Positions 1 through 64,000 of a DNA stretch of 64,000 bases are shown here, piece by piece. Position numbers and translations under genes: made by a program. The stretch comes from Bradyrhizobium sp. Ash2021 (GTDB lineage Bacteria; Pseudomonadota; Alphaproteobacteria; Rhizobiales; Xanthobacteraceae), in the NCBI RefSeq assembly GCF_031202265.1, contig NZ_CP100604.1:1116001-1180000 (forward strand). Reading direction: 5' to 3'. Under the pieces are notes generated by a model. That model was not told where the DNA came from. It saw nothing but the letters and a program-made list of their open reading frames with translations, and searched no databases. Within the stretch, counting starts at the first letter, position 1; each line of letters starts with the position of its first letter.

Positions 1-1
1 C

Positions 2-670
2 CATGTCCCGGTATGGGGACTGATCCGCGACCGATTGCCGGTCACTCTGACACTTGGCCTGACCGGCCTTTCTATCGCGCTGTTGGTCGCCCTGCCGCTC
101 GGCATTCTGGCGGCGGTGCGGGAGGGCTCGGCGATGGACCGAGGCATCATGATGGTGGCACTGCTGGGGCAGGCGATGCCGGGCTTCTGGCTCGGTCTGG
201 TCATGATCGTCCTGCTGGGACTGGAGTTGCAATGGCTGCCTATTTCCGGCGTCGACACATGGCAGGGCTACATCATGCCGGGGATCGTGCTGGCATTTTC
301 GGCGATCCCGGCGCTGATGCGCCTGACCCGCTCGGGAATGATCGACGCATTGGCAGCGGATTATATTCGCACCGCGCGCGCGAAGGGGTTAAGCCGGCCG
401 AAGATCATCCTCAAGCACGCCTTGCGCAATGCGGCGATGCCGGTCGTTTCGATCGCGGCCGTGCAGCTTGGCTTCATGTTGGGAGGGTCCGTGGTGATTG
501 AGTCGGTGTTCGCGCTGCCGGGCGTCGGCTATCTGGCCTGGGAATCGATTATCAAAAATGATTTTCCGGTGGTACAGGCCGTCGTGCTGTTCCTGGCGGT
601 CATCTACATCGTGCTGACCTTGCTGGCGGACATGATGAATGCGGTGCTCGACCCAAGGCTGCGCGGATGA
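2..670 (+). CDS. ABC transporter permease, DppB/OppB type (5' end missing)
   Basis: Inner-membrane permease of a peptide/nickel-type importer. The reading frame is open from the first bases of the window, so the N-terminus lies upstream; 222 residues are visible. The start of the visible part (RDRLPVTLTLGLTGLSIAL) is the region just before the membrane core of DppB proteins. Several hydrophobic segments follow. The EAA loop that contacts the ATPase is visible as DYIRTARAKGLS around residues 118-130, and the C-terminus DMMNAVLDPRLRG is typical of the family. The stop overlaps the next start (ATGA). It is the first visible gene of a four-gene transporter operon. Substrate cannot be read from sequence; peptides or other small amides are likely. 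Confidence 0.9.
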   Translation, partial: HVPVWGLIRDRLPVTLTLGLTGLSIALLVALPLGILAAVREGSAMDRGIMMVALLGQAMPGFWLGLVMIVLLGLELQWLPISGVDTWQGYIMPGIVLAFSAIPALMRLTRSGMIDALAADYIRTARAKGLSRPKIILKHALRNAAMPVVSIAAVQLGFMLGGSVVIESVFALPGVGYLAWESIIKNDFPVVQAVVLFLAVIYIVLTLLADMMNAVLDPRLRG

Positions 671-1542
671 GTGTTTTGATCGCACAAGCCCGGCCGGGCC
701 GCCGACGGTTACCTGCCTTTCGTCACCTCGCCACGCTGCTGGGCGCGGTGATCGTTGGGACCGCGGTGCTGGTCGCGATTTTCGCGCCCTATCTGACGCC
801 GCATGATCCATTCGCGCAGGATCTTAACCTCCGCCTCATTCCTCCGGTGTGGATGGATGGCAGCCAGCCGGAGCATCTGTTGGGCACGGATCAGATCGGG
901 CGGGATTACTTGTCGCGCCTCATCTACGGCACGCGCATTTCCATGCTGATCGGCGTGCTGACCGTCATCACATCCGGCCTTATCGGCATCACGGTCGGAA
1001 TCATCGGCGGGTTCTATGGCGGGCGGACCGACGACGCTGTGATGTTCCTGATCACCTGCCGGCTGTCGATCCCGCTGATCCTGGTGGCGTTGACAGTGGT
1101 GGCGCTGGTTGGCAGTTCGCTTGCGGTGGTGATCCTCACGCTCGGGCTGTTGCTGTGGGACCGGTTCGCCGTGGTGGCTCGTACCACCACGATGCAGGTG
1201 CGCAACCTCGATTACATCGCCGCCGCCCGCGCCGCCGGCGCCTCGCAAGTGCATATTCTGGTGCGCGAGGTGCTTCCCAATATAGCCAATCACCTGGTGG
1301 TGGTGGCGACGCTGGAAATGGCCTTGGCGATCCTGCTTGAAGCGGCATTGTCATTTCTCGGCCTGGGCGTGCCGCCGCCTTTGCCGAGCTGGGGGCTGAT
1401 GATCGCCGAAGCCAAGGAATACATGTTCTTCAGCCCGTGGGTGATCATGACCCCCGGGGTCGCGCTGTTCGTGCTGGTGCTCGGCATCAACCTCTTGGGT
1501 GACGGGCTGCGGGACATGCTCGGGGCGGATCTGCGGCGATGA
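667..1542 (+). CDS. ABC transporter permease, DppC/OppC type
   Basis: Second inner-membrane permease of the same importer, 291 residues, the usual length for DppC. An N-terminal membrane helix (about residues 24-44) is followed by the periplasmic stretch with HLLGTDQIGRDYLSRLIYGTR, a hallmark of this family, and then the transport domain with the EAA loop (YIAAARAAGASQVHILVREVLPN reading around residues 183-205). It overlaps the preceding permease by 4 bases and the following ATPase by 4 bases, so the operon is translationally coupled. The ATG at 667 is chosen because it forms the ATGA junction. Confidence 0.92.
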   Translation: MSVLIAQARPGRRRLPAFRHLATLLGAVIVGTAVLVAIFAPYLTPHDPFAQDLNLRLIPPVWMDGSQPEHLLGTDQIGRDYLSRLIYGTRISMLIGVLTVITSGLIGITVGIIGGFYGGRTDDAVMFLITCRLSIPLILVALTVVALVGSSLAVVILTLGLLLWDRFAVVARTTTMQVRNLDYIAAARAAGASQVHILVREVLPNIANHLVVVATLEMALAILLEAALSFLGLGVPPPLPSWGLMIAEAKEYMFFSPWVIMTPGVALFVLVLGINLLGDGLRDMLGADLRR

Positions 1543-2534
1543 CACCCGTCGTACCAAACCCGGTTCTCACCGTCGCCAATCTGCGGGTGTCCATCGGCGG
1601 GCGTACCGAAGCGGTGCGGGGCCTGTCGCTCGCGGTAGGACGCGGCGAAACCCATTGCATGGTAGGCGAGTCCGGCTGCGGCAAATCCATTACGGCGCTG
1701 TCGGTGATGAACCTGCTGCCGCGCGGGATCAGCCGCACCGCAGATCACATCCGCTTCCAGGGCCAGGATCTGCTGGGCATGTCGGAGCGTCAGATGGCGC
1801 GGCTGCGCGGCGACAAGATGGCGATGATCTTCCAGGAACCGATGACGAGCCTGAACCCGGCCTACACGATCGGGTCGCAAATGTCCGAGGTTTTCGAACG
1901 CCATCGCCGGGCCACGCGGCGGCAAGCCATGGACAGGGCGGCCGAACTGCTGGCGCGCGTGGGCATTACCGCTCCGGGAATGCGCCTCGGGCAATATCCC
2001 CATCAGCTCTCCGGCGGCCTGCGCCAGCGGGTGATGATCGCCATGGCGCTGATGTGCGATCCAGAGTTGCTGATCGCCGACGAACCGACAACGGCTCTCG
2101 ATGTGACGGTCCAGGCGCAGATCCTGCGGCTGCTGCAGAAGCTGCAGCAGGAGTTGGGACTGGCATTGCTGCTGATCACGCATGATCTCGGTGTGGTGGC
2201 GCGCATGGCGCAGCGCGTCTCGGTGATGTATTCGGGCGAGGTGATCGAAACCGGCACCGTGGCTGAGGTGTTCGCCGCGCCCACGCACCCCTACACGCGC
2301 GGTCTATTGGACTGCATTCCCGTGCCCGGCACGACGCAGACTGGCGAACCGCTGGGCAACATTCCGGGCGTGGTACCTCGCATAGCGCCGGGCTTCGTGG
2401 GTTGCGGGTTTCGCGACCGCTGTACGTTGGCTGCGCCGGAATGCGACCGGACCGTGCCGCTGCGCGACGCCGGCGGTGATCATTGCTATCTCTGCCGGCT
2501 GCCGCCGGATTGGAAGCGAGCTGCCGCGGCATGA
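1539..2534 (+). CDS. ABC transporter ATP-binding protein, DppD/OppD type
   Basis: Cytoplasmic ATPase of the importer, 331 residues. Walker A is GESGCGKSI near residue 43, the Q-loop lies in [11 protein letters not shown], the ABC signature is LSGGLRQRV and Walker B is [12 protein letters not shown]. The C-terminal extension has the oligopeptide-type element with clustered cysteines (GCGFRDRC and nearby), which in this family can bind an iron-sulfur cluster. Start ATG overlaps the upstream stop and its own stop overlaps the next start. It pairs with the second ATPase to drive uptake. Confidence 0.93.
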
Positions 2535-3487
2535 CCCATGCGATCGAAGTTCGGAACGTGTACCGCGAATTCCAGCAGCGCCGCGGCATGCCGGGTGCCC
2601 GTCGCCCGGTGCGCGCGGTGGACGGGGTGACGTTCTCGCTCCCGGCGGGCGATGTGCTGGGGGTGGTGGGCGAGTCCGGCTGCGGCAAGTCAACGCTTGC
2701 CCGTCTCATCATGGGCCTGCTGCCGCCAACCTCGGGCGAGATTCTGGTGGATGGACGCAGCCTGACCGGCATGGATCGGCGCGAACGTGCCCGACTGATC
2801 CAGCCCGTGTTTCAGGACCCGTACTCCTCGCTCAACCCGCGCCAGCGCATTCGCGACATCGTCGGTCTGCCGCTGGCCTCCCAGGGCAATCTGCCGAAGG
2901 CGCGGCAGGCCGATCGCGTCATGGAGATGCTGGCGCGCGTTGGAATTTCCAGCGAGATGGCCGAGCGCATGCCGGGCCAGCTCTCCGGCGGCCAGCGGCA
3001 GCGTGTGGCCATCGCGCGGGCCCTCGTGCTGCACCCGCGCATCGTGGTGTGCGACGAGCCCACCAGTGCGCTGGATGTCTCCGTGCAGGCGCAGATTCTC
3101 AACCTGCTGGCGGAATTGCGGCGGGAGCTTGGACTGACCTATCTCTTCATCAGCCACAACCTGGCGGTGGTGGAATACATCGCCACGGAAGTGGCGGTGA
3201 TGTACCTCGGCCGGATCGTCGAGCAGGCGCCGGCGCAGGAGCTGTTCCGCACCCCCACGCACCCCTACACACAGGCGCTGCTGGCCTCCGTGCTGACACC
3301 GGATCCGGCTCTCGGCATTCCCGATGTCGGTCTGGGCGACGCCTACCCGGATCCCACCAATATCCCGCCGGGTTGTCGTTTCCACCCGCGTTGCCCGAGC
3401 GCATTGGCGAAATGCGCCGCTACCATGCCAGACAACATCCGCAAGGATGGCCGTCTGGTCGAATGTCTGCTGGCGATCCCGGCATAG
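2531..3487 (+). CDS. ABC transporter ATP-binding protein, DppF/OppF type
   Basis: Second ATPase of the importer, 318 residues. Walker [10 protein letters not shown], signature LSGGQRQRV, Walker [13 protein letters not shown], and the C-terminal oligopeptide-type element [13 protein letters not shown]. An upstream in-frame start exists at 2483, but ATG 2531 forms an ATGA overlap with the preceding gene and gives the usual DppF N-terminus ([13 protein letters not shown]), so it is preferred. It is the last gene of the visible operon. The binding-protein gene converges on it from the other strand with only 15 bases between the two stops. Confidence 0.92.
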
Positions 3488-3502
3488 GGCAGGCGCCAGT
3501 CG

Positions 3503-5029
3503 CTATTTCCAGGTCGACAGATAGAAACGCGGCACGTCGTCCGGGAAGCCCTGGAAATTCAACTGCTTTGAAAATGCGACATAGCGGACGTCGCTGAACA
3601 GCGGCACGAAATCAACCCGCTCCGTGGACAGGTGGATCGCCTCGCTAAAGGCCTGGCGACGCAGCTCCGGATCGATGCTGGCCCCGGCCTGCTTCAACAG
3701 GTTTTGCACATCGGCATCGCGCGCGTAGTCGTTCAATCCGCCGCCGAGCCAATAGGGCATGAACGCCGAGGCATCGTTGACGGAATTGCTGCCCCAACTC
3801 CCCGAATACAGCGGTGCCTTGCCTGCTTCCGCCAGCTGGATGGCCGCGCCGATCTGGAGCTGCTGGATGCGCAGGTTGATGCCGACAGCCTTGAGATAAT
3901 TCTGCAAGGCCGCGCCGACCTGCGGTGTTGCATAAGACACCAGCTCGGTATCGAAGCCGTTGGGATACCCGGCCTCAGCCAGAAGCTGCTTGGCCTTGGC
4001 CGGATCGTACGGATATTTCACGGCGGCGGCTACGTCACAGCCGAACTGGCTGGGGAAACACGGCGTGTCGATGACCTGCGAATCGCCTTGGATCAGCTGT
4101 TTGGCCATCGTGGCGCGGTCGATGGCCGAGATGACCGCCTGCCGCACCTTCAGCTTGGTCAGCGGATTGTCGGCGCCTGAACGGCCGGCGGCGTCGATGG
4201 TCACGAAATGGACTCGCATGGTGCCGAACCGCACTGAATTCAAATTTGGCATCCGCGCGATATTCGCGAACTGGTCGGCATTATAGCCCCAGATCCAATC
4301 GGCTTTTCCGCCAAGTAGCTCGGTCAGCTCGGTAGTGGCGTCGGGCACTTCGTGGATCTTGATATAGCGGATGGCAGGCCGGCCCTTGGGGCTGCCGGCG
4401 TAGTAGCCGTCATACCGCTCCATATCGATCTCGGTGGTGCCGTCGACCTTGGTGATCTTGTAGGGGCCGGTGCCGATCGGAGCCCGGGCGTAGGCATCGG
4501 CACCGATTTTCTCGCGATAGGCCTTCGGCCAGATCGGCGTGACCATCGCCAGATATTCCATCACGGCCGGCGACACACCGGTCAGCTTGAGGCGCACGTG
4601 AAAGTCGTCGATCTTCTCGGCGCCGGCATAGGATGTGTAATAGGCCGGGATTGCCACCTGCTTGTCGTGGATGATGTCGTTGATCGTGTAGACCACATCG
4701 TCGGCGGTAAACGGGTCGCCGTTCTGGAACGTCACGCCCTCGCGCAGGGTGAAGTCGATCGTGGTGGTATCGACCTGCTTCCACGACGTCGCCAATGCAG
4801 GCTTGATCTCCATGGTGACGGGATCGCGATAGACCAGGCAGTCGAAGGCGTGGAACGCCACCACCATGCCGGTGCGCTGCGAATTGTAGTAGGGGTCGAC
4901 ATCGGGAATGGCGTCGCGCCAGGTGATGCGCAGCGTGTCCGCCGATTTTTGCGCCAGCGCCGGGGCCGCCATTGCCAGTGTCGTGCAGGCGGCCAGCAGC
5001 AGGCCGCGGAGCCAGGTATCCGATCGCAT
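3503..5029 (-). CDS. ABC transporter substrate-binding protein, family 5 (peptide/nickel type)
   Basis: Periplasmic solute-binding protein, 508 residues. It has a clear signal peptide: basic MRSDTWLR, a hydrophobic core, and a likely cleavage after APALA near residue 26. The body matches SBP family 5 (LREGVTFQNGDPFTADDVVYTIN, and IGTGPYKITKVDG around residue 160). A good ribosome site (GAGAGGA) precedes ATG 5029. It is convergent with the permease/ATPase operon, which is unusual because family-5 binding proteins are mostly co-transcribed with their permeases; it therefore has its own promoter. It probably supplies the transporter at positions 2-3487. Confidence 0.92.
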   Translation of the reverse strand: MRSDTWLRGLLLAACTTLAMAAPALAQKSADTLRITWRDAIPDVDPYYNSQRTGMVVAFHAFDCLVYRDPVTMEIKPALATSWKQVDTTTIDFTLREGVTFQNGDPFTADDVVYTINDIIHDKQVAIPAYYTSYAGAEKIDDFHVRLKLTGVSPAVMEYLAMVTPIWPKAYREKIGADAYARAPIGTGPYKITKVDGTTEIDMERYDGYYAGSPKGRPAIRYIKIHEVPDATTELTELLGGKADWIWGYNADQFANIARMPNLNSVRFGTMRVHFVTIDAAGRSGADNPLTKLKVRQAVISAIDRATMAKQLIQGDSQVIDTPCFPSQFGCDVAAAVKYPYDPAKAKQLLAEAGYPNGFDTELVSYATPQVGAALQNYLKAVGINLRIQQLQIGAAIQLAEAGKAPLYSGSWGSNSVNDASAFMPYWLGGGLNDYARDADVQNLLKQAGASIDPELRRQAFSEAIHLSTERVDFVPLFSDVRYVAFSKQLNFQGFPDDVPRFYLSTWK

Positions 5030-5165
5030 TTATTGTCCTCTCAACTCCGAAAAAAGCAGACGACGCAGAAACATACGGCGTCGCGGAACAGAAGCAACCC
5101 GCATGCCATCATCCTGGCTGCGGCCCCTGCCGCCACGGCGGTCTTTGCCAAGCGATGGCGCCCAT

Positions 5166-6383
5166 CTATCCTTGGTCGACGGCCGCCAGCAACCGCTTCA
5201 GGAAACCGTCGACGGCCTCAGGATCGATCCAGCGAACCACGGCCACGAGATCGTGCTCCTGATCGACATAGACCATGTTGGTGCCGTTGCCGACGTGGGC
5301 AAAAACGGTGGCCGGAGCACTCGGCCAGCGCTTCCGGTCAGTGTTAAGAAACCAGTTCATATAGCCGTAGATCGGCTCCGGCTTGGTCGGCGTGCGCGCC
5401 TGATCGATCCATCGCTCCGAGAGCAGTTGACGATCCTTCCACTTGCCGCGACGCAGCGTGAGGTAGCCGAAGCGGGCCATGTCGGAGGCATTGATAAACA
5501 TGCCACCGCCCCAGTGCCCGCCGCCGGTCACCGACTGCATCACGGTGCCATCCAGAACGACCCAGGAATTCTCGTAGCCGAACCAGCGCCAGGTGCCGGA
5601 GGCGCCGATCGGGTCCATGATGTTTTCCTTCAGGACCTGCGGCAGCGGGCGCCGCCAGACGTTGAGGGCTGCGAGCGCCATCACATTCGTGCGGGTATCG
5701 TTGTATTTATAAAAAGTGCCCGGCTTGTTGCGCGGCAACGTCCCCCATTCCGCCGGATTGTCGCCAGGCCGATCCGCCCAGTCCGGCTTGCCCCACAGCG
5801 TGCCTTCCCAGTCGCTGGTCTGTCGCAACAGATCGTCCCAGGTGATCGTGCGGTTGTGCGGCGATTCAAACGGGAACAGCATATCGGACGCGTTGAGCCG
5901 ATCCGATTTGTTGGTGGTCGAAGGCGGGGTGTAGAGCTGCACCGGTGGGACATAATCCCTTACTGCGTCATCGACGCTCTTGATCATGCCCCGCTCGACG
6001 GCAATTCCGACGACGCTGGAAAGGAAGCTCTTGGTTACGCTGTGAGTCATATCGACCCTGAGCGGATCTCCCCATTCAGCGACGATGTAGCCCTTGCGAA
6101 TGATGATTCCAGTCGGATCACCGCGTTCCTGGATCGGCCCGATCGCGTAGCCGAACGGCTCGCGGCCGAAGGTTTGATAATGGTTCATCACCAGGTCGCG
6201 GGGTGCCTTCGTCTCCCCGGCGACTGCAAAATCGATCGCCTGCTTCAGGAGGTCGGGACGGACACCTGACTCTGAAGGCGTCCTGTGCTGCCACGTCGCA
6301 TCGGGGTAATAGGCCGTAGCCGGATTCGCGTCCTGGTCAGATTGATTGGTTGGTCCACGGAGGCTGGAACGACGAGAGGTCAT
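5166..6383 (-). CDS. Serine hydrolase, class C beta-lactamase-like family
   Basis: Predicted serine hydrolase of the penicillin-binding/beta-lactamase fold, 405 residues. The active-site SxxK motif is seen as SVTK in THSVTKSFLSS near residue 115. The second conserved tyrosine region is probably the FYKYNDTRTN stretch near residue 225, and HWGGG near residue 290 resembles the HxG-type third motif. The block LLRQTSDWEG is common in 6-aminohexanoate-dimer-hydrolase/esterase relatives. No convincing signal peptide is visible. It lies upstream of the binding-protein gene on the same strand, so a link to hydrolysis of imported amides or esters is plausible but inferred. A PBP-like peptidase or esterase cannot be excluded. 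Confidence 0.82.
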   Translation of the reverse strand: MTSRRSSLRGPTNQSDQDANPATAYYPDATWQHRTPSESGVRPDLLKQAIDFAVAGETKAPRDLVMNHYQTFGREPFGYAIGPIQERGDPTGIIIRKGYIVAEWGDPLRVDMTHSVTKSFLSSVVGIAVERGMIKSVDDAVRDYVPPVQLYTPPSTTNKSDRLNASDMLFPFESPHNRTITWDDLLRQTSDWEGTLWGKPDWADRPGDNPAEWGTLPRNKPGTFYKYNDTRTNVMALAALNVWRRPLPQVLKENIMDPIGASGTWRWFGYENSWVVLDGTVMQSVTGGGHWGGGMFINASDMARFGYLTLRRGKWKDRQLLSERWIDQARTPTKPEPIYGYMNWFLNTDRKRWPSAPATVFAHVGNGTNMVYVDQEHDLVAVVRWIDPEAVDGFLKRLLAAVDQG

Positions 6384-6712
6384 GACTTTCCTTCAATCAG
6401 GATTCTTCAGGAGCCCGGCCGCCGGCCGACCTCCGGCTTCGACGGATTGAGCAAGATGTTCGCCGAAGTGTGTCCTGACCGCCTACACCATCCCACTGTA
6501 ATTGCCTACCGTCCGATGGCGCGGCACAGGTCTGCGGGCGCAAGACCGGTGGCCGCGACGCCCAGGGGGGTGGCAGAGACAGGTAGGCCATCAGCACCGC
6601 CCATAACGAGATGGTGGGCGCTTGCTATGGCCCGAGTTTCGAATCTGGATGGGACGCACGCGCAAGACTGATGAGGACGCGACGTTCGTGCAAGGAGCGA
6701 ACTGTAACTCCG
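6384..6712 (-). other. Intergenic region, no gene recognised
   Basis: About 330 bases between the serine hydrolase start and the degraded GlcG-like gene. No reading frame with recognisable protein features and no clear operator or terminator was seen. It presumably holds the promoter of the hydrolase gene. Confidence 0.4.
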
Positions 6713-7204
6713 TCACCTACGCTGATCTGTCTTCGGTAAGGGGCTCAGCGCCGCCGCCGCGGTGTTCGCGATCTCGGCGTCGATCCCCTTGCTCATGCCG
6801 GCAAACACCTACCGCGCCCACGACTTCGCCGTTTACGCGTATCGGCACGCCGCCGCGCAGTGCCGCGATGCCGGCGGTGACGAATGCCGTTCGGCCTCGA
6901 TAATGTCGTCCTCGATCTCCGCCGTCGACCGTTGTAGCCGCGCAGCCGTTCGTGCCTTGTCGATGGCGAGGTCCGCGCTTGCCGGGCGGACACCATCCAT
7001 CCGCTGGAAAGCAAGCAGATCGCCGGCAGGATCGACCACCGCGATTGCCGAGGGCGCATTCCGCTGCTGCGCGCTCTCATTCGCGGCGTGCAGGACTGTC
7101 TGGGCTCCGGCTTGATCAAGGGTCATTACGTTGACGGTCTGTGCCTCGGCTGACAGGCAGAAGACCGTTGCCAAGATCCCAACACTCATTCCAAGTTTCG
7201 TCAT
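6713..7204 (-). pseudogene. GlcG/HbpS-like (DUF336) protein with two compensating frameshifts
   Basis: A periplasmic heme-binding GlcG/HbpS-type protein broken by two indels. The start (ATG 7204) gives a signal peptide (MTKLGMSVGILATVFCLSAEAQ) and a normal family N-terminus (AIAVVDPAGDLLAFQRMDG). Around position 6892 the frame shifts by the apparent loss of one G. The next 30 or so residues (GRTAFVTAGIAALRGGVPIR, then VNGEVVGAVGV) lie in another frame. Around 6797 an apparent extra C restores the first frame (GMSKGIDAEIANTAAAALS), ending at TGA 6713-6715. The total length is intact, 164 codons, so either decay is recent or the assembly has two base errors. Confidence 0.75.
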
Positions 7205-7276
7205 GGCGGGCTGATTTCATTTCGTTGAAGTTTGCGGCGCGAGAATGCGATCGCTGCGAGCTTTGTGTTACCGGAT

Positions 7277-7486
7277 CTATGAAGCGCCTTTGGTGCGGAC
7301 CAAATAGTCCACGATCGCTTTAGCGTCGTCAGGGCTGACAGGAGCCTTGTAGGCGGTGATCATCTTGTTGACGGATTCTTGCCAGGCCGCCCGGGACAGC
7401 CAAGGCTGGTTCAATACATGGTCGGCCGAGTGGCAGGCGAGGCAGTTGTTGTTGATCGCATCCGATCCAACCGCTGCAAGAGTTAG
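7277..7486 (-). pseudogene. C-terminal remnant of a small cytochrome c (SorB-like)
   Basis: An open frame without a usable start encodes about 67 residues containing a CxxCH heme-binding motif (NNNCLACHSADHV), a downstream Met-containing stretch (VNKMITAYKAP) that could supply the axial ligand, and a typical final helix (DDAKAIVDYLVRTKGAS) before TAG 7277-7279. This pattern matches monoheme cytochromes such as the SorB subunit of sulfite dehydrogenase. Its 5' part is missing and the frame runs into the end of the adjacent ATPase gene, so it looks truncated by the rearrangement that placed the transporter here. It lies next to another degraded gene for a heme-related protein. Confidence 0.6.
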
Positions 7487-8193
7487 CCTCCAAGATATGC
7501 CTCGCGAATCCGCGGATCGTCGGCAAGGGCCGCTGATGGCCCGGACAGTGTGATTGTGCCGGTCTCCATCACGAAGGCGCGCGCGGAAATATCGAGCGCC
7601 ATCGCCGAATTTTGCTCTACCAGAAGGACGCTGAGGCCGGTACGCTTGTTGAGTTCCAGGATCTTGTCAAACACCTGTTCAATCACAATGGGTGCCAATC
7701 CGAGCGATGGTTCGTCCAGCATCAGCAGGCTGGGGCGGCTCATCAGCGCGCGGCCGATGGCCAGCATCTGCTGTTCGCCGCCGGAAAGCGACCAACCGCC
7801 CTGCGTGAAACGCTCCTTCAGGCGCGGAAACAGGTCGAGCACCAGCGCCAGATCGGCCTCGATTTCAGATTTCCTGTAAGAGCGCGATGCCGTGCCTGTG
7901 ATCAGATTCTCGCGCACCGTGAGGCCGGGAAAGATACGACGACCTTCAGGGCAATGGGCGACGCCGGCGCTGACGATGTTCTCCACGGCCGCGCCATTTA
8001 TCGTCTCGCCTTTCCAGGTAATTTTGCCCGAGGTCGGCCGGAGCAGACCGGAAATCGTACTCAGCGTCGTGGTCTTGCCGGCACCGTTGCCGCCGATCAG
8101 GGCCACGATTTCGCCCGGATCGACATCAAAGGAAATGCCCTTCAGCACTTCGATATGGCCATAGGAAACCCTGAGGTTTTCGACCTTAAGCAT
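7483..8193 (-). CDS. Branched-chain amino acid-type ABC ATPase, LivF family
   Basis: ATPase of a LIV/HAAT importer, 236 residues. Walker A GGNGAGKTT, signature LSGGEQQML, Walker B LLMLDEPSLGLAP, and the LivF-type end (REAYLGG). ATG 8193 (LKVENLRVSYG) is chosen over an upstream in-frame start because it begins the ATPase domain and overlaps the preceding gene by 8 bases. It is the last gene of a minus-strand operon (binding protein, LivH, LivM, LivG, LivF). Family substrates include amino acids, amides, urea and aromatic acids. Confidence 0.92.
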   Translation of the reverse strand: MLKVENLRVSYGHIEVLKGISFDVDPGEIVALIGGNGAGKTTTLSTISGLLRPTSGKITWKGETINGAAVENIVSAGVAHCPEGRRIFPGLTVRENLITGTASRSYRKSEIEADLALVLDLFPRLKERFTQGGWSLSGGEQQMLAIGRALMSRPSLLMLDEPSLGLAPIVIEQVFDKILELNKRTGLSVLLVEQNSAMALDISARAFVMETGTITLSGPSAALADDPRIREAYLGG

Positions 8194-8965
8194 GCCGGTG
8201 CCGCCTGCCCAAATAGGCCTCGATAACCTTCGGATTACGCTGCACCTCCTCTGGCGTGCCTTCTGCAATCTTCTTGCCGAAATCCAGCACCACCACGCGG
8301 TCGCTGATGCCCATCACCAGGCGCACATTGTGCTCGACCAGCAGGATCGTCATGCCGCTGGTTTTCAAGTCCGCGATCGTGCCAAGCAGTTTCATGCTTT
8401 CGGTCATGTTCATGCCGGCCGCCGGTTCATCGAGCAGCAACACGTCAGGTTTAGACGCGAGCGCTCGCGCAATCTCCAGCAATCGTTGCTGGGCGTAAGG
8501 CAGTTGTGCAGCCCGATCATTGGCACGGCCGCCGAGGCCGACGACCTCCAGTGCCTCGCGCGCGCGGTGCTCGATCTCCGCTTCATTTTGCTTTTGACGG
8601 CCATTCTCTGTGACGATGCCAAACAGGGATATTGGCGTGTTGCACGCGCCGGCAACCTTGACGTTTTCGATCACGCTCAGGTTATTGAAGATCCGGATGT
8701 TCTGAAATGTACGGGCAAGCCCAAGCCGTGCGATTCGATGTGGCTTAAGTCTGAACAGCTCCTGGCCGTCGATTTGAATCGAACCGGCATCGGCATGCGA
8801 GGCGCCGCTGAGTGCATTGAGCAGTGTGGTCTTGCCGGAGCCGTTCGGTCCGATGATCGCCTGGACAACGCCGCGCGGAATATCGAGATCGACGCCATCC
8901 AGCGCGACAAGACCTCCGAACCGTTTGGTCACGCCACGCGCGGCGAGGATCGGGCGGTCGCTCAT
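8186..8965 (-). CDS. Branched-chain amino acid-type ABC ATPase, LivG family
   Basis: Partner ATPase, 259 residues. Walker A GPNGSGKTT, Walker B VLLLDEPAAGMN, and the LivG-type end (KVIEAYLGRRH). The signature region reads LPYAQQRLLEIARALA; the usual SYGQQ is PYAQQ here, as in many LivG proteins. The start ATG 8965 overlaps the LivM stop (ATGA). The reading frame is open well upstream, but that part lacks family similarity and lies antisense-phase within livM. Confidence 0.92.
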   Translation of the reverse strand: MSDRPILAARGVTKRFGGLVALDGVDLDIPRGVVQAIIGPNGSGKTTLLNALSGASHADAGSIQIDGQELFRLKPHRIARLGLARTFQNIRIFNNLSVIENVKVAGACNTPISLFGIVTENGRQKQNEAEIEHRAREALEVVGLGGRANDRAAQLPYAQQRLLEIARALASKPDVLLLDEPAAGMNMTESMKLLGTIADLKTSGMTILLVEHNVRLVMGISDRVVVLDFGKKIAEGTPEEVQRNPKVIEAYLGRRHRHA

Positions 8966-9912
8966 CGCGCCCCCGCAAGGCGAAGCCGGATCGTGGAGGC
9001 AATGGATGCGAGACCGCCGGGAGCCAGGACGATAACGACGATGACGCCGAGACCATAGAGCACCAGGTACCATTGTCCGAGAAACCGCAGAGCCTCCGGC
9101 AAAAGCGTCAGCGCCACCGCGCCGATGATACAGCCGGCAATCGAGCCCATGCCGCCAACGATCAGCATCGTCATGAGTAGGACGGCCTGGATTCCGGAGA
9201 AGCTGTCGGGGCTGATGAAACGGATGGAGGACGCATACAGGCAGCCGGCCAGGCCGGCGTAGATCGCGCCTATGATGAAGGCGAGCAGCTTGGTTCGTGT
9301 GGTGTCGACGCCGCTCTGTTCGGCGGCAATCTCGGAATCCTTTGTCGCAATCATGGCGCGGCCGAGCGCCGAATGCCTGATCCGCACCGCAACCAGCACA
9401 GCGACCGCCAGTACGGCGATCAACACGTAATAGTGCTGAATCTGTCCTTGCGGACCGAAGCCGAACAGGCTGATGCCAGGTATCGCTCGCAAGCCCGAGG
9501 TGCCACCCGTGACCGGCTCCCAATGCACGATAATCAACCGTACGATTTCGCCGAAGCCGATCGTGGTCATGGCGAGATAGTAGGTTCGCAGACGCAGCGT
9601 CGGCAGGCCGAGTACGAGGCTTGCGGCGACCACGACCGCCACCGAAAGGAACGGTGTTGAGATCCAGGGCAGACCGGCCTTGGTGGCAATGGCAGTGGTA
9701 TAGGCGCCGAGCCCATAAAAGGCCGCCTGGCCGAAGTTGATCTGGCCAGTCCAGCCGGTCGCGAAATTCAGACCGAGCACCACGATCGCGTTAAGCATGG
9801 CGATGTTGAGCAGTTGAATGATGTAGCCATCACGGGCCGCCAATGGAATCGTCAGCACGGCAATGGCGAACAGCGCGTGGGCGATCCGAGTCTTCAAGCT
9901 CGAGGTCTTCAA
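8962..9912 (-). CDS. Branched-chain amino acid-type ABC permease, LivM family
   Basis: Inner-membrane permease, 316 residues from TTG 9912. LivM features include LNFATGWTGQINFGQAAFYG near residues 45-65, TYYLAMTTIGFGE, and the loop SALGRAMIATKDSEIAAEQSG. The end shows the usual GGMGSIAG and LVLYGLGVIVVIVLAPGG. TTG 9912 is preferred because AGAAGG lies about 8 bases upstream and it starts just after the LivH stop. A GTG at 9951 is the alternative and would overlap livH by 38 bases. Confidence 0.88.
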   Translation of the reverse strand: MKTSSLKTRIAHALFAIAVLTIPLAARDGYIIQLLNIAMLNAIVVLGLNFATGWTGQINFGQAAFYGLGAYTTAIATKAGLPWISTPFLSVAVVVAASLVLGLPTLRLRTYYLAMTTIGFGEIVRLIIVHWEPVTGGTSGLRAIPGISLFGFGPQGQIQHYYVLIAVLAVAVLVAVRIRHSALGRAMIATKDSEIAAEQSGVDTTRTKLLAFIIGAIYAGLAGCLYASSIRFISPDSFSGIQAVLLMTMLIVGGMGSIAGCIIGAVALTLLPEALRFLGQWYLVLYGLGVIVVIVLAPGGLASIASTIRLRLAGAR

Positions 9913-9913
9913 C

Positions 9914-10780
9914 TTACACCTTCTCGCTGCTCTTTTCGCCGAACAGGCCACGCGGCCATGCGACCAGTACGGCGATCATGACGATGAAGGCATAGGCGTC
10001 GCGAAAATTCGACGAGATGTAGCGAGCGCCGAAAGTCTCGATCAACCCGAGAAAGAGCCCGCCGATGACGGCCCCCGGCAGGTTGCCGAAGCCGCCGATG
10101 ACGCTGACGACAAATCCCTTCAGGCCCAAGCTGCCCCCCATGGTGGGTTCGGCGAGGAATATCGGCGCCACCAGCAGGCCGGCCACGCCGGAAAGCATCG
10201 CACCGAGCGCGAAGGCCACTGCAATGGTGCGGTTGACGGGAATTCCGACCAGGCGGGCCGTGTGCAGGTCCTGCGCGGTAGCCTGCATCAAGATGCCGAA
10301 CCGCGTCTTTGTAAGCAGCAGGAATTGCAGCAGCAGGATTACCGCTAGTGTCACGAAGATAAAAATCTGATGCATGGAAATGACGACGCCGGAAAATCGT
10401 AGTGGGGCGCCGTGGACCGGGGAGGGCATCGACACCGGCAATGGTCCCCAGATGATCAGCGCGAGGTTCTCCAGAACGATCCCCATGGCGATCGTCGTCA
10501 GGATCACCAGAAAGGGCGGTCGCCCGCGGAGCGGAAAATAAACCAGAACCATGAAGACGATGCCGACGAAGGCCATTGCCACCATGGTGATGATCCATGC
10601 CATCGCGACCGGCAATTCATGCGTCACAGCGCTGCTGATCCCAATGAACGCCCCCAGCATCAGGAGCTGTCCCTGGGCGAAATTGACGATCTGAACGGTG
10701 TTGAAGATCAGCAGCAGGCCTAGGGCGACGAGAGCGTAGATGCTCCCGAGTGCAAGACCGTTGATGACGAGCTGGCCCAT
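9914..10780 (-). CDS. Branched-chain amino acid-type ABC permease, LivH family
   Basis: Inner-membrane permease, 288 residues. The N-terminus (GQLVINGLALGSIYALVALG) and the NFAQGQLLMLGAF motif are characteristic of LivH. The cytoplasmic loop (GILMQATAQDLHTARLVGI) and the C-terminal GGFGNLPGAVIGGL block are present. ATG 10780 is used because it gives the standard LivH start. The coding frame extends upstream without family features. Seven bases separate it from the binding-protein stop. Confidence 0.92.
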   Translation of the reverse strand: MGQLVINGLALGSIYALVALGLLLIFNTVQIVNFAQGQLLMLGAFIGISSAVTHELPVAMAWIITMVAMAFVGIVFMVLVYFPLRGRPPFLVILTTIAMGIVLENLALIIWGPLPVSMPSPVHGAPLRFSGVVISMHQIFIFVTLAVILLLQFLLLTKTRFGILMQATAQDLHTARLVGIPVNRTIAVAFALGAMLSGVAGLLVAPIFLAEPTMGGSLGLKGFVVSVIGGFGNLPGAVIGGLFLGLIETFGARYISSNFRDAYAFIVMIAVLVAWPRGLFGEKSSEKV

Positions 10781-10787
10781 GAAGGAT

Positions 10788-11951
10788 TTAGAATCCGCTT
10801 TCCTTAATCGGCCCGGCAAGCTCCGGTGTCTTGCCTTTGTTGCGGTAGATGCCAAGCGTGTGTGCGAGGTCGCCCCGCGCGTCCGCCTGGTAGTCAATCA
10901 ACATGCCTTTCCAGTCTTTGGTGGCCGCCAATGCGTCACGTATCGCCGGCTTGTCGCAGCCGACTTTTTCGATGATCGATTTCAGCATATAGACGGTGTC
11001 GTAGTACGAGACGGTAAAATTGTCTGCCGGCACCTTGTATTTTTCCTGCACTCGTTTCGCCCAATCCAGGATTTTGGTGTCGGTCGATGTTTGCGGAATC
11101 ATGCCGCCGATGGCATAGCCGCCGTCGGCCTCTGCCGCCGACAGATTATTGAGCGTTGTCTGCGCAACCATGCTGGCGTTTCCGATCGTCGTCAGCTTGA
11201 TGCCGAGATCGTTCATCTGCTTGATCACGAGCGTCACGTCGGCGGGCCGGCCGAACAGGATCAGGCTGTCGGCTCCCTTGTCCTTGATTTCCAGAAGCTG
11301 CGCGCTCATGTCCTTGTCGGACGGGGCATATGATGTCACCGCCGCCGGCGTCGCGTTGAGTTTGGCGAGCGCGGCCTGAATGCCCTTGGAAGCACCAAGG
11401 CCGTAATCGTCTGCCACGGCCATGATGCCGGGCTTGGTCTTCCCGAGCGATTTCACCAGATATTCGGGAATGAGATCGGCCAGCTGGCCGTCATGGACAT
11501 GGGTCCGGAACAGCCACTTGCTGCCTTGCGCAGTGACCTTGGCATTTGTGGCGCCGACAAGAAACGGCGTCTCCGATTTGGTGACACCCTCGGTCTGGGC
11601 GAAAATATGCGGGCTGATCATCGATCCAAAGATAATCAGCGGCTTGCCTTCGAGTATACGATTCATCGCGTTGAGTGCGTCGGTGCTGGATGCACCGGTG
11701 TCTTCCGTCGTCAGGGTGAGTTTCTTGCCGGCAATCCCCCCATTGGCATTGATTTCATCGACAGCGAATTCGACGCCGTTGCGGGCCTGCGTGCCGAGCA
11801 ACGCCAGATTGCCGGTGAGGGCGGTGGTCAGACCAAGCGGGATCGGCGATGCGCAACTCGCAGCGGCGGCCTTCGATTCACGTGCCACGCCCGCGGACAG
11901 GCAGATGACCGCCGCGCCGACGATCGCGCTCTTGAATGAATCTTGAAGCAT
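10788..11951 (-). CDS. Branched-chain amino acid-type periplasmic binding protein
   Basis: Periplasmic solute-binding protein of the LivJ/AmiC fold, 387 residues, first gene of the minus-strand importer operon. A signal peptide is visible (basic start, hydrophobic AIVGAAVICLSAG, small residues before ESKAAAA). The mature protein begins with PIPLGLTTALTGNLALLG and continues with GVEFAVDEINANGGIAGKKL, both family hallmarks. ATG 11951 is chosen because GGGAAAGGG lies six bases upstream; ATG 11957 would have no spacing. A 14-bp palindrome lies 28 bases upstream and may control the operon. The substrate is not evident. Confidence 0.9.
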   Translation of the reverse strand: MLQDSFKSAIVGAAVICLSAGVARESKAAAASCASPIPLGLTTALTGNLALLGTQARNGVEFAVDEINANGGIAGKKLTLTTEDTGASSTDALNAMNRILEGKPLIIFGSMISPHIFAQTEGVTKSETPFLVGATNAKVTAQGSKWLFRTHVHDGQLADLIPEYLVKSLGKTKPGIMAVADDYGLGASKGIQAALAKLNATPAAVTSYAPSDKDMSAQLLEIKDKGADSLILFGRPADVTLVIKQMNDLGIKLTTIGNASMVAQTTLNNLSAAEADGGYAIGGMIPQTSTDTKILDWAKRVQEKYKVPADNFTVSYYDTVYMLKSIIEKVGCDKPAIRDALAATKDWKGMLIDYQADARGDLAHTLGIYRNKGKTPELAGPIKESGF

Positions 11952-11978
11952 CTGCATCCCTTTCCCTGATCGGTTGTC

Positions 11979-11992
11979 GTTTGCATGCAAAC
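11979..11992. promoter_or_regulatory. 14-bp perfect palindrome, candidate GntR operator
   Basis: GTTTGCATGCAAAC is perfectly symmetrical and lies in the 76-base gap between the GntR regulator stop and the start of the importer operon. Its position just upstream of the binding-protein gene makes it a good candidate operator for that regulator. The assignment is inference. Confidence 0.5.
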
Positions 11993-12027
11993 AAAGTGCC
12001 ACCTTTGACCCTTCGCCTGGCTGTTGC

Positions 12028-12780
12028 CTATTTGACCAGGAGCCGGCCGGCAGATGTAGCGTCGGCGTCATTGTCCCTGCTGCGCTCGGTCATGGATTTG
12101 ACCAGCGATGCCTTCACGCTCGAGACGTGCTCGCGCATCAACATCTCCGCCCGCCACGGCTCGCGGGCAATGATTGCCTCATAGATCCGATGATGATCGT
12201 CGTGGCGGCGGCGAACGTCGCGATGCTCGAAGGCAACGATGTTGCGGCTCGACGACACCGGCACGTGATGGCAGATCCGGATCATCTCGGCCAGCATCCG
12301 GTTGCGCGCGGCGGCGAGCAGTGTGTCGTGGAAGTCACCATTTATGTCGCGATAGATTGTGAGGTCGCCGGTTTCGAACGAGCCGCGCTCCAGCAATCTG
12401 TCGCCGGCGCGGAGGCTGCGCTCGATCGTCGCCTTTTCGTCCGGACTGAGCCCGCGTTCCGCGGCAAACCGCGCAGCAACCCCTTCGAGCGAGGCGCGGA
12501 TCTCGTAGGCATCGACAATGGCATCGAGCGGAAATTCGCGGACGGTGAAGCCGCGATTGGGCGCGTAATCCAGCAATCCTTCGCCCGCGAGCGCTTGCAA
12601 TGCGGCGCGCACCGGCGTGCGCGAGACCGCCAGCGCCCGGCTGAGCCTGACTTCGTTGAGCCGCTCGCCGGCAGCGACCGAGCCGTTCAGAACGGCTTCC
12701 CGGATCTGGTCCATCACCGAGAGGGCTCGATTGCCAGCGCGCGATCCGCCGGTTGGCTCGAGAACAGCTTGGTCGGCCAT
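12028..12780 (-). CDS. GntR family transcriptional regulator, FadR/FCD subfamily
   Basis: Cytoplasmic DNA-binding regulator, 250 residues. The N-terminal winged helix (about residues 20-85) shows the GntR pattern ERLNEVRLSRALAVSRTPVRAAL followed by GLLDYAPNRGFTVREF. The C-terminal FCD ligand domain has the expected Asp/His metal-site pattern (DINGDFHDTL, and DDHHRIYEAI near residues 205-215). ATG 12780 is preferred to the upstream in-frame starts because the conserved domain begins soon after. It sits between two importer operons, leftward and rightward, and probably controls one or both in response to a carboxylate or amide metabolite. Confidence 0.92.
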   Translation of the reverse strand: MADQAVLEPTGGSRAGNRALSVMDQIREAVLNGSVAAGERLNEVRLSRALAVSRTPVRAALQALAGEGLLDYAPNRGFTVREFPLDAIVDAYEIRASLEGVAARFAAERGLSPDEKATIERSLRAGDRLLERGSFETGDLTIYRDINGDFHDTLLAAARNRMLAEMIRICHHVPVSSSRNIVAFEHRDVRRRHDDHHRIYEAIIAREPWRAEMLMREHVSSVKASLVKSMTERSRDNDADATSAGRLLVK

Positions 12781-12802
12781 TGCGTGGGCTACCTCAGGGT
12801 GA

Positions 12803-12929
12803 ATACACTTTAAAATCCCGCCGCAGCATTCGACCACATGCTCGCTGAAAAATCCATATTTGGCTGCAGAATTATCGTGCCTAGATGCTGGGCATGGCGC
12901 GAAAATGATATGCAACGGCCAAAGTGTAT
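12803..12929. promoter_or_regulatory. Divergent promoter region with inverted ATACACTTT / AAAGTGTAT elements
   Basis: The gap between the GntR start (12780) and the hydrolase start (13005) contains ATACACTTT at 12803-12811 and its exact reverse complement AAAGTGTAT at 12921-12929. Two identical half-elements facing each other near both ends of a divergent promoter region suggest regulator binding, but no spacing rule or core promoter was confirmed. Confidence 0.3.
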
Positions 12930-13004
12930 GTAATTTTCATTGACTCGGCACTGACTTCAAAGAACCATGGATCGTCCAACGATGGTGAAAATGGCGTAGG
13001 TCCG

Positions 13005-14249
13005 ATGGCGACGGCGAATCCCAACATAAGTGAAAGCGCCATCGAGGAGATCACTGCTGATCGCGGTCCGCACTACGAGCCATTTGGCTGGCATCATTGG
13101 CCGGAACATCCCTGGCTGGCTTATCAATTCCGTCGCGGCTTGGGCGAAACCCAGGAAGGGGGTGGCAGCGTCAGCGAGGTAATGCAGGCGGGATCGCGGA
13201 TGACTCCGGGCGATCTGGAAAGCTGGCACGCCGAGTGGATGCGGATTGCCGACCGCAACTGGGATCGCGGGCTCACGGAAGAGAAGTCCGGTCACATCCG
13301 CACTGCGATGAACTGCTTCCTGCGCGCGGCAGATTATTACCGGCAGGCTGAATTCCATCTTGAACCTGACGATCCGCGCAGGCTTCCCACTTTCGAAAAG
13401 ATGGAAGGCTGCTCTCACAAGTTCATCGGTCACCTCAATCCGCCCGGCGAGGTGGTCGAGATTCCCTATGAGCCGGGCAAGCCGATCTGCGGCTATTTCA
13501 TTCGCGCGCCGTTTCCCGGCGACAAATTGCCGGTGCTGATCTGCATGGGCGGGCTCGATTCTATTAAGGACGAGATGTGGTTCATGCAGGCTCATGGCTG
13601 CCTGCAGCGCGGCATCTCGGTGCTGATGATCGATGGGCCTGGACAGGGCGGCACGCTGCGTCGCCACAAGATCGTCACCCGCGCGGATAGCGAAGTACCA
13701 ATCGGCAAATGCATCGACTGGCTCGAACAGCGTCCCGACGTTGATGAGTTACGCATCGCTGTGTGCGGATCGAGTCTCGGGGGCTACTACGCGGCGCGCG
13801 CGGCGTGTTACGAGCCACGATTGGCGGCAGCTATTTCGCATGGCGCGATTTGGTCGGTGCACGACATGTGGGGCACCAAGGGCGACGACTTCGGTCTTGC
13901 CATGCACATCCGCTGGGTGTTCGGCGCGAAAACGATGGCCGAGGCACACGCGCTGATGAAGCCGTTCACGCTGAAGGGGCATCTCGAACACATGGCTTGT
14001 CCCTATCTGGTGCTGCACGGCGGCCACGATGTGCTGACGGTGACCGCGGCGCGCAGCACCTACGATTATGCCAGGGCGCACGGCGTTGACGCGACGATGC
14101 GGGTGCTCGACCCCGAGGAAACCGGCGCCGAGCACTGCCAGCATGACAATCCAACCATCGGCCAGGAAGTGCTGGCCGATTGGCTCGCCGATCGCTTTGG
14201 AATCGATCAGCGTGCTTTGTTGAGAACATCCATCAATTCCTTGATATGA
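13005..14249 (+). CDS. Alpha/beta hydrolase, FrsA/DUF1100-like (dihydroxypseudooxynicotine hydrolase-like)
   Basis: Cytoplasmic hydrolase of 414 residues. The nucleophile elbow is GSSLGG (Ser near residue 257), with the acid in HGGHDVLT and the likely histidine in GAEHCQHDN near the end. A long helical N-terminal cap precedes the core, as in 2,6-dihydroxypseudooxynicotine hydrolase and other C-C or ester hydrolases of the DUF1100 group. ATG 13005 follows an AGG at a suitable distance; a GTG at 12924 gives an extension without family character. First gene of an operon running to 23182, transcribed away from the GntR gene. Substrate unknown. Confidence 0.82.
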   Translation: MATANPNISESAIEEITADRGPHYEPFGWHHWPEHPWLAYQFRRGLGETQEGGGSVSEVMQAGSRMTPGDLESWHAEWMRIADRNWDRGLTEEKSGHIRTAMNCFLRAADYYRQAEFHLEPDDPRRLPTFEKMEGCSHKFIGHLNPPGEVVEIPYEPGKPICGYFIRAPFPGDKLPVLICMGGLDSIKDEMWFMQAHGCLQRGISVLMIDGPGQGGTLRRHKIVTRADSEVPIGKCIDWLEQRPDVDELRIAVCGSSLGGYYAARAACYEPRLAAAISHGAIWSVHDMWGTKGDDFGLAMHIRWVFGAKTMAEAHALMKPFTLKGHLEHMACPYLVLHGGHDVLTVTAARSTYDYARAHGVDATMRVLDPEETGAEHCQHDNPTIGQEVLADWLADRFGIDQRALLRTSINSLI

Positions 14250-14257
14250 GGCGCGAA

Positions 14258-14908
14258 ATGAATCTCGGTGTCGTTCACCCCAGGGCTGCTGTGGTCGCGA
14301 TCGACCTGCATCGCGGTCATCTCGATATGGCGGTGGCGACCATGCCGACCACGCCCGAGGTCGCGACCCGCATCATCGCCGCCAACAAGCGGCTGTTCGA
14401 CTGGTGCCGCAGCGTCGATATTCCGATCGTCCATCAGGTGACATCCTATCGCGACGCCGACGAAATTCGCGCCAATCCGTTCTGGCGCACCCGCGCCGAA
14501 GACCCGACCGCCACCCGCAAGAACGTGATGCGTCACAACATCATCGGTGGACCCGGCTGCACGGTGATGCCGCAGCTGCTGGATCCCCGTGATTTCGTCG
14601 TCAACACCAAGAAACGGTACGACTGTTTCCTCGGCACCGATCTCGATTTCCTGCTGCGCTCGCACGGCATCAACACGCTTCTGATCACCGGCGTGAATAC
14701 CAATTCCTGCGTGCTGGCGACAACGACCGCGGCCAATGTCCGCGATTATGCGGTGATCGTGGTCGAGGACTGCGTCGACAGTATGGACGGCCCCGAGTTG
14801 CACGCAGCCGGTCTCGCCTGCATCAAGACCGCCTTCGGCCTTGTGATGGACACTGACGCGGTGATGGCGCCCGACGGGCTTGCCCCGCGCCGGAACAGTG
14901 CTGCATGA
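14258..14908 (+). CDS. Cysteine hydrolase, isochorismatase family
   Basis: 216-residue amidase-type enzyme. The triad is visible: Asp in VVAIDLHRGH near residue 16, Lys in NTKKRYD near residue 108, and the nucleophile Cys in TGVNTNSCV near residue 149. This matches N-carbamoylsarcosine amidase, ureidoacrylate/maleamate amidohydrolases and nicotinamidase. ATG 14258 has GAGGCG upstream; ATG 14246 is an alternative. It follows the alpha/beta hydrolase by 8 bases. In this operon it could release ammonia or carbamate from a ring-opened amide (inference). Confidence 0.88.
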   Translation: MNLGVVHPRAAVVAIDLHRGHLDMAVATMPTTPEVATRIIAANKRLFDWCRSVDIPIVHQVTSYRDADEIRANPFWRTRAEDPTATRKNVMRHNIIGGPGCTVMPQLLDPRDFVVNTKKRYDCFLGTDLDFLLRSHGINTLLITGVNTNSCVLATTTAANVRDYAVIVVEDCVDSMDGPELHAAGLACIKTAFGLVMDTDAVMAPDGLAPRRNSAA

Positions 14909-14945
14909 CCGCTCAGATTACCAACCGACCGAAGAGTAACTTCCT

Positions 14946-15848
14946 ATGACCAACCCCATGATCCCGCGCGACCGGTGCGATTATTCCGCCATCGTCGACC
15001 GTCCGGCGCTGAAGCTGCCGGGCGGCGCCCGCATCGTGATATGGACCATCGTCAATCTCGAAGTCTGGGACATCGGTAAGCCGATGGCACGGCAGGTACT
15101 GCCGGCGCCTACAGGAATTCCGCTGCTGCCGGATGTGCCGAACTGGAGCTGGCACGAGTACGGCATGCGCGTTGGGGTGTGGCGTTTCTTCGATCTCTAC
15201 AGGAAACTCGGGATCGCGCCGACCCTCTCGATCAACGCGCGGGTCTGCGAGGATTATCCGCGCGTGGCGCAACAGGCCAAGGATGCCAACTGGGAATTCA
15301 TGGGCCACGCCTATGAGCAGGGGCCGATCCACAAGGAGCCGGACCAGAAGGCGATGATTGATCGCTCGATGGGCGTGATCGAAAAATTCACCGGCAAGCG
15401 GCCGGTTGGCTGGCTCGGACCCGGCCTGACCCAGACGCTGGAGACCCCCGAATACCTCGCTGAAGCCGGCGTCAAATATATCGGCGACTGGGTCTATGAC
15501 GACGAGCCGACCGTGATCCGTACCGCCAAAGGGCCTCTGGTGACGCTGCCCTATACGGCGGAGTTGAACGACATTCCGATGATGATGGTGCAGCATCACG
15601 AGAGCGATCATATGCTCAAGCGCGCAATCGACAGCTTCGACCGGCTGTATGAGGAGAGCAGGGATCGGCCGAAGATCCTGTCGCTCGCGATCCACCCTTA
15701 CATCAGCGGACAGCCGTTCAGGATCAAGTATCTTGAGGCGATCTACGACTACCTGAACAAGTTCGAGGGCGTCGTGCACTGGAATGGCGAGCAGATTCTC
15801 GATTGGTACAACGGGCAGACCGCCGTGCAGCCCGGATCGAAGGCGTGA
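14946..15848 (+). CDS. Polysaccharide deacetylase-family protein, PuuE/allantoinase-like (copy 1)
   Basis: Member of the carbohydrate-esterase-4 superfamily, 300 residues, cytoplasmic (no signal peptide). The first strand carries IVNLEVWD instead of the classical TFDD motif. Later blocks WSWHEYGMRVG, WEFMGHAYEQ and GWLGPGLTQTLETPEYL match the PuuE-like branch, which acts on C-N bonds of cyclic ureides rather than on sugars. It closely resembles the copy at 16554 and the two flank a FAH-family gene, so they probably arose by duplication and act on related intermediates. Its stop overlaps the next start (GTGA). Confidence 0.85.
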   Translation: MTNPMIPRDRCDYSAIVDRPALKLPGGARIVIWTIVNLEVWDIGKPMARQVLPAPTGIPLLPDVPNWSWHEYGMRVGVWRFFDLYRKLGIAPTLSINARVCEDYPRVAQQAKDANWEFMGHAYEQGPIHKEPDQKAMIDRSMGVIEKFTGKRPVGWLGPGLTQTLETPEYLAEAGVKYIGDWVYDDEPTVIRTAKGPLVTLPYTAELNDIPMMMVQHHESDHMLKRAIDSFDRLYEESRDRPKILSLAIHPYISGQPFRIKYLEAIYDYLNKFEGVVHWNGEQILDWYNGQTAVQPGSKA

Positions 15849-16552
15849 GCGCCGCGGTCCAGCGCGTGCTGCCAGCGATCCCGGCCACCGAGGTGCCGGT
15901 CGCCGGCGGCGGCTTCTTTCCTGTTCGCCGGGTCTATTGCGTCGGCCGCAACTATGTCGACCACATTCGCGAGATGAAGGAAGCCGACGAACGCGATCCG
16001 CCGTTCTTCTTCCAGAAGCCGCGCGATGCCGTGGTGCCCGATGGCGCGCAGGTGCCCTATCCGCCGTTCACCTCCGATTTTCAGTTCGAGGTGGAACTGG
16101 TGATCGCGATCGGCCGCGGCGGACGTGACATTGCCGTTGCCGACGCGCGCGATCATATCTGGGGCTATGCCGTCGGCATCGATCTGACGCGGCGCGATCG
16201 TCAGCGTGACGCGCGCGATCAGCGTCTGCCGTGGGAAGTCGGCAAGAGCTTCGACGCCTCTGCGCCATGCGGCACCATCGCGCCGGCGCGCGATGCGCGG
16301 CATTTCAAGGGCAGCATCATCACGCTTTCGGTGAACGGCACCGAGCGCCAGCGCGGCGATATCGGGCAGATGATCTGGAGCGTGCCCGAGGTGATTGCGC
16401 AACTGTCGAAGCAAGTCGCGCTCGGCGCAGGCGATCTAATTTATACTGGCACCCCGGCGGGAGTCGGCCCCGTTGTGCCGGGCGATCTGATTACCGCCCA
16501 TGTCGACGGGTTGCCTTCGCTTACCATCACCATCGCTCCACTTGAGGCATGA
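15845..16552 (+). CDS. Fumarylacetoacetate hydrolase (FAH) family protein
   Basis: 235 residues, length of the short FAH/acylpyruvase group. The motif RVYCVGRNYVDHIREM near residue 28, the metal-binding FEVELVIAIG, and the end GDLIYTGTPAGVGPV are all standard. Family members hydrolyse C-C bonds of acylpyruvates or decarboxylate oxaloacetate-like diacids using Mg or Mn. GTG 15845 is chosen because it overlaps the preceding stop. It sits between two PuuE-like genes, suggesting that it cleaves a ring-opened keto acid made by the pathway. Confidence 0.9.
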   Translation: MSAAVQRVLPAIPATEVPVAGGGFFPVRRVYCVGRNYVDHIREMKEADERDPPFFFQKPRDAVVPDGAQVPYPPFTSDFQFEVELVIAIGRGGRDIAVADARDHIWGYAVGIDLTRRDRQRDARDQRLPWEVGKSFDASAPCGTIAPARDARHFKGSIITLSVNGTERQRGDIGQMIWSVPEVIAQLSKQVALGAGDLIYTGTPAGVGPVVPGDLITAHVDGLPSLTITIAPLEA

Positions 16553-16553
16553 C

Positions 16554-17432
16554 ATGTTGCCCACCGAACGCATTGCCTATTCGCCGATTGCGACCCGTCC
16601 GCCGCTGAAGCTGCCGAATGGCGCGCGGATGGCAGTGTGGGTGATCGTCAACATCGAGGAGTGGGACGCTAGGCAGACGATGCCGCGCACCGTGCTGACG
16701 CCGCCGGCCGGCGGCTCACCAACCCCCGACATTCCGAACTGGGCCTGGCACGAATACGGCAACCGCGTCGGGTTCTGGCGCATCCTCAAGGTGTTCGACG
16801 AATTCAATATCCCTGGTGTACTCGCCATCAACGGTTCGGCGCTCGCGGCCTATCCGCCGATCGTCGAGGCGGCGATGGCGCGCAATTGGGAGTTCATGGG
16901 CCACGGCTTCACCCAGCGCAACATGCAGAAGGTGGAGAACGAGAGCGAGGACATACGCAAGACCGCCGACGTGATAGCCAAGGCGACCGGCAAGCGGCCG
17001 CGTGGCTGGCTTGGCCCTGGCCTCACCGAGACCTGGGAGACTCCGGACCTGCTCAAGGAGGAGGGTTACGATTATGTCGCCGACTGGGTGCTGGACGACC
17101 AGCCCGTCTGGCTCAAGACCACCACCAAGCCTATCGTCAATGTGCCCTATACCCAGGAATGCAATGACGTCGCGATGATGCTGATCCAGCATCACAAGGC
17201 CTCGGAGTATTACGACCGCGCCATCGACCAGTTCGAACAAATCTACGACGATGCAGCGGATTCCGCCCGGATCATGGCGCTGGTTTTGCATCCCTACATC
17301 ATGGGTGCGCCGCATCGCCTGAAATATTTCCGCCGCATCTTCGAAACCATCCGGAAGAAGCCGGACGTCGCGTTCATGACCGGAGAACAGATCCTCGACT
17401 GGTATCTCTCCGTGGGACCGAAACCGCCGTAG
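16554..17432 (+). CDS. Polysaccharide deacetylase-family protein, PuuE/allantoinase-like (copy 2)
   Basis: 292 residues, same branch as copy 1: IVNIEEWD, WAWHEYGNRVG, WEFMGHGFTQ, RGWLGPGLTETWETPDLL and HPYIMGAPHR. ATG 16554 lies just after the FAH stop, and the family N-terminus (YSPIATRPPLKLPNGAR) begins right after it. By eye the two copies share a large share of positions over the whole length, with different residues after the conserved His (YEQGPIHK versus FTQRNMQK), a hint that their substrates differ. It is followed directly by an importer. Confidence 0.86.
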   Translation: MLPTERIAYSPIATRPPLKLPNGARMAVWVIVNIEEWDARQTMPRTVLTPPAGGSPTPDIPNWAWHEYGNRVGFWRILKVFDEFNIPGVLAINGSALAAYPPIVEAAMARNWEFMGHGFTQRNMQKVENESEDIRKTADVIAKATGKRPRGWLGPGLTETWETPDLLKEEGYDYVADWVLDDQPVWLKTTTKPIVNVPYTQECNDVAMMLIQHHKASEYYDRAIDQFEQIYDDAADSARIMALVLHPYIMGAPHRLKYFRRIFETIRKKPDVAFMTGEQILDWYLSVGPKPP

Positions 17433-17445
17433 TCACGGATCAGGG

Positions 17446-18297
17446 ATGAGTATCTTTCAACTCCTCAACGGATTGACCTTCGCCGCACTGCTGTTTGTGG
17501 TGGCGAGCGGCTTTACGCTGATATTCGGGTTGCTGCGCATCGTCAATCTGGCCCATGGCGCGCTGTATCTGTTCGGCGGTTACATCGGCTTCACCGTCGC
17601 AGTAAAGACCGGCAGCTTTGCGCTCGGCGGCATTGGCGCCATGGCTGCCATTGCAGCGATCGGCTTCGTGCTCGACCAGGGTTTGCTGCGTTTTGTACGA
17701 GGCAACGAGCTGCGTCAGGTGCTGCTGACGCTCGGCTTTGCGTTCGTACTTAATGATCTGGCCCTGGTGATCTGGGGCGGCGACAGTTTTACGGTGCCGA
17801 TCCCGCAGACGCTGCGCGGCGGCCTGCGTGTGCTGGGCGTATTTTATCCGACCTATCGTCTGTTTGTGTTGGTCACCGGCATTGTGGTGTTCGCAGCGCT
17901 TTGGCTGCTGCTGAATCATACGCGTCTCGGCGCCTTGATTCGCGCCGGCGTCGATGATGCCGAGATGGTGGAAGCGTCAGGGGTCAATATCCGCCGCGTG
18001 TTTCTTGTCACCTTTTTGCTCGGTTCGGCTTTGGCCGGCCTCGGCGGCTTGATGGGCGGCGCCTTTCTGTCGCTGTATCCGTCGGCCGATGCCGAGATCC
18101 TGGTATTCAGCCTCGCGGTGGTGATCATCGGCGGGCGCGGCAGCCTGGTCGGCGTTGGTGTCGGCAGCCTGCTGGTCGGCCTGCTCAACACGCTCGGCCA
18201 GGTGATGTTTCCGGAACTGGCCTATTTCGTGATTTTCGGTCCCATGGCGGCGCTGCTGGCATTCCGTCCGCTCGGTCTGTTCGGACGCGCCGCATGA
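17446..18297 (+). CDS. Branched-chain amino acid-type ABC permease, LivH family
   Basis: Inner-membrane permease of the second LIV-type importer, 283 residues. LivH features: NGLTFAALLFVVASGFTLIFG, NLAHGALYLFGGY, and the loop LGALIRAGVDDAEMVEASG. It ends with a 4-base overlap to LivM. The gene order here is LivH, LivM, binding protein, LivG, LivF, unlike the minus-strand importer at 7.5-12 kb, so the two are separate acquisitions and not a local duplication. Confidence 0.92.
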   Translation: MSIFQLLNGLTFAALLFVVASGFTLIFGLLRIVNLAHGALYLFGGYIGFTVAVKTGSFALGGIGAMAAIAAIGFVLDQGLLRFVRGNELRQVLLTLGFAFVLNDLALVIWGGDSFTVPIPQTLRGGLRVLGVFYPTYRLFVLVTGIVVFAALWLLLNHTRLGALIRAGVDDAEMVEASGVNIRRVFLVTFLLGSALAGLGGLMGGAFLSLYPSADAEILVFSLAVVIIGGRGSLVGVGVGSLLVGLLNTLGQVMFPELAYFVIFGPMAALLAFRPLGLFGRAA

Positions 18298-19259
18298 CGA
18301 TGCCGCTCACACCGACGCCTTCGCGTGTCGCCGGGATGACTGGTCGCGCAGCGCTGATCGCCGCCATCATTGTTGTCGCTGCCGCGGCCTTGCCACTGGC
18401 GCTGTCGAATTATCAGGTCGGACTCGCCACCGAAGTGCTGATCTTCGGCATTCTCGCGATGTCGATCGATATCCTTGCCGGCTTTGCCGGGCGCACGTCG
18501 CTTGGCCATGGCGCGATCTTCGGCGTCTCCACCTATGTCGTCGTCTACGCCACGACCCATGCCGGACTGCCGCCGGCGGTCGCCTTCGCCGCCGGCGTGT
18601 TGGCTGCCACAGTGGTTGCGGCGATCTTCGGATTGCTCGCGGTGCGCACCTCCGGTGTCTACTTCCTGCTGCTGACATTGGCGCTCGGCATGATCGTCTG
18701 GGGTATCTGCTTGCGTTGGACCCAGGTGACCGGTGGCGAAAACGGTATGCGCGGCGACGTTCGTCCGGCGGTGCTGTTGACCAACAGCGCGTTTTATTGG
18801 GCCGTGCTTGCCAGCGCCGCGGTGGTGGCATTTGCGATGTGGCGGTTCGTGCGCTCGCCGTTCGGTCTGACGCTGCGCGGCATCCGCGACAGCGAAAGCC
18901 GCATGCGCAGCCTCGGCTACAACGTGCCGCTACATTTATTCATCGGCTTCACCGTGTCCGGATTCTTTGCCGGAGTTGCAGGCGCACTGTATGCGATGTT
19001 CAACAACTTCGTCAGCCCGTCAACCGTGGCGCTGGCGCAGTCAGTCGAGGGCGTGTTGATGATGATCGCCGGCGGTGTAGGCACGCTGTTTGGCGCGTTC
19101 GTTGGCGCCGCCGCGATCATCGCGCTGGAGAACGTTGTCAGCGCCTATACCGAGCGCTGGCAAATGGTGCTCGGCATCACCTTCATCCTCATCATGATCC
19201 TCGCCCCCGAGGGCATCATCGGCAAGCTGCGCGCCACTCTGACGCGCAAGGTGCGTTAA
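18294..19259 (+). CDS. Branched-chain amino acid-type ABC permease, LivM family
   Basis: 321-residue permease with the LivM block DILAGFAGRTSLGHGAIFGVS near residues 60-80, TSGVYFLLLTLALGMIVWG, and the C-terminal ILIMILAPEGI. Loop GLTLRGIRDSESRMRSLGYN is the ATPase-facing element. ATG 18294 overlaps the LivH stop. Confidence 0.92.
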   Translation: MTMPLTPTPSRVAGMTGRAALIAAIIVVAAAALPLALSNYQVGLATEVLIFGILAMSIDILAGFAGRTSLGHGAIFGVSTYVVVYATTHAGLPPAVAFAAGVLAATVVAAIFGLLAVRTSGVYFLLLTLALGMIVWGICLRWTQVTGGENGMRGDVRPAVLLTNSAFYWAVLASAAVVAFAMWRFVRSPFGLTLRGIRDSESRMRSLGYNVPLHLFIGFTVSGFFAGVAGALYAMFNNFVSPSTVALAQSVEGVLMMIAGGVGTLFGAFVGAAAIIALENVVSAYTERWQMVLGITFILIMILAPEGIIGKLRATLTRKVR

Positions 19260-19287
19260 TCGAATGCTTTTACGAAAGGATATCGAA

Positions 19288-20547
19288 ATGGACCGCAGAC
19301 AATTTCTGAAAAACACAACGGCCGCATTAACCGTCGCAGGCGCAGGCGTCGGACCATGGCGCAGTGCCCAGGCGCAGGCAGGCCCGATCAAGATCGGTCT
19401 GCTCGCGCCGCTCACCGGCGTTGTCGCGTCGGGCGGCAAGGAGATGGTCGAGGGTGTGCAGTTCTATCTTGATCAGGTCAAGGGCGAGATGGGTGGCCGA
19501 AAGGTCGAATTGGTGATCGAGGACGACGCCTCCAACCCCGATACCGCCTTGCAGAAAGCACGCCGCCTGGTCGAGCAGGGCAACTGCCACATGCTGATCG
19601 GTAATCTGCTCGCCAACACCGGATTGGCGGTCGCCAACTACGTCAAGGGTACCGGCACGCCCTACTTTATTCCGATTATTGCTGCCGACGACCTGACGCA
19701 GCGTCAGCGTATCAAGAACGTCATCCGCGTCGCCGGGTACAGCGCCAGTGAATTCACCCATCCGCTCGGCGATTGGGCGCTGAAGCAGGGTTACAAGAAG
19801 ATCGCTACCATCAGCCAGGACTACACCTTCGGCCACGAGCAGTGCGGCGGGCTCGCCCAGGTGTTCACCGAAGGCGGTGGCGAGATCGTGCAACAGTTCT
19901 GGCATCCGCTCAACACGGCGGACTTCAGCCCCTATCTAGGCCAGATCGCCGACCTCAAAGTCGATGCGATCTTCGCGATGGAGACCGGTGCGGATGCTAC
20001 CCGCTTCATCCAGCAGTATTCCAGCTTCGGCCTGAAGGCGAAGACGCCGCTGCTCGCCGCGATGAACGGCACCGACCAGTCGGTGATCCGGACGCTTGGC
20101 GAGGAATGCGAAGGCATCATGTCGCCGGCGCATTTTGCGGAGGGTTCTGACAATCCGGTGACGCAGAAGTTCGCCAGGGAGTATGAGGCGAAGTACGGCA
20201 AGATCCCGTCGCTCTACGGTTTCTCGATGTATTCCGGGGTGATGTGGATCGACGCAGCGCTGAAGAAGATGGGTGGCAAGGTGGAAGACCGCGAAGCGTT
20301 CATCGACACAGTATTGAAGACCGAACTCGATGGCTCGCCGCTCGGGAAGGCCGTCAAGCTCGATGCCTACGGCAACCCAATCTACGACGTCTATATCCGC
20401 AAGGTCGTGAAACGCGCCGACGGCAAATTCTGGAACGTGCCGGTCACCACTTATCCGAACGTCTCGCAGTTCTGGAAATACGATCCGGAGACCTACCTGA
20501 AGCAGCCGCCCTATTCGCGCAACTTCCAGGGCATCAAGAAGGCGTGA
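19288..20547 (+). CDS. Branched-chain amino acid-type binding protein with Tat-like signal
   Basis: 419-residue periplasmic binding protein. The N-terminus MDRRQFLKNTTAALTVAGAG carries a twin-arginine signal, so export of the folded protein by Tat is likely. The mature part begins PIKIGLLAPLTGVVASGGKE. ATG 19288 has GAAAGGA upstream; an earlier start at 19264 would place extra residues before the twin arginine. Located between the permease and ATPase genes of the same importer. The substrate should be the compound degraded by the surrounding hydrolases. Confidence 0.9.
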   Translation: MDRRQFLKNTTAALTVAGAGVGPWRSAQAQAGPIKIGLLAPLTGVVASGGKEMVEGVQFYLDQVKGEMGGRKVELVIEDDASNPDTALQKARRLVEQGNCHMLIGNLLANTGLAVANYVKGTGTPYFIPIIAADDLTQRQRIKNVIRVAGYSASEFTHPLGDWALKQGYKKIATISQDYTFGHEQCGGLAQVFTEGGGEIVQQFWHPLNTADFSPYLGQIADLKVDAIFAMETGADATRFIQQYSSFGLKAKTPLLAAMNGTDQSVIRTLGEECEGIMSPAHFAEGSDNPVTQKFAREYEAKYGKIPSLYGFSMYSGVMWIDAALKKMGGKVEDREAFIDTVLKTELDGSPLGKAVKLDAYGNPIYDVYIRKVVKRADGKFWNVPVTTYPNVSQFWKYDPETYLKQPPYSRNFQGIKKA

Positions 20548-20665
20548 TCCATCACCGATTTCGGGACGCGGCTCAATAGCCGAGTCCCGACTATAATTGA
20601 TCGCTTTGCCGGACGGCGAACCGGTATCCACTTCGCCCGATAATGCTCCGCTGGGAATTGTATTC

Positions 20666-21413
<748 letters not shown>

Positions 21414-21421
<8 letters not shown>

Positions 21422-22118
21422 GGTTCGCGACCTGCACAGCGGCTATGGCGAAGCGGTCGTGGTCCGCGACGTCTCGCTCGACGTCGGCGCCGGCGAGATC
21501 GTCGCGCTGCTTGGCCGCAACGGCATGGGCAAGACCACCTTTATCCGCTCGATCATGGGGCTGACGCCGCCGCAGATCCGCTCGGGCTCGATCACTTGGC
21601 GCGGCGAAAGTCTGGTCGGCCTGCGCCCACACGACATCGCCGACCGCAAGATCGCGATCGTGCCGCAGGGCAGGCGGCTGTTTTCGTCGCTGACGGTGAC
21701 TGAACATCTTACCATGCTGAAGAGCGCGCGCGCCAAGGACGGCTGGACGGTCGACCGAGTGTTTGGGATTTTTCCGCGTCTTGCGGAGCGGCGACATCAC
21801 CGCGGCGGACAATTGTCCGGTGGCGAGCGCGGCATGCTCGCGGTCGGCCGCGCGCTGATGATCGATCCGCAACTTATCCTGATGGATGAGCCATCCGAAG
21901 GCCTGGCGCCGGTGATGGTGCAGCATCTCGAAGGAATCATTCTTGATCTGAAGCGCGAGGGGCTGTCAATCCTGCTGGTCGAACAGAATCTCTACAGCGC
22001 ATTGGCCGTTGCCGACCGGGTATACATCCTTGAGACCGGGCAGATCGTGCATCAAGGTGATGCGAAGGAACTGAGTCAGCATACCGATCTGCTATTCCAA
22101 CGCCTCGGCGTGCAGTGA
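21414..22118 (+). CDS. Branched-chain amino acid-type ABC ATPase, LivF family
   Basis: 234 residues. Walker A GRNGMGKTT, signature LSGGERGMLAVGRAL, Walker B LILMDEPSEGLAP. ATG 21414 starts the domain (LEVRDLHSGYGEAVV). It completes the second importer. Confidence 0.92.
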
Positions 22119-22180
22119 GAAAAGCCATGAACGAAGACGGCTGGCGCCGGCCTCGGAACTGAATTGAGTAAAGTGATCGC

Positions 22181-23182
22181 ATGACCGTCGTCGATATGCA
22201 CACCCATTCCATCAGCAAGCGCGTCGATCCGCTGGTCGCCGGCCATCACGATCCAATGGACAATCCCTATCGCCGCGACATGTCTCCGGAAAGCCGGGCC
22301 ACCGACGCCGAGCAAGGCAAGCTGTTGCAGAGGCTGATGCTCGACGTCGCAGCGCGCCGCGAGGTGATGCAGCGGATGGGCGTCGATTTTCAGGTCATCG
22401 CGCCGGCACCGGCGCAGCAGCACTACTGGGCCGGTGAAGAATTGCAGGTGGCCTTGTCGCGGGTACAGAACGAGGATGTCGCCGCATTGGTTGCCGAAGA
22501 CCCTGCGCATTTCGCCGGCATGGGTACGCTGCCGATGCGGTTTCCCGCCCGAGCTATCGAGGAAGCCGTGCATGCGGTCGAGGCGCTCGGCCTGCGCGGC
22601 TTCCAGATCGACACCCGCGTCGAAAATCTCGAACTGTCGAATGCGGTCTTCGACCCGCTCTATGCGCGCCTGGCGAAACTGCGCGTGCCACTCTTCGTGC
22701 ATCCGCTGGGCTTCTCGCATGGCCAGAGGCTTGGCGAATTCTTCATGGTCAACAGCGTTGGCCAACCTATCGAGGAGACGATCGCCATTTCGCATTTCAT
22801 TCTCGGCGGCGTGCTCGACCGGCATCCCGAACTCGACCTGGTGATAGCCCATGGCGGCGGCTTCTATCCATTCTATGCCGGTCGCATGGATCACGCGTGG
22901 AAGGTACGTCCCGAGGTGAAACGCCTGACCGCAGAGGCTCCATCCAGTTATCTGAAGCGGCTATGGTTCGATACTTGCGTGTTTCGCACTGACCTGATCG
23001 AGGCGCTGGTAGCGATGGTTGGCACTGAGCGGCTGATGTTGGGCTCCGACTTTCCTTTCGACATGGGTGATGACGATCCGGTGGGCTTGGTGAATAGGGC
23101 GCAGTTATCGGAAGCCGATCGAGAGAAAATTACCTTCGGCAACGCCAGTCGCTTGTTCAAGATATCGAAAGTCGGGGCATAG
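22181..23182 (+). CDS. Metal-dependent amidohydrolase, ACMSD/gamma-resorcylate decarboxylase-like
   Basis: 333-residue protein of the amidohydrolase-2 family. The metal-site elements are DMHTHS at the N-terminus, VHPLG near residue 170, AHGGGFYP near residue 225, and GSDFPFDMG near residue 287. This set matches decarboxylases such as ACMSD and gamma-resorcylate decarboxylase, and also some hydrolases. It is the last gene of the 13-23 kb operon. Decarboxylation of an aromatic or semialdehyde acid is a plausible but unproven role. Confidence 0.87.
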   Translation: MTVVDMHTHSISKRVDPLVAGHHDPMDNPYRRDMSPESRATDAEQGKLLQRLMLDVAARREVMQRMGVDFQVIAPAPAQQHYWAGEELQVALSRVQNEDVAALVAEDPAHFAGMGTLPMRFPARAIEEAVHAVEALGLRGFQIDTRVENLELSNAVFDPLYARLAKLRVPLFVHPLGFSHGQRLGEFFMVNSVGQPIEETIAISHFILGGVLDRHPELDLVIAHGGGFYPFYAGRMDHAWKVRPEVKRLTAEAPSSYLKRLWFDTCVFRTDLIEALVAMVGTERLMLGSDFPFDMGDDDPVGLVNRAQLSEADREKITFGNASRLFKISKVGA

Positions 23183-23550
23183 AGCCTTGATGTGCAGGGC
23201 GCCAGGTTAGCTCGATCTTTTCCGCGGCTGATACGCTGCCATGGCCATGCAGCTAAACCGGCGAGGCATTAGATCTGCCCGTCGAGGCAAATGGCATCGG
23301 TCCTCGGTGGCCAGGCGACGACCGCTCCTTCTGTTTCGAAATCGGCATAAAGCGGCACGGCCAACGGGAAGGTTTTTCGGATCATGTATCGTGCCCGCGC
23401 GGCTAGAGCTGAATTACGATAGGACCGCAAATCATGGTTGCGACCTGTCTCTTGTTTCAAGAGATTGTTGGCAGAACTGGCTTCCATTTTTCCAAACCAT
23501 CCCCTATTAGGGAATTTCGTCTTGGTTGATGTCGTCGAGGGAGCAACAAA
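23183..23550. other. Intergenic region without recognisable gene
   Basis: About 370 bases between the amidohydrolase and the VOC protein. No domain-bearing frame and no convincing hairpin followed by a T run were seen. The last 50 bases presumably contain the promoter of the VOC gene, which has a GAGGGAG ribosome site. Confidence 0.4.
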
Positions 23551-23976
23551 TTGCTTGTCAAAGGACTGCACCACATCGGCGTTCCTGTCCAAAATATGGA
23601 CCGCGCAGAGGCGTTCTATGTCGGAATTCTGGGCCTCACGCCCTGCGAACAAAAGCCAAACTGGCTTTTCGCAGGGGACCATTTTTCGGTTCACCTGATG
23701 CCGTCCCGCCCCGACCTAGAACAAGTCAACCCGGCGAGGCACTTCACCCTGGAGGTCGCCCGTCTCGAAGAGATCGCCAGCTTGCTTCTGACGCACGGCC
23801 TGCGCCCGTATCAACTCACCGTCGATCAAGCGCGTCGGCGCGACATCACCTCGGCCGATGAACCGCTTGATTTCGGAATTGGCACCATTTTCGTCGAGGA
23901 TCCCGACGGCAACACCGTGGAATTCCTCCAGCGCGATCGCGGGATCACGGCAGAGATCCTCGGATCGGCAGCGTAG
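23551..23976 (+). CDS. VOC-family protein (glyoxalase/dioxygenase-like)
   Basis: 141-residue single VOC domain. The first metal ligand is likely His in LHHIGVPVQNM, a second His occurs in PARHFTLEV near residue 64, and Glu in GNTVEFLQRD near residue 125. Starts at TTG 23551, with GAGGGAG about eight bases upstream and no better start available. Monocistronic. VOC proteins include glyoxalases, fosfomycin/bleomycin resistance proteins and ring-cleaving dioxygenases; nothing here decides among them. Confidence 0.82.
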   Translation: MLVKGLHHIGVPVQNMDRAEAFYVGILGLTPCEQKPNWLFAGDHFSVHLMPSRPDLEQVNPARHFTLEVARLEEIASLLLTHGLRPYQLTVDQARRRDITSADEPLDFGIGTIFVEDPDGNTVEFLQRDRGITAEILGSAA

Positions 23977-24278
23977 CCCCTGCGGAATTATGAGGTGGAA
24001 GTCTTCGTGTGGAAGCGGCGCGAGCAACTTATTGCTGCGCGGTCCTGGATCAATGGTGTGCACAGCGAGTCCGGTCGGGGTGGACCTGATATTGCCGCAT
24101 GGTCAGCATGTTGCGAGGGGGAGAGAGGTGTGCCCTCAAAACCTCCATTGTGTGCCTTATCTGCTCCACATGCAGATGGGAACTCCATCGTTTTGAACTC
24201 GACCGCGCCCAGTGGCGTCGCGGTCGTTGCGTCGCGACAGCCGGACTTGTGACGTTCGAGAGTTTTGAACGTCCACTT

Positions 24279-24434
24279 TCGGGCATTGCTAGAAGATTCA
24301 GGCGCGAATCTTCGCGCACGGGATCGCTGATCATCACCTTTTATGGCGACGCAATCCTGCCGCGCGGTGGCTCCGTTTGGCTGGGAACGTTCCTTAGGTG
24401 GCTGAATCGATCGCCAGCCTACTTAGTGCCGTAG
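24279..24434 (+). pseudogene. N-terminal remnant of a PaaX-type regulator
   Basis: A stretch of about 40 residues (SLIITFYGDAILPRGG, then SVWLGTFL) matches the highly conserved start of PaaX, the phenylacetyl-CoA-responsive repressor. The rest of PaaX (about 300 residues) is absent: similarity ends after roughly position 24400 and the frame stops at 24434, overlapping the 3' end of the UPRT gene. No proper start is evident. This is debris of an aromatic-degradation regulator. Confidence 0.5.
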
Positions 24435-25048
24435 GCACGGTCACCGGCGTCGCCGAGACCTGGCAAAATGTAGGCATTGGAGTCCAGCCCTTCGTCAATC
24501 GCCGCGAGCCAAATCGGAACGTCGGGGTGAATGCCGCGTATGCGCTCGACACCTTCCGGCACGCCAATGAGACATACCAATCGAATGTCGTTCGCGCCGC
24601 GCTCTTTTAATCGGTCGACCGCCGCGACGGCGGAGTTCGCCGTTGCCAGCACCGGGGAGATCACAATCACCAGCCGCTCGTGCAGATCGCTCGGCGCTTT
24701 AAAGAAATATTCCACGGCAACGAAGGTTTGGGGTTCGCGGTAAAGGCCGATGTGAGCGATCCGAGCGGTTGGCACCAGATCAACCATGCCTTCCGCAAAG
24801 GTCATGCCGGCCCGCAGCACCGGCGCGAACACCAGCTTCTTGCCCGCGATCTTCGGCGACCTCATACGCGCAAGCGGCGTCTCGATGTCGACATCGGCCA
24901 GCGGCAGATCACGGGTGACTTCGTAACACAGCAGCATCCCGATCTCCTTGAGGAGTTCGCGAAACGACTTGGTCGAAATGTCCTTTTTCCGCAATAGCGT
25001 CAGCTTGTGTTGCACCAGCGGATGCCCAACGATCGTGACGCCGTCCAT
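24419..25048 (-). CDS. upp: Uracil phosphoribosyltransferase-like protein of the URC set
   Basis: 209 residues, exact length of UPRT, which makes UMP from uracil and PRPP. Family blocks: [18 protein letters not shown] at the start, [21 protein letters not shown] and the uracil-binding end [17 protein letters not shown]. The PRPP loop departs from the usual DPMLATGGS: here it reads SPVLATANS near residues 128-136, so the leading acidic residue is Ser and one Gly is Ala. It is directly downstream of DUF1688 and URC1-like genes, where the yeast URC pathway also needs a UPRT. Housekeeping salvage is the alternative role. Confidence 0.9.
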
Positions 25049-25064
25049 GTTGCTGACCCCGGAT

Positions 25065-26309
25065 CTAGAATACAGTGCCGTCGCTGATGACCTTCACCGG
25101 AGGCGAAGCGTCAGCGCGACGTTCGCGCGCCAGCCGCCGGCCGGCAGCCCAGGTCCCGCCCTCGAGAATTTTCGCTAGTGGCAGCGAGGTGGCATCGAGC
25201 TTGAGGCGGTGCCGCACGCCATCGGCGATGCGGTCAAGCAGTGCCACTGTCAGCGCGCGCCATTCCACAACCAGCGACGATGCTACCTCGTGCTCTTGCT
25301 GCGCTGCTTCCGGATCGCGAAACGCGAGCACGCCGGTATCGACGAAAAGTCCGCCGTTGCGATATTCGGCAAGGCCGGTGAGGCCATCGATATCGGTTAC
25401 GCGGATGCCGGCGGTTTGCAGCGGTTTGATCAGGGAATAGGCCAGCCATTGCGAGAGCTTGTGCAGCGGCACCAAACCGCTGGTCGCGTCCGCTGTCGTT
25501 AACGCCGGATGCTTCCAGCAGTCTCCGAGCGCGATCCCGCCCAGCGTCAGCCGCGATGGCCAGATCGGCCCGAGCTGTTGCAGCAACTCCGTCAGAATCG
25601 TTGGGGCGGGAAGCTCTTGGCCGTCTGCCAGCAGCGCAAGTTGATCGAACAGGCCGCCGGGCCGCGCTGTGTCGCGGCTGCCGAATACGTCCGGTTTCGA
25701 GGCCACCAGCGTGCCGAGCCGGCGCAACAGCTCAGCGCGACCGTCCACCCCGACCAGCGGATTGGCATCCGACACCTGCATGCCGCGCTCGAGGTCGGCA
25801 GCGGCGAAATTTGCAAGCACGCCGGCATCGACCCGCAATGGCTCACGCGGATCAGCCGAGAATGCGCCGCCCGCGAACATGGCAAGGCTCGCCAGTCCCA
25901 ACCCCTCCGAACGGCCGATCGCCGATCCGGTTTTTGGATCGCGATAGCGCCACGATGGACCGGCGCCGGCATCGAGAAAGACGCTGACGATTGCCAGATC
26001 GAATTCGGCCCGGGCGCGGGCTGCGCGATCGGCCCATCTGCTCTGGTCGGCGATATCAGCCCAACGATTGTCTCCGTTGGCGACGAAGTGCCGCCAGCGC
26101 GAATGAAAGGGTATTTCGAAGGAGGGATATGCTTCGCGCGTCACCTTCAGCACCAGGTCGACCGTGCGGTCGATGCAATCGAGGTGGATACGGAAGTTCG
26201 GAAGCGCATCGTCAAGGCCGATCGCGAGCATACGATGCGCGCGCTCGCGAACCGCCCTGGCATTCAGCAATGACAAGGCGGCTGACGTCTCCGGATTTGC
26301 AAGGGACAC
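25065..26309 (-). CDS. DUF1688 protein, URC4/Urg3-like (uracil catabolism)
   Basis: 414 residues from GTG 26309, which has an excellent ribosome site (GAGAGG six to ten bases upstream) and lies 11 bases after the URC1-like stop. The open frame continues far upstream but only as an antisense-phase extension inside the neighbour, so the long version is rejected. Recognisable segments: [46 protein letters not shown] and the Cys/His-rich GDCWKHPAL. In Lachancea kluyveri URC4 is required for growth on uracil; its reaction is not firmly established. The gene order URC1, URC4, UPRT supports the same pathway here. Confidence 0.85.
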
Positions 26310-26320
26310 TGCCGCCCCTC

Positions 26321-27571
26321 TCAATATTTTTCGAGCGATCGGCCGACCGGATTGATCGGGTCTTGCTGCGGCTCGGCCGTATAGTAACCGGCGGCCTTCT
26401 TTGCCGCGATTTCCACATGCGCGTCGGCGGGCACAAGATCGTCGGGAATTGGCACGCGTTCGACGATTTCGACGCCTTGGCTGGTCAGCGCATCGTGCTT
26501 CATGTCGCTCATGGAAACGAAGCGGTCGATTCGCTTCAGTCCGAGCCAGTGCACCACATCCGGCATCAACTGCTGGAATCGGGCATCCTGCACGCCAGCG
26601 ACACATTCGGTGCGCTCGAAATACTGAGCCGCGGCATCGCCGCCTTCCTGGCGTTTGCGTGCGTTGTAGACAAGAAATTTCGTGACTTCGCCGAGCGCGC
26701 GGCCTTCCTTGCGATTGTAGATGATGATGCCTAATCCGCCGGTTTGCCCGGCGCGCGCGCATTCCTCGATGCCGTGGATCAGGTATGGACGGCAGGTGCA
26801 GATGTCCGAACCAAACACGTCGGAGCCGTTGCACTCGTCATGCACGCGGCAAGTTATCTTGGTGCGGTGGTCCGGCAGCTTGGTAACGTCGCCGAACAGA
26901 TAGGCCGTGGTGCCGCCGATCGGCGGCAGAAATACCTGCAGGTCAGGCCGTGTCACCAGTTCCGGAAACATGCCTCCGGTCTGTTCGAACAGTTGCCGGC
27001 GCAGATTGTTCTCGGTGGTTGCGAAGCGCTGCGCGAGGCCAGGCAGATACCACACCGGGTCGATCGCAATCTTGACCACGGAGACGCTTCCATTCTTGTG
27101 TACGAACTCGCCGTCGTGCTTGAGCCGCCCGGCTTCGATCGCCGCCTGCAGTTCGGGCAGATCGAGACGGGCGCGCGTAATGGCGATACTCGGACGGATG
27201 TCGATGCCTTCGGCAATCTCCTTTGCGAAGTTTTCAGCGGCGAGATGTCCCCACGGATCGAGCGAGACGATCCGCTGCGGATCAGTCCATTGCGGAAACG
27301 GCCCGATCGTTTCGGCGGGATGGGTGTTGGTGAGATCCGGACGCCGGATCGGATCGAGTGCGCCTGATGACACGGCGAGCGCACGATAGACCGAATAGGA
27401 GCCGCCGTGGGTACCGATCACGTTGCGATCCTGCGGACGCGATACCGTGCCAATCACCGGTCCGCGTTCACGCGCGCTGGCTGCGCCCCACGCGATCGGG
27501 AAGTTGAGCTTGGCGCCCGGTGCCGGGTGCGAGGTAATGCGAATATGGTCAACCCGATTCGAACGAGTCAT
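26321..27571 (-). CDS. GTP cyclohydrolase II-like protein, URC1/Urg1 family
   Basis: 416 residues, twice the length of RibA, matching URC1 and not riboflavin synthesis. The zinc site of GTP cyclohydrolase II is kept: Cys in VHDECNGSD, then two cysteines in SDICTC, with RibA spacing 11 and 2. The catalytic block reads GIIIYNRKEGRALG. The long N-terminal half (about residues 1-190) is specific for URC1-type proteins. In yeast URC1 opens the pyrimidine ring of uridine nucleotides. ATG 27571 is preferred over the upstream frame extension. A sigma-70-like promoter and a hairpin leader precede it. RibB is not nearby, arguing against flavin synthesis. Confidence 0.87.
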   Translation of the reverse strand: MTRSNRVDHIRITSHPAPGAKLNFPIAWGAASARERGPVIGTVSRPQDRNVIGTHGGSYSVYRALAVSSGALDPIRRPDLTNTHPAETIGPFPQWTDPQRIVSLDPWGHLAAENFAKEIAEGIDIRPSIAITRARLDLPELQAAIEAGRLKHDGEFVHKNGSVSVVKIAIDPVWYLPGLAQRFATTENNLRRQLFEQTGGMFPELVTRPDLQVFLPPIGGTTAYLFGDVTKLPDHRTKITCRVHDECNGSDVFGSDICTCRPYLIHGIEECARAGQTGGLGIIIYNRKEGRALGEVTKFLVYNARKRQEGGDAAAQYFERTECVAGVQDARFQQLMPDVVHWLGLKRIDRFVSMSDMKHDALTSQGVEIVERVPIPDDLVPADAHVEIAAKKAAGYYTAEPQQDPINPVGRSLEKY

Positions 27572-27595
27572 CGCTACAGACCCTAAAACGGCGAC

Positions 27596-27617
27596 GGCCC
27601 GCCTGAGCAGACGGGCC
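27596..27617 (-). promoter_or_regulatory. Leader hairpin upstream of the URC operon
   Basis: GGCCCG (27596-27601) and CGGGCC (27612-27617) form a 6-bp GC stem with a 10-base loop in the untranslated leader of the URC1-like gene, 25 bases before its start. It could act as an attenuator or mRNA stabiliser. No T run directly follows, so it is not a standard terminator. Confidence 0.3.
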
Positions 27618-27661
27618 TGGTCACCAACGATCAAATCAGCAGCGGTTGCAGCTGAGCGAGC

Positions 27662-27689
27662 AGTATAATCAAATTCCGACCGAACACAA
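27662..27689 (-). promoter_or_regulatory. Sigma-70-like promoter of the URC operon
   Basis: On the minus strand TTGTGT, a 16-base spacer and TATACT are found, placing transcription start about 85 bases before the URC1-like ATG. The -10 box matches five of six consensus bases. Found by eye. Confidence 0.4.
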
Positions 27690-28003
27690 CGGCGATTCCA
27701 ATTCCCGCCACCGCTAAGCCGCCTCGGCTGTTAACCTTTTCAGCCTGGACGCAGCGGCCTCGAAAATGAGACGGACTGTCCGTCGCGTCCGCCCCGGCGG
27801 ATCATCGCCGAAAAACGAGAGGGTGCTTAGCACCATTCGTCGTGCGTTTGTCGCGCTCGACCAAGCACAGTCACGCGGCACGCACGACGATCGGTCACCT
27901 GCATTGAGTTGATGATCGTCCCCTCGTCAGAACTGCCGGTGGCCGATGACGGGCCAGCCGGAAACGCAGAACAGACGTGCGTCACCTCGGACCTTCTCCG
28001 GAA
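27690..28003. other. Divergent intergenic region
   Basis: About 315 bases between the two outward-facing promoters of the URC operon and the carbamoylase gene. No gene or clear repeat seen. Regulator sites may lie here. Confidence 0.35.
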
Positions 28004-28032
28004 TTGACTTCGAGTGAATCAAAACTTTAATT
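28004..28032 (+). promoter_or_regulatory. Sigma-70-like promoter of the carbamoylase gene
   Basis: TTGACT, a 17-base spacer and TTAATT lie about 95 bases upstream of the ATG at 28128. Both boxes match the consensus well. Found by eye. Confidence 0.4.
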
Positions 28033-28127
28033 GCTGACTCCGGTTGGGCCGGAAAGAACTCCGAACTCCGCCAACTGCTTCATTTTTACACAACGCAGCC
28101 TCAATAAAAGCATCCAGAAACCTAGCC

Positions 28128-29060
28128 ATGCGCGTCATCAATGTTGCCGCTGCCCAAATGGGCCCGATCCAGAAAGCCGACGGCCGTGAAGCCGTCGTGA
28201 AGCGCATGATCGCGCTGATGGATGAAGCCAAAGCCAGGGGCGCCGATCTGATCGTGTATCCGGAGCTCGCACTCACTACTTTCTTTCCGCGCTGGTACAT
28301 GGAGGATCAGGCCGAGGCCGATGGCTGGTTCGAACGCGAGATGCCCAATGCGACGACGAAACCGCTGTTCGAGCGAGCGGCCCGACACCAGATAGCGATG
28401 AGCTTCGGCTACGCCGAACTGACACCGGACAGGCACCATTTCAACACCTGCATCCTCACCGATAAATCCGCCCAAATTGTCGGGAAGTATCGCAAGGTTC
28501 ATCTGCCGGGCCATTCGGAGTTCGATACAGAACGCGCCTTCCAGCATCTGGAGAAGCGCTACTTCGAACCGGGTGATCTCGGTTTGAACGTCTGGCGCGC
28601 GCTTGGCGGCATCCTCGGCATGGCGATCTGCAACGACCGGCGCTGGCCGGAGACCTATCGCGTGATGGGCCTGCAGGGCGTCGAGATGGTGCTGATCGGT
28701 TACAACACGCCCTCGGTCAATGCCGAGAAGAGCGAGGAGGGGTCGGAGAAGCGGTTGTTTCACAACCGGCTGTCCGTGCAGGCCGGTGCCTACCAGAACT
28801 CGACATGGGTCGTGTGCGTCGCAAAGGCCGGTATCGAGGATGGACATCCCCTGATTGGTGGCAGCCTGATCGTCGATCCCAATGGCGAGATCGTCGTCGA
28901 GGCCAGGACCGAAGAGGACGAGCTGCTGGTTCACGCCTGCGATCTCGACGCCACCGTCTTCGGCAAGAAAACGATCTTCAACTTTGCCAACCATCGCCGT
29001 ATCGAGCATTACGGCCTGATCAGCAGCCGCACCGGCGCGGTGCCGCCTCCGGAAAACTAG
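28128..29060 (+). CDS. N-carbamoyl-D-amino acid hydrolase (D-carbamoylase), nitrilase superfamily
   Basis: 310 residues, about the length of characterised DCases. It hydrolyses N-carbamoyl-D-amino acids to the amino acid, CO2 and ammonia. The Glu-Lys-Cys triad is visible: Glu in YPELALTTFF near residue 46, Lys in KYRKVHLPG near residue 126, and Cys in AICNDRRWPE near residue 171. The FFPRWY and NDRRWPE blocks distinguish DCase from other nitrilase branches. ATG 28128 is used because it begins MRVINVAAAQMGPI, the normal start. Neighbours suggest hydantoin or pyrimidine-derived N-carbamoyl compounds as substrates, though no hydantoinase gene is clearly present. Confidence 0.92.
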   Translation: MRVINVAAAQMGPIQKADGREAVVKRMIALMDEAKARGADLIVYPELALTTFFPRWYMEDQAEADGWFEREMPNATTKPLFERAARHQIAMSFGYAELTPDRHHFNTCILTDKSAQIVGKYRKVHLPGHSEFDTERAFQHLEKRYFEPGDLGLNVWRALGGILGMAICNDRRWPETYRVMGLQGVEMVLIGYNTPSVNAEKSEEGSEKRLFHNRLSVQAGAYQNSTWVVCVAKAGIEDGHPLIGGSLIVDPNGEIVVEARTEEDELLVHACDLDATVFGKKTIFNFANHRRIEHYGLISSRTGAVPPPEN

Positions 29061-29061
29061 A

Positions 29062-29184
29062 ATGTCCGGAATCCTCTTTCGCGAACTTGATCCGCACGAC
29101 CAATGCTACCAGTGGAAGCTGCACATGAATACCCACGTCAAGCCGACCCGGCTCTCGTCGCGCCTGTCGGCGTCCGTCGGATAG
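29062..29184 (+). CDS. Small ORF directly after the carbamoylase, unknown
   Basis: A 40-residue frame starts one base after the carbamoylase stop (TAGAATG) and ends at TAG 29182-29184. The protein (start MSGILFRELDPHDQCYQWK) is not recognised and has no signal peptide or membrane segment. It may be translationally coupled, the leftover of a lost gene, or not a gene. Confidence 0.25.
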   Translation: MSGILFRELDPHDQCYQWKLHMNTHVKPTRLSSRLSASVG

Positions 29185-29233
29185 GCCAGACGCGCTCCCG
29201 CCGCTTCCTTCACTGTCATATCAGGAGATTACG

Positions 29234-30403
29234 ATGCCTTTCGATTTGATCCTGCGCGGCGGCCGGGTGATTGACCCCTCCCAGAAGCTCGATGCCGTGA
29301 CGGATGTCGCCTTCGCCGCCGGCAAGGTGGCCATGGTCGGAAACGAGCTCAAGGCCGATCCGGGAACCGACGTGCGCGACGTCTCGGGTACCATCGTTAC
29401 CCCGGGCCTGATCGATCTGCACACCCACGTCTATTGGGGCGGCACCTCGCTCGGCATCGACGCCGAGGAGTTCTGCCGCACCTCCGGCGTCACCACGGCG
29501 GTCGACACCGGCAGCGCCGGCCCCGGCAATTTCGCGGGCTTCCGCAAGCACGTGATCGAGCCGAGCCAGGTCCGAATTCTCGCTTATCTGCATGTCTCGC
29601 ATGCCGGCATCTTCGGCTTCTCGCATCGGGTCATGGTCGGCGAGAGCGAGGAGATGCGCCTGATGAATCCGGTCGACGCCGTCACCGTGGCCGAGGCCAA
29701 TCGCGACCTCATCGTCGGCATCAAGGTTCGAGTAGGTCTTCACGCCTCCGGCACTTCGGGGATCGTGCCGCTCGAAATCGCGCTTGAGGTGGCCGAGCAG
29801 GTCGGCATGCCACTGATGGCGCACATCGACCATCCGCCGCCGAGCTACGAGGAGGTGCTCGCCCGGCTGCGTCCGGGCGACGTTCTCACCCACGCATTCC
29901 GGCCGTTTCCCAACACGCCCGCCACCGTCCAGGGCACGGTGAAAAAGGTGGTGCTGGAGGCGCGAGAACGCGGCGTGTTGTTCGATATCGGCCACGGCAA
30001 AGGTTCTTTCGCCTTCAAAACCGCACGCGCGATGCTCGCCAACGGCTTCTATCCCGACACCATCTCCTCGGACGTCCATCTCCTCTGCATCGATGGTCCA
30101 GCCTTCGATCAGGTGACGACCATGTCCAAGTTCCTGTGCATGGGCATGCCGCTCCCTGACGTGGTCGCGGCCTCGACGGTCAATGCGGCGATGGCGCTGC
30201 GGCGTCCCGAACTCGGCAGCCTCAAGCCGGGGAGCGTCGGTGACGCCACCCTCATCTCGATCAAGCAAGGCCAGTTCGACTACGTCGACGTCGTCGGCGA
30301 GCATCTGATCGGCGACCGCAAGATCGTGTCGGAAGGCGTCGTCATTGGCGGCCGTTGGTGGCACCCCAACCAATCGTCGAAATTCAAGCCGCTCGCAGGC
30401 TAA
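29234..30403 (+). CDS. Amidohydrolase/deacetylase family metallohydrolase
   Basis: 389 residues of the dihydroorotase-like amidohydrolase superfamily. The N-terminal beta domain (FDLILRGGRVIDPSQKLDAV) is followed by the metal site GLIDLHTHVYWGG, the probable carboxylated lysine in VGIKVRVG near residue 157, histidines in AHIDHPPP, and Asp in SSDVHLL near residue 277. The branch resembles the EF_0837/AHA_3915-type amidohydrolases often annotated as deacetylases, not true dihydroorotase or hydantoinase. Together with the carbamoylase it suggests processing of N-acyl or cyclic amino acid derivatives. It has an upstream AGGAG-type ribosome site. Confidence 0.86.
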   Translation: MPFDLILRGGRVIDPSQKLDAVTDVAFAAGKVAMVGNELKADPGTDVRDVSGTIVTPGLIDLHTHVYWGGTSLGIDAEEFCRTSGVTTAVDTGSAGPGNFAGFRKHVIEPSQVRILAYLHVSHAGIFGFSHRVMVGESEEMRLMNPVDAVTVAEANRDLIVGIKVRVGLHASGTSGIVPLEIALEVAEQVGMPLMAHIDHPPPSYEEVLARLRPGDVLTHAFRPFPNTPATVQGTVKKVVLEARERGVLFDIGHGKGSFAFKTARAMLANGFYPDTISSDVHLLCIDGPAFDQVTTMSKFLCMGMPLPDVVAASTVNAAMALRRPELGSLKPGSVGDATLISIKQGQFDYVDVVGEHLIGDRKIVSEGVVIGGRWWHPNQSSKFKPLAG

Positions 30404-30421
30404 GCTGAACGTAAGTTGATG

Positions 30422-30453
30422 TGATCGCTCGAAAATTTGATCGCTCGCAAATG
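30422..30453 (+). repeat. Tandem 16-bp repeat upstream of the sigma-54-like promoter
   Basis: TGATCGCTCG occurs at 30422-30431 and again at 30438-30447, followed by AAAATT and CAAATG, giving two head-to-tail units of 16 bases. They lie about 60-80 bases upstream of the -24/-12 element, a usual distance for activator binding sites. Confidence 0.5.
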
Positions 30454-30504
30454 CTTTCTGATTTGTGGCCGGCTGGGCTCTGGCGGCGGAACGAGCGGGC
30501 CGTG

Positions 30505-30521
30505 CTGGCATACCAATTGCA
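30505..30521 (+). promoter_or_regulatory. Sigma-54 (-24/-12) type promoter
   Basis: CTGGCATACCAATTGCA fits the RpoN pattern YTGGCAYGRNNNTTGCW with one mismatch. The invariant GG (30507-30508) and GC (30519-30520) are separated by exactly ten bases. Transcription would begin near 30533, about 105 bases before the binding-protein ATG. This implies nitrogen or activator control of the second peptide-type importer. Confidence 0.55.
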
Positions 30522-30638
30522 AGCAAAAGAGGCAGATCGGCATCGGTCTGACTGGCCCGTTTCACCTCATTTGGTGCCGAACCCTCGGCCAATGAAATGG
30601 GTGGAACCGCCGTAACAACGCGAGACTGGGAGAGCGCT

Positions 30639-32243
30639 ATGGATCGCAGGACTCTGTTGAAAGGATTGGCCGGGGCGGGCAGCCTGGCAGCGACGGGCGG
30701 CCTTTCGATGCCGGCCCTTTCCCAAGGCGCCGCGGCGCGCACCCTGCGCTTTGTGCCCCAGGCCAACCTCGCGAATTTCGATCCCATCTGGGGGACCCAG
30801 TATGTCGTGCGCAACGCCGCCGCGCTGGTCTGGGACACCCTCTACGGCCTCGATGCCACGCTGCAGCCGCAGCGGCAGATGGTCGAGTTCGAGGAGGTGT
30901 CCGATGACGGTCTGGTTTGGACCTTCCGGCTCCGGCCGGGGCTGAAGTTCCACGACGGCGAGCCTGTGCTGAGCAAGGATGTGGTGGCGAGCCTGACGCG
31001 TTGGTCGGCGCGCGATCCCATGGGGCTGATGCTCAAGGCGATCCAGAACGAGTTGACCGCCGTCGACGACAGGACCTTCAGATGGGGGCTGAAGCAGCCC
31101 TATCCGAAGATGCTGTTGGCGCTGGGCAAGAACAGTACTCCCTGTGCCTTCATCATGCCGGAGCGGATCGCCCAGACCGACCCGTTCAAGCAGATCCCCG
31201 ACTATATCGGCTCGGGCCCCATGAAGTTCGCGAAGAGCGAGTGGGTGCCGGGCGCCAAGGCGGTGTTTGAGAAGTTTGCCGATTACATGCCGCGGCAGGA
31301 GAAGGCGTCCTGGCTCGCCGGCGGCAAGCAGATGCTGGTCGACCGCGTGGAATGGGTGGTGATCCCGGATCCTGCCACCGCGGCGGCAGCCCTTCAGAAC
31401 GGCGAGGTCGATTGGTGGGAGAGTCCGATCACCGATCTCGTGCCGTCGCTCAAGAAGAACCGCAACATCAACGTCGACATCGCCGACCCGCTCGGCAACA
31501 TCGGTTCGTTCCGGATGAACCATTTGCACCCGCCCTTCAACGACGTGAGGGCGCGACGCGCCGTGCTCGCGGCGCTGAGCCAGGAAGACTACATGCGTGC
31601 GCTGGTTGGGGACGATACCTCGCTCTGGAAGCCGCTGCCGGGCTTCTTCACGCCGGATACGCCGCTCTACACCGAGGAGGGCGGCGAGATCCTGAAGGGC
31701 AAGCGCGATTTCGCAGCCGCCAAGAAGCTTTTGGCCGAGAGCGGTTATTCGGGCCAGCCGGTCACCTGCGTGGTGGCGCAGGATCAGCCGATCACCAAAG
31801 CGCAGGGCGATGTCACCGCGGATCTGTTGAAACAGATGGGCATGAATGTCGACTTCGTCGCGACCGACTGGGGCACCGTCGGTTCCCGCCGCGCCCAGAA
31901 GACGCCTCCGGGCCAGGGGGGCTGGCAGGTGTTTCACACCTGGCACGCCGGCGCGGATTGCATCAATCCCGCCGCCTACAACGCCATTCGTGCCAATGGC
32001 GACAAGGCGTGGTTTGGCTGGCCGACGAGCGAGCCCGTGGAAAAGGAAGTGCTGGCATGGTTCGACGCCAAAAATCTCGATGAGGAGAAGGCTGCGGTCA
32101 ATCGCCTCAACAGGGCGGCGCTCGAGGACGTCGTCTATGCGCCGACCGGCTTCTTCCTGAGCTACACGGCGTGGCGCAAGAACGTCTCCGGTGTGGTGAA
32201 GGGACCGCTGCCATTCTTCTGGGGCGTGTCAAAGACCGCATGA
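30639..32243 (+). CDS. ABC transporter substrate-binding protein, family 5, Tat-like signal
   Basis: 534-residue periplasmic binding protein. The N-terminus MDRRTLLKGLAGAGSLAATG is a twin-arginine signal with a likely cleavage near PALSQG. The mature chain has family-5 features: ANLANFDPIWGTQYVVRNAA, LRPGLKFHDGEPVLSKDV and YIGSGPMKF. ATG 30639 follows GGGAGAG; an upstream frame extension from 30597 is not needed. First gene of a five-gene importer operon. Confidence 0.92.
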   Translation: MDRRTLLKGLAGAGSLAATGGLSMPALSQGAAARTLRFVPQANLANFDPIWGTQYVVRNAAALVWDTLYGLDATLQPQRQMVEFEEVSDDGLVWTFRLRPGLKFHDGEPVLSKDVVASLTRWSARDPMGLMLKAIQNELTAVDDRTFRWGLKQPYPKMLLALGKNSTPCAFIMPERIAQTDPFKQIPDYIGSGPMKFAKSEWVPGAKAVFEKFADYMPRQEKASWLAGGKQMLVDRVEWVVIPDPATAAAALQNGEVDWWESPITDLVPSLKKNRNINVDIADPLGNIGSFRMNHLHPPFNDVRARRAVLAALSQEDYMRALVGDDTSLWKPLPGFFTPDTPLYTEEGGEILKGKRDFAAAKKLLAESGYSGQPVTCVVAQDQPITKAQGDVTADLLKQMGMNVDFVATDWGTVGSRRAQKTPPGQGGWQVFHTWHAGADCINPAAYNAIRANGDKAWFGWPTSEPVEKEVLAWFDAKNLDEEKAAVNRLNRAALEDVVYAPTGFFLSYTAWRKNVSGVVKGPLPFFWGVSKTA

Positions 32244-32260
32244 CGGTGCGGTGAACCGAC

Positions 32261-33202
32261 ATGGTCTCGTATATCGTCCGGCGCATTCTCGCGACCCTGC
32301 CCGTGATGGCGATCGTCGCGCTGTTCGTCTTTAGCCTGCTCTACATCGCGCCGGGCGACCCGGCGGCGGTGATCGCGGGCGACCAGGCGAGCCCGGCCGA
32401 CGTTGAGCGTATTCGCCAGAGCCTCGGCCTCGATCGGCCGTTTCTGGTCCAGTTCGGGAGCTGGGTCTGGCACATCCTGCACTTCGATCTCGGCACCTCG
32501 ATCTTCACCAACCTGCCGGTCGCCTCGCTGATTGCGCAGCGCATCGAGCCGACGCTCTCGCTGATGGCGGTTACCCTCGTCCTGACCATTCTCATCGCCG
32601 TGCCCCTCGGCGTGGTGGCGGCATGGAAGGCGGGGAGCTGGGTGGACCGTACCATCATGGCATTCGCCGTGTTCGCGTTCTCGCTTCCCGTCTTTGTTGT
32701 CGGATACGTCCTTGCCTACGTGTTCGCGCTGCAGTTCGAATGGCTTCCCGTGCAGGGCTACACGCCGCTGGCCGAAGGCTTCTGGCCATGGCTGCGGAAC
32801 CTGATCCTCCCGGCCGTCGCGCTCGGCAGTGTCTACATCGCGCTGATTGCGCGCATTACCCGAGCCTCCATGCTCGAGGTGCTGCAGCAGGATTATATCC
32901 GCACCGCCCGCGCCAAGGGCCTGGACCAGCGCAGCATCCTGTTCGTTCATGCGCTGAAAAACGCAGCCGTTCCGATCGTGACGGTGATCGGTATCGGCAT
33001 CGCCCTCCTGATCGGCGGTGCGGTGGTGACCGAAAGCGTGTTCGCGATTCCAGGCCTCGGCCGGCTGACGATCGATGCGATCCTGCGCCGCGACTATCCC
33101 GTGATCCAGGGCATCGTGCTGCTGTTCAGCTTCCTCTATGTGCTGGTCAACCTGATAGTCGACCTTACCTACACCCTGGTCGATCCGAGGATCCGCTATT
33201 GA
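32261..33202 (+). CDS. ABC transporter permease, DppB type
   Basis: 313-residue inner-membrane permease. The N-terminus VSYIVRRILATLPVMAIVAL and the periplasmic stretch GDPAAVIAGDQASPADVERIR are standard. The EAA loop is QDYIRTARAKGLDQRSILFVH near residues 208-228, and the end is [12 protein letters not shown]. Its stop TGA overlaps the next start. Confidence 0.93.
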   Translation: MVSYIVRRILATLPVMAIVALFVFSLLYIAPGDPAAVIAGDQASPADVERIRQSLGLDRPFLVQFGSWVWHILHFDLGTSIFTNLPVASLIAQRIEPTLSLMAVTLVLTILIAVPLGVVAAWKAGSWVDRTIMAFAVFAFSLPVFVVGYVLAYVFALQFEWLPVQGYTPLAEGFWPWLRNLILPAVALGSVYIALIARITRASMLEVLQQDYIRTARAKGLDQRSILFVHALKNAAVPIVTVIGIGIALLIGGAVVTESVFAIPGLGRLTIDAILRRDYPVIQGIVLLFSFLYVLVNLIVDLTYTLVDPRIRY

Positions 33203-34122
33203 CCGTCTCGACATCAAGCACGGCGCCGGTGCCGCCAGGCCTCGTCATCGCGCCGCACCTGCCGGATCTTCTGCTGCCGGTTAAAATCCGGCGCGGCGTC
33301 CTCGGCTTCCTTGGCAATCATCCGACGGTGGCGATCGGCGGCGCGTTGCTGCTCTGCCTCGTGTTGATCGCGGTCTTCGCGCCGTATCTCGGAACCGTCG
33401 ACCCCACCGCGCTCGCGCCCGCCAAGCGTACGCGCGCGCCGTCGGCGGACTTCTGGTTCGGCAGCGACATGCTGGGCCGCGACATTTATTCACGCATGCT
33501 CTACGGGGCGCGGGTGTCGCTCACCGTAGGCCTTTCGGTGGCGCTACTTGCCTCGATCGCCGGTCTTGCCATCGGCCTCGTCTCGGGTTTCGTGCGATGG
33601 GTCGATGGCATCCTGATGCGGTTCATCGACGGGTTGATGTCGATCCCGCCGATCCTGCTCGCGGTCGCGCTGATGGCGTTGACACGCGGCAGCGTCGGCA
33701 ACGTCATCATGGCCATCACGGTTGCTGAAATCCCGCGCGTGACGCGTCTGGTGCGCAGTGTCGTGCTGTCGCTGCGCGAGCAGCCTTATGTGGACGCGGC
33801 CACAGCCTCCGGCACGCGAACACCGATGATCATCCTGCGCCACATCCTGCCCAACACGCTGGCGCCGATGCTGGTCCAGGCAACCTATATCTGCGCCAGT
33901 GCCATGATCGTGGAGTCCATCCTCTCCTTTATCGGCGCCGGCACGCCGCCCACCATTCCGTCCTGGGGCAACATCATGGCCGAGGGCAGGGCGCTGTGGC
34001 AGGTAAAGCCCTTCATCGTGTTCTTTCCCGCCGCGTTCCTGTCGGTCACTGTGCTTGCCGTCAACTTGCTCGGCGACGGCCTGCGTGATGCGCTCGATCC
34101 GCGAATGGCCAAGGGCCTATAG
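33199..34122 (+). CDS. ABC transporter permease, DppC type
   Basis: 307 residues starting at TTG 33199, which overlaps the upstream stop (TTGA). The frame is also open far upstream inside the previous gene, but that part is out of phase with any homologous sequence. DppC hallmarks: [21 protein letters not shown], the EAA loop [21 protein letters not shown], and [12 protein letters not shown] at the end. Confidence 0.9.
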
Positions 34123-35112
34123 ATGGCATTGCTCGAAGTCCAGAATCTGCAGACCCATTTCCGTACCCCCGAGGGTATCAACCGCGCCGTCGACGGCGTC
34201 TCCTTCCATGTCGACGAAGGCGAGACCCTGGCCATCGTCGGTGAATCCGGCTGCGGCAAGTCGGTCACCGCGATGTCGCTGATGCGGCTCATCCCCGAGC
34301 CCCCGGGCAAGATCGCGGGCTCTGTCCGTTTCCAGGGAAGGGATCTGCTGCCGTTCTCCGAGCGCGAGATGCGCGCCATCCGCGGCAACGATATTTCGAT
34401 GATCTTCCAGGAGCCGATGTCGAGCCTCAATCCGGTACTGACCGTCGGCCGGCAGATCGGCGAGACGCTGCGGATGCATCAGGGCCTCGACAAGCAGGGC
34501 GCCGAGGCACGCGCCATCGAGATGCTGACATTGGTCGGCATCCCGGAGCCGGTGCGGCGCGTGCGCGAATATCCGCATCAGCTCTCGGGCGGAATGCGCC
34601 AGCGCGTGATGATCGCCATGGCACTCGCCTGCAACCCAAAACTCCTGATCGCCGACGAGCCGACCACGGCGCTGGACGTCACGATCCAGGCGCAGATCCT
34701 GCAGTTGATGCTGGACCTCAAGCGCCGCGTCGGCGCGGCGATCGTTCTGATCACCCATGATCTCGGCGTGGTCGCCGAAATCGCCGAGCGCGTCATGGTC
34801 ATGTATGCCGGCCGCAAGGTTGAGGAGGCGCCGGTGGCCGAGCTGTTCCGCTCGCCCCGTCATCCCTATACGCAGGGCCTGCTCGGCGCGGTGCCCAAGC
34901 TTGGCTCCTCGCTCACGGGTGCGGCGCGGCGCCTCGCCGAGATCCCCGGGCAAGTGCCGAGCCTCAAGACGCGGATCGAGGGCTGCGTCTTTGCCGGGCG
35001 GTGTTCGCTGGCGACCGATCTCTGTCGCGAGGTCGCGCCGGGTCTCGAACAGAAGGCTCCCCGCCACATCGCCGCCTGCCATTACGCGCCCAAGGCGGCG
35101 GCCGAGGCATGA
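34123..35112 (+). CDS. ABC transporter ATP-binding protein, DppD type
   Basis: 329 residues. Walker [21 protein letters not shown], signature [16 protein letters not shown], Walker [13 protein letters not shown], and the C-terminal element [12 protein letters not shown]. It begins right after the permease stop and overlaps the next ATPase. Confidence 0.93.
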
Positions 35113-36104
35113 GTGCGCCGCTGCTCCAGGTCAACGACCTCAAGAAGCATTTTCCGGTCCGCGGCGGCTTGTTCCGCCGCAAGGCCTGGATCTATGCCGT
35201 GGACGGCGTGTCCTTCGAGGTCGAGCGTGGCGAGACCTTGTCTCTCGTCGGCGAGTCCGGCTGCGGCAAGTCAACGGTCGGCCGCGCCATCCTGCGACTG
35301 TTCGACATCACCGCCGGCCAGGTGGTGCTGGACGGCCAACGTATCGACGGTCTTTCACCCGCGGGGCTGCGCAGCATGCGCCGCCGCGTGCAGGTGGTGT
35401 TCCAGGATCCGTTCTCCAGTCTCAATCCGCGGATGCGCGTGCGCGGTATCCTGGCCGAGCCGATCCGCAATTTCGGTCTCGCAAAATCTTCCGCCGAACT
35501 CGAGGCGAAGGTTGCGGCGCTGATGGACACCGTGCGGCTGCCGCGCGACGCGCTGAACCGCCGGCCTCACGAATTCTCCGGCGGTCAGCGCCAGCGCATC
35601 GGCATCGCCCGCGCACTCGCGGCGGAACCCGAACTGATCGTCTGCGACGAGGCGGTCTCGGCGCTCGACGTCTCGGTCAAGGCGCAGATCGTTAACCTGC
35701 TGCAGGATCTGCAGCAGCAGTTCGGCCTCGCGCTGCTGTTCATCAGCCACGATCTGGCGATCGTCGAGCACATGACGCATCGTGTCGCCGTCATGTATCT
35801 CGGCAAGATTGTCGAGATGGCGCCGAGGCAGCAAATCTTCACTGCGCCGAAGCATCCCTACACCAGGGCACTGCTCTCAGCGGTGCCGGTGCCGGAGCCC
35901 GGGGCCGCCCGCAACCCGATGATCCTGAAGGGCGACGTGCCGAGCCCGATCAATCCACCCAGCGGATGCCGTTTCCACACAAGGTGTCCATTCGTGTTCG
36001 ATCGCTGTCGGACGGAAGAGCCGGAGCTTCGGTCGACCGGAAACGGTCAGTGGGCGGCGTGTCATCTCGAAGCGCTGCCCGAAAAGCCGGGGCCCGCTCG
36101 GTGA
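35109..36104 (+). CDS. ABC transporter ATP-binding protein, DppF type
   Basis: 331 residues from ATG 35109, forming an ATGA junction with DppD. Walker [10 protein letters not shown], signature [16 protein letters not shown], Walker [13 protein letters not shown], and the end [17 protein letters not shown]. An upstream start in the same frame (35001) is rejected because it lies inside the previous gene. Last gene of the operon. Confidence 0.93.
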
Positions 36105-36466
36105 TTCACGTCAGGCGCCGCCGTATCGGGGAGCGACAAGATGCAGGGCCTTGATCGCCCAGACTGATGCGGATCACGGCCAACCGCCGGTCACTGCGAA
36201 AAAAGAGTCCTGCCCGTGAAAATTAAGGAAACGCCCATCGAACGGCTGCTCCTGGCGCAAAGCGGTCATTGGATAAACTGGAGATGTCGGCAAAGTGACG
36301 CCATGTGGAGCCACCGCTACTGTCGAGGTGCTAGGATCGGCGCTGCGCAGCGAGCAAATCAATGCCCAAGACTGGTCAGGCGCTCCCTAGCGCTTCGCAT
36401 GCCGAGCGGTACGGCTCGCCTCGTGGACTGAGGCCTCGATCGGACTTGATGGCAAAAGGTCGGCTC
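36105..36466. other. Intergenic region, no gene recognised
   Basis: About 360 bases between the importer operon and the convergent HxlR gene. Short frames occur on both strands but none shows domain features. GCTGCGCAGC is a short palindrome without clear function. Base composition is less GC-rich than its surroundings, consistent with non-coding DNA. Confidence 0.4.
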
Positions 36467-36982
36467 CTATGCCGCGCGGCGGCGCGGCTTTGCCTTGGTA
36501 GACTTCTGGGCGGCTAGTCTCTCGGCGGCAGAGCGCGCGCCGGGACCTGGATGAGTATGAACCTCCTTGGGCAGAAGCGGCTCACGGCATTCGGAGCAAA
36601 TCATCACGGGATCAAACATCTTGCCGCAATTGCGATGTTCATGCAGCAAGGGCCGTCCGCGTTCGTCGACCATGTGGGTATCGCCCCAGTGCACCAACGC
36701 CATCATGACCGGATACAGGTCCAGGCCTTTTTGGGTCAGGATGTACTCATGCCGTTTGGGCGATTCCTGATATGGAATGCGACGCAGTACGCCCTGCCGG
36801 ACCAGCTTCTTAAGCCGTTCGGCAAGCAGATGGCGCGTGATCCCGAGCGCCGACTGAAATCCCTCGAACCGTCGCGTGCGCAGAAAGCACTCCCGCAAGA
36901 TCAGAAGGGTCCAGCGATCGCCTATCACACCGATGGTGCGGGCCAGTGAACACGGCTCTTCCTCCAGGGCGTCCCACTTCAT
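36467..36982 (-). CDS. HxlR family transcriptional regulator (first)
   Basis: 171 residues with an HxlR winged helix (CSLARTIGVIGDRWTLLILRE, and RRFEGFQSALGITRHLLAERL). HxlR proteins are small dimeric regulators with effectors such as aldehydes or quinones. The C-terminal tail has a Cys pair (NCGKMFDPVMICSECREPLL), which could bind metal or sense redox. ATG 36982 starts near the conserved domain; the frame is open to 37078 but that part covers the promoter. A GTTC-N7-GAAC-type site overlaps its own promoter, suggesting autoregulation. It diverges from the isomerase/CoA-transferase genes. Confidence 0.9.
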   Translation of the reverse strand: MKWDALEEEPCSLARTIGVIGDRWTLLILRECFLRTRRFEGFQSALGITRHLLAERLKKLVRQGVLRRIPYQESPKRHEYILTQKGLDLYPVMMALVHWGDTHMVDERGRPLLHEHRNCGKMFDPVMICSECREPLLPKEVHTHPGPGARSAAERLAAQKSTKAKPRRRAA

Positions 36983-37049
36983 TCCTGCTCTCCAGTCATC
37001 ACGACACTTCAATCCGCTCGAATCGACCAGGGAACCGAGCCGTCGCGTC

Positions 37050-37078
37050 ATTCTAAATAGGAACTTAAGGCGAAACAA
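37050..37078 (-). promoter_or_regulatory. hxlR promoter with operator copy
   Basis: On the minus strand TTGTTT (37078-37073), a 17-base spacer and TAGAAT (37055-37050) form a promoter. The palindrome ATTCTAAATAGGAAC at 37050-37064 covers its -10 side. It is one of four related copies in this region and suggests autorepression. Confidence 0.5.
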
Positions 37079-37130
37079 CTGCCGAAGGAACCCGTACTTA
37101 CCGAAATAACCTAACCGACACCGGCACTAA

Positions 37131-37159
37131 TTGACAGTTCGTTTTTAGAACTATATGAA
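37131..37159 (+). promoter_or_regulatory. Promoter of the isomerase gene with embedded operator
   Basis: A perfect TTGACA (37131-37136), a 17-base spacer and TATGAA (37154-37159). The palindrome GTTCGTTTTTAGAAC at 37137-37151 fills the spacer exactly. Binding there would block RNA polymerase, so repression by the divergent HxlR is the simplest reading. Confidence 0.6.
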
Positions 37160-37240
37160 CAATTGTCAGCCAAGGCACGGCTATTGGCCGTTGCGACTGA
37201 TCTCTGACCACATAACGCGTGCCCCCAGGAGAAGCCGGTG

Positions 37241-37876
37241 ATGAATCCCCCGAAGGTTGAATTCCAGTTCGATTTCGGAAGCCCGAATGCTTATCTGGCG
37301 GAGCTTGCCCTTCCGGGCATCGAACGGCGCACCGGAGTGAAGTTCGAATACGTTCCGGTGCTGCTCGGCGGGATCTACAAGGCGACCAACAATATGTCGC
37401 CCGCTGAGTCGCTTCGTGGGATCAAGAACAAGCCAGAATACCAAGCGCTGGAGACCCAGCGGTTTATTCATCGCCATAACATCACAAGGTTCCGGCTAAA
37501 TCCGTTTTTCCCGGTCAATACGCTGATGCTCATGCGGGGCGCCGTCGCGGCTCAATTCGAGGACACGTTCGAACCCTACTTCCGCGCCGCCTACCACCAC
37601 ATGTGGGAAGAACCCAAGAAGATGGACGACCTCGAGGTGTTCCGCAGCGCCTTTGCCTCGTCAGGCATCGACATCGAGAGGCTGATTGCGCGCGCGCAGC
37701 AGGATGACGTGAAGAAGCGGCTGATCGATTTGACGACCGACGCGGTCAACCGCGGCGCATTTGGTTCGCCAACCTTCTTTGTCGGAAAGGAAATGTTCTT
37801 CGGCAAGGATCAGCTCCGCGACGTCGAGGAATCGATTGTCGAACAGACTAGCCGCACAATGTCCAAGACGGCTTGA
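37241..37876 (+). CDS. 2-hydroxychromene-2-carboxylate isomerase-like protein (DsbA/GST-kappa fold)
   Basis: 211 residues. VEFQFDFGSPNAYLAELALP near the start and GSPTFFVGKEMFFGKDQL at the end are hallmarks of HCCA isomerase, a glutathione-dependent enzyme of naphthalene-type ring degradation; the conserved Ser in FGSPNAY is the glutathione-activating residue. ATG 37241 has AGGAG about six bases upstream; GTG 37238 is adjacent. First gene behind the operator-containing promoter, followed by a CoA-transferase after about 100 bases and near a GST gene, consistent with glutathione-dependent steps in an aromatic or alicyclic pathway. Confidence 0.87.
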   Translation: MNPPKVEFQFDFGSPNAYLAELALPGIERRTGVKFEYVPVLLGGIYKATNNMSPAESLRGIKNKPEYQALETQRFIHRHNITRFRLNPFFPVNTLMLMRGAVAAQFEDTFEPYFRAAYHHMWEEPKKMDDLEVFRSAFASSGIDIERLIARAQQDDVKKRLIDLTTDAVNRGAFGSPTFFVGKEMFFGKDQLRDVEESIVEQTSRTMSKTA

Positions 37877-37945
37877 AATCACGGCCTGCAGCCCGCAACT
37901 GGCGGGTGGATATCGGCGGGTCGAACGACAAGAATAGATTATCGT

Positions 37946-37963
37946 CGTTCCCGGTCCGGAACG
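37946..37963. repeat. 18-bp inverted repeat before the CoA-transferase gene
   Basis: CGTTCC and GGAACG flank a six-base centre (CGGTCC), 19 bases upstream of the ATG. The half-sites resemble the GTTC/GAAC operator but the spacing is one base longer and the centre is GC-rich, so it may instead be an mRNA hairpin at the ribosome site. Confidence 0.35.
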
Positions 37964-37981
37964 TAGTGAAGGGAGAATACC

Positions 37982-39181
37982 ATGCCCGGCCCACTCAACG
38001 GCGTTCGCGTGCTCGATTTGACCGGCGTGGTCTCGGGGCCGTACGCGACCATGTTTCTGGCAGACCAGGGCGCCGACGTGCTCAAGATCGAGCCGATCGG
38101 TGGCGACATCACTCGCCGCAGCCGCGCTACCATCGACAAGGGCGGCGAGTTCTCCGCGCTGTTCATCTCTTCCAATCGCGGCAAGCGTTCGCTCTCGATT
38201 GACGTCAAGAGCGCGGTCGGCCGCGAAGTCCTTGCCAGGCTGGTCGCGCAGGCCGACGCGCTGGTGCAGAATTTCCGGCCCGGCACCATGGAGCGGCTCG
38301 GCCTCGGCGTCGACGAGCTGCGCCAGCGCCACCCGCGCCTCATCTATGTCTCGATCAGCGGCGTCGGCGACACCGGGCCTTACGTCAAGAAGCGGGTTTA
38401 CGATCCGATCATCCAGGGGCTGTCGGGCTTTGCCGACATCCAGTCGCAGCCGGTGACCAACCGTCCGCAAATGATCCGCACCATCGTCTGCGACAAGACC
38501 ACCGCCGTCTTTACTGCGCAGGCGGTGTCGTCGGCGCTGTATGCGCGCGAGAAGACCGGGCAGGGCGATCACATCCAGGTCGCAATGCTGGACACCATGA
38601 TCTCGTACCTTTGGCCGGAAGGCATGATGCAGTACACCGTGGTCGGCACCGAAGCCGCGGCGGCGGATCCCAACGATCGTCCCGACCTCGTGTTCAAGAC
38701 CAGCGACGGTTACATCACTGCCGGCACCATCTCGGATTCCGAATGGCAGGGCTTCTGCAGGGCGTCGGGCGATCCGGAGCTTGCCAAGGATCCCCGATTT
38801 GCAACGCCGTCGGCGCGTTCGGTCAATGCCACCGCCCGCATCAACAAGATGGGGGAATATATTGCGCAGCATACAACAGCCGAATGGCTCGAACGGCTCG
38901 ATGCCGCCGACGTTCCCTGTGCGCCGATCCTGCGCCGCGGCGAGATCATTCACAATGAACAGGTTGTCGCGCGCGACATCATCGCGGAGTTCGATCAGCC
39001 GATGGTCGGACGGGTGCGGCAGCCGAAGCCGGCGGCCCGGTTCGAGATCAATGAAGCTGTCATTGGCGGCCCGGCTCCCCGCGTCGGCGAGCACACACGC
39101 GATGTGTTGCACGATCTCGGTTACGACGACGTCGCCATCGACAAGATGGTCAGGGAAAAGTCGGTCCGGGTCGCGGTTTAA
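37982..39181 (+). CDS. CaiB/BaiF (class III) CoA-transferase
   Basis: 399 residues. The N-terminus PLNGVRVLDLTGVVSGPYAT and GADVLKIEPIGGD are typical; the catalytic Asp is present in VAMLDTMISYL near residue 205. The enzyme moves CoA between carboxylic acids and activates a substrate without ATP. It lies downstream of the isomerase gene on the same strand and likely shares its promoter. Substrate not evident. Confidence 0.9.
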   Translation: MPGPLNGVRVLDLTGVVSGPYATMFLADQGADVLKIEPIGGDITRRSRATIDKGGEFSALFISSNRGKRSLSIDVKSAVGREVLARLVAQADALVQNFRPGTMERLGLGVDELRQRHPRLIYVSISGVGDTGPYVKKRVYDPIIQGLSGFADIQSQPVTNRPQMIRTIVCDKTTAVFTAQAVSSALYAREKTGQGDHIQVAMLDTMISYLWPEGMMQYTVVGTEAAAADPNDRPDLVFKTSDGYITAGTISDSEWQGFCRASGDPELAKDPRFATPSARSVNATARINKMGEYIAQHTTAEWLERLDAADVPCAPILRRGEIIHNEQVVARDIIAEFDQPMVGRVRQPKPAARFEINEAVIGGPAPRVGEHTRDVLHDLGYDDVAIDKMVREKSVRVAV

Positions 39182-39186
39182 TCCGG

Positions 39187-39864
39187 TCAGGCTTTTTGTT
39201 GCACTGGAACGATCGGCGCCAGCGGGACGTTGGCAGCCTTGGCGAGCTGATAGGCTTGTCGCGCCTGGATGCGTTCGAGATAGGGCTGCACGTTGTCGCA
39301 AATGCCGACGCCGTAGGCGATCGCCCAATCCAGGCACGTGGTCAGCAGGATGTCGGCGCTGGTGAATCTGTCGCCCATCAGGAACTGGCGGCCATCGGAC
39401 AGCGCGACCTCGACGTGATGGAGCTGTTCGCGAAAATACTCGCCGGCCTTGGCGACGACTTCGGGTGCAACGCCATAGATCGGACCGAGCGCGTCGGCCC
39501 GATGCCGGCGCATGACGTAAAGGCTGGTGGAGTCCAGTTCCGCGACGACAAAGAAGCACCATTCCAGCCAGGCCGCATATTCCCGCGGGCTTTCCGGAAT
39601 CAGCGTGCGCTCCGGCGTCGAATACATTCGCGAGAGGTAAGCCACGATCGCGGCGCTCTCCCCAATGCAGAAATCGCCGTCCTGCAACAGAGGAACCTTC
39701 TGACGGGGATTGAGCCTGGTATATTCGGCGGTCTTGGTCTCGCCGGTCCGCGGGCCTATCGGTTTCGTCTTGTACGACAAGCCCAGCTCATGCATGGCCC
39801 AGTGGGGCCGAATGGTCCGGCTCGTTCCGACACCCCACAATGTCAGTTCCGGTGTTGCTCCCAT
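39187..39864 (-). CDS. Glutathione S-transferase family protein
   Basis: 225 residues. Thioredoxin-like N-terminal domain with LNPRQKVPLLQDGDFCIGESAAI (the cis-Pro and the glutathione-binding ES motif near residue 68), followed by an all-helical C-terminal domain. The likely catalytic Ser is in VGTSRTIRPHW near residue 15. ATG 39864 overlaps the SDR stop by one base (TGATG), so the two genes are coupled. GTG 39870 is an in-frame alternative. It may supply thiol chemistry alongside the HCCA-isomerase-like protein. Confidence 0.88.
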   Translation of the reverse strand: MGATPELTLWGVGTSRTIRPHWAMHELGLSYKTKPIGPRTGETKTAEYTRLNPRQKVPLLQDGDFCIGESAAIVAYLSRMYSTPERTLIPESPREYAAWLEWCFFVVAELDSTSLYVMRRHRADALGPIYGVAPEVVAKAGEYFREQLHHVEVALSDGRQFLMGDRFTSADILLTTCLDWAIAYGVGICDNVQPYLERIQARQAYQLAKAANVPLAPIVPVQQKA

Positions 39865-40607
39865 CACCACTTCTCCACGGACGGGCGGAGATCGAGTTCA
39901 TGGGTCCAGCCGTCCCGGGTTTGTTGATGTGCGAACCAATAGGCTTCGGCGATCGAGGACGTCTTGGTCAGGCTGTCGGGGGGGATTTCGCTGGCCTCGA
40001 TGCCTCTGGCCGCCTTCATTCGCTGGTGGATGGCTTCGCTGTCCACGCCGGCGTCGATCAGGAGATGAACGACGTGGATATTTTTCGGCCCGAGTTCGCG
40101 GGCCATCGCCTGGGCCACCGCACGAAGTCCGAATTTTGCGGATGAGAATGCCGCGAAACCCTGGCCGCCGCGGACGCTGGCGGTGGCTCCGGTAAAGAAG
40201 ATGGTGCCGCGACCGCGCGGAAGCATGTAGCGCGCAGCCTCGCGGCCGACCAGAAACCCGCCGTAACAGGCAAGTTCCCAGGCCTTGAAGAACAGCTTCT
40301 CGGTGGTATCCAACAGCGGCTTGTTGACATTCGATCCAGCGTTGAAGAGGCAGACCTCGATCGATCCGAGGTTCGTTTCGACGTCGGCAAACAGCTTTTG
40401 GACCTCGACCTCCTGACGGGCATCGACGCTGAACGCGTGCGCCTCGAGGCCCGCGGCCCTCAGTTCGTCGACCAATTCCTGGGATTTGGCGGCGTCGCGC
40501 CTGCAGATGCAGACCGTATAGCCGCCCTCGGCAAAGCGACGCGCGACGGCCGCGCCGATGGCGTCGCCCGCGCCGACCAATATTGCCACGCCGCGACCTT
40601 CCGCCAT
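39864..40607 (-). CDS. SDR family protein lacking the catalytic Tyr (copy 1)
   Basis: 247 residues with a Rossmann fold: GAGDAIGAAVARRFAEGG at the N-terminus and NAG in LFNAGSNVN near residue 90. The active-site Ser is in TASVRGG, but the YxxxK motif reads FSSAK, so Phe replaces the catalytic Tyr. The same change occurs in the relative at 42441, so it is a subfamily trait and not random decay. A reductase role is therefore uncertain; a structural role or different chemistry is possible. A GTTC-N7-GTAC operator copy lies 16 bases upstream of the ATG. Confidence 0.85.
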   Translation of the reverse strand: MAEGRGVAILVGAGDAIGAAVARRFAEGGYTVCICRRDAAKSQELVDELRAAGLEAHAFSVDARQEVEVQKLFADVETNLGSIEVCLFNAGSNVNKPLLDTTEKLFFKAWELACYGGFLVGREAARYMLPRGRGTIFFTGATASVRGGQGFAAFSSAKFGLRAVAQAMARELGPKNIHVVHLLIDAGVDSEAIHQRMKAARGIEASEIPPDSLTKTSSIAEAYWFAHQQTRDGWTHELDLRPSVEKW

Positions 40608-40622
40608 GCTCGCTCCCTGTAA

Positions 40623-40637
40623 GTTCTTATTTAGTAC
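40623..40637. promoter_or_regulatory. Operator copy upstream of the SDR/GST pair
   Basis: GTTCTTATTTAGTAC matches 13 of 15 positions when compared with the reverse complement of the copy at 40762. It lies directly before the ribosome site (CAGGGAG) of the SDR gene. No clear -35/-10 pair was identified on the minus strand. Confidence 0.45.
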
Positions 40638-40754
40638 TAAAAAGATATCGAGCCTTGGGGCCGTTGTAAATGGAATTTGTCCATTTTTTGCCTGTCTTCA
40701 TATCATTCATGCCGGTTCCTCACTATCGGTTGAACGCCTCGGCCAGAATAGTGA

Positions 40755-40783
40755 TTGACGAGTTCTAAAAAAGAACGTTAATT
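40755..40783 (+). promoter_or_regulatory. Promoter of the ligase operon with embedded operator
   Basis: TTGACG (40755-40760), a 17-base spacer and TTAATT (40778-40783). The palindrome GTTCTAAAAAAGAAC (40762-40776) lies in the spacer, the same arrangement as at 37131-37159. Confidence 0.6.
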
Positions 40784-40837
40784 GCGCCGACGACAAGGCC
40801 GCGTGAAAAGCGGCGCAAATGACTCGGGAGGTAGGCC

Positions 40838-42394
40838 GTGGCGAAACAGTCCGAAGCGATCAATCTTGCCGAGATCGCCGCCGAGATTCCGGACCGCATT
40901 CATCAGGTTGCTGATGGGCATGTTTCCAGTCATCCCGAACGCGTTGCACTGGTCGAGGAGGGAGTTTCGTGGACTTATCGCGAACTTGATCGTTCGGTCG
41001 CAGATATCGCCGCCGGTCTTAAATCGCTCGGCGTCAGAGCCGGCGATCGGATGGTCATTGTGAGCGAGAGCTGCATCGCGCTCGCTGCGTTGCTGCTGGC
41101 GGCGAGCCGCATCGATGTCTGGGCGATTGTCGCCAATCCGAGATTGTCCCCGCGCGAACTTGACCAGATCCGCGATCACAGCGGCGCACGGCGGATGTTT
41201 TTCACCCCGGAAATTTCGAAGGAAGCGGCGGCTCATGCGCAGCGCCATGGCGCGGAGAGATGGCGACTTGGGGCTTTAAAGGCGATCGGTGTCGGCCCAT
41301 TGAACGAAGATACTGTCGCTGAACCGGTCGAGAAAGACCCGGCGAAACAGGTCGCCGTGCTGATTTACACATCGGGAACCACGGGTACGCCAAAGGGCGT
41401 GATGCTCACCCACGAAAACCTGCTCATCAGTGCGAAGACCACGGCGCATTTCCGCCGAATGGAAGCACGCGACAAGGTATATGTCGTGCTGCCGATCTCG
41501 CACATTGTCGGAATTTCGTTGTTGATCATGACCCTGATGGTCGGCGGCACCGTCCGCCTGGTCAGCAAATACGATCCCGCAGCGCTCGCCAAGGCGATCG
41601 CCGAGGAGGGAATCACCATTCTCAACGGTGTGCCTGCGACCTATCAGCGCCTGCTGGAATACAAGGCGGTGGCAGGTCTAAAGCAGTTGGATCGCGGATC
41701 GTTGCGGCTGATCGCGGTGGCCGGTGCTTCGCTCGATCTCGATTTGAAGTCGCGCGTCGAACACGAGTTCGGTCTGCCGCTGTCAAACGGTTACGGCATC
41801 ACCGAATGCTCGCCCGGAATATCGGGCGTGCGTTTCGATGCGCCACGCGACGATCAGGCGGTCGGGACGCTGCTGCCGGGCGTCGAGGCCCGGATCAGGA
41901 CGGTCGATGGCATACCGGTGGCAAGAGGCGAAATCGGCGAACTGCACGTCCGCGGGCCGAACGTCATGCGCGGCTACTACCGCGCGCCTGATCTGACCGC
42001 GAAGGCGATCGATAGCGAGGGCTGGTTCAATACCGGCGATCTCGCGCGCTTCGAGGGCGATTGCCTCTATATTGTCGGGCGCACCAAGGAAATGATCATC
42101 CGCTCGGGCTTCAACGTCTATCCGGCGGAGGTCGAAGCCGTCCTCAGTTCGCATGAAGCGGTGGTTCAGTGCGCCGTGGTCGGTCGCGCCGTCGAAGGCA
42201 ACGAAGAGGTCGTTGCCTTCGTGCAGCTGATGCCGGGCTCACTTGTGAAGCCGGCTGATCTGATGGCTTTCATCAATCCGCAACTCACTTCGTACAAGCG
42301 GCCGTCGGAGATCGTCGTGCGCGATGCCTTGCCGGCGACCTCGACCGGCAAGATCCTCAAGCACAAGCTCGCGGCATCATTGCGCGGCGCGTAG
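40838..42394 (+). CDS. AMP-dependent acyl-CoA ligase
   Basis: 518 residues. The AMP-binding motif reads LIYTSGTTGTPKGVMLTH near residues 174-191; NGYGITECSPG, the hinge GRTKEMIIRSGFNVYP and the catalytic Lys in STGKILKHKL near the end are all present. It activates a carboxylic acid via acyl-AMP to its CoA thioester. GTG 40838 follows GGGAGG. First gene of an apparently co-transcribed set running to 47759 and controlled by an operator-bearing promoter. Substrate class (aromatic, alicyclic or dicarboxylic) cannot be fixed. Confidence 0.9.
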   Translation: MAKQSEAINLAEIAAEIPDRIHQVADGHVSSHPERVALVEEGVSWTYRELDRSVADIAAGLKSLGVRAGDRMVIVSESCIALAALLLAASRIDVWAIVANPRLSPRELDQIRDHSGARRMFFTPEISKEAAAHAQRHGAERWRLGALKAIGVGPLNEDTVAEPVEKDPAKQVAVLIYTSGTTGTPKGVMLTHENLLISAKTTAHFRRMEARDKVYVVLPISHIVGISLLIMTLMVGGTVRLVSKYDPAALAKAIAEEGITILNGVPATYQRLLEYKAVAGLKQLDRGSLRLIAVAGASLDLDLKSRVEHEFGLPLSNGYGITECSPGISGVRFDAPRDDQAVGTLLPGVEARIRTVDGIPVARGEIGELHVRGPNVMRGYYRAPDLTAKAIDSEGWFNTGDLARFEGDCLYIVGRTKEMIIRSGFNVYPAEVEAVLSSHEAVVQCAVVGRAVEGNEEVVAFVQLMPGSLVKPADLMAFINPQLTSYKRPSEIVVRDALPATSTGKILKHKLAASLRGA

Positions 42395-42440
42395 TCCAGA
42401 TATCGGAAATCAGAGAGTTGACCTAACCGGGAGAATACCC

Positions 42441-43178
42441 TTGCAGAAGAGAAACGCAACCGTGGCCGTGATCGGTGCCGGGGACTACATCGGCGGCGAG
42501 ATTGCAAAGAAATTCGCATCGCAGGGCTTCACGATCTTTGCCGGCCGTCGCGATGGGGCCAAGCTGGAACCGCTCGTGAAGGATATCCGCGAAGCGGGTG
42601 GCGAAATCCACTCCCGCTCGCTGGATGCACGCAAGGAAGACGAGATCATCTCGTTCCTCGGCGATGCCGACAAACACGCCCCACTTGAGGTGTGCATTTT
42701 CAACATCGGCGCCAACGTCAACTTCCCGATCGTCGAGACCACGGAGCGGGTGTTTCGAAAAGTCTGGGAAATGGCCTGCTATTCCGGCTTTCTCGCCGGC
42801 CGCGAAGCGGCGCGCCTGATGCTGCCCCGGGGCAAGGGCAATATCTTCTTCACCGGCGCGACCGCGAGCCTGCGCGGCGGCAGCGGCTATGCGGCCTTCG
42901 CCAGCGCGAAGTTTGGTTTGCGGGCCGTTGCCCAGGCGACGGCGCGCGAGTTGGGTCCGAAAAACATCCACGTCGCCCATCTCATCATCGACTCGGGCGT
43001 CGACACCGAATGGGTGCGCCAGCGGCGGATCGAAGCGCTGGGGCCGGGCGCCCTCGATAACCCGGATCTCCTGATGCCGCCGTCGTCGGTTGCGGAGTCC
43101 TATTGGCAGCTCTACCAGCAGCCGCGCAGCGCCTGGACGTTCGAGTTGGAAATACGCCCGTTCGGCGAGAAGTGGTAA
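42441..43178 (+). CDS. SDR family protein lacking the catalytic Tyr (copy 2)
   Basis: 245 residues. Rossmann motif GAGDYIGGEIAKKFASQG, FNIGANVN near residue 85, Ser in TASLRGG, and FASAK where YxxxK is expected: Phe replaces Tyr, as in copy 1. Starts at TTG 42441 with CGGGAGA upstream; no ATG is available. It is a close relative of copy 1 but lies in a different operon with the same operator, so both copies may form a hetero-complex or act at two steps. The C-terminus FELEIRPFGEKW is shared in pattern with copy 1 (LDLRPSVEKW). Confidence 0.85.
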   Translation: MQKRNATVAVIGAGDYIGGEIAKKFASQGFTIFAGRRDGAKLEPLVKDIREAGGEIHSRSLDARKEDEIISFLGDADKHAPLEVCIFNIGANVNFPIVETTERVFRKVWEMACYSGFLAGREAARLMLPRGKGNIFFTGATASLRGGSGYAAFASAKFGLRAVAQATARELGPKNIHVAHLIIDSGVDTEWVRQRRIEALGPGALDNPDLLMPPSSVAESYWQLYQQPRSAWTFELEIRPFGEKW

Positions 43179-43190
43179 CGGGAGCTGCTC

Positions 43191-44372
43191 GTGGAGCTGA
43201 ACCTTTCCAGCGAGGACGCCGCGTTTCGCGACGAGGTGCGGGCCTTCATCGCGGCGAACTATCCGCCGGAAATGCGCGTTGCCAATCCGGAGACCGACCT
43301 GACCAAGGAGCAGATGCTGCTGTGGCACCGGATCCTGCACAAAAAAGGATGGATCGCGCCGCTTTGGCCGAAGGAATATGGCGGGCCGGGCTGGTCGATC
43401 ACGCAACGTTTTGTATTCGAACAGGAGACCTCCCGTGCCGGAACGCTGCCGCCGTTGGCGTTCAGCGTCACCATGGTCGGCCCGGTGATTTACACGTTCG
43501 GGAGCGACGCGCAGAAGCAGAAATTTCTGCCGCGGATTCTCTCTGGTGAAGACTGGTGGTGCCAGGGCTATTCGGAGCCGGGCTCCGGCTCCGACCTCGC
43601 CACTGTCCGCACCAAGGCGGTGCGGGATGGTGATCACTACATCGTCAACGGCCACAAGACCTGGACGACACTGGCACAGCACGCCGACTGGATTTTCTGT
43701 CTGGTCCGCACTGATCCGGCGGCCAAGCCGCAATCCGGCATTTCGTTCCTCCTGATCGACATGAAGTCGCCGGGCGTCACCGTGCGTCCGATCATCACCA
43801 TCGACGGATCGCACGAGGTCAACGACGTGTTTCTCGAGGACGTGCGCGTTCCGGTCGAGAATCTGATCGGTGAGGAAAACAAGGGTTGGACCTACGCAAA
43901 ATTCCTGCTCGGAAATGAGCGTACCAGCATGGCCGGCATCGGCCGTTCGACGCGTTACCTCAACAAGCTGAAACAGATCGTGAAGGCCGAGATTCGAGAC
44001 GGCGATCCCGCGCATCTCGAATTTATCAGGGATATCGCCCGCGTCGAGCTCGACGTGCTGGCTCTGGAGGCGACCGAGCTGCGCGTCGTGGCGCAGATGG
44101 CGCGCGGCATCGATCCGGGACCGGCGGCGTCGCTGTTCAAGATCCGCGGCACCGAGATCTTCCAGAACATCACCGAGCTGACCCACCGCGCGATCGGCAA
44201 TTATGGCCTGGCGATCCGTGAACATCCGGTCAGCGCCAATCATTTCATGCCGGGGCCGGACTACGGCCACACCGCGTCGGAAAAATACCTGAACTCGCGC
44301 AAGCTCAGCATCTACGGCGGGTCGAACGAGATTCAGCGCAACATCATCGCAAAAGCGGTGCTCGGCCTCTAG
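43191..44372 (+). CDS. Acyl-CoA dehydrogenase, large-subunit type (PimC-like)
   Basis: 393-residue FAD enzyme. Motifs: WCQGYSEPGSGSDLATVRT near residue 122, ERTSMAGIGRS, and the end YGGSNEIQRNII. Medium-chain acyl-CoA dehydrogenases carry Glu in YEGT; here it is Gly, a pattern seen in two-subunit enzymes such as pimeloyl-CoA dehydrogenase. GTG 43191 has GGGAG upstream. It is followed by a smaller, divergent dehydrogenase, so the pair probably forms a heteromer that desaturates a ring- or dicarboxyl-CoA. Confidence 0.88.
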   Translation: MELNLSSEDAAFRDEVRAFIAANYPPEMRVANPETDLTKEQMLLWHRILHKKGWIAPLWPKEYGGPGWSITQRFVFEQETSRAGTLPPLAFSVTMVGPVIYTFGSDAQKQKFLPRILSGEDWWCQGYSEPGSGSDLATVRTKAVRDGDHYIVNGHKTWTTLAQHADWIFCLVRTDPAAKPQSGISFLLIDMKSPGVTVRPIITIDGSHEVNDVFLEDVRVPVENLIGEENKGWTYAKFLLGNERTSMAGIGRSTRYLNKLKQIVKAEIRDGDPAHLEFIRDIARVELDVLALEATELRVVAQMARGIDPGPAASLFKIRGTEIFQNITELTHRAIGNYGLAIREHPVSANHFMPGPDYGHTASEKYLNSRKLSIYGGSNEIQRNIIAKAVLGL

Positions 44373-44395
44373 GGATCGGCAAACAGGGGAATCGG

Positions 44396-45526
44396 ATGGA
44401 TATCCAGTTCACGGAAGAGCAGGAATTACTGCGATCCAGCGTCCAGCGCCTGTTGCGCGACCAGTATGATTTCGAGGCGCGCCGCAAGATCGTCGCGAGC
44501 GAAGAGGGTTTCGGCCGCAAACAATGGGAGTCGTTTGCCGCACTCGGCCTGTTCGCCGCGCCGTTCTCCGAGGACGTCGGCGGTCTCGGCGGCGGGCCGC
44601 TGTCGACCATGATCATCATGCAGGAGTTCGGCCGTCACCTCGTGGTCGAGCCGTTTGTCGAGACGGTGGTGCTCGCTGGCGGCCTGCTCGAGCACACGGG
44701 ATCCGAGGAGCAGAAGCAGGGTTTTATCCCCGACATCATTGCCGGCATGAAGACCTGGGCGCTGGCCTGGAGTGAGAAGGGGTCGCGCTTCGATCTCGCC
44801 AACGTCGCGACCACGGCGCGGCGCGAGGGCAAGGACTACGTCCTGAGCGGCGAAAAGACCGCGGTGGTCGCCGCGCCCTGGGCGGACTATTTGATCGTCT
44901 CCGCCCGTACCTCCGGTCATCGCCACGATCGCAGCGGCGTCAGCCTGTTCGTGGTCGATCGCCGTGCCGCGAATCTCGACCTGCAGAGCTTCAAGACTAT
45001 CGACGGCCGCCGCGCTGCCGAAATCAGCCTGCGCGACGTCAGGGGGCAGTTGCTCGGCAACAAGGGCGAGGGCGTGGCCGCGCTGGAAGCCTGCCGTGAC
45101 CGCGCCGTCGGCGCGCTCAGTGCGGAAGCGGTCGGCGCGATGGCCGAACTGAACTCCGCGACGCTGGAATACTCCAAGACCAGAAAACAGTTCGGCTCAA
45201 CGATCGGCTCGTTCCAGGTGCTGCAGCACCGGATGGTCGATATGTTCATCGCGCATCAGGAAGCGCTCTCGCTGATGCAGCACCTCAGCCTCAGCCTCGG
45301 TGCGAATGAGGCCGGCCTATCCCGGCTCGCGTCCGGTGCCAAGTCGAAGATCGGCTATGCCGGCAGGTTCATCGCCGACCAGGCGGTGCAGCTCCACGGC
45401 GGCATGGGCATGACCGACGAATTGAACGTCGGCCATTACTTCAAACGGATTTCCTCCATCAACATCCAGTTCGGCGATCCCGCGTTTCATTTGCTGCGGT
45501 TTGCGCAGCTCCACGCGGCCGCTTAA
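44396..45526 (+). CDS. Acyl-CoA dehydrogenase, small-subunit type (PimD-like)
   Basis: 376 residues. Family features: FTEEQELLRSSVQRLLRDQY at the start, the mid domain WALAWSEKGSRFD in place of the canonical TEPxxGSD loop, KTRKQFGSTIGSFQVLQHRM near residue 262, and LHGGMGMTDELNVGHYFKR. The poorly kept FAD loop suggests that it serves as the partner of the upstream protein. Twenty-three bases separate them. Confidence 0.87.
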   Translation: MDIQFTEEQELLRSSVQRLLRDQYDFEARRKIVASEEGFGRKQWESFAALGLFAAPFSEDVGGLGGGPLSTMIIMQEFGRHLVVEPFVETVVLAGGLLEHTGSEEQKQGFIPDIIAGMKTWALAWSEKGSRFDLANVATTARREGKDYVLSGEKTAVVAAPWADYLIVSARTSGHRHDRSGVSLFVVDRRAANLDLQSFKTIDGRRAAEISLRDVRGQLLGNKGEGVAALEACRDRAVGALSAEAVGAMAELNSATLEYSKTRKQFGSTIGSFQVLQHRMVDMFIAHQEALSLMQHLSLSLGANEAGLSRLASGAKSKIGYAGRFIADQAVQLHGGMGMTDELNVGHYFKRISSINIQFGDPAFHLLRFAQLHAAA

Positions 45527-45541
45527 GGCAGAGAGGCAAAC

Positions 45542-46729
45542 ATGACAACCGAAGCAGTGATCGTTTCCACCGCCCGCACCGGCGTCGGCAAGGCATATCG
45601 CGGCGCGCTCAACAACACCGACGGCCCGACCCTGGCCGGCCATGTGATGGCCGAAGCGGTGAAGCGCGCCGGGATTGCGCCCGGCGAAGTCGAGGACGTG
45701 GTGATGGGCTGCGCCATGCAGCAGGGCACCATGGTGATGAATGTCGCTCGCAAGGGCGCGATCCGCGCCGGCCTTCCGGTCACGGTCGCCGGCACCACCA
45801 TCGACCGCCAGTGCGCGTCCGGACTGCAGGCGATCGCGGTCGCGGCGCGCTCGGTGATGCTCGATGGCGTCGAGATCGCGATCGGCGGCGGCATCGAGTC
45901 GATCAGCCTGGTGCAGAACGAGCACATGAACCGGTTTCACGCCGTCGACGACGAGCTGATGGCGATGAAGCCCGAGATCTACATGTCGATGCTGGAGACC
46001 GCCGAAGTCGTCGCCGAGCGCTACGGAATCGGCCGCGACCGGCAGGACGAGTACTCGCTCGAGTGCCAGCGCCGCGTCGGAGCCGCGCTGCAGGGCGGCC
46101 GCTTCAATGACGAGATCGTACCGATCACGACCAAGATGGCCGTCGTCAACAAGGACACCAGGGAAGTTACCTATCAGCAGGTGACGCTGGCAAAGGACGA
46201 GGGACCGCGCCCCGACACGACAGCCGATGGTCTTTCGAAGATCAAGCCGGTGTTCGAGGGCAAGACCATCAGCGCCGGCAATGCCAGCCAGCTTTCCGAC
46301 GGCGCCTCGGCTTGCGTGATCATGAGCGACAAGATCGCCTCGCAGAAGGGCCTGAAGCCGCTGGGCATCTTCCGCGGCTTCGTCGCCGCCGGCGTCGAGC
46401 CGGACGAGATGGGCGTCGGCCCGGTCGCCGCGATCCCGCGGCTCCTGAAGCGGCACGGCCTGAAGATCGACGATATAGACCTCTGGGAGCTCAACGAGGC
46501 CTATGCGGTGCAGGTGATCTATTGCCGCGACAAGCTCGGCATCGATCCTGACAAGCTCAACGTCAATGGCGGCTCAATCGCGATCGGCCATCCCTATGGC
46601 ATGACCGGCGCGCGGTTGACCGGCCACCTCCTGATCGAGGGCCGGCGGCGCAAGGCGAAATACGGCGTGGTGACCATGTGCATTGGTGGCGGCATGGGCG
46701 CGGCGGGTTTGTTTGAAATCGTCCACTGA
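45542..46729 (+). CDS. Acetyl-CoA acyltransferase (thiolase)
   Basis: 395 residues. The acyl-accepting Cys is in [12 protein letters not shown] near residue 91; the second active-site block is [20 protein letters not shown] and the final Cys is in [13 protein letters not shown]. It cleaves 3-ketoacyl-CoA with CoA. It closes the beta-oxidation set (ligase, dehydrogenases, thiolase). A hydratase is missing from this operon; crotonase-family genes occur at 52.3, 54.2 and 60.3 kb. Confidence 0.92.
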
Positions 46730-46751
46730 TCGGAAAACGGAGAGCTCACAC

Positions 46752-47759
46752 GTGAAGACAGCAATCACTGAACTGTTCGGGATCCAGCATCCGATCATCC
46801 AGGGCGGCATGCATTATGTCGGCTTTGCCGAACTCGCGGCCGCAGTGTCGAATGCCGGCGGCCTTGGCATCATCACCGGCCTGACCCAGAAGACGCCGGA
46901 GCTGCTGGCCAAGGAAATCGCGCGCTGCCGCGACATGACCGACAAGCCGTTCGGCGTGAACCTGACCTTCCTGCCGAGCTTCACCGCGCCGCCCTATCCG
47001 GAATATATCGCCGCGATCAAGGAAGGTGGCGTCAAGGCGGTGGAAACCGCGGGCCGCAGCCCAGAGCAGTACATGCCGGCGTTGAAGGCCGCCGGCATCA
47101 AAGTGATCCACAAATGCACCTCGGTTCGGCATTCGCTGAAAGCCGAGAAGATCGGCTGCGACGCCGTCAGTGTCGACGGCTTCGAGTGCGGCGGCCATCC
47201 CGGCGAGGACGATATCCCGAACATGATCCTGCTGCCGCGCGCAGCAGATGAACTGAAGATTCCGTTCGTCGCCTCGGGCGGCATGGCGGATGCGCGCAGC
47301 CTGGTCGCGGCGCTGTCGATGGGCGCCGCCGGCATGAACATGGGCACACGCTTTATTGCAACCAAGGAAGCGCCGGTCCACCCCAACGTTAAAAAGGCGC
47401 TGGTCGAGGCCTCCGAGCTCGACACGGTGCTGGTGATGCGCGCGCTGCGCAATACCGAGCGCGTGCTCAAGAACACGGGCGTCGATCACCTCCTCGAGAT
47501 CGAGCGCGAAAAGGGCGCGAGTCTCAAGATCCATGACATCCACGAGCAGGTCGCGGGCGTCTATCCCAAGGTGATGATCGACGGCGAGACGGATGCCGGC
47601 GCCTGGAGCTGCGGCATGGTGGTCGGGCTGATCCACGACATCCCGACGGTCAGGGAACTGATCGATCGCATTATGGCGGACGCTGAGCGGCTGATCCGCG
47701 AACGCCTGGTCGGCTTTCTCGACGGCGTTGAACAGTCGAAGGCGATGAAAGTCGCATGA
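46752..47759 (+). CDS. Nitronate monooxygenase / 2-nitropropane dioxygenase-like flavoprotein
   Basis: 335-residue TIM-barrel FMN protein. Motifs: HPIIQGGMHYVG at the start, FGVNLTFLP near residue 70, DGFECGGHPGEDD with the conserved His near residue 155, and FVASGGMADARSL. GTG 46752 starts the normal N-terminus. Members of this family found inside acyl-CoA degradation operons are often not nitronate oxidases but act on unsaturated acyl-CoA or unknown substrates, so the name is provisional. Confidence 0.86.
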   Translation: MKTAITELFGIQHPIIQGGMHYVGFAELAAAVSNAGGLGIITGLTQKTPELLAKEIARCRDMTDKPFGVNLTFLPSFTAPPYPEYIAAIKEGGVKAVETAGRSPEQYMPALKAAGIKVIHKCTSVRHSLKAEKIGCDAVSVDGFECGGHPGEDDIPNMILLPRAADELKIPFVASGGMADARSLVAALSMGAAGMNMGTRFIATKEAPVHPNVKKALVEASELDTVLVMRALRNTERVLKNTGVDHLLEIEREKGASLKIHDIHEQVAGVYPKVMIDGETDAGAWSCGMVVGLIHDIPTVRELIDRIMADAERLIRERLVGFLDGVEQSKAMKVA

Positions 47760-47842
47760 AGTGAGCAGTGTGCTCGAGTTTTCGAAACTGACAGCCTGAG
47801 AAGCAAAGCGCACGGCTCGAACCGACGTAACGGGAGAGAGGC

Positions 47843-49048
47843 ATGAGTATCAAATTCGGCATCGCAGCCGCGTGTGTGGCTGCATCGCTGCTCGCATCGC
47901 CCGCTCTGGCTGCCGACGAACCTGGCGTGACCAAGACGGAGATCAAGATCGGCGGGATATTCCCTTTCAGTGGTCCTGCGTCCTCGATCGGCCTGGTTGG
48001 CAAGGGCGTGTTGGCCTATGTGCAGTCGATCAACGATCGTGGCGGCATAAACGGCCGCAAGATAAATTACGTCGCGATGGACGATGCCTACAGTCCGCCG
48101 AAAGCGGTAGAGCACGCCCGCAAGCTGGTCGAAAGTGACGAGGTATCATTCATCTTCGGCCAACTCGGCACTCCCGGCAATTCGGCGACGGCGAAGTATC
48201 TCAAGGGCAAGGGCGTTCCCTCGATCGCGATCGTCAGTGGCTCCAGCAAATTCACCGACATAGCCGAATATCCGCTGACGACGACCGGTCTGGTCAGCTA
48301 CCAGACTGAGGGAAGAATTTACGCCAAGTTCCTCGACAAGGCATTGCCCGGAGCAAAATACGCGATTCTCTTCCAGAACGACGACCTCGGTAAGGACTAC
48401 GTCAGCGCCTTCAAATCGTTCTTGAAGGGAGAGTTCGAAAAGCGGGTTGTCACCGCAGCATATGAGGTGACCGAACCGACCATAGATTCCCAGGTCGTCA
48501 ATCTCAAGAGCTCGGGCGCCGAGGCGCTGTTCATTGCCGGCACGCCGAAATTTGCCGCGCAGGCAATCCGCAAGGCGGCCGAGATCGGCTGGAAGGCCAA
48601 GATAATCATCAACTTTCCATCGGGGTCGATCGGCGGCACGTTGAAACCTGCCGGACTGGAGAATTCCGTCGGCGTCATCGTCGGTACCATCAACAAGGAC
48701 CCGACCGATTCAAGGTGGAACGACGATGAAGGCGTGCAGGGTTACAAGGCGTTCTTTGGCAAGTACCTGCCGGGAGCGGACTTTGAGAACACCAGCTATC
48801 TCACCGGCTATATGGAGGGCATGATTCTCGAGCGGATACTCAAGCAGTGCGGGGATGATCTTTCGCGAAAAAATATCCTGACACAGGCAAAGTCGCTGAG
48901 TCACGTGGTGCTTCCGACAGCGTTTCCAGGAATCGAGGTGAATACCGGCGAATCCAGCAACATGATCTGGAGCCAGATGCAGCTACAGCGGTGGAGTGGC
49001 AGCGGCTGGGAGCCGTTCGGCGGGATTTTGGACGCAAGTTCCGAATGA
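47843..49048 (+). CDS. Orphan branched-chain amino acid-type binding protein
   Basis: 401 residues with a signal peptide (SIKFGIAAACVAASLLASPALA). Mature part begins DEPGVTKTEIKIGGIFPFSGPASS. Similar to the ABC binding proteins for aromatic acids in rhizobia. No permease or ATPase lies nearby, so it must use another transporter. Good ribosome site (CGGGAGAGAGG). It is 84 bases downstream of the nitronate-monooxygenase-like gene. Confidence 0.9.
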   Translation: MSIKFGIAAACVAASLLASPALAADEPGVTKTEIKIGGIFPFSGPASSIGLVGKGVLAYVQSINDRGGINGRKINYVAMDDAYSPPKAVEHARKLVESDEVSFIFGQLGTPGNSATAKYLKGKGVPSIAIVSGSSKFTDIAEYPLTTTGLVSYQTEGRIYAKFLDKALPGAKYAILFQNDDLGKDYVSAFKSFLKGEFEKRVVTAAYEVTEPTIDSQVVNLKSSGAEALFIAGTPKFAAQAIRKAAEIGWKAKIIINFPSGSIGGTLKPAGLENSVGVIVGTINKDPTDSRWNDDEGVQGYKAFFGKYLPGADFENTSYLTGYMEGMILERILKQCGDDLSRKNILTQAKSLSHVVLPTAFPGIEVNTGESSNMIWSQMQLQRWSGSGWEPFGGILDASSE

Positions 49049-49121
49049 CGCATCAGGGGGATGGCGCCATGGAATAAAGGACGAAACCGCTTCTCGCGAA
49101 TGCCATGAATGGAGAACTAGC

Positions 49122-50291
49122 ATGACAAAAGTCGGCTTTCATCAATATCCGCCGATGGATCAGGTGATCTTCGGCAAGCCAGCGGGCCAGGCTTTGCGCG
49201 AGGAGGCCGAACGGCGCGATGCCAAGCGCGTCTTCCTCATTGTCAGCAGAACGCTGAACACGCAGACCGATGAGATCGAAAAGATCCGCAAGGCGCTGGG
49301 TAGCAGATATGCCGGCACCTTCGACGGCGTCCCGCAACATACGACGCGAGCGTCGGCGGTGGAGGCAACCGCGCACGCCGCAGAAGCTAAAGCGGATTTG
49401 ACCGTCGCCGTGGGAGGCGGATCCGTCGTCGATGCGGCCAAGATCGTCTTGATGTGCCTTGAACACAATATCACCGATGAATCCGGCCTCGATGGATTCG
49501 AACTGGTCTCGACGCCCGATGGTCCGCGGCCAGGTCCATTTCGCGCTCCGAAGGTGAGGATGATCGCGATCCCCAGCACACTCTCGGGTGGAGAGTATAA
49601 CTCTGGAACTCTCGTTACGGACTCGCGCAGGAAGTTGAAGCAAATATTCAGCCATCCATTGATGATGCCGCTGTCGATCATCCTGGATCCGGAAATTACG
49701 AGGCACACCCCGGCGACTTTGTGGCTCGGGTCAGGCACGCGCGCGATGGATCACGGGATCGAAGCGGTTTGCTCTCCGAGGGGCAATCCGTTGGTGGAAA
49801 GTGTGTGCCTGCGAGGTTTGCGATACCTGTACGACGGCCTATTGGCCACCAAAGAAAACCCGGACGATTTGGAAGCACGACAGTTTTGCCAGCTCGGCTC
49901 CTGGATGTCCGCCTTCGGACTACAATGCCGCGTTCCGATGGGGGCCAGTCACGCGATCGGACACGTGCTGGGCGGCACCTGCGATGTTCCGCATTATCTG
50001 TGTACGGCGGTGATGATGCCGAGCGTGCTGAAATACAATCAGTCCGTGACGGATGAGGCCCAAAGGAAGATTGCCGAAGCGTGGTGCGCGCCGGACGCCA
50101 AGGCCAGCGACGTTTTCTTCCAGTTCATCGGTCGATTGGGGTTACCCGGCCATCTTTCGGAGGTTGGTGTGACCAAGGAGAAGTTTGAACTGATCGGTCG
50201 CAATGCGATGCTTTCGATCTTCACCAGGGCGAACCCACGGGTCATCAAGGGTCCGGAGGATATCGTCGAGATTCTTCAACTTGCCGCATAG
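49122..50291 (+). CDS. Iron-containing alcohol dehydrogenase / maleylacetate reductase-like
   Basis: 389 residues. NAD-binding loop AVGGGSVVDAAKI near residues 93-105; metal-site histidines in RAMDHGIEAVCS and GASHAIGHVLGG, with the second Asp in the middle domain. Longer than typical maleylacetate reductases (about 350). ATG 49122 is used; the frame is open upstream within the previous gene end. It may reduce an aldehyde or maleylacetate-like compound. Confidence 0.87.
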   Translation: MTKVGFHQYPPMDQVIFGKPAGQALREEAERRDAKRVFLIVSRTLNTQTDEIEKIRKALGSRYAGTFDGVPQHTTRASAVEATAHAAEAKADLTVAVGGGSVVDAAKIVLMCLEHNITDESGLDGFELVSTPDGPRPGPFRAPKVRMIAIPSTLSGGEYNSGTLVTDSRRKLKQIFSHPLMMPLSIILDPEITRHTPATLWLGSGTRAMDHGIEAVCSPRGNPLVESVCLRGLRYLYDGLLATKENPDDLEARQFCQLGSWMSAFGLQCRVPMGASHAIGHVLGGTCDVPHYLCTAVMMPSVLKYNQSVTDEAQRKIAEAWCAPDAKASDVFFQFIGRLGLPGHLSEVGVTKEKFELIGRNAMLSIFTRANPRVIKGPEDIVEILQLAA

Positions 50292-50377
50292 CGGCCGTTG
50301 CGATGCCAGGGGCCAGACACGCAAACCCCTGGGCAATCAACGAACAGCATAGATCGTCGGACAGGAGCACGCGCCGC

Positions 50378-52204
50378 ATGACCCGTCACGAAACTCCATT
50401 TGTCCCTGCAGAAGGCCTCCGGTTCGCGCCGCGAGAGGTCGGGATCGAGAAGCGCTCCGACGGAACGCTCGTGCTGCGGTCCCCGATCAGGTTCGAAAGC
50501 CCCCAATGGTCGATCCTGGATTTTATCCCGGAGTGGGCGGAGAAGGCGCCGCAGCGCGTATTTCTGGCCCAGCGCGGCCGCGACGGCGAGTGGCAAAGGA
50601 TTTCCTATGCCGAACTCTGGCAAAGAGTGCAGTCGGTTGGGCAGGCCATGATCGATCTGGGCGCCAGGCGCGGTGACAGACTTGCCATTCTCTCCGGCAA
50701 TTCGATCGAGCAGGCAATCGTCATGTTCGCGGCGATGACGGTCGGGGTCGTCGCAGCCCCGATATCTCCGAACTATTCGCTCATGCCGGGCGGCCTGGCT
50801 CGCTTGCAGGATATCGCAACGCTGCTTCGGCCCTCGTTCGTTTTCGTGCAGGATAGCGAGACCTATTCGGGCGCACGCAAGATTCCGGAGTTTGCGTCCG
50901 CGACATGGATTGCGGCGGATCAGAAGGCTGGATCCGTGTCGGTTCAATCGCTCTACCTGACGCGTCCCGGCGCGGAGTTCGAGCAGGCCTTTCGTTCGAT
51001 CGACAAGGAAGCCGCCGCCAAAATCCTGTTCACCTCGGGTTCGACCGGGCTTCCCAAAGGTGTGATCAACACCCACAAGATGATGGCAAGTTCGCTGCAG
51101 ATGGGAGCGTTGCTGGTATCGCCTCGTGAAGCGCCAGTGCAGGTCGAATGGCTTCCATGGCATCACACCATGGGAAGCAATGTCCTCCTGCACGGCATTC
51201 TGAAGCATGGCGGCACGCTCTACATCGATGAGGGGCGCCCGGTCCCGCAATTGTTTCACAAGACGATTGCCAATTTGAAAGAAATATCGCCGACAGCAAT
51301 GTTCAATGTGCCGGCGGGATACACGCTATTGTGCGAGGCGTTGGAAACCGACCAGGATCTGCGAACCAATTTTTTCCGGCAGCTCGACCGCATGAGTTAC
51401 GCGGGAGCTGCGATATCACGGACCACGCTGGACAAGCTCTATCACCTGGCGAAGGCGTCGACGGCCAGGCCTATTCCGGTGATGTCAGGCTACGGTACCA
51501 CCGAAACGTCGCCCACGATCGCCACCACGCACTGGGCGACCGACGCGCCGGGTGAGTTGGGACTTCCGGCTCCTGGGATAGAGTTAAAGCTCATCCCTGC
51601 CGGCGATACTTATGAGGCCCGCGTGCGCGGCCCCAATGTGACGCCAGGCTATCTTGGCCGCCCGGATTTGACGTCGGCGGCTTTTGACGATGAAGGTTTC
51701 TACCGGGTCGGCGACACCGTGTCGTTCATCGATCCTGCCGACCCGAGCCGTGGTCTGCGCTTCACCGGCCGGGTTTCCGAAAACTTCAAGCTCGCCAACG
51801 GGACATGGGTGGCTGTCGGCAATCTGCGAGCCGCGGCACTGGCGGCCACTTACGGTGTTTTGCAGGACGTCGTCATTGCCGGCGAAAATCGCCAATCTTG
51901 CGCAGTGCTGGGCTGGTTGAATCCAGTCATGGCCAGAAAGCACGCCACGAACGCCGACGGCAATCTCAATTGTGATCCGGGCGTGATCGCATTTCTCCAA
52001 CAATGCCTCCGGCTCTACAATGCCGGTGTCGGAAGCAGCGAGCGCATCTCCGCCTTCACGCTCCTTGAGGAGCCGCCCTCGCTGGCGGCTGGCGAGATCA
52101 CGGACAAGGCGTACATCAATCAACGCGCCGTCCTGATCAATCGGGCGACGCAGATGGAACTGATCTATTCGTCTGAACCTTGCGGCCAAGTGATCGTCGT
52201 TTAG
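50378..52204 (+). CDS. Feruloyl-CoA synthase-like AMP-dependent ligase
   Basis: 608 residues, longer than the ligase at 40.8 kb. ATP loop ILFTSGSTGLPKGVINTH near residue 213, SGYGTTETSPT near residue 370, and the C-terminal GEITDKAYINQRAVL, a signature of feruloyl-CoA synthetases. The probable role is CoA activation of an aryl-propenoic or similar acid. ATG 50378 is chosen. It precedes a crotonase-family gene, as in ferulate catabolism (Fcs with Ech). Confidence 0.87.
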   Translation: MTRHETPFVPAEGLRFAPREVGIEKRSDGTLVLRSPIRFESPQWSILDFIPEWAEKAPQRVFLAQRGRDGEWQRISYAELWQRVQSVGQAMIDLGARRGDRLAILSGNSIEQAIVMFAAMTVGVVAAPISPNYSLMPGGLARLQDIATLLRPSFVFVQDSETYSGARKIPEFASATWIAADQKAGSVSVQSLYLTRPGAEFEQAFRSIDKEAAAKILFTSGSTGLPKGVINTHKMMASSLQMGALLVSPREAPVQVEWLPWHHTMGSNVLLHGILKHGGTLYIDEGRPVPQLFHKTIANLKEISPTAMFNVPAGYTLLCEALETDQDLRTNFFRQLDRMSYAGAAISRTTLDKLYHLAKASTARPIPVMSGYGTTETSPTIATTHWATDAPGELGLPAPGIELKLIPAGDTYEARVRGPNVTPGYLGRPDLTSAAFDDEGFYRVGDTVSFIDPADPSRGLRFTGRVSENFKLANGTWVAVGNLRAAALAATYGVLQDVVIAGENRQSCAVLGWLNPVMARKHATNADGNLNCDPGVIAFLQQCLRLYNAGVGSSERISAFTLLEEPPSLAAGEITDKAYINQRAVLINRATQMELIYSSEPCGQVIVV

Positions 52205-52297
52205 GAGATTGCATGAGGCCTTTGCGGTCTACGAACGATCGATGACCTCCACGCCGGAGATCGCGATTTCGATGGAATCAAAAAAGGAGTGGTTGAG

Positions 52298-53125
52298 ATG
52301 GCAGAAGGTCGGATCGAGATCGACACCGGAACCAGCGAGCTGTTGTGCGAAATCCGCGACCGCGTCGCGGTTATCACGCTAAATCGCCCGGAGGCGCGCA
52401 ACGCGCTCTCCGATCGTCTGACTCCGGCCTTGCGACGGATGGTCAAGCAATGCGGCGATGATCCTGGCGTCGGGGCGTTGCTGATCACGGGTGCGGGCAG
52501 CGCCTTTTGTGCCGGCGGCGATGTCAAGGGCATGGGTGCCAGTTCCAACAAGGCCGAAATACCGTTCGAAGAACGCGTTGCCGATTTGCGGACCAAGCAA
52601 CGCACCTTGACCGGTGCGCTGATGGCGGTGAGAAAGCCGACGATTGCAGCGCTTCCGGGTCCCGCGGCAGGCGCCGGACTGGCCCTCGCGCTTGCTTGCG
52701 ATATCCGCATCGCCGGCGAATCCGCGATCATGTCCACGGGATACGCCCGCATCGGGCTGACGGGGGATTACGGTATCGCATGGTTGCTGACCCGGCTTGT
52801 CGGAACGTCGCGGGCGCGGGAACTGATGTTCCTGTCCGAACGGATCGACGCCCGCCGTTGCGAGACGCTAGGCCTCGTCAACCGTGTGGTGCCCGACGCC
52901 GAGATGCGCGAGGCCTCATTTGCGCTCGCAAGGTCGCTGGCCGAGGGACCGTCGATCGCGCTGGCCTACATCAAGGACAACCTTGACCATGCCTTGAAAT
53001 CGGATTTTCTGGATTCAATGGATCAGGAAGCGGAAAACATGGTCCGGTCGTCGCGGACGACCGATCACAAGGAGGCGGTGCGCGCCTTCGTCGACAAGCG
53101 AAAACCCGCATTCGCGGGGCGTTAG
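52298..53125 (+). CDS. Enoyl-CoA hydratase/isomerase family protein, atypical active site
   Basis: 275 residues of the crotonase fold. The oxyanion-hole region FCAGGDVKGMG near residue 68 and GPAAGAGLALALACDIRIA near residue 118 are kept. The two Glu residues of classical hydratase (rat E144, E164) do not appear: the helix reads GAGLALALACD and the loop reads MSTGYARIGLTGDYG. Function may therefore differ from hydration, for example isomerisation or thioester hydrolysis. ATG 52298 follows AAAAAGGAG; GTG 52289 is the alternative. Confidence 0.85.
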   Translation: MAEGRIEIDTGTSELLCEIRDRVAVITLNRPEARNALSDRLTPALRRMVKQCGDDPGVGALLITGAGSAFCAGGDVKGMGASSNKAEIPFEERVADLRTKQRTLTGALMAVRKPTIAALPGPAAGAGLALALACDIRIAGESAIMSTGYARIGLTGDYGIAWLLTRLVGTSRARELMFLSERIDARRCETLGLVNRVVPDAEMREASFALARSLAEGPSIALAYIKDNLDHALKSDFLDSMDQEAENMVRSSRTTDHKEAVRAFVDKRKPAFAGR

Positions 53126-53161
53126 GGCCGCCGCCTGCCGCCCAAATTGCAGTTGCGTGGT

Positions 53162-53201
53162 ATGATGAGTATCATCTAATATAGTGCGATCGCAACCGAT
53201 C
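53162..53201. promoter_or_regulatory. Two palindromes upstream of the truncated SDR gene
   Basis: ATGAT-GAGT-ATCAT (53162-53175) and GATCG-CAAC-CGATC (53188-53201), the second overlapping the self-complementary TGCGATCGCA. They lie in the promoter region before 53264 and may bind the TetR protein encoded further downstream. Assignment uncertain. Confidence 0.3.
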
Positions 53202-53263
53202 GTCTGGTGTGCCTATGCTGTCTAGAACCCCGTTCCGGCGATGTAAGTTCTGGCGAGGCGTCC

Positions 53264-53611
53264 ATGCCTGACAAGCCGATTGCAATCGTTACGGGTGTCG
53301 GCCCTGGCACCGGGTCCGCGATCGTCCGGCGTTTCGCGGCGGAAGGATTTCGTGTCATTGCCCTGGCGCGCTCCCCAGATCGCATCCGCGCGCTGGAACA
53401 GGAGCTTCCGGATACCCACGCGATGATCTGCGATGTTTCCAGCGAAAGACAGGTCGCTGACGCTGTTGCAGACGTCCGCAATCGAAACGGCTCTCCGAAA
53501 CTGCTCATACACAATGCTGTGGGAGGAGGGTGGGGAACGTTCCTCGAAATCGAGCCGCAAATGCTCAGACTGTCTCCGAATTTTCGATGGAGCCGGCAAT
53601 GCGTTACGTGA
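53264..53611 (+). pseudogene. Truncated short-chain dehydrogenase (N-terminal part only)
   Basis: 115 residues. It starts with a normal Rossmann motif (PIAIVTGVGPGTGSAIVRRF) and reaches LLIHNAVGGGWGTFLEI, equivalent to the NNAG region of SDRs, then loses similarity and ends at TGA 53611. The catalytic Ser, Tyr and Lys are therefore missing. The lost similarity coincides with the start of the TetR gene, whose ATG (53599) lies inside the fragment. A deletion or recombination that fused the two loci is the simplest reading. Confidence 0.75.
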
Positions 53612-54249
53612 AGGGCCACGGGTTGCAGACCCGGAGCCGGATTGTCGAGGAGGCCTCCTATGCTCTGCGTCAAGGCGGCGCCGACGGCATGAGCGTGGCC
53701 GACTTGATGAAGCTCGCGGGTCTCACGCACGGTGGCTTCTACGCTCATTTCGAATCGCGCGAAGCTCTGGTGGTCGAGGCGTTCGCCTTGGCCATGGATC
53801 GAAAGCTCTCCCAATGGCTGAAGCTTATGAAGGGAATGCCGGTCGAGAAACGGTTCGACGTTATCGTTGAAGAATATCTGAGCCCTGGTCATCGTGATGA
53901 TCGGGCACACGGCTGCGTGCTGCCGGCCCTCGGTGCTGACATCGCCCGTTCAGGCAAGAAGGCGCGCCACATATTTGCAAGGAAGCTCGACGAAATGATC
54001 GACGTGGTCACCATGTTGTTTCCGAAAAAATCGCCGAAGGAGGCACGCCAGATCGCGGCCGGCGCGCTTGCAACCATGATGGGGTCGATCGCGCTCGCGC
54101 GTGCGGTCGGCGACGAGAAGCTGTCCGACGAGTTTCTTGAAGCCGGACGGCACGCCCTAAGCGGTCAATCGGCGGGGCGAGGAGCGAGGATAGCATCGAG
54201 TGCTCGGCGACCAGACAAAAGCTGCAAGGAGAAGAGCGATCATGACTGA
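53599..54249 (+). CDS. TetR/AcrR family transcriptional regulator
   Basis: 216 residues. The N-terminal helix-turn-helix (TRSRIVEEASYALRQ, ADLMKLAGLTHGGFYAHF) is typical; the C-terminal part (HGCVLPALGADIARSGKKAR) resembles the TetR_C_16/NemR-like group. ATG 53599 has GGAG about seven bases upstream (within the overlapping SDR remnant); ATG 53587 is an alternative. It is followed by an 8-base overlap to a crotonase gene, so it is co-transcribed and possibly autoregulated. Confidence 0.88.
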   Translation: MRYVKGHGLQTRSRIVEEASYALRQGGADGMSVADLMKLAGLTHGGFYAHFESREALVVEAFALAMDRKLSQWLKLMKGMPVEKRFDVIVEEYLSPGHRDDRAHGCVLPALGADIARSGKKARHIFARKLDEMIDVVTMLFPKKSPKEARQIAAGALATMMGSIALARAVGDEKLSDEFLEAGRHALSGQSAGRGARIASSARRPDKSCKEKSDHD

Positions 54250-55015
54250 ACATGTAAGAACCGAACTGTCCGCTGGCATCATGACATTGACGCTGGCCCG
54301 CGCCGACAAAAAGAACGCGCTGAGCAACGCTATGTATAGCGCCATGTCGGATGGGTTGGAGCGCGCGGAGAAGGATCCGGCTGTCCGCGTGGTTCTATTC
54401 CAGGGAGACGGTGACAGTTTTACGGCCGGAAATGACCTTGCCGATTTCAGTGCCCAAGCCAATGGCAAGGACACCGGTGAGCCCCAGGCGCATCGGTTCA
54501 TTAGCAATCTCGGTAGGGCCACCCGTCCGCTCGTTGCCGCCGTACAAGGCAACGCGGTCGGCGTCGGCACGACGATGCTGCTGCATTGCGACCTGGTTTT
54601 CCTTGCCGACACCGCAAAGCTGATGACGCCGTTCGTGAATCTGGCGCTGGTTCCGGAGGCCGCCTCGAGCTGGTTGCTGCCGGCGCGGATCGGGCACGTT
54701 CGTGCCTACGCGATGTTTGCGTTGGGCGAACCGCTCGATGCCGCCACCGCCTTGGCCTGCGGCCTGGCCAACGCCGTCGTGCCGGCCGCAGATTTGCGCG
54801 CCAGGGCCCGGGCGGCGGCCGAGGCCCTGACCAAACGACCGGCCGGTTCACTGAACCACACCAAGGCATTGATGCGCGACATGGACAAGATCGCCGCTCA
54901 AATCAGCCGCGAAGGCGCGTTGTTTCGCCAGCGCCTGCAGACCGCCGAAGCGCGCGAAGCGTTCGCGGCATTTGCGGAGCGCCGCAAGCCTGATTTTTCG
55001 AAGGTCGCGGGATAA
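54242..55015 (+). CDS. Enoyl-CoA hydratase/isomerase family protein (isomerase-like)
   Basis: 257 residues. Crotonase core: FTAGNDLADFSAQ near residue 61, GNAVGVGTTMLLHCDLVFLA near residue 101, and FVNLALVPEAASSWLLP near residue 130. Only one Glu (VPEAASS) remains, the pattern of delta3,delta2-enoyl-CoA isomerases. ATG 54242 overlaps the TetR stop. Confidence 0.86.
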   Translation: MTEHVRTELSAGIMTLTLARADKKNALSNAMYSAMSDGLERAEKDPAVRVVLFQGDGDSFTAGNDLADFSAQANGKDTGEPQAHRFISNLGRATRPLVAAVQGNAVGVGTTMLLHCDLVFLADTAKLMTPFVNLALVPEAASSWLLPARIGHVRAYAMFALGEPLDAATALACGLANAVVPAADLRARARAAAEALTKRPAGSLNHTKALMRDMDKIAAQISREGALFRQRLQTAEAREAFAAFAERRKPDFSKVAG

Positions 55016-55053
55016 TTGCGATCGTTCGCCGAGCTGGAAAATGCGCTTGCCGA

Positions 55054-55908
55054 TCAGGCATTGGTCAGCGACGTCAACGCCCTGATGATCTCGGTCCTGA
55101 GGAGATGCTTGCGATAATCAGCCGACGCGTAGCCATCCGACAGGCACTCGGCCTGTTCACTGGCGAGCAAGGCGGCGTTTGCGATGGTTTCGGTCGATAG
55201 TGGCTTGCCGACCAGATGCGCACTCGCGCAATCCGCCGCAAAAGCCCGGCCGGTCGCGCCGGTGATGGCAATCGTGGCTTCCGAAACGATGCCGTCTTGC
55301 TGGCGCAGTGCCACGGCAACTCCGACCACGGCATAGCCACTCGCCGGGTGGCGGATCTTGCGATATCGGAACTGCGCACCGGCGTTAGGGTAGGGGATGT
55401 GGATGGCCACAAGCACTTCTTCCGGCTCGAGCGCAGTGGTCATGATGTCGACGAAGAAGTCCCTTGCCGCGACCTGCCTGTTGCCGGTCGGGCCTGCGAG
55501 CTCCAGTTCTCCCTTCAGTGCGACGACGACCGCCGGCCAGTCGGCCGCAGGGTCGGCGTTTGCCAGTGAGCCGCCGATCGTACCGCGATTGCGCACCTGC
55601 GGGTCGGCAATCAGGTCGGCGGCTTGATGGAAGATCGGCAGCACCGTTCGCAGGGGTTCGGACGCCAGCAGTTCGGCATGCGTTGTCAGGGCGCCGATCC
55701 TGATGCGGTCGGCGATCTGGATTCCCTTCAATTCGCCGATGCCTCCGATGTCGACCAAAAGCGCCGGCGATGCCAGCCGCAATTTCAACGTCGGAATCAG
55801 CGTATGACCGCCGGCAACGAGCTTGCTGCCGTCGGGATCCTTCTGCAGCAGCCCGATCGCGTGGGCGAGCGAGGTTGCGCGAACATAATCGAATGATGAG
55901 GGGATCAT
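55054..55908 (-). CDS. Molybdenum hydroxylase FAD-binding subunit (CoxM-like)
   Basis: 284 residues. FAD-binding motifs AGGHTLIPTLKLRLASP near residue 32 and TIGGSLANADPAADWP near residue 110. It transfers electrons between the Fe-S subunit and the acceptor. ATG 55908 overlaps the large-subunit stop. Third gene of a minus-strand set in the order small, large, medium, then the reverse-strand end at 55054. Confidence 0.9.
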   Translation of the reverse strand: MIPSSFDYVRATSLAHAIGLLQKDPDGSKLVAGGHTLIPTLKLRLASPALLVDIGGIGELKGIQIADRIRIGALTTHAELLASEPLRTVLPIFHQAADLIADPQVRNRGTIGGSLANADPAADWPAVVVALKGELELAGPTGNRQVAARDFFVDIMTTALEPEEVLVAIHIPYPNAGAQFRYRKIRHPASGYAVVGVAVALRQQDGIVSEATIAITGATGRAFAADCASAHLVGKPLSTETIANAALLASEQAECLSDGYASADYRKHLLRTEIIRALTSLTNA

Positions 55909-58277
55909 CGGCCTGCTCCGGCGCGTGCGTTCTGGATCGCCGACCAGACGCGCGGTGGCGTCATCGGCATGTCGAGATGTTTTATCCCGAATGGCGAAAG
56001 CGCATCGAGCACGGCGTGCACCATACATGGCGGCGCCGCGATCGAGCCGCTTTCGCCAATACCCTTTACGCCGATCGGGTTGGTGGGGGAGGGCGTCTGC
56101 TGAAACAGCGTTCGTATGCTGGGGACATGTTCGGCGCGCGGCACAGCATAGTCGAGCAGCGAGCCAATCATCAATTGTCCGGTATCAGGGTCGTAGCTGA
56201 CTTCTTCATAGAGCGCCTGCGCGATACCCTGCACGACGCCGCCATGAATCTGTCCAGCGGCAAGCAGGGGATTGATGATCGTGCCGGCGTCGTCAACGGC
56301 GACATAATCGAGAATATCGACGATCCCCGTCTCCGGATCGACCTCGACATAGGCCATGTGGATTCCCGAAGGCGCGCCCATGCCCTTGGGATCGTAAAAC
56401 ACCGTCTCGTCGAGGCCAGGCTCCATTCCATCCGGCAGCTTGTGGCCGACATAGGCCATCCGGGCCACCGTGCCGAACGTCAACGGTGCGATGTCGGTCC
56501 CCGCGACGCTGAACTTGCCCGCCCGATAGGAAACGTCCCCTTCGTCCACTTCCAGCATGCTTGCGGCAATCTTCTTTGCCTTTGCGACCACGCGGGTGGA
56601 GGAGACATGAACGCCCGATCCGCCCACCGCCATCGAGCGTGAGTTGAAGGTGCCGTGACCGGCCTGGACTTGCCGCGTGTCGCCCTGCACCACGTCGATG
56701 TGCTCGATCGGTACCTGCAGTACGTCGGCGGCAACTTGCGCCAGCGAGGTGACGTGGCCGTGGCCCTGACTCATGGATCCGGAAAAAATCGTTACCCGGC
56801 CGCTCGAGTCCACGCTGACCCGCGCGCTTTCCCAGCCTCCGCGGTTGAATCCCATCAACGCCAGACGGCGTGACGGCGCCATGCCGCACATGTGGGTATA
56901 GGCTGCGACACCGATGCCGCGATAGCGGCCCTTGGCCCGCAATTGATGGCGTTCGCTCCTGCGTGCCGCGTAGTTGAAGGCTCCCATTGCTTTTGCCAGG
57001 CAGCCTTCATAGTCGCCGCTATCGTAGATCACGGCGGGGCCGTTGTAGGGTTTGTACGGAAAATCACCGCGCTGAATGAAATTCCTTTGACGCACCTCGA
57101 CCTGATCGATGTCGAGGTGACGCGCGACCGCGTCGATCGCGCGTTCGGCGATGTATCCCCCCTCGGGCCGGCCATAACCGCGATAGGCATCGACCGGCAC
57201 GGTGTTCGTCACGATCACCCTGGAGCGCGCCTCATAGTGCTCGATCTTGTAAGCGCCGGTGCCGAAATTGATCGTATTCACGGTCGGACCGCCGCTTGCC
57301 ATGTTCGACAGGTAGGCGCCGACATTGCCGAGCGTCTCGACTTTCAGGCCGAGAATCTTGCCATCGTTGCGAAACGCGATTTCGATGGTCTCGGTGTGCG
57401 CCCGGCCATGGTTGGTGGACTGGTGGCTTTCGGAGCGGGATTCCCACCACTTAATCGGAACGCCCAGCCGGCGCGCCAGATACGGGCAGAGCAGTTCCTC
57501 CGGGTACAGATGCATCTTGGCGCCGAATCCGCCGCCGATATCGGGCGCCACAATCCGCAACTGGTGTTCGGGAATGCCAACCGTGTCCGCGATCCAGCGG
57601 CGATGCATGTGGGGCACCTGGCTCTGCAGGTAGATGGTCAGGCTTCCGTCGACGTTCGGTTCAGCCAGAATGGAGCGCGTCTCCATGCAGGTCGGGATCA
57701 GGCGATTGTTGGCAACGCGAAGCGCAATGACCTGATCGGCCTCCCGCGCGGCCTTGCCGTAGTCGCCGCCACCGATCTTGTAGATCGTGGTGATGTTGTT
57801 GGGCACGTGGTCGTGGAGTTGCGGTGCGCCGTCGCGGATCGCGGCTTCCTCGTCGATCACGGCTGGAAGTGTCTCATAGTCGACATCGATAAGCCCGATG
57901 GCATCGTGGGCCATCGCCTGGGTCTCGGCGATCACCAGCGCGACGCATTCGCCGACGAAACGAACCCGGTCGATGGCGACGACAGGTCTGTTCGGCACCT
58001 TTGTCCCCGGTATGATCCAGTTGGGAACGATCGCGCCGATCTTGCCCGCGAGGTCGGCCCCCGACAAAGCCAAACGGACGCCTGGCGCCGTCTGTGCCAC
58101 CGAGAGATCGACGTGCTTGATGACGGCATGCGCGTGAGGCGATCGTAGGACGGCCATATGCAACATGCCCGCCGCCTTGATATCGTCGGTATAGCGTCCC
58201 TTGCCCGTGACGAACTTGAAATCCTCGCGCCGCCGCAGCGGTTGGCCGACATATTTGATCGCGGCTGCTTCAGTCAT
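55905..58277 (-). CDS. Molybdenum hydroxylase large subunit (CoxL/xanthine dehydrogenase type)
   Basis: 790 residues. The MoCo-binding elements include [14 protein letters not shown] near residue 245, the Q-loop area, and the catalytic Glu in [12 protein letters not shown] near the end. The active-site loop reads [12 protein letters not shown]. True form I CO dehydrogenase has AYxCSFR, so this is not a CO-oxidising enzyme by that test; it is a form-II-like hydroxylase that probably inserts an oxygen from water into an aromatic or N-heterocyclic substrate. Overlaps the small subunit by 8 bases. Confidence 0.9.
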
Positions 58278-58767
58278 GGCGATGTGTCTCCGAGGCGAGG
58301 GATTCGACGGCGCGCACGATGTTGTTGTAGCCGGTACAGCGGCAGATGTTGCCGGCGAGGCCGTGACGGATTTCGCGTTCCGTCGGATTCGGGCTTTGCT
58401 TGAGCAACTGACGGACCGTCATGATCATCCCGGGCGTACAGAAGCCGCATTGCAGGGCGTGATGCTCATGGAATGCAGCCTGAACCGGATGCAATTCGCC
58501 ATTGCCGGGCGCGAGTCCTTCGATCGTCGTGATCGAAGAACCGTCCGCCATCACGGCGAGAACCGTGCAGGATTTGACCGCTTGTCCATCGATATCGACG
58601 GTGCAGGCGCCGCACTGCGAGGTGTCGCAGCCGACATGGGTCCCTGTGAGGCCGAAATCGTCTCGTAGCAGATGAACCAGAAGCTTGCGTGCTTCCACCG
58701 AAGCGGTGTGACGCACGCCGTTGACGTCGATCGTCACGACGTAATGCTTTTTGTCGGTATCGATCAT
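58270..58767 (-). CDS. Molybdenum hydroxylase [2Fe-2S] subunit (CoxS-like)
   Basis: 165 residues. First cluster [15 protein letters not shown] with a later Cys (VKSC), second cluster [11 protein letters not shown] and ICRCTGY. This is the electron-transfer subunit of the hydroxylase. ATG 58767 has a strong AGGAAAG ribosome site. First gene of the three-subunit set. The unknown gene at 58797 lies immediately upstream on the same strand. Confidence 0.93.
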
Positions 58768-58796
58768 TCTTTCCTCCGAGGCGGGCAACGGTCCAG

Positions 58797-59516
58797 TCAT
58801 GAGAAGCTGAGCTCGGCGATATCGATCGCGACGAAAACCGGATCTGGAATCGCGGTGCCGTCAGCTTTCCTGCGAAGCGCCCGCCGCCGCGTGGCCACCT
58901 TGATTCCGGAAAAATCCCTGTGGTCGTACAGGTAGTGCGCCGTCGGTGCGCCCCCGGCGACGGGTGCGCTGTAGTCCACCCGGCAAATCAAGCCCTCGCC
59001 ATTGACGTGGAAAATCTGCTCGGGGCAGTGCGTTGCAACGTGATCCGGAAAAACAACCCGGAGCAGCCGACGTTCTTCGCCGTTTTCGTCCCAGGGTTCC
59101 ATTTCTTCGGCTTGAAATCCTGGTAGCGCGAAGATGAAGGGCGTATTCAGGTAATTCCACATCGCGTAACCGCTGAAATAGGCGAGATGCAAGTCGTCCC
59201 AAGGCGTTTCAACGGTATGGCCGTCAAAGGCGGCGCGGGGATTCCTGCGATCCTTGACGGGCTTTCCGTCGAGCGCTTCGATCACGGTATGGTCGGGGGT
59301 GCATGAACTCCGCATGCCTTCGCTGATGAAGGGCCGGTAGCTAATCCATTGATGACCGGCGGCGGCCGTGACGTGGACGTTCTTGAGAACGTCGGGCCAC
59401 CCTTTTCGCGCCCACAGGCCGCCGGTGATGGACATGTCGCCCTCGATGGTTTTCACTTTATTCCAACGCTCGATGCCTCCGTGGGCATCGATAACGAGAT
59501 CGCGAAGTTCGCACAT
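58797..59516 (-). CDS. Conserved protein of unknown function
   Basis: 239 residues from ATG 59516. No motif that I recognise. It begins [17 protein letters not shown] and contains many Trp, Tyr and His residues; no signal peptide or membrane helix is visible. The overall pattern (beta-rich, aromatic-rich) might suggest a LolA/LppX-like lipid-binding or cofactor-related protein, but that is weak. It starts the minus-strand operon containing the molybdenum hydroxylase, so it may help to assemble or use that enzyme. Confidence 0.65.
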
Positions 59517-59600
59517 GTTCAATGTCCCATTCCGTCGATATCGGTGGCTCCGCTATCGCCGGGGCCGGCCCGCGGAAGCGGAGATAGTGGTCGACAACGA

Positions 59601-59623
59601 GTCACTCTAATGATAAGAGCGAC
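59601..59623. promoter_or_regulatory. Imperfect inverted repeat in the divergent HxlR/hydroxylase region
   Basis: GTCACTCT and AGAGCGAC face each other across a seven-base AT-rich spacer (AATGATA), with one mismatch. It lies between the unknown gene and the HxlR gene. The spacer length equals that of the GTTC-N7-GAAC sites, which fits HxlR binding, but the half-sites differ. Confidence 0.35.
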
Positions 59624-59640
59624 CAAGAGGCAAGCATTTT

Positions 59641-60132
59641 ATGAAGTCAAAGAGTTTTGATGGGATGGCGTGCTCGATCGCCGGCGTCATGGACGCGATC
59701 GGCGACCGTTGGGCCGTACTGATTCTGCGCGACCTGTCGCTCGGGCTGAGCAGGTACGAGGACCTGCGCCGGTCAACGGGAGTAACCAACGCAACCCTGT
59801 CCGACCGGTTGAAGCACCTTGAGGACAGCGAATTGATCGAGCGGCGCCGGTACCAGACCAATCCCGAGCGATATGAATACGTTCTGACCGCGAAGGGCCG
59901 GGACACCATCCTCGTGATGCAGGCGCTGTTGCAGGTGGGAGACAAGTGGGCGGTTTCCGGAAACGCGGGGCCTCCACTCAAATTTGTGGATCGAAAAACC
60001 GGACACACGGTGAAGCTTGCAATGGTCGACAACGAGACCGGGCAACGCGTCGGAAAGCAGGATTTGCTGCCGCAGGCAGGTCCGGGAGCGGACGAACTGG
60101 TCCGCTGGCGTTTGACGCACTTTCGGAAATAG
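59641..60132 (+). CDS. HxlR family transcriptional regulator (second)
   Basis: 163 residues. HxlR helix-turn-helix CSIAGVMDAIGDRWAVLILRDLSLG and LSRYEDLRRSTGVTNATLSDRLKHLE near residues 11-61. The C-terminal part PLKFVDRKTGHTVKLAMVDNETG is a small ligand/dimer extension. Starts at ATG 59641. It diverges from the hydroxylase operon and lies upstream of the hydratase/CoA-transferase operon, with a strong 29-bp palindrome downstream of it. Confidence 0.92.
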   Translation: MKSKSFDGMACSIAGVMDAIGDRWAVLILRDLSLGLSRYEDLRRSTGVTNATLSDRLKHLEDSELIERRRYQTNPERYEYVLTAKGRDTILVMQALLQVGDKWAVSGNAGPPLKFVDRKTGHTVKLAMVDNETGQRVGKQDLLPQAGPGADELVRWRLTHFRK

Positions 60133-60178
60133 AGCCTCGAACCGCCCTGAGTCTGCAAACCGAAGCACCGCTGATTTG

Positions 60179-60196
60179 AAATGACGGTTGTCATTT
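60179..60196. promoter_or_regulatory. Palindrome AAATGAC-N4-GTCATTT
   Basis: Seven-base arms (60179-60185 and 60190-60196) around GGTT, 20 bases before the larger palindrome. Possible second operator for the second HxlR. Confidence 0.45.
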
Positions 60197-60215
60197 AACT
60201 TGACCCGGCCGCGCA

Positions 60216-60244
60216 AACATGACTTGCAAAATGCAAGTCATGTT
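60216..60244. promoter_or_regulatory. 29-bp perfect palindrome, probable HxlR operator
   Basis: AACATGACTTGCA and TGCAAGTCATGTT are exact inverted repeats around AAA, centred 77 bases upstream of GTG 60307. It lies 10 bases downstream of TTGACC (60200-60205), a possible -35 box, so it would cover the -10 region. This length of perfect symmetry outside a terminator suggests an operator. Confidence 0.65.
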
Positions 60245-60306
60245 GTAATCTGACCGGAATGAACAGGCAGGGCGCGTATCGTCGCGCCGAACGATGGAGG
60301 TGCGTG

Positions 60307-61104
60307 GTGTCCGAGGATGTGCTGATTACGCGCGAGCAGCGCGGCAATATTTCCGTGTTGACCATGGTCTATCGGCCCTACAATTTGCTTGGGCCAAAGC
60401 TCATCAATGCCATCGTCGAGCAGGTCGAAGCGGCGCAGAAAGCCGGTAGCCGGGCAATCGTCCTTCGCAGCGGGCTTCGGCACTTCTCTGCCGGCGCCGA
60501 TCTCGATATTTTCGACAGACGCGTGGAGCAGGGCAGTGGCGATACGGGCGGCGAAAACCGCCGCTTGAACGGCGTCGAGTTCCTGCGCTTCATGGAACTG
60601 CTGCCGATCCCGTTGATCGCGAGTGTCCATGGCGTCTGCCTTGGCGGGGGCCTCGAACTGGCGTTGTGTTGCGACTACGTCATCGCGGCGTCGTCGGCGA
60701 AGATCGGTTCGGTGGAAGCAACGCTAGGGCTGCATCCATTGCTGGGCGGCATCCAGCGCCAGGTGCAGCGGATCGGTGCACTGCGCGCCAAGGAGATGTC
60801 GATGCTGGCGCGTCGCTACGACGCGCCGACCCTGGAAAAGTGGGGCCTGATCAATCTTACCGTTCCGGAAGAATCGCTGGAGAAGGCGACCATGGCGATC
60901 GCCGAGGAATTCGCGCAAGGTCCGACATTGGCCCACGCGGCCACCAAGGAACTCGCCCACATCGCCGTCAACGACGGGGTGGCCGCGGCCGACGAGGCGA
61001 TGGCAAGGGTACAGGCGCCGATCTGGGCGTCGGAAGATCTGAAAGCCGGCCTTGCCTCGTTCCGCAAAAACGGCCCCGGCCTCGCCAAATTCGGGGGGCG
61101 CTGA
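60307..61104 (+). CDS. Enoyl-CoA hydratase
   Basis: 265 residues. Crotonase motifs FSAGADLDIF near residue 62 and VHGVCLGGGLELALCCDYVIA near residue 103. Both catalytic Glu candidates are present (GLELAL and GSVEATLGLHPLLGG), so true hydratase activity is likely. GTG 60307 has GGAGG six bases upstream; ATG 60259 in frame is less well placed. Forms an operon with the CoA-transferase behind the palindrome. Confidence 0.87.
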   Translation: MSEDVLITREQRGNISVLTMVYRPYNLLGPKLINAIVEQVEAAQKAGSRAIVLRSGLRHFSAGADLDIFDRRVEQGSGDTGGENRRLNGVEFLRFMELLPIPLIASVHGVCLGGGLELALCCDYVIAASSAKIGSVEATLGLHPLLGGIQRQVQRIGALRAKEMSMLARRYDAPTLEKWGLINLTVPEESLEKATMAIAEEFAQGPTLAHAATKELAHIAVNDGVAAADEAMARVQAPIWASEDLKAGLASFRKNGPGLAKFGGR

Positions 61105-61106
61105 CC

Positions 61107-62372
61107 ATGGGTGGTCCTCTCAGCGGAATTCGCGTCGTCGACTTTTCCCGCGTACTCGCAGGTCCACTGTGCGCGCGGACCTTGCAGGATCTCGGCGCCG
61201 AGGTCATCAAGGTCGAACCGCCGAGCCCGGACGTGTCGCGCTTTGCGTTTCCGTCGACCGACGGCATGTCGGGCTATTATGCGCAGCAGAACGCCGGCAA
61301 GCGCAACGTCAGCATCAATCTAAACATTCCCGGCGCGTATGATCTCGCGCTGAAGCTCTGCGATACCGCGGACGTTGTGGTCGAGAACTTTCGCGCGGGG
61401 ACGCTCGGCTTCTTCGGTCTCGATTACGAGACTCTGTCGAAGCGCAATCCACGGCTGATCTACGCGTCGATCACCGGTTACGGTCAGGGCGGTCCCTGGC
61501 GGAGCCGGATGGCATATGCGCCGACGGTGCAGGCCGAGGCCGGCTTCACCGAGAACAGCGTTCGGCACTATGGCGAGGCCTTGAAAGAGCCGCGCACCGA
61601 CAGCCTGTCGCATGCTGACGTCTATGCGGGATTGCAGGCGGTGATCGCCATCCTGGCGGCGCTCCACGGTCGCCAGACAACCGGGCAAGGCCAGTATATC
61701 GACGTTGCGATGGCGGCGACCTTGCTCGCGGTCAATGAACGCGCGCATGTCGATCTGTCGGACGACGACATCGGTGCGGAGCCTGCGGTGCTCGGCGCCA
61801 CCGATTGCTCGTTCTTCACGGGTCCACAGGGTGAGCATTTCACCGTCGCCACCAGCATTATCGGCAGCCGGACGTTTCCGTCCTGGCTCCGTGCGATGCG
61901 GCGCGTCGATTTGATGGACGATCCGCGGTTTTCTAGCGCCGCGGCCCGGCGGCTGAATTTCGGCGCGTTGCACCAGATCATCCAGTCCTGGATGTTGACT
62001 TTTCCCGACATGGCGACGCTCGACGCCCAGTTCGACGAAGCCAAGATCGCGATGGGCGAAATCCGCTCGATCAAGGAACTCACCAAGTCGGACTGGAGCG
62101 ACTATTGGGGCGCGGTCCAGCTCGTTCCGGATCGCAGCGGCGGCGAATACATATTGCCGGGCCGCCCCTGGCGCTTTTCCAGCGATGAACTGACGCCGAT
62201 CGGCACACCGGCTTTCCAGGGCGAGCACAACAGGGAGGTGTTTCGCGAACTGGGCGTGAGCGAGGCGGAACTGCAGCGGCTCTCCGAGACCGGGGTGCTC
62301 GTTACGCACCGTCGCGCGCTTGAACCCGAAGCTGCGGTCAAACCACGGGAGCCTGCCGGGCAGGCGGCTTGA
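61107..62372 (+). CDS. CaiB/BaiF family protein lacking the catalytic Asp
   Basis: 421 residues. Typical N-terminal fold: PLSGIRVVDFSRVLAGPLCA, GAEVIKVEPPSPD, and RNPRLIYASITGYGQGGP. In the place of the catalytic Asp (MLDTM in the homologue at 37982) the sequence reads VDVAMAATLLAV, so Ala replaces Asp. The enzyme may be inactive as a CoA-transferase, may act in a different way, or may be a partner subunit. Starts at ATG 61107, two bases after the hydratase stop. Confidence 0.83.
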   Translation: MGGPLSGIRVVDFSRVLAGPLCARTLQDLGAEVIKVEPPSPDVSRFAFPSTDGMSGYYAQQNAGKRNVSINLNIPGAYDLALKLCDTADVVVENFRAGTLGFFGLDYETLSKRNPRLIYASITGYGQGGPWRSRMAYAPTVQAEAGFTENSVRHYGEALKEPRTDSLSHADVYAGLQAVIAILAALHGRQTTGQGQYIDVAMAATLLAVNERAHVDLSDDDIGAEPAVLGATDCSFFTGPQGEHFTVATSIIGSRTFPSWLRAMRRVDLMDDPRFSSAAARRLNFGALHQIIQSWMLTFPDMATLDAQFDEAKIAMGEIRSIKELTKSDWSDYWGAVQLVPDRSGGEYILPGRPWRFSSDELTPIGTPAFQGEHNREVFRELGVSEAELQRLSETGVLVTHRRALEPEAAVKPREPAGQAA

Positions 62373-62489
62373 CCGCGCTGCCGCCCTCGGCGAAGCGATT
62401 TCAAGATCGAAAAGGGGCAGGCGGACAGCACGGCTCTCCTGCTATAAGCGATCGGGAATCACCGAGGGTAAGAGACTGCGAGACACACC

Positions 62490-63044
62490 GTGAAGCGCTC
62501 CGGTTCCTCCAACAAGGAATGCTCCATCGCCCGTGCCATGGAGGTGGTCGGCGACCGCTGGTCGATCCTGCTGCTGCGGGAAGCCTATTATGGGACCAGG
62601 CGGTTCGACGAGTTTCAATACTATCTTGGCGTTGCGCCGAACATTCTCAGCGCGCGGCTGAAGAAGTTCGTTGATCTCGGCATGATGACGCGCGTGCCGT
62701 TGCCGGAGCATGGCGGGCGTTACGAATATGTCTTGACCAAAAAGGGCCGCGATTTTTTTCCGACCTACCTGGCACTTAAAAAGTGGGGCGATGACTGGCT
62801 TGCCGAGCCGGCAGGGCCGCAGGTGGTTTTCAAGGATCGCAGCAGCGGACGGCAAATCGAATATCCCACCTTGCTGTCAGCGCGCGGCAAGCCGTTGCAG
62901 CTCGAAGACGTCGAAATTGTCGCGGGCTCTGGCGCCGTGCCTTTCAACCGGAAGCGATTCGGCGGTCAACTCCCGCGCGCAAAGGTCAATCCGGAACGTG
63001 CCAGTCTAGTTCTGCGCAAATCCGTAGCCGATAAGGACAAATAA
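62490..63044 (+). CDS. HxlR family transcriptional regulator (third)
   Basis: 184 residues. HxlR winged helix CSIARAMEVVGDRWSILLLREA, then RRFDEFQYYLGVAPNILSARLKKF. A C-terminal extension (KDRSSGRQIEYPTLLSARGK) is longer than in the second HxlR. GTG 62490 is the only nearby start. Follows the CaiB-like gene by about 115 bases. Three HxlR genes within 26 kb suggest a family expansion tied to these operons. Confidence 0.9.
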   Translation: MKRSGSSNKECSIARAMEVVGDRWSILLLREAYYGTRRFDEFQYYLGVAPNILSARLKKFVDLGMMTRVPLPEHGGRYEYVLTKKGRDFFPTYLALKKWGDDWLAEPAGPQVVFKDRSSGRQIEYPTLLSARGKPLQLEDVEIVAGSGAVPFNRKRFGGQLPRAKVNPERASLVLRKSVADKDK

Positions 63045-63353
63045 TGCTGTGGTTTGCCTGATGCGGGCGCAAACCCTCCGCCACCACCGGCCGCTGGACC
63101 TGGAGCGACCGCTCAGGAAGCGCGCGATGGTCGGGCTATTGGACGGTGCAACGTATTTGAAGAACGCTTAGGGATGCCCGGCGCCCGGCAAATCGAAAAA
63201 GGAGTTCTGAAGTGGCAAACAACTAGCTGATCACGGGAACGAGCTGCGGCTCTGGCCGTACTTTGACAGAAATCAGAACCGCAACATCAGCTCCAGATTG
63301 TTCGTCGAAAGTCCGAGGTAAATGACGTGCTTTGCGATTGCATCTGCCTGCCG
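63045..63353. other. Gap between the third HxlR and the SDR, mostly remnants
   Basis: About 310 bases. Apart from the SDR fragment at 63212-63320, I see no gene. A frame ending at about 63171 (reading LKNA before TAG) may be the tail of another lost gene, but it is too short to assign. Confidence 0.35.
63212..63320 (+). pseudogene. Remnant of an SDR N-terminus with internal stop
   Basis: After an AAGGAG ribosome site, GTG 63212 starts a frame that reads a few residues, a TAG stop, then LITGTSCGSGRTLTE, which matches the TGxxxGxG nucleotide-binding start of SDRs (compare LITGTSSGFGR). The frame soon loses meaning. It is probably the broken 5' end of a dehydrogenase gene. Confidence 0.4.
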
Positions 63354-64000
63354 TCAATTGAAAGACGTCTCTGCGAGTTTCTCGGAAACTTCCCAAAGTC
63401 TCGCTGCCCTTGCCGCGTCGCGGGCCTGGGGCATGATCAGGGCCGGCGCCGGGGCGCCTCGCAATTCGCCGAGTCCGCCGGGTCCATAATAGGCGCCCGG
63501 CGTTGCTTTTGGGCTCGTCGCCGCGAACAGGATCGGTCGGGCTCCGTCGGTTGCCGATTGACCAAAAAACGGAGCGGCGAAATCGCTCGCAAGAGAAAGC
63601 AAACCGCCCGGACCGCTCGCGAAGAGGCCCGTGCGGGCAAATCCCGGATGGGCCGCATTGCTGGTCAAGTTCCAGCCGGTCGCGTCACTCCGCCGTTGCA
63701 GTTCAAGCGCAAACATCAGCATCGCGAGCTTGGATTGCCCATACGCCTTCCATGGCGAGTATACCCGCGCTCCCTGCAAATCATCGAAATCGATGAACGC
63801 GGTTCGGTGCGCCAGGCTGCTGACATTTACGACGCGTGGCCCGCTCGCCCGGCGCAACAATGGCATCAGCCGAGCCGTGAGAGCAAAGTGACCCAGATAG
63901 TTTGTTCCAAACTGCATTTCAAAGCCGTCTGTCGTGGTTTGCCGGCGCGGCAGTGCCATCACTCCTGCATTGTTTATCAGGAGATCCAGCGACTGCCGGG
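63354..64000 (-). CDS. SDR family oxidoreductase, 5' end outside the window
   Basis: Runs to the right edge on the minus strand; 215 residues visible, ending at TGA-type stop near 63354. The first visible residues contain [10 protein letters not shown] (NNAG motif), then [18 protein letters not shown], the catalytic Ser in [10 protein letters not shown] and YGQSKLAML with Tyr and Lys. All catalytic residues are kept. The branch resembles the retinol-dehydrogenase/WWOX-like SDRs. An adjacent SDR remnant (63212) faces the opposite way. Confidence 0.87.

Follow-up and report, generated by a model that had tools for sequence, protein, structure and literature searches.

The HxlR family, which is synonymous with DUF24, has a conserved N-terminal cysteine as its hallmark, and YodB of Bacillus subtilis carries its cysteine in this N-terminal position. 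Operators located in the -35/-10 spacer, on the -10 box or over the transcription start occupy positions of steric repression. The pim operon, a point of comparison for the metabolic genes treated below, contains a ligase and a thiolase. For the MarR/DUF24 repressor YodB, PMC8063818 gives the operator TACT-N7-AGTA, two half-sites of 4 bp separated by 7 bp, and PMC6212828 describes CatR of B. subtilis as a MarR/DUF24 repressor acting on a catabolic operon whose promoter region has two boxes.

The window, by which we mean the entire analysed stretch of 64,000 nucleotides from Bradyrhizobium sp. Ash2021, contains an HxlR gene amid genes for CoA-dependent metabolism. We consider it probable (about 0.83) that this HxlR is an autoregulated repressor of a CoA-dependent catabolic regulon, with strong operators in the two main promoters and weak ones at hxlR and at the gene of the short-chain dehydrogenase SDR1. 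The relevant features are as follows:

36467..36982, minus strand: HxlR-family regulator (PF01638), starting at the conserved ATG (MKWD...) and 171 aa long
37050..37064, minus strand: O2, weak candidate operator GTTCCTATTTAGAAT, overlapping the hxlR -10 box (TAGAAT, minus strand)
37131..37136, plus strand: -35 box TTGACA of the DsbA/CaiB promoter, directly before O1
37137..37151, plus strand: O1, strong candidate operator GTTCGTTTTTAGAAC, placed between the -35 and -10 boxes of the DsbA/CaiB promoter; exact GTTC-N7-GAAC, matrix score 23.3
37238..37876, plus strand: DsbA-family protein, 2-hydroxychromene-2-carboxylate isomerase / kappa-GST-like (PF01323; best solved relative 2imd, E 4.1e-11)
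37982..39181, plus strand: class III CoA-transferase, CaiB-like (PF02515, 360 bits)
39187..39870, minus strand: glutathione S-transferase, GST (PF02798 and others)
39864..40607, minus strand: short-chain dehydrogenase SDR1 (PF00106; best solved relative 3h7a)
40623..40637, minus strand: O3, weak candidate operator GTACTAAATAAGAAC (minus strand), covering the likely SDR1/GST transcription start
40755..40760, plus strand: -35 box TTGACG of the ligase promoter, before O4
40762..40776, plus strand: O4, strong candidate operator GTTCTAAAAAAGAAC, placed between the -35 and -10 boxes of the ligase operon; exact GTTC-N7-GAAC, matrix score 25.9
40838..42394, plus strand: AMP-forming acyl-CoA ligase (PF00501/PF13193; best solved relatives 8wev/8weu, E 1.5e-73)
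42324..43178, plus strand: short-chain dehydrogenase SDR2 (PF00106), true start probably near 42435 as judged by eye
43191..44372, plus strand: acyl-CoA dehydrogenase 1, PimC-like (TIGR03204, 490 of 624 bits, under the equivalog cut-off)
44396..45526, plus strand: acyl-CoA dehydrogenase 2, PimD-like (TIGR03203, 364 of 653 bits, under the equivalog cut-off)
45542..46729, plus strand: thiolase (PF00108/PF02803; solved relative 8gqg)
46752..47759, plus strand: nitronate monooxygenase (NMO) / FMN enoyl-reductase family (PF03060; solved relatives 6e2a, 2gjl)
47843..52204, plus strand: ABC substrate-binding protein (SBP), Fe-alcohol dehydrogenase and a second acyl-CoA ligase, the latter assigned by eye (PF13458, PF00465)

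A preliminary description of the locus had proposed four copies of one GTTC-N7-GAAC palindrome with an identical promoter layout. The coordinates, the length of 15 bp and the A/T-rich centres of the four sites hold, whereas exact copies occur at 37137 and 40762 only: positions 37050-37064 read ATTCTAAATAGGAAC and positions 40623-40637 read GTTCTTATTTAGTAC, each with one half-site mismatch. At the level of the sequence the arrangement is thus one of two strong and two degenerate candidate operators rather than four equal copies. The placement of two sites in -35/-10 spacers was correctly described, TTGACA preceding the site at 37137 and TTGACG the site at 40762, as was that of one site on the -10 box of hxlR itself. 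The layout is shared by the DsbA/CaiB and ligase promoters but not by those of hxlR and SDR/GST: The site at 40623 has neither the spacer nor the -10 layout and starts 5 bp past a plausible -10 box of the SDR gene (by eye).

The bare palindrome was rejected as a signal, as it occurs at chance level both in the window (2 matches vs 1.16 expected; with one mismatch, 27 vs 25.3) and genome-wide (116 vs 79 for the reversed control pattern). When an A/T centre is combined with at most one mismatch, precisely the four sites are retrieved in the window (0.35 expected), a number reached by none of 100 shuffles. The genome search for the A/T-centred motif that had been proposed did not bear out an enrichment of the exact form, which amounts to 4 matches vs 3 in the control. 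For the oriented consensus GTTCNTWTTTAGAAC the genome contains two exact matches, both in the window, and six with at most one mismatch, four of them in the window, a specificity that is partly circular because the consensus was derived from the four sites themselves. Allowing two mismatches gives no excess in the genome (20 vs 44 for the reversed pattern), which renders this level uninformative; at three mismatches the window contains 5 matches vs 2.05 expected, and 6 of 100 shuffles reach 5. Three near-matches elsewhere in the genome were taken as background: 4880783, shortly before an MFS-like ORF, as well as 4936847 and C2:122767, all without an adjoining TTGAC (by eye). The upstream DNA of the window's other HxlR genes (59641, 62490) is devoid of GTTC-N7-GAAC at up to one mismatch. 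An inverted-repeat search with a 6-base minimum was uninformative, missing the four known sites as well.

Comparison of the operators of HxlR orthologues, likewise suggested in advance, was far more telling. Within 400 bp upstream of hxlR, GTTC-N7-GAAC was found in all 80 loci inspected, which are the best 80 of 181 related loci, selected by HxlR; in the same best 80 of 181, gaps of 3-6 and 8-12 yielded 0/80 and a gap of 13 yielded 1/80. This conservation in relatives is independent support for the sites. The loci do not count as independent events because they represent one ortholog group in related genomes. Same-genus loci carry the site in 30/30 cases, own locus included, in a set that shares some genomes with the 80. 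A matrix built from the relatives' sites gave 208 matches at a cut-off of 17 in 1.52 Mb, 80 of which are the training sites, compared to a mean of 0.85 and a maximum of 7 for 40 permuted matrices in the same 1.52 Mb. None of the 208 falls within a gene recognisable by the window's proteins; matches scoring 8-13 also fall within genes of the relatives' loci. Since gene labels in these loci derive from the window's proteins only, other genes are invisible there. When sites of at least 17 that have, to one side, a recognised gene no more than 350 bp away are counted and each promoter is represented by its best site, TTGAC precedes the site by 1-2 bp in 175/176 target promoters, compared to 0/208 on the other side: It stands 1 nt 5' of the operator in 67/68 DsbA promoters, 2 nt 5' in 37/37 ligase promoters and before the site in all 43 SBP promoters of relatives with a site of at least 17. 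The information content is 1.66-1.94 bits in the sites vs 0.19-0.43 in the diverged flanks, for O4 in the 37 ligase promoters 1.94 bits per base vs 0.33-0.43, although the site figures are partly a matter of choice because sites were admitted by score.

The operator stays with its promoters through rearrangements (ligase/SDR1, HxlR/SDR2, HxlR/ligase, SBP). Among 30 ligase loci (30 of 31 matches), 14 have a proximal strong site, and 13 of the remaining 16 have DsbA in front of the ligase and the site before DsbA. In two loci (L181, L190) SDR2-NMO carries the operator with no HxlR recognised within ~1.5 kb.

A motif-led search of 60 genomes returned 89 matches vs 9 for the reversed pattern. The combination of -35 box and operator was present in 33/33 relatives with an HxlR ortholog vs 2/27 without, both of the latter being GC-centred, and all 81 matches whose centre has no more than two G/C lie within the 33 of 60 genomes that hold the ortholog. 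The exact A/T-centred motif occurs 115 times vs 24 in the control in 36 same-genus genomes, of which 33 contain the cassette of TTGAC and operator, and 11 times vs 18 in 24 genomes of other families.

With the relatives' matrix, the top three positions in the window are 40762, 37137 and 40623; O2 at 37050 scores 12.3, below a site within a coding gene (43408, 12.8), and its score is below 8 in many relatives. When O2 is anchored on TAGAAT, which is found in 75 of the best 80 of 181 loci, conservation is 98% at each of its positions 1, 2, 4 and 5 (G, T, C, C); in these 75 loci O2 overlaps TAGAAT with TTGTTT 17 bp upstream, this hxlR -35 box being 66-98% conserved per position. Half of O2 can be accounted for by the -10 box as well. 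For O3, the highest-scoring match was taken from the 90 bp preceding SDR1 in each of 52 loci; it retains each base of its GAAC half in 51-52/52 and mostly reads GTAT or GTAC in the other half; it scores at least 8 in 19/52 loci (33 below), compared to 1.75% of 400 random 90-bp windows. The distance between O1 and O2 falls into two clusters, 74-78 and 86-89 bp, besides one value of 66 and others of 112 and 181 bp, a helical phasing that is no more than suggestive because the loci are related; a single value of 18 was taken for a chance TAGAAT. The SDR1-ligase site spacing is without clear phasing (139 in the window, ~118-142 in relatives with both sites at least 8).

The preliminary description had tied 10 kb of genes into one pathway. 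The idea of shared regulation is supported, but the regulon probably exceeds 10 kb, since in relatives the same operator precedes the SBP operon and SDR2-NMO, and also, each in a single genome, an Fe-ADH gene and an etfBA-like pair. The genes at 47843..52204, with no operator of their own within the window, are therefore a probable extension, to which we infer that the window's copies belong. The predicted function of the genes is CoA activation and β-oxidation-type acid breakdown with glutathione-dependent side steps, the isomerase-like DsbA protein belonging to a glutathione-dependent family. Comparisons with protein families and solved relatives indicate this chemistry, but no substrate.

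The comparative evidence, made up of the operator's conservation, its placement, its genome specificity and its co-occurrence with the HxlR ortholog, favours the self-regulated HxlR repressor that had been proposed, with several target operons, and from it we infer that HxlR is the binder of the sites and represses the target promoters. HxlR would bind as a dimer to the 15-bp palindrome, whose half-sites lie 11 bp apart and whose consensus is GTTCTAWWWTAGAAC. In the DsbA/CaiB and the ligase/SDR2/dehydrogenase/thiolase/NMO promoters the operator would take up the spacer immediately after the -35 box, and bound HxlR would thereby exclude sigma-70 RNA polymerase. The -10 box of hxlR and the start region of the divergent SDR1/GST promoter would each carry a weaker, degenerate copy, and there may be cooperation between O1 and O2. 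Release would be brought about by a pathway metabolite, perhaps an acyl-CoA, or by an electrophile. A more elaborate picture strikes us as quite unlikely: The HxlR lineage would be a metal-ribbon sensor of CoA-thioesters or electrophiles that uses one-face operator pairs, the strong main site looping to a deliberately poor hxlR site, and the cassette would have been copied or captured by new promoters during gene shuffling, with ETF recruited in one genome.

The protein itself matches PF01638 with 83.3 bits (gathering cut-off 20.8, residues 20-105) and does not reach the NCBIfam cut-offs of RrpB (48.1 of 175 bits) and RrpA (32 of 185 bits). All 32 aligned sequences have the M of MKWD, and a C-terminal extension contains invariant His/Cys. 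An AlphaFold model was poor (mean pLDDT 57.6) and set aside. Cys12, numbered on the 172-aa translation and hence one above the count from the conserved Met, is kept in 80/80 orthologs (best 80 of 181). Together with GST and the isomerase-like protein in the regulon, this cysteine is what lends some plausibility to a YodB/HypR-type thiol or electrophile sensor that controls a detoxification module instead of a catabolic pathway; we regard this as possible though unlikely, given that the regulon consists mostly of CoA ligase, acyl-CoA dehydrogenases, thiolase, CoA-transferase and an uptake binding protein. Such a sensor would alter the signal and leave the operator map as it is.

Very unlikely is that the palindrome is bound by another regulator encoded elsewhere, with HxlR only a target. 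A site upstream of hxlR would look identical in that case, some operators stand at genes without a recognised HxlR within ~1.5 kb, and a regulator travelling with the cluster would give equal co-occurrence; yet the A/T-centred -35 plus operator is confined to the 33 of 60 genomes with an HxlR ortholog, HxlR alone among the window's genes recurs as a regulator with the cluster throughout, and the operator geometry equals that of YodB, a MarR/DUF24 protein. We judge it highly improbable that HxlR acts here as an activator like its name-giving relative, which its PDB entries call a transcriptional activator and PMC7835342 terms a positive formaldehyde regulator: The strong operators lie between -35 and -10 in promoters with a good TTGAC -35 box, O2 covers a -10 box and O3 the probable start. 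Finally, chance similarity within A/T-rich promoters, as the background-level counts of the bare palindrome in window and genome and of the exact A/T-centred form in the own genome (4 vs 3) could suggest, has a negligible probability in view of the 80/80 conservation (best 80 of 181), the exact spacing specificity, the 208 vs 0.85 matches and the 175/176 sites behind TTGAC, and is refuted for O1 and O4.

The result is a testable candidate operator and a promoter cassette (TTGAC plus operator), which offers a route to further genes of the pathway, as well as a natural series in which one operator keeps with its genes across rearrangements. YodB belongs to the same sequence family (chain 5hs7 matches the window's HxlR with E 5.9e-8) and shares with it the conserved N-terminal cysteine and the 4-7-4 geometry of the candidate sites. 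The window's HxlR differs from YodB in its half-site (GTTC for TACT), its CoA-dependent catabolic targets and its C-terminal extension with invariant His/Cys. To CatR it is alike, by description, as a predicted repressor of a catabolic operon with two promoter-region boxes; targets and organism are different. HxlR of 7bzd, 7bze and 7bzg is of the same family (E 7.1e-10 and 5.4e-10 across the winged-helix part); unlike that protein, a formaldehyde-responsive activator, the window's HxlR has its candidate operators at repressor positions. The nearest solved chains by sequence are 4gcv and 2f2e (PA1607; E 8.3e-23 and 2.7e-21), and in the alignment 4gcv is devoid of the C-terminal Cys motif. The dehydrogenase pair is related to PimC/PimD, the large and small subunits of pimeloyl-CoA dehydrogenase (TIGR03204/03203), and like the pim operon the cluster has a ligase and a thiolase; the substrate probably differs from that of the pimeloyl-CoA system because both dehydrogenases fall well short of their equivalog thresholds (490 of 624 and 364 of 653 bits). 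In the literature searched, with subscription journals mostly outside its scope, no paper on the operator of this HxlR group was found. The regulon would be new, the kind of regulation is already known.

The preliminary description had placed four copies of the palindrome GTTC-N7-GAAC around the hxlR regulator gene. Sites are indeed present at all four positions, but only those at 37137-37151 and 40762-40776 are exact, the other two each having one wrong base:

36467-36982, minus strand: hxlR, the regulator gene
37050-37064: O2, hxlR promoter, one wrong base
37131-37136: TTGACA, -35 box
37137-37151: O1, promoter of DsbA (isomerase-like) and CaiB, exact
40623-40637: O3, promoter of SDR1 (short-chain dehydrogenase) and GST, one wrong base
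40755-40760: TTGACG, -35 box
40762-40776: O4, promoter of the ligase operon, exact

The genome search proposed as a check, when run with the bare GTTC-N7-GAAC, did not set these sites apart: In the own genome (9.7 Mb on two contigs, with the window as bases 1116001-1180000 of contig 1) it returned 116 matches against 79 for the reversed pattern, which is chance level, as are the window counts of 2 (1.16 expected) and, with one mismatch, 27 (25.3 expected). If an A/T centre is demanded and one mismatch permitted, exactly four matches are found in the window, with 0.35 expected and none of 100 shuffles reaching four. The exact A/T-centred palindrome shows no enrichment in the own genome (4 vs 3 in the control). 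The oriented consensus GTTCNTWTTTAGAAC has only two exact matches genome-wide, both in the window, and six at up to one mismatch, four of them in the window; this concentration is partly circular, because the consensus was derived from these very sites. At two mismatches there is no genomic excess over the control (20 vs 44), and at three the window holds 5 matches against 2.05 expected, a count reached by 6 of 100 shuffles. One further site in the own genome, GTTCATTTTTTGAAC (contig 1, 4880783), lies shortly upstream of an MFS-like ORF, lacks a TTGAC box and is probably background.

The comparison of operators among HxlR orthologues bore the motif out. Within 30 same-genus loci chosen by HxlR similarity, our own included, every one carries, upstream of hxlR, a site that departs from the consensus at no more than two positions. 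In a second set, the best 80 of 181 HxlR loci (some genomes being common to both sets), the exact GTTC-N7-GAAC occurs no more than 400 bp upstream in 80/80, and the gap is specific: Gaps of 3-6 or 8-12 give no match and a gap of 13 gives one. The pooled sites of the relatives yield the consensus GTTCTAWWWTAGAAC. In the promoter DNA of these relatives the site retains 1.66-1.94 bits per base, as against 0.19-0.43 in the diverged flanks, and the -35-bearing stretch, which played no part in selection, retains 1.36-1.85. Since the flanks diverged and the site and -35 box were kept, shared ancestry alone does not explain the conservation.

From the 80 sites we built a symmetric matrix, which gave 208 matches scoring 17 or more in 1.52 Mb, including the 80 training sites, compared with a mean of 0.85 and a maximum of 7 for 40 column-permuted matrices. 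None of the 208 lies within a gene recognised by the window's proteins; weaker matches (8-13) occasionally do. Taking the best match per promoter and naming each promoter after the nearest recognised gene, we found TTGAC 1-2 bp ahead of GTTC in 175 of 176 promoters, and on the opposite side of the site in 0/208.

Promoter elements around the operator: TTGAC 1-2 bp ahead; TA pair at +3/+4 after the site
DsbA: 67/68; 68/68
Ligase: 37/37; 35/37
SBP (ABC substrate-binding protein): 43/43; 43/43
SDR2 (short-chain dehydrogenase): 27/27; at most 21/27
Fe-ADH (Fe-alcohol dehydrogenase): TTGAC 1/1

With TTGAC before and TA after it, the operator occupies the -35/-10 spacer. The promoter layout, formerly described as identical, thus holds for the two promoters with the sites at 37137 and 40762, but their divergent partners, hxlR and SDR1, bear weaker sites. 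At hxlR, 75 of the 80 loci have the architecture TTGTTT, 17 bp, TAGAAT, with a degenerate site (commonly GTACCTATCTAGAAT) of which the right half forms the -10 box; in this site, G, T, C and C at bases 1, 2, 4 and 5, which the -10 does not demand, are 98% conserved, and base 3 is A in 81%. The window's copy scores 12.3, below the 12.8 of a site at 43408 inside a dehydrogenase gene. The SDR1 site reads GTATCAAATAAGAAC in 16 of 52 loci and similarly in the rest, with the GAAC half intact and the other degenerate; it scores below 8 in 33/52, and in the window it starts, as judged by eye, 5 bp past the -10 box in a plausible promoter (TTTACA/TATCTT). Among 75 loci, O1 and O2 are spaced 74-78 bp apart in 61, 86-89 bp in 10 and 66 bp in one, the groups differing by about one turn of the helix; 112 and 181 bp also occur as exceptions, and a lone value of 18 is presumably an artefact. 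This pattern hints at cooperation between O1 and O2.

In relatives, the operator precedes whichever gene leads the unit: ligase/SDR1, HxlR/SDR2, HxlR/ligase, SBP or, in BTAi1, Fe-ADH. Among 30 ligase loci used (of 31 matches), a strong site lies no more than 400 bp away in 14; 13 of the other 16 have DsbA immediately ahead and the site before DsbA, and the remaining three, with ligases 44-46% identical, have none. A motif-led search independent of HxlR, with TTGAC-N1-2-GTTC-N7-GAAC in 60 genomes (per-genome sums made by hand), gave 89 matches against 9 for the reversed pattern. At least one match occurs in 33/33 genomes with an HxlR ortholog (E below 1e-80); of the 27 without, 0/3 in the same genus and 2/24 elsewhere have any, one match each. 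The 81 matches whose centre has no more than two G/C all fall within the 33 ortholog-bearing genomes; among the other eight are those of the two genomes from outside the genus and one in the own genome, at 7.13 Mb. Without the -35 box, the exact A/T-centred palindrome totals 115 against 24 for the control in 36 same-genus genomes and 11 against 18 in the 24 others, again summed by hand. At two loci (L181, L190), sites stand before SDR2-NMO (NMO, nitronate monooxygenase family), and no HxlR is recognised in the surrounding 1.5 kb or so. At another (L191, G034:C83 near 862363), TTGAC and operator precede, by eye, EtfB/EtfA-like ORFs, which suggests that in this one genome the regulon has gained electron transfer for the dehydrogenases. 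Separately, at L168 (G022:C19:51749) the operator before SDR2-NMO faces an apparent truncated HxlR remnant, with about 55 residues matched.

The window's regulator belongs to the HxlR family by Pfam and shares 100% identity with its counterpart in Bradyrhizobium erythrophlei GAS478. In the numbering of the 172-aa translation, which runs one ahead of a count from the conserved Met, Cys12 and the C-terminal H115, H117, C120, C130 and C133 (H-x-H-x2-C-x9-C-x2-C) occur in 80/80 orthologs; in a second set of 32 sequences all are invariant except C133, whose conservation is at least 90%. The aligned part of 4gcv, the nearest solved chain, lacks the C-terminal set, a possible metal site, as do, by eye, the window's two other HxlR proteins. 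The structure predicted with 32 close sequences as input reached a pLDDT of 57.6 and was set aside. Those two further HxlR-like genes, at 59641-60132 and 62490-63044 (sharing 35% and 38% identity with the first), adjoin further genes, which by eye are CoA-pathway and molybdenum-hydroxylase-like, and have no GTTC-N7-GAAC with up to one mismatch upstream; at L073 neither is more than 7 kb from the first HxlR. In several genomes, two HxlR matches also lie in tandem in one open frame of roughly 330-379 aa, as though the two halves of an HxlR dimer had become a single polypeptide:

G055:C2:78209-79087
G031:C1:2053747-2054643
G015:C1:7554416-7555306
G034:C83:695402-696292
G018:C20, G032:C53 and G003:C33 (contig only)

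The clustered genes encode a ligase, two acyl-CoA dehydrogenases, SDRs, a thiolase, a CoA-transferase, an FMN enzyme and an uptake protein, together with a GST and an isomerase-like member of a glutathione-dependent family; they suggest CoA activation by the ligase, dehydrogenation and thiolysis. The window's dehydrogenase pair falls short of the PimC/PimD equivalog cut-offs.

The self-regulated HxlR repressor with three target operons envisaged in the preliminary description accords with the sequence, position, conservation and co-occurrence of the sites. HxlR would be their binder, because the geometry is that of YodB and because no other regulator encoded in the window accompanies the cluster throughout; it would act as a repressor, given that the operator lies in the spacer, on the -10 or at the start, and its autoregulation may be looser than its control of the target genes, since O2 is kept degenerate. 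In the open-licence literature we found no report of the GTTC half-site, the regulon or the genus-wide cassette of -35 box and operator. A review gives the YodB operator as TACT-N7-AGTA (PMC8063818), the same geometry as GTTC-N7-GAAC here, and an autoregulated HxlR/DUF24 repressor with a 4-7-4 operator is of a kind already known.
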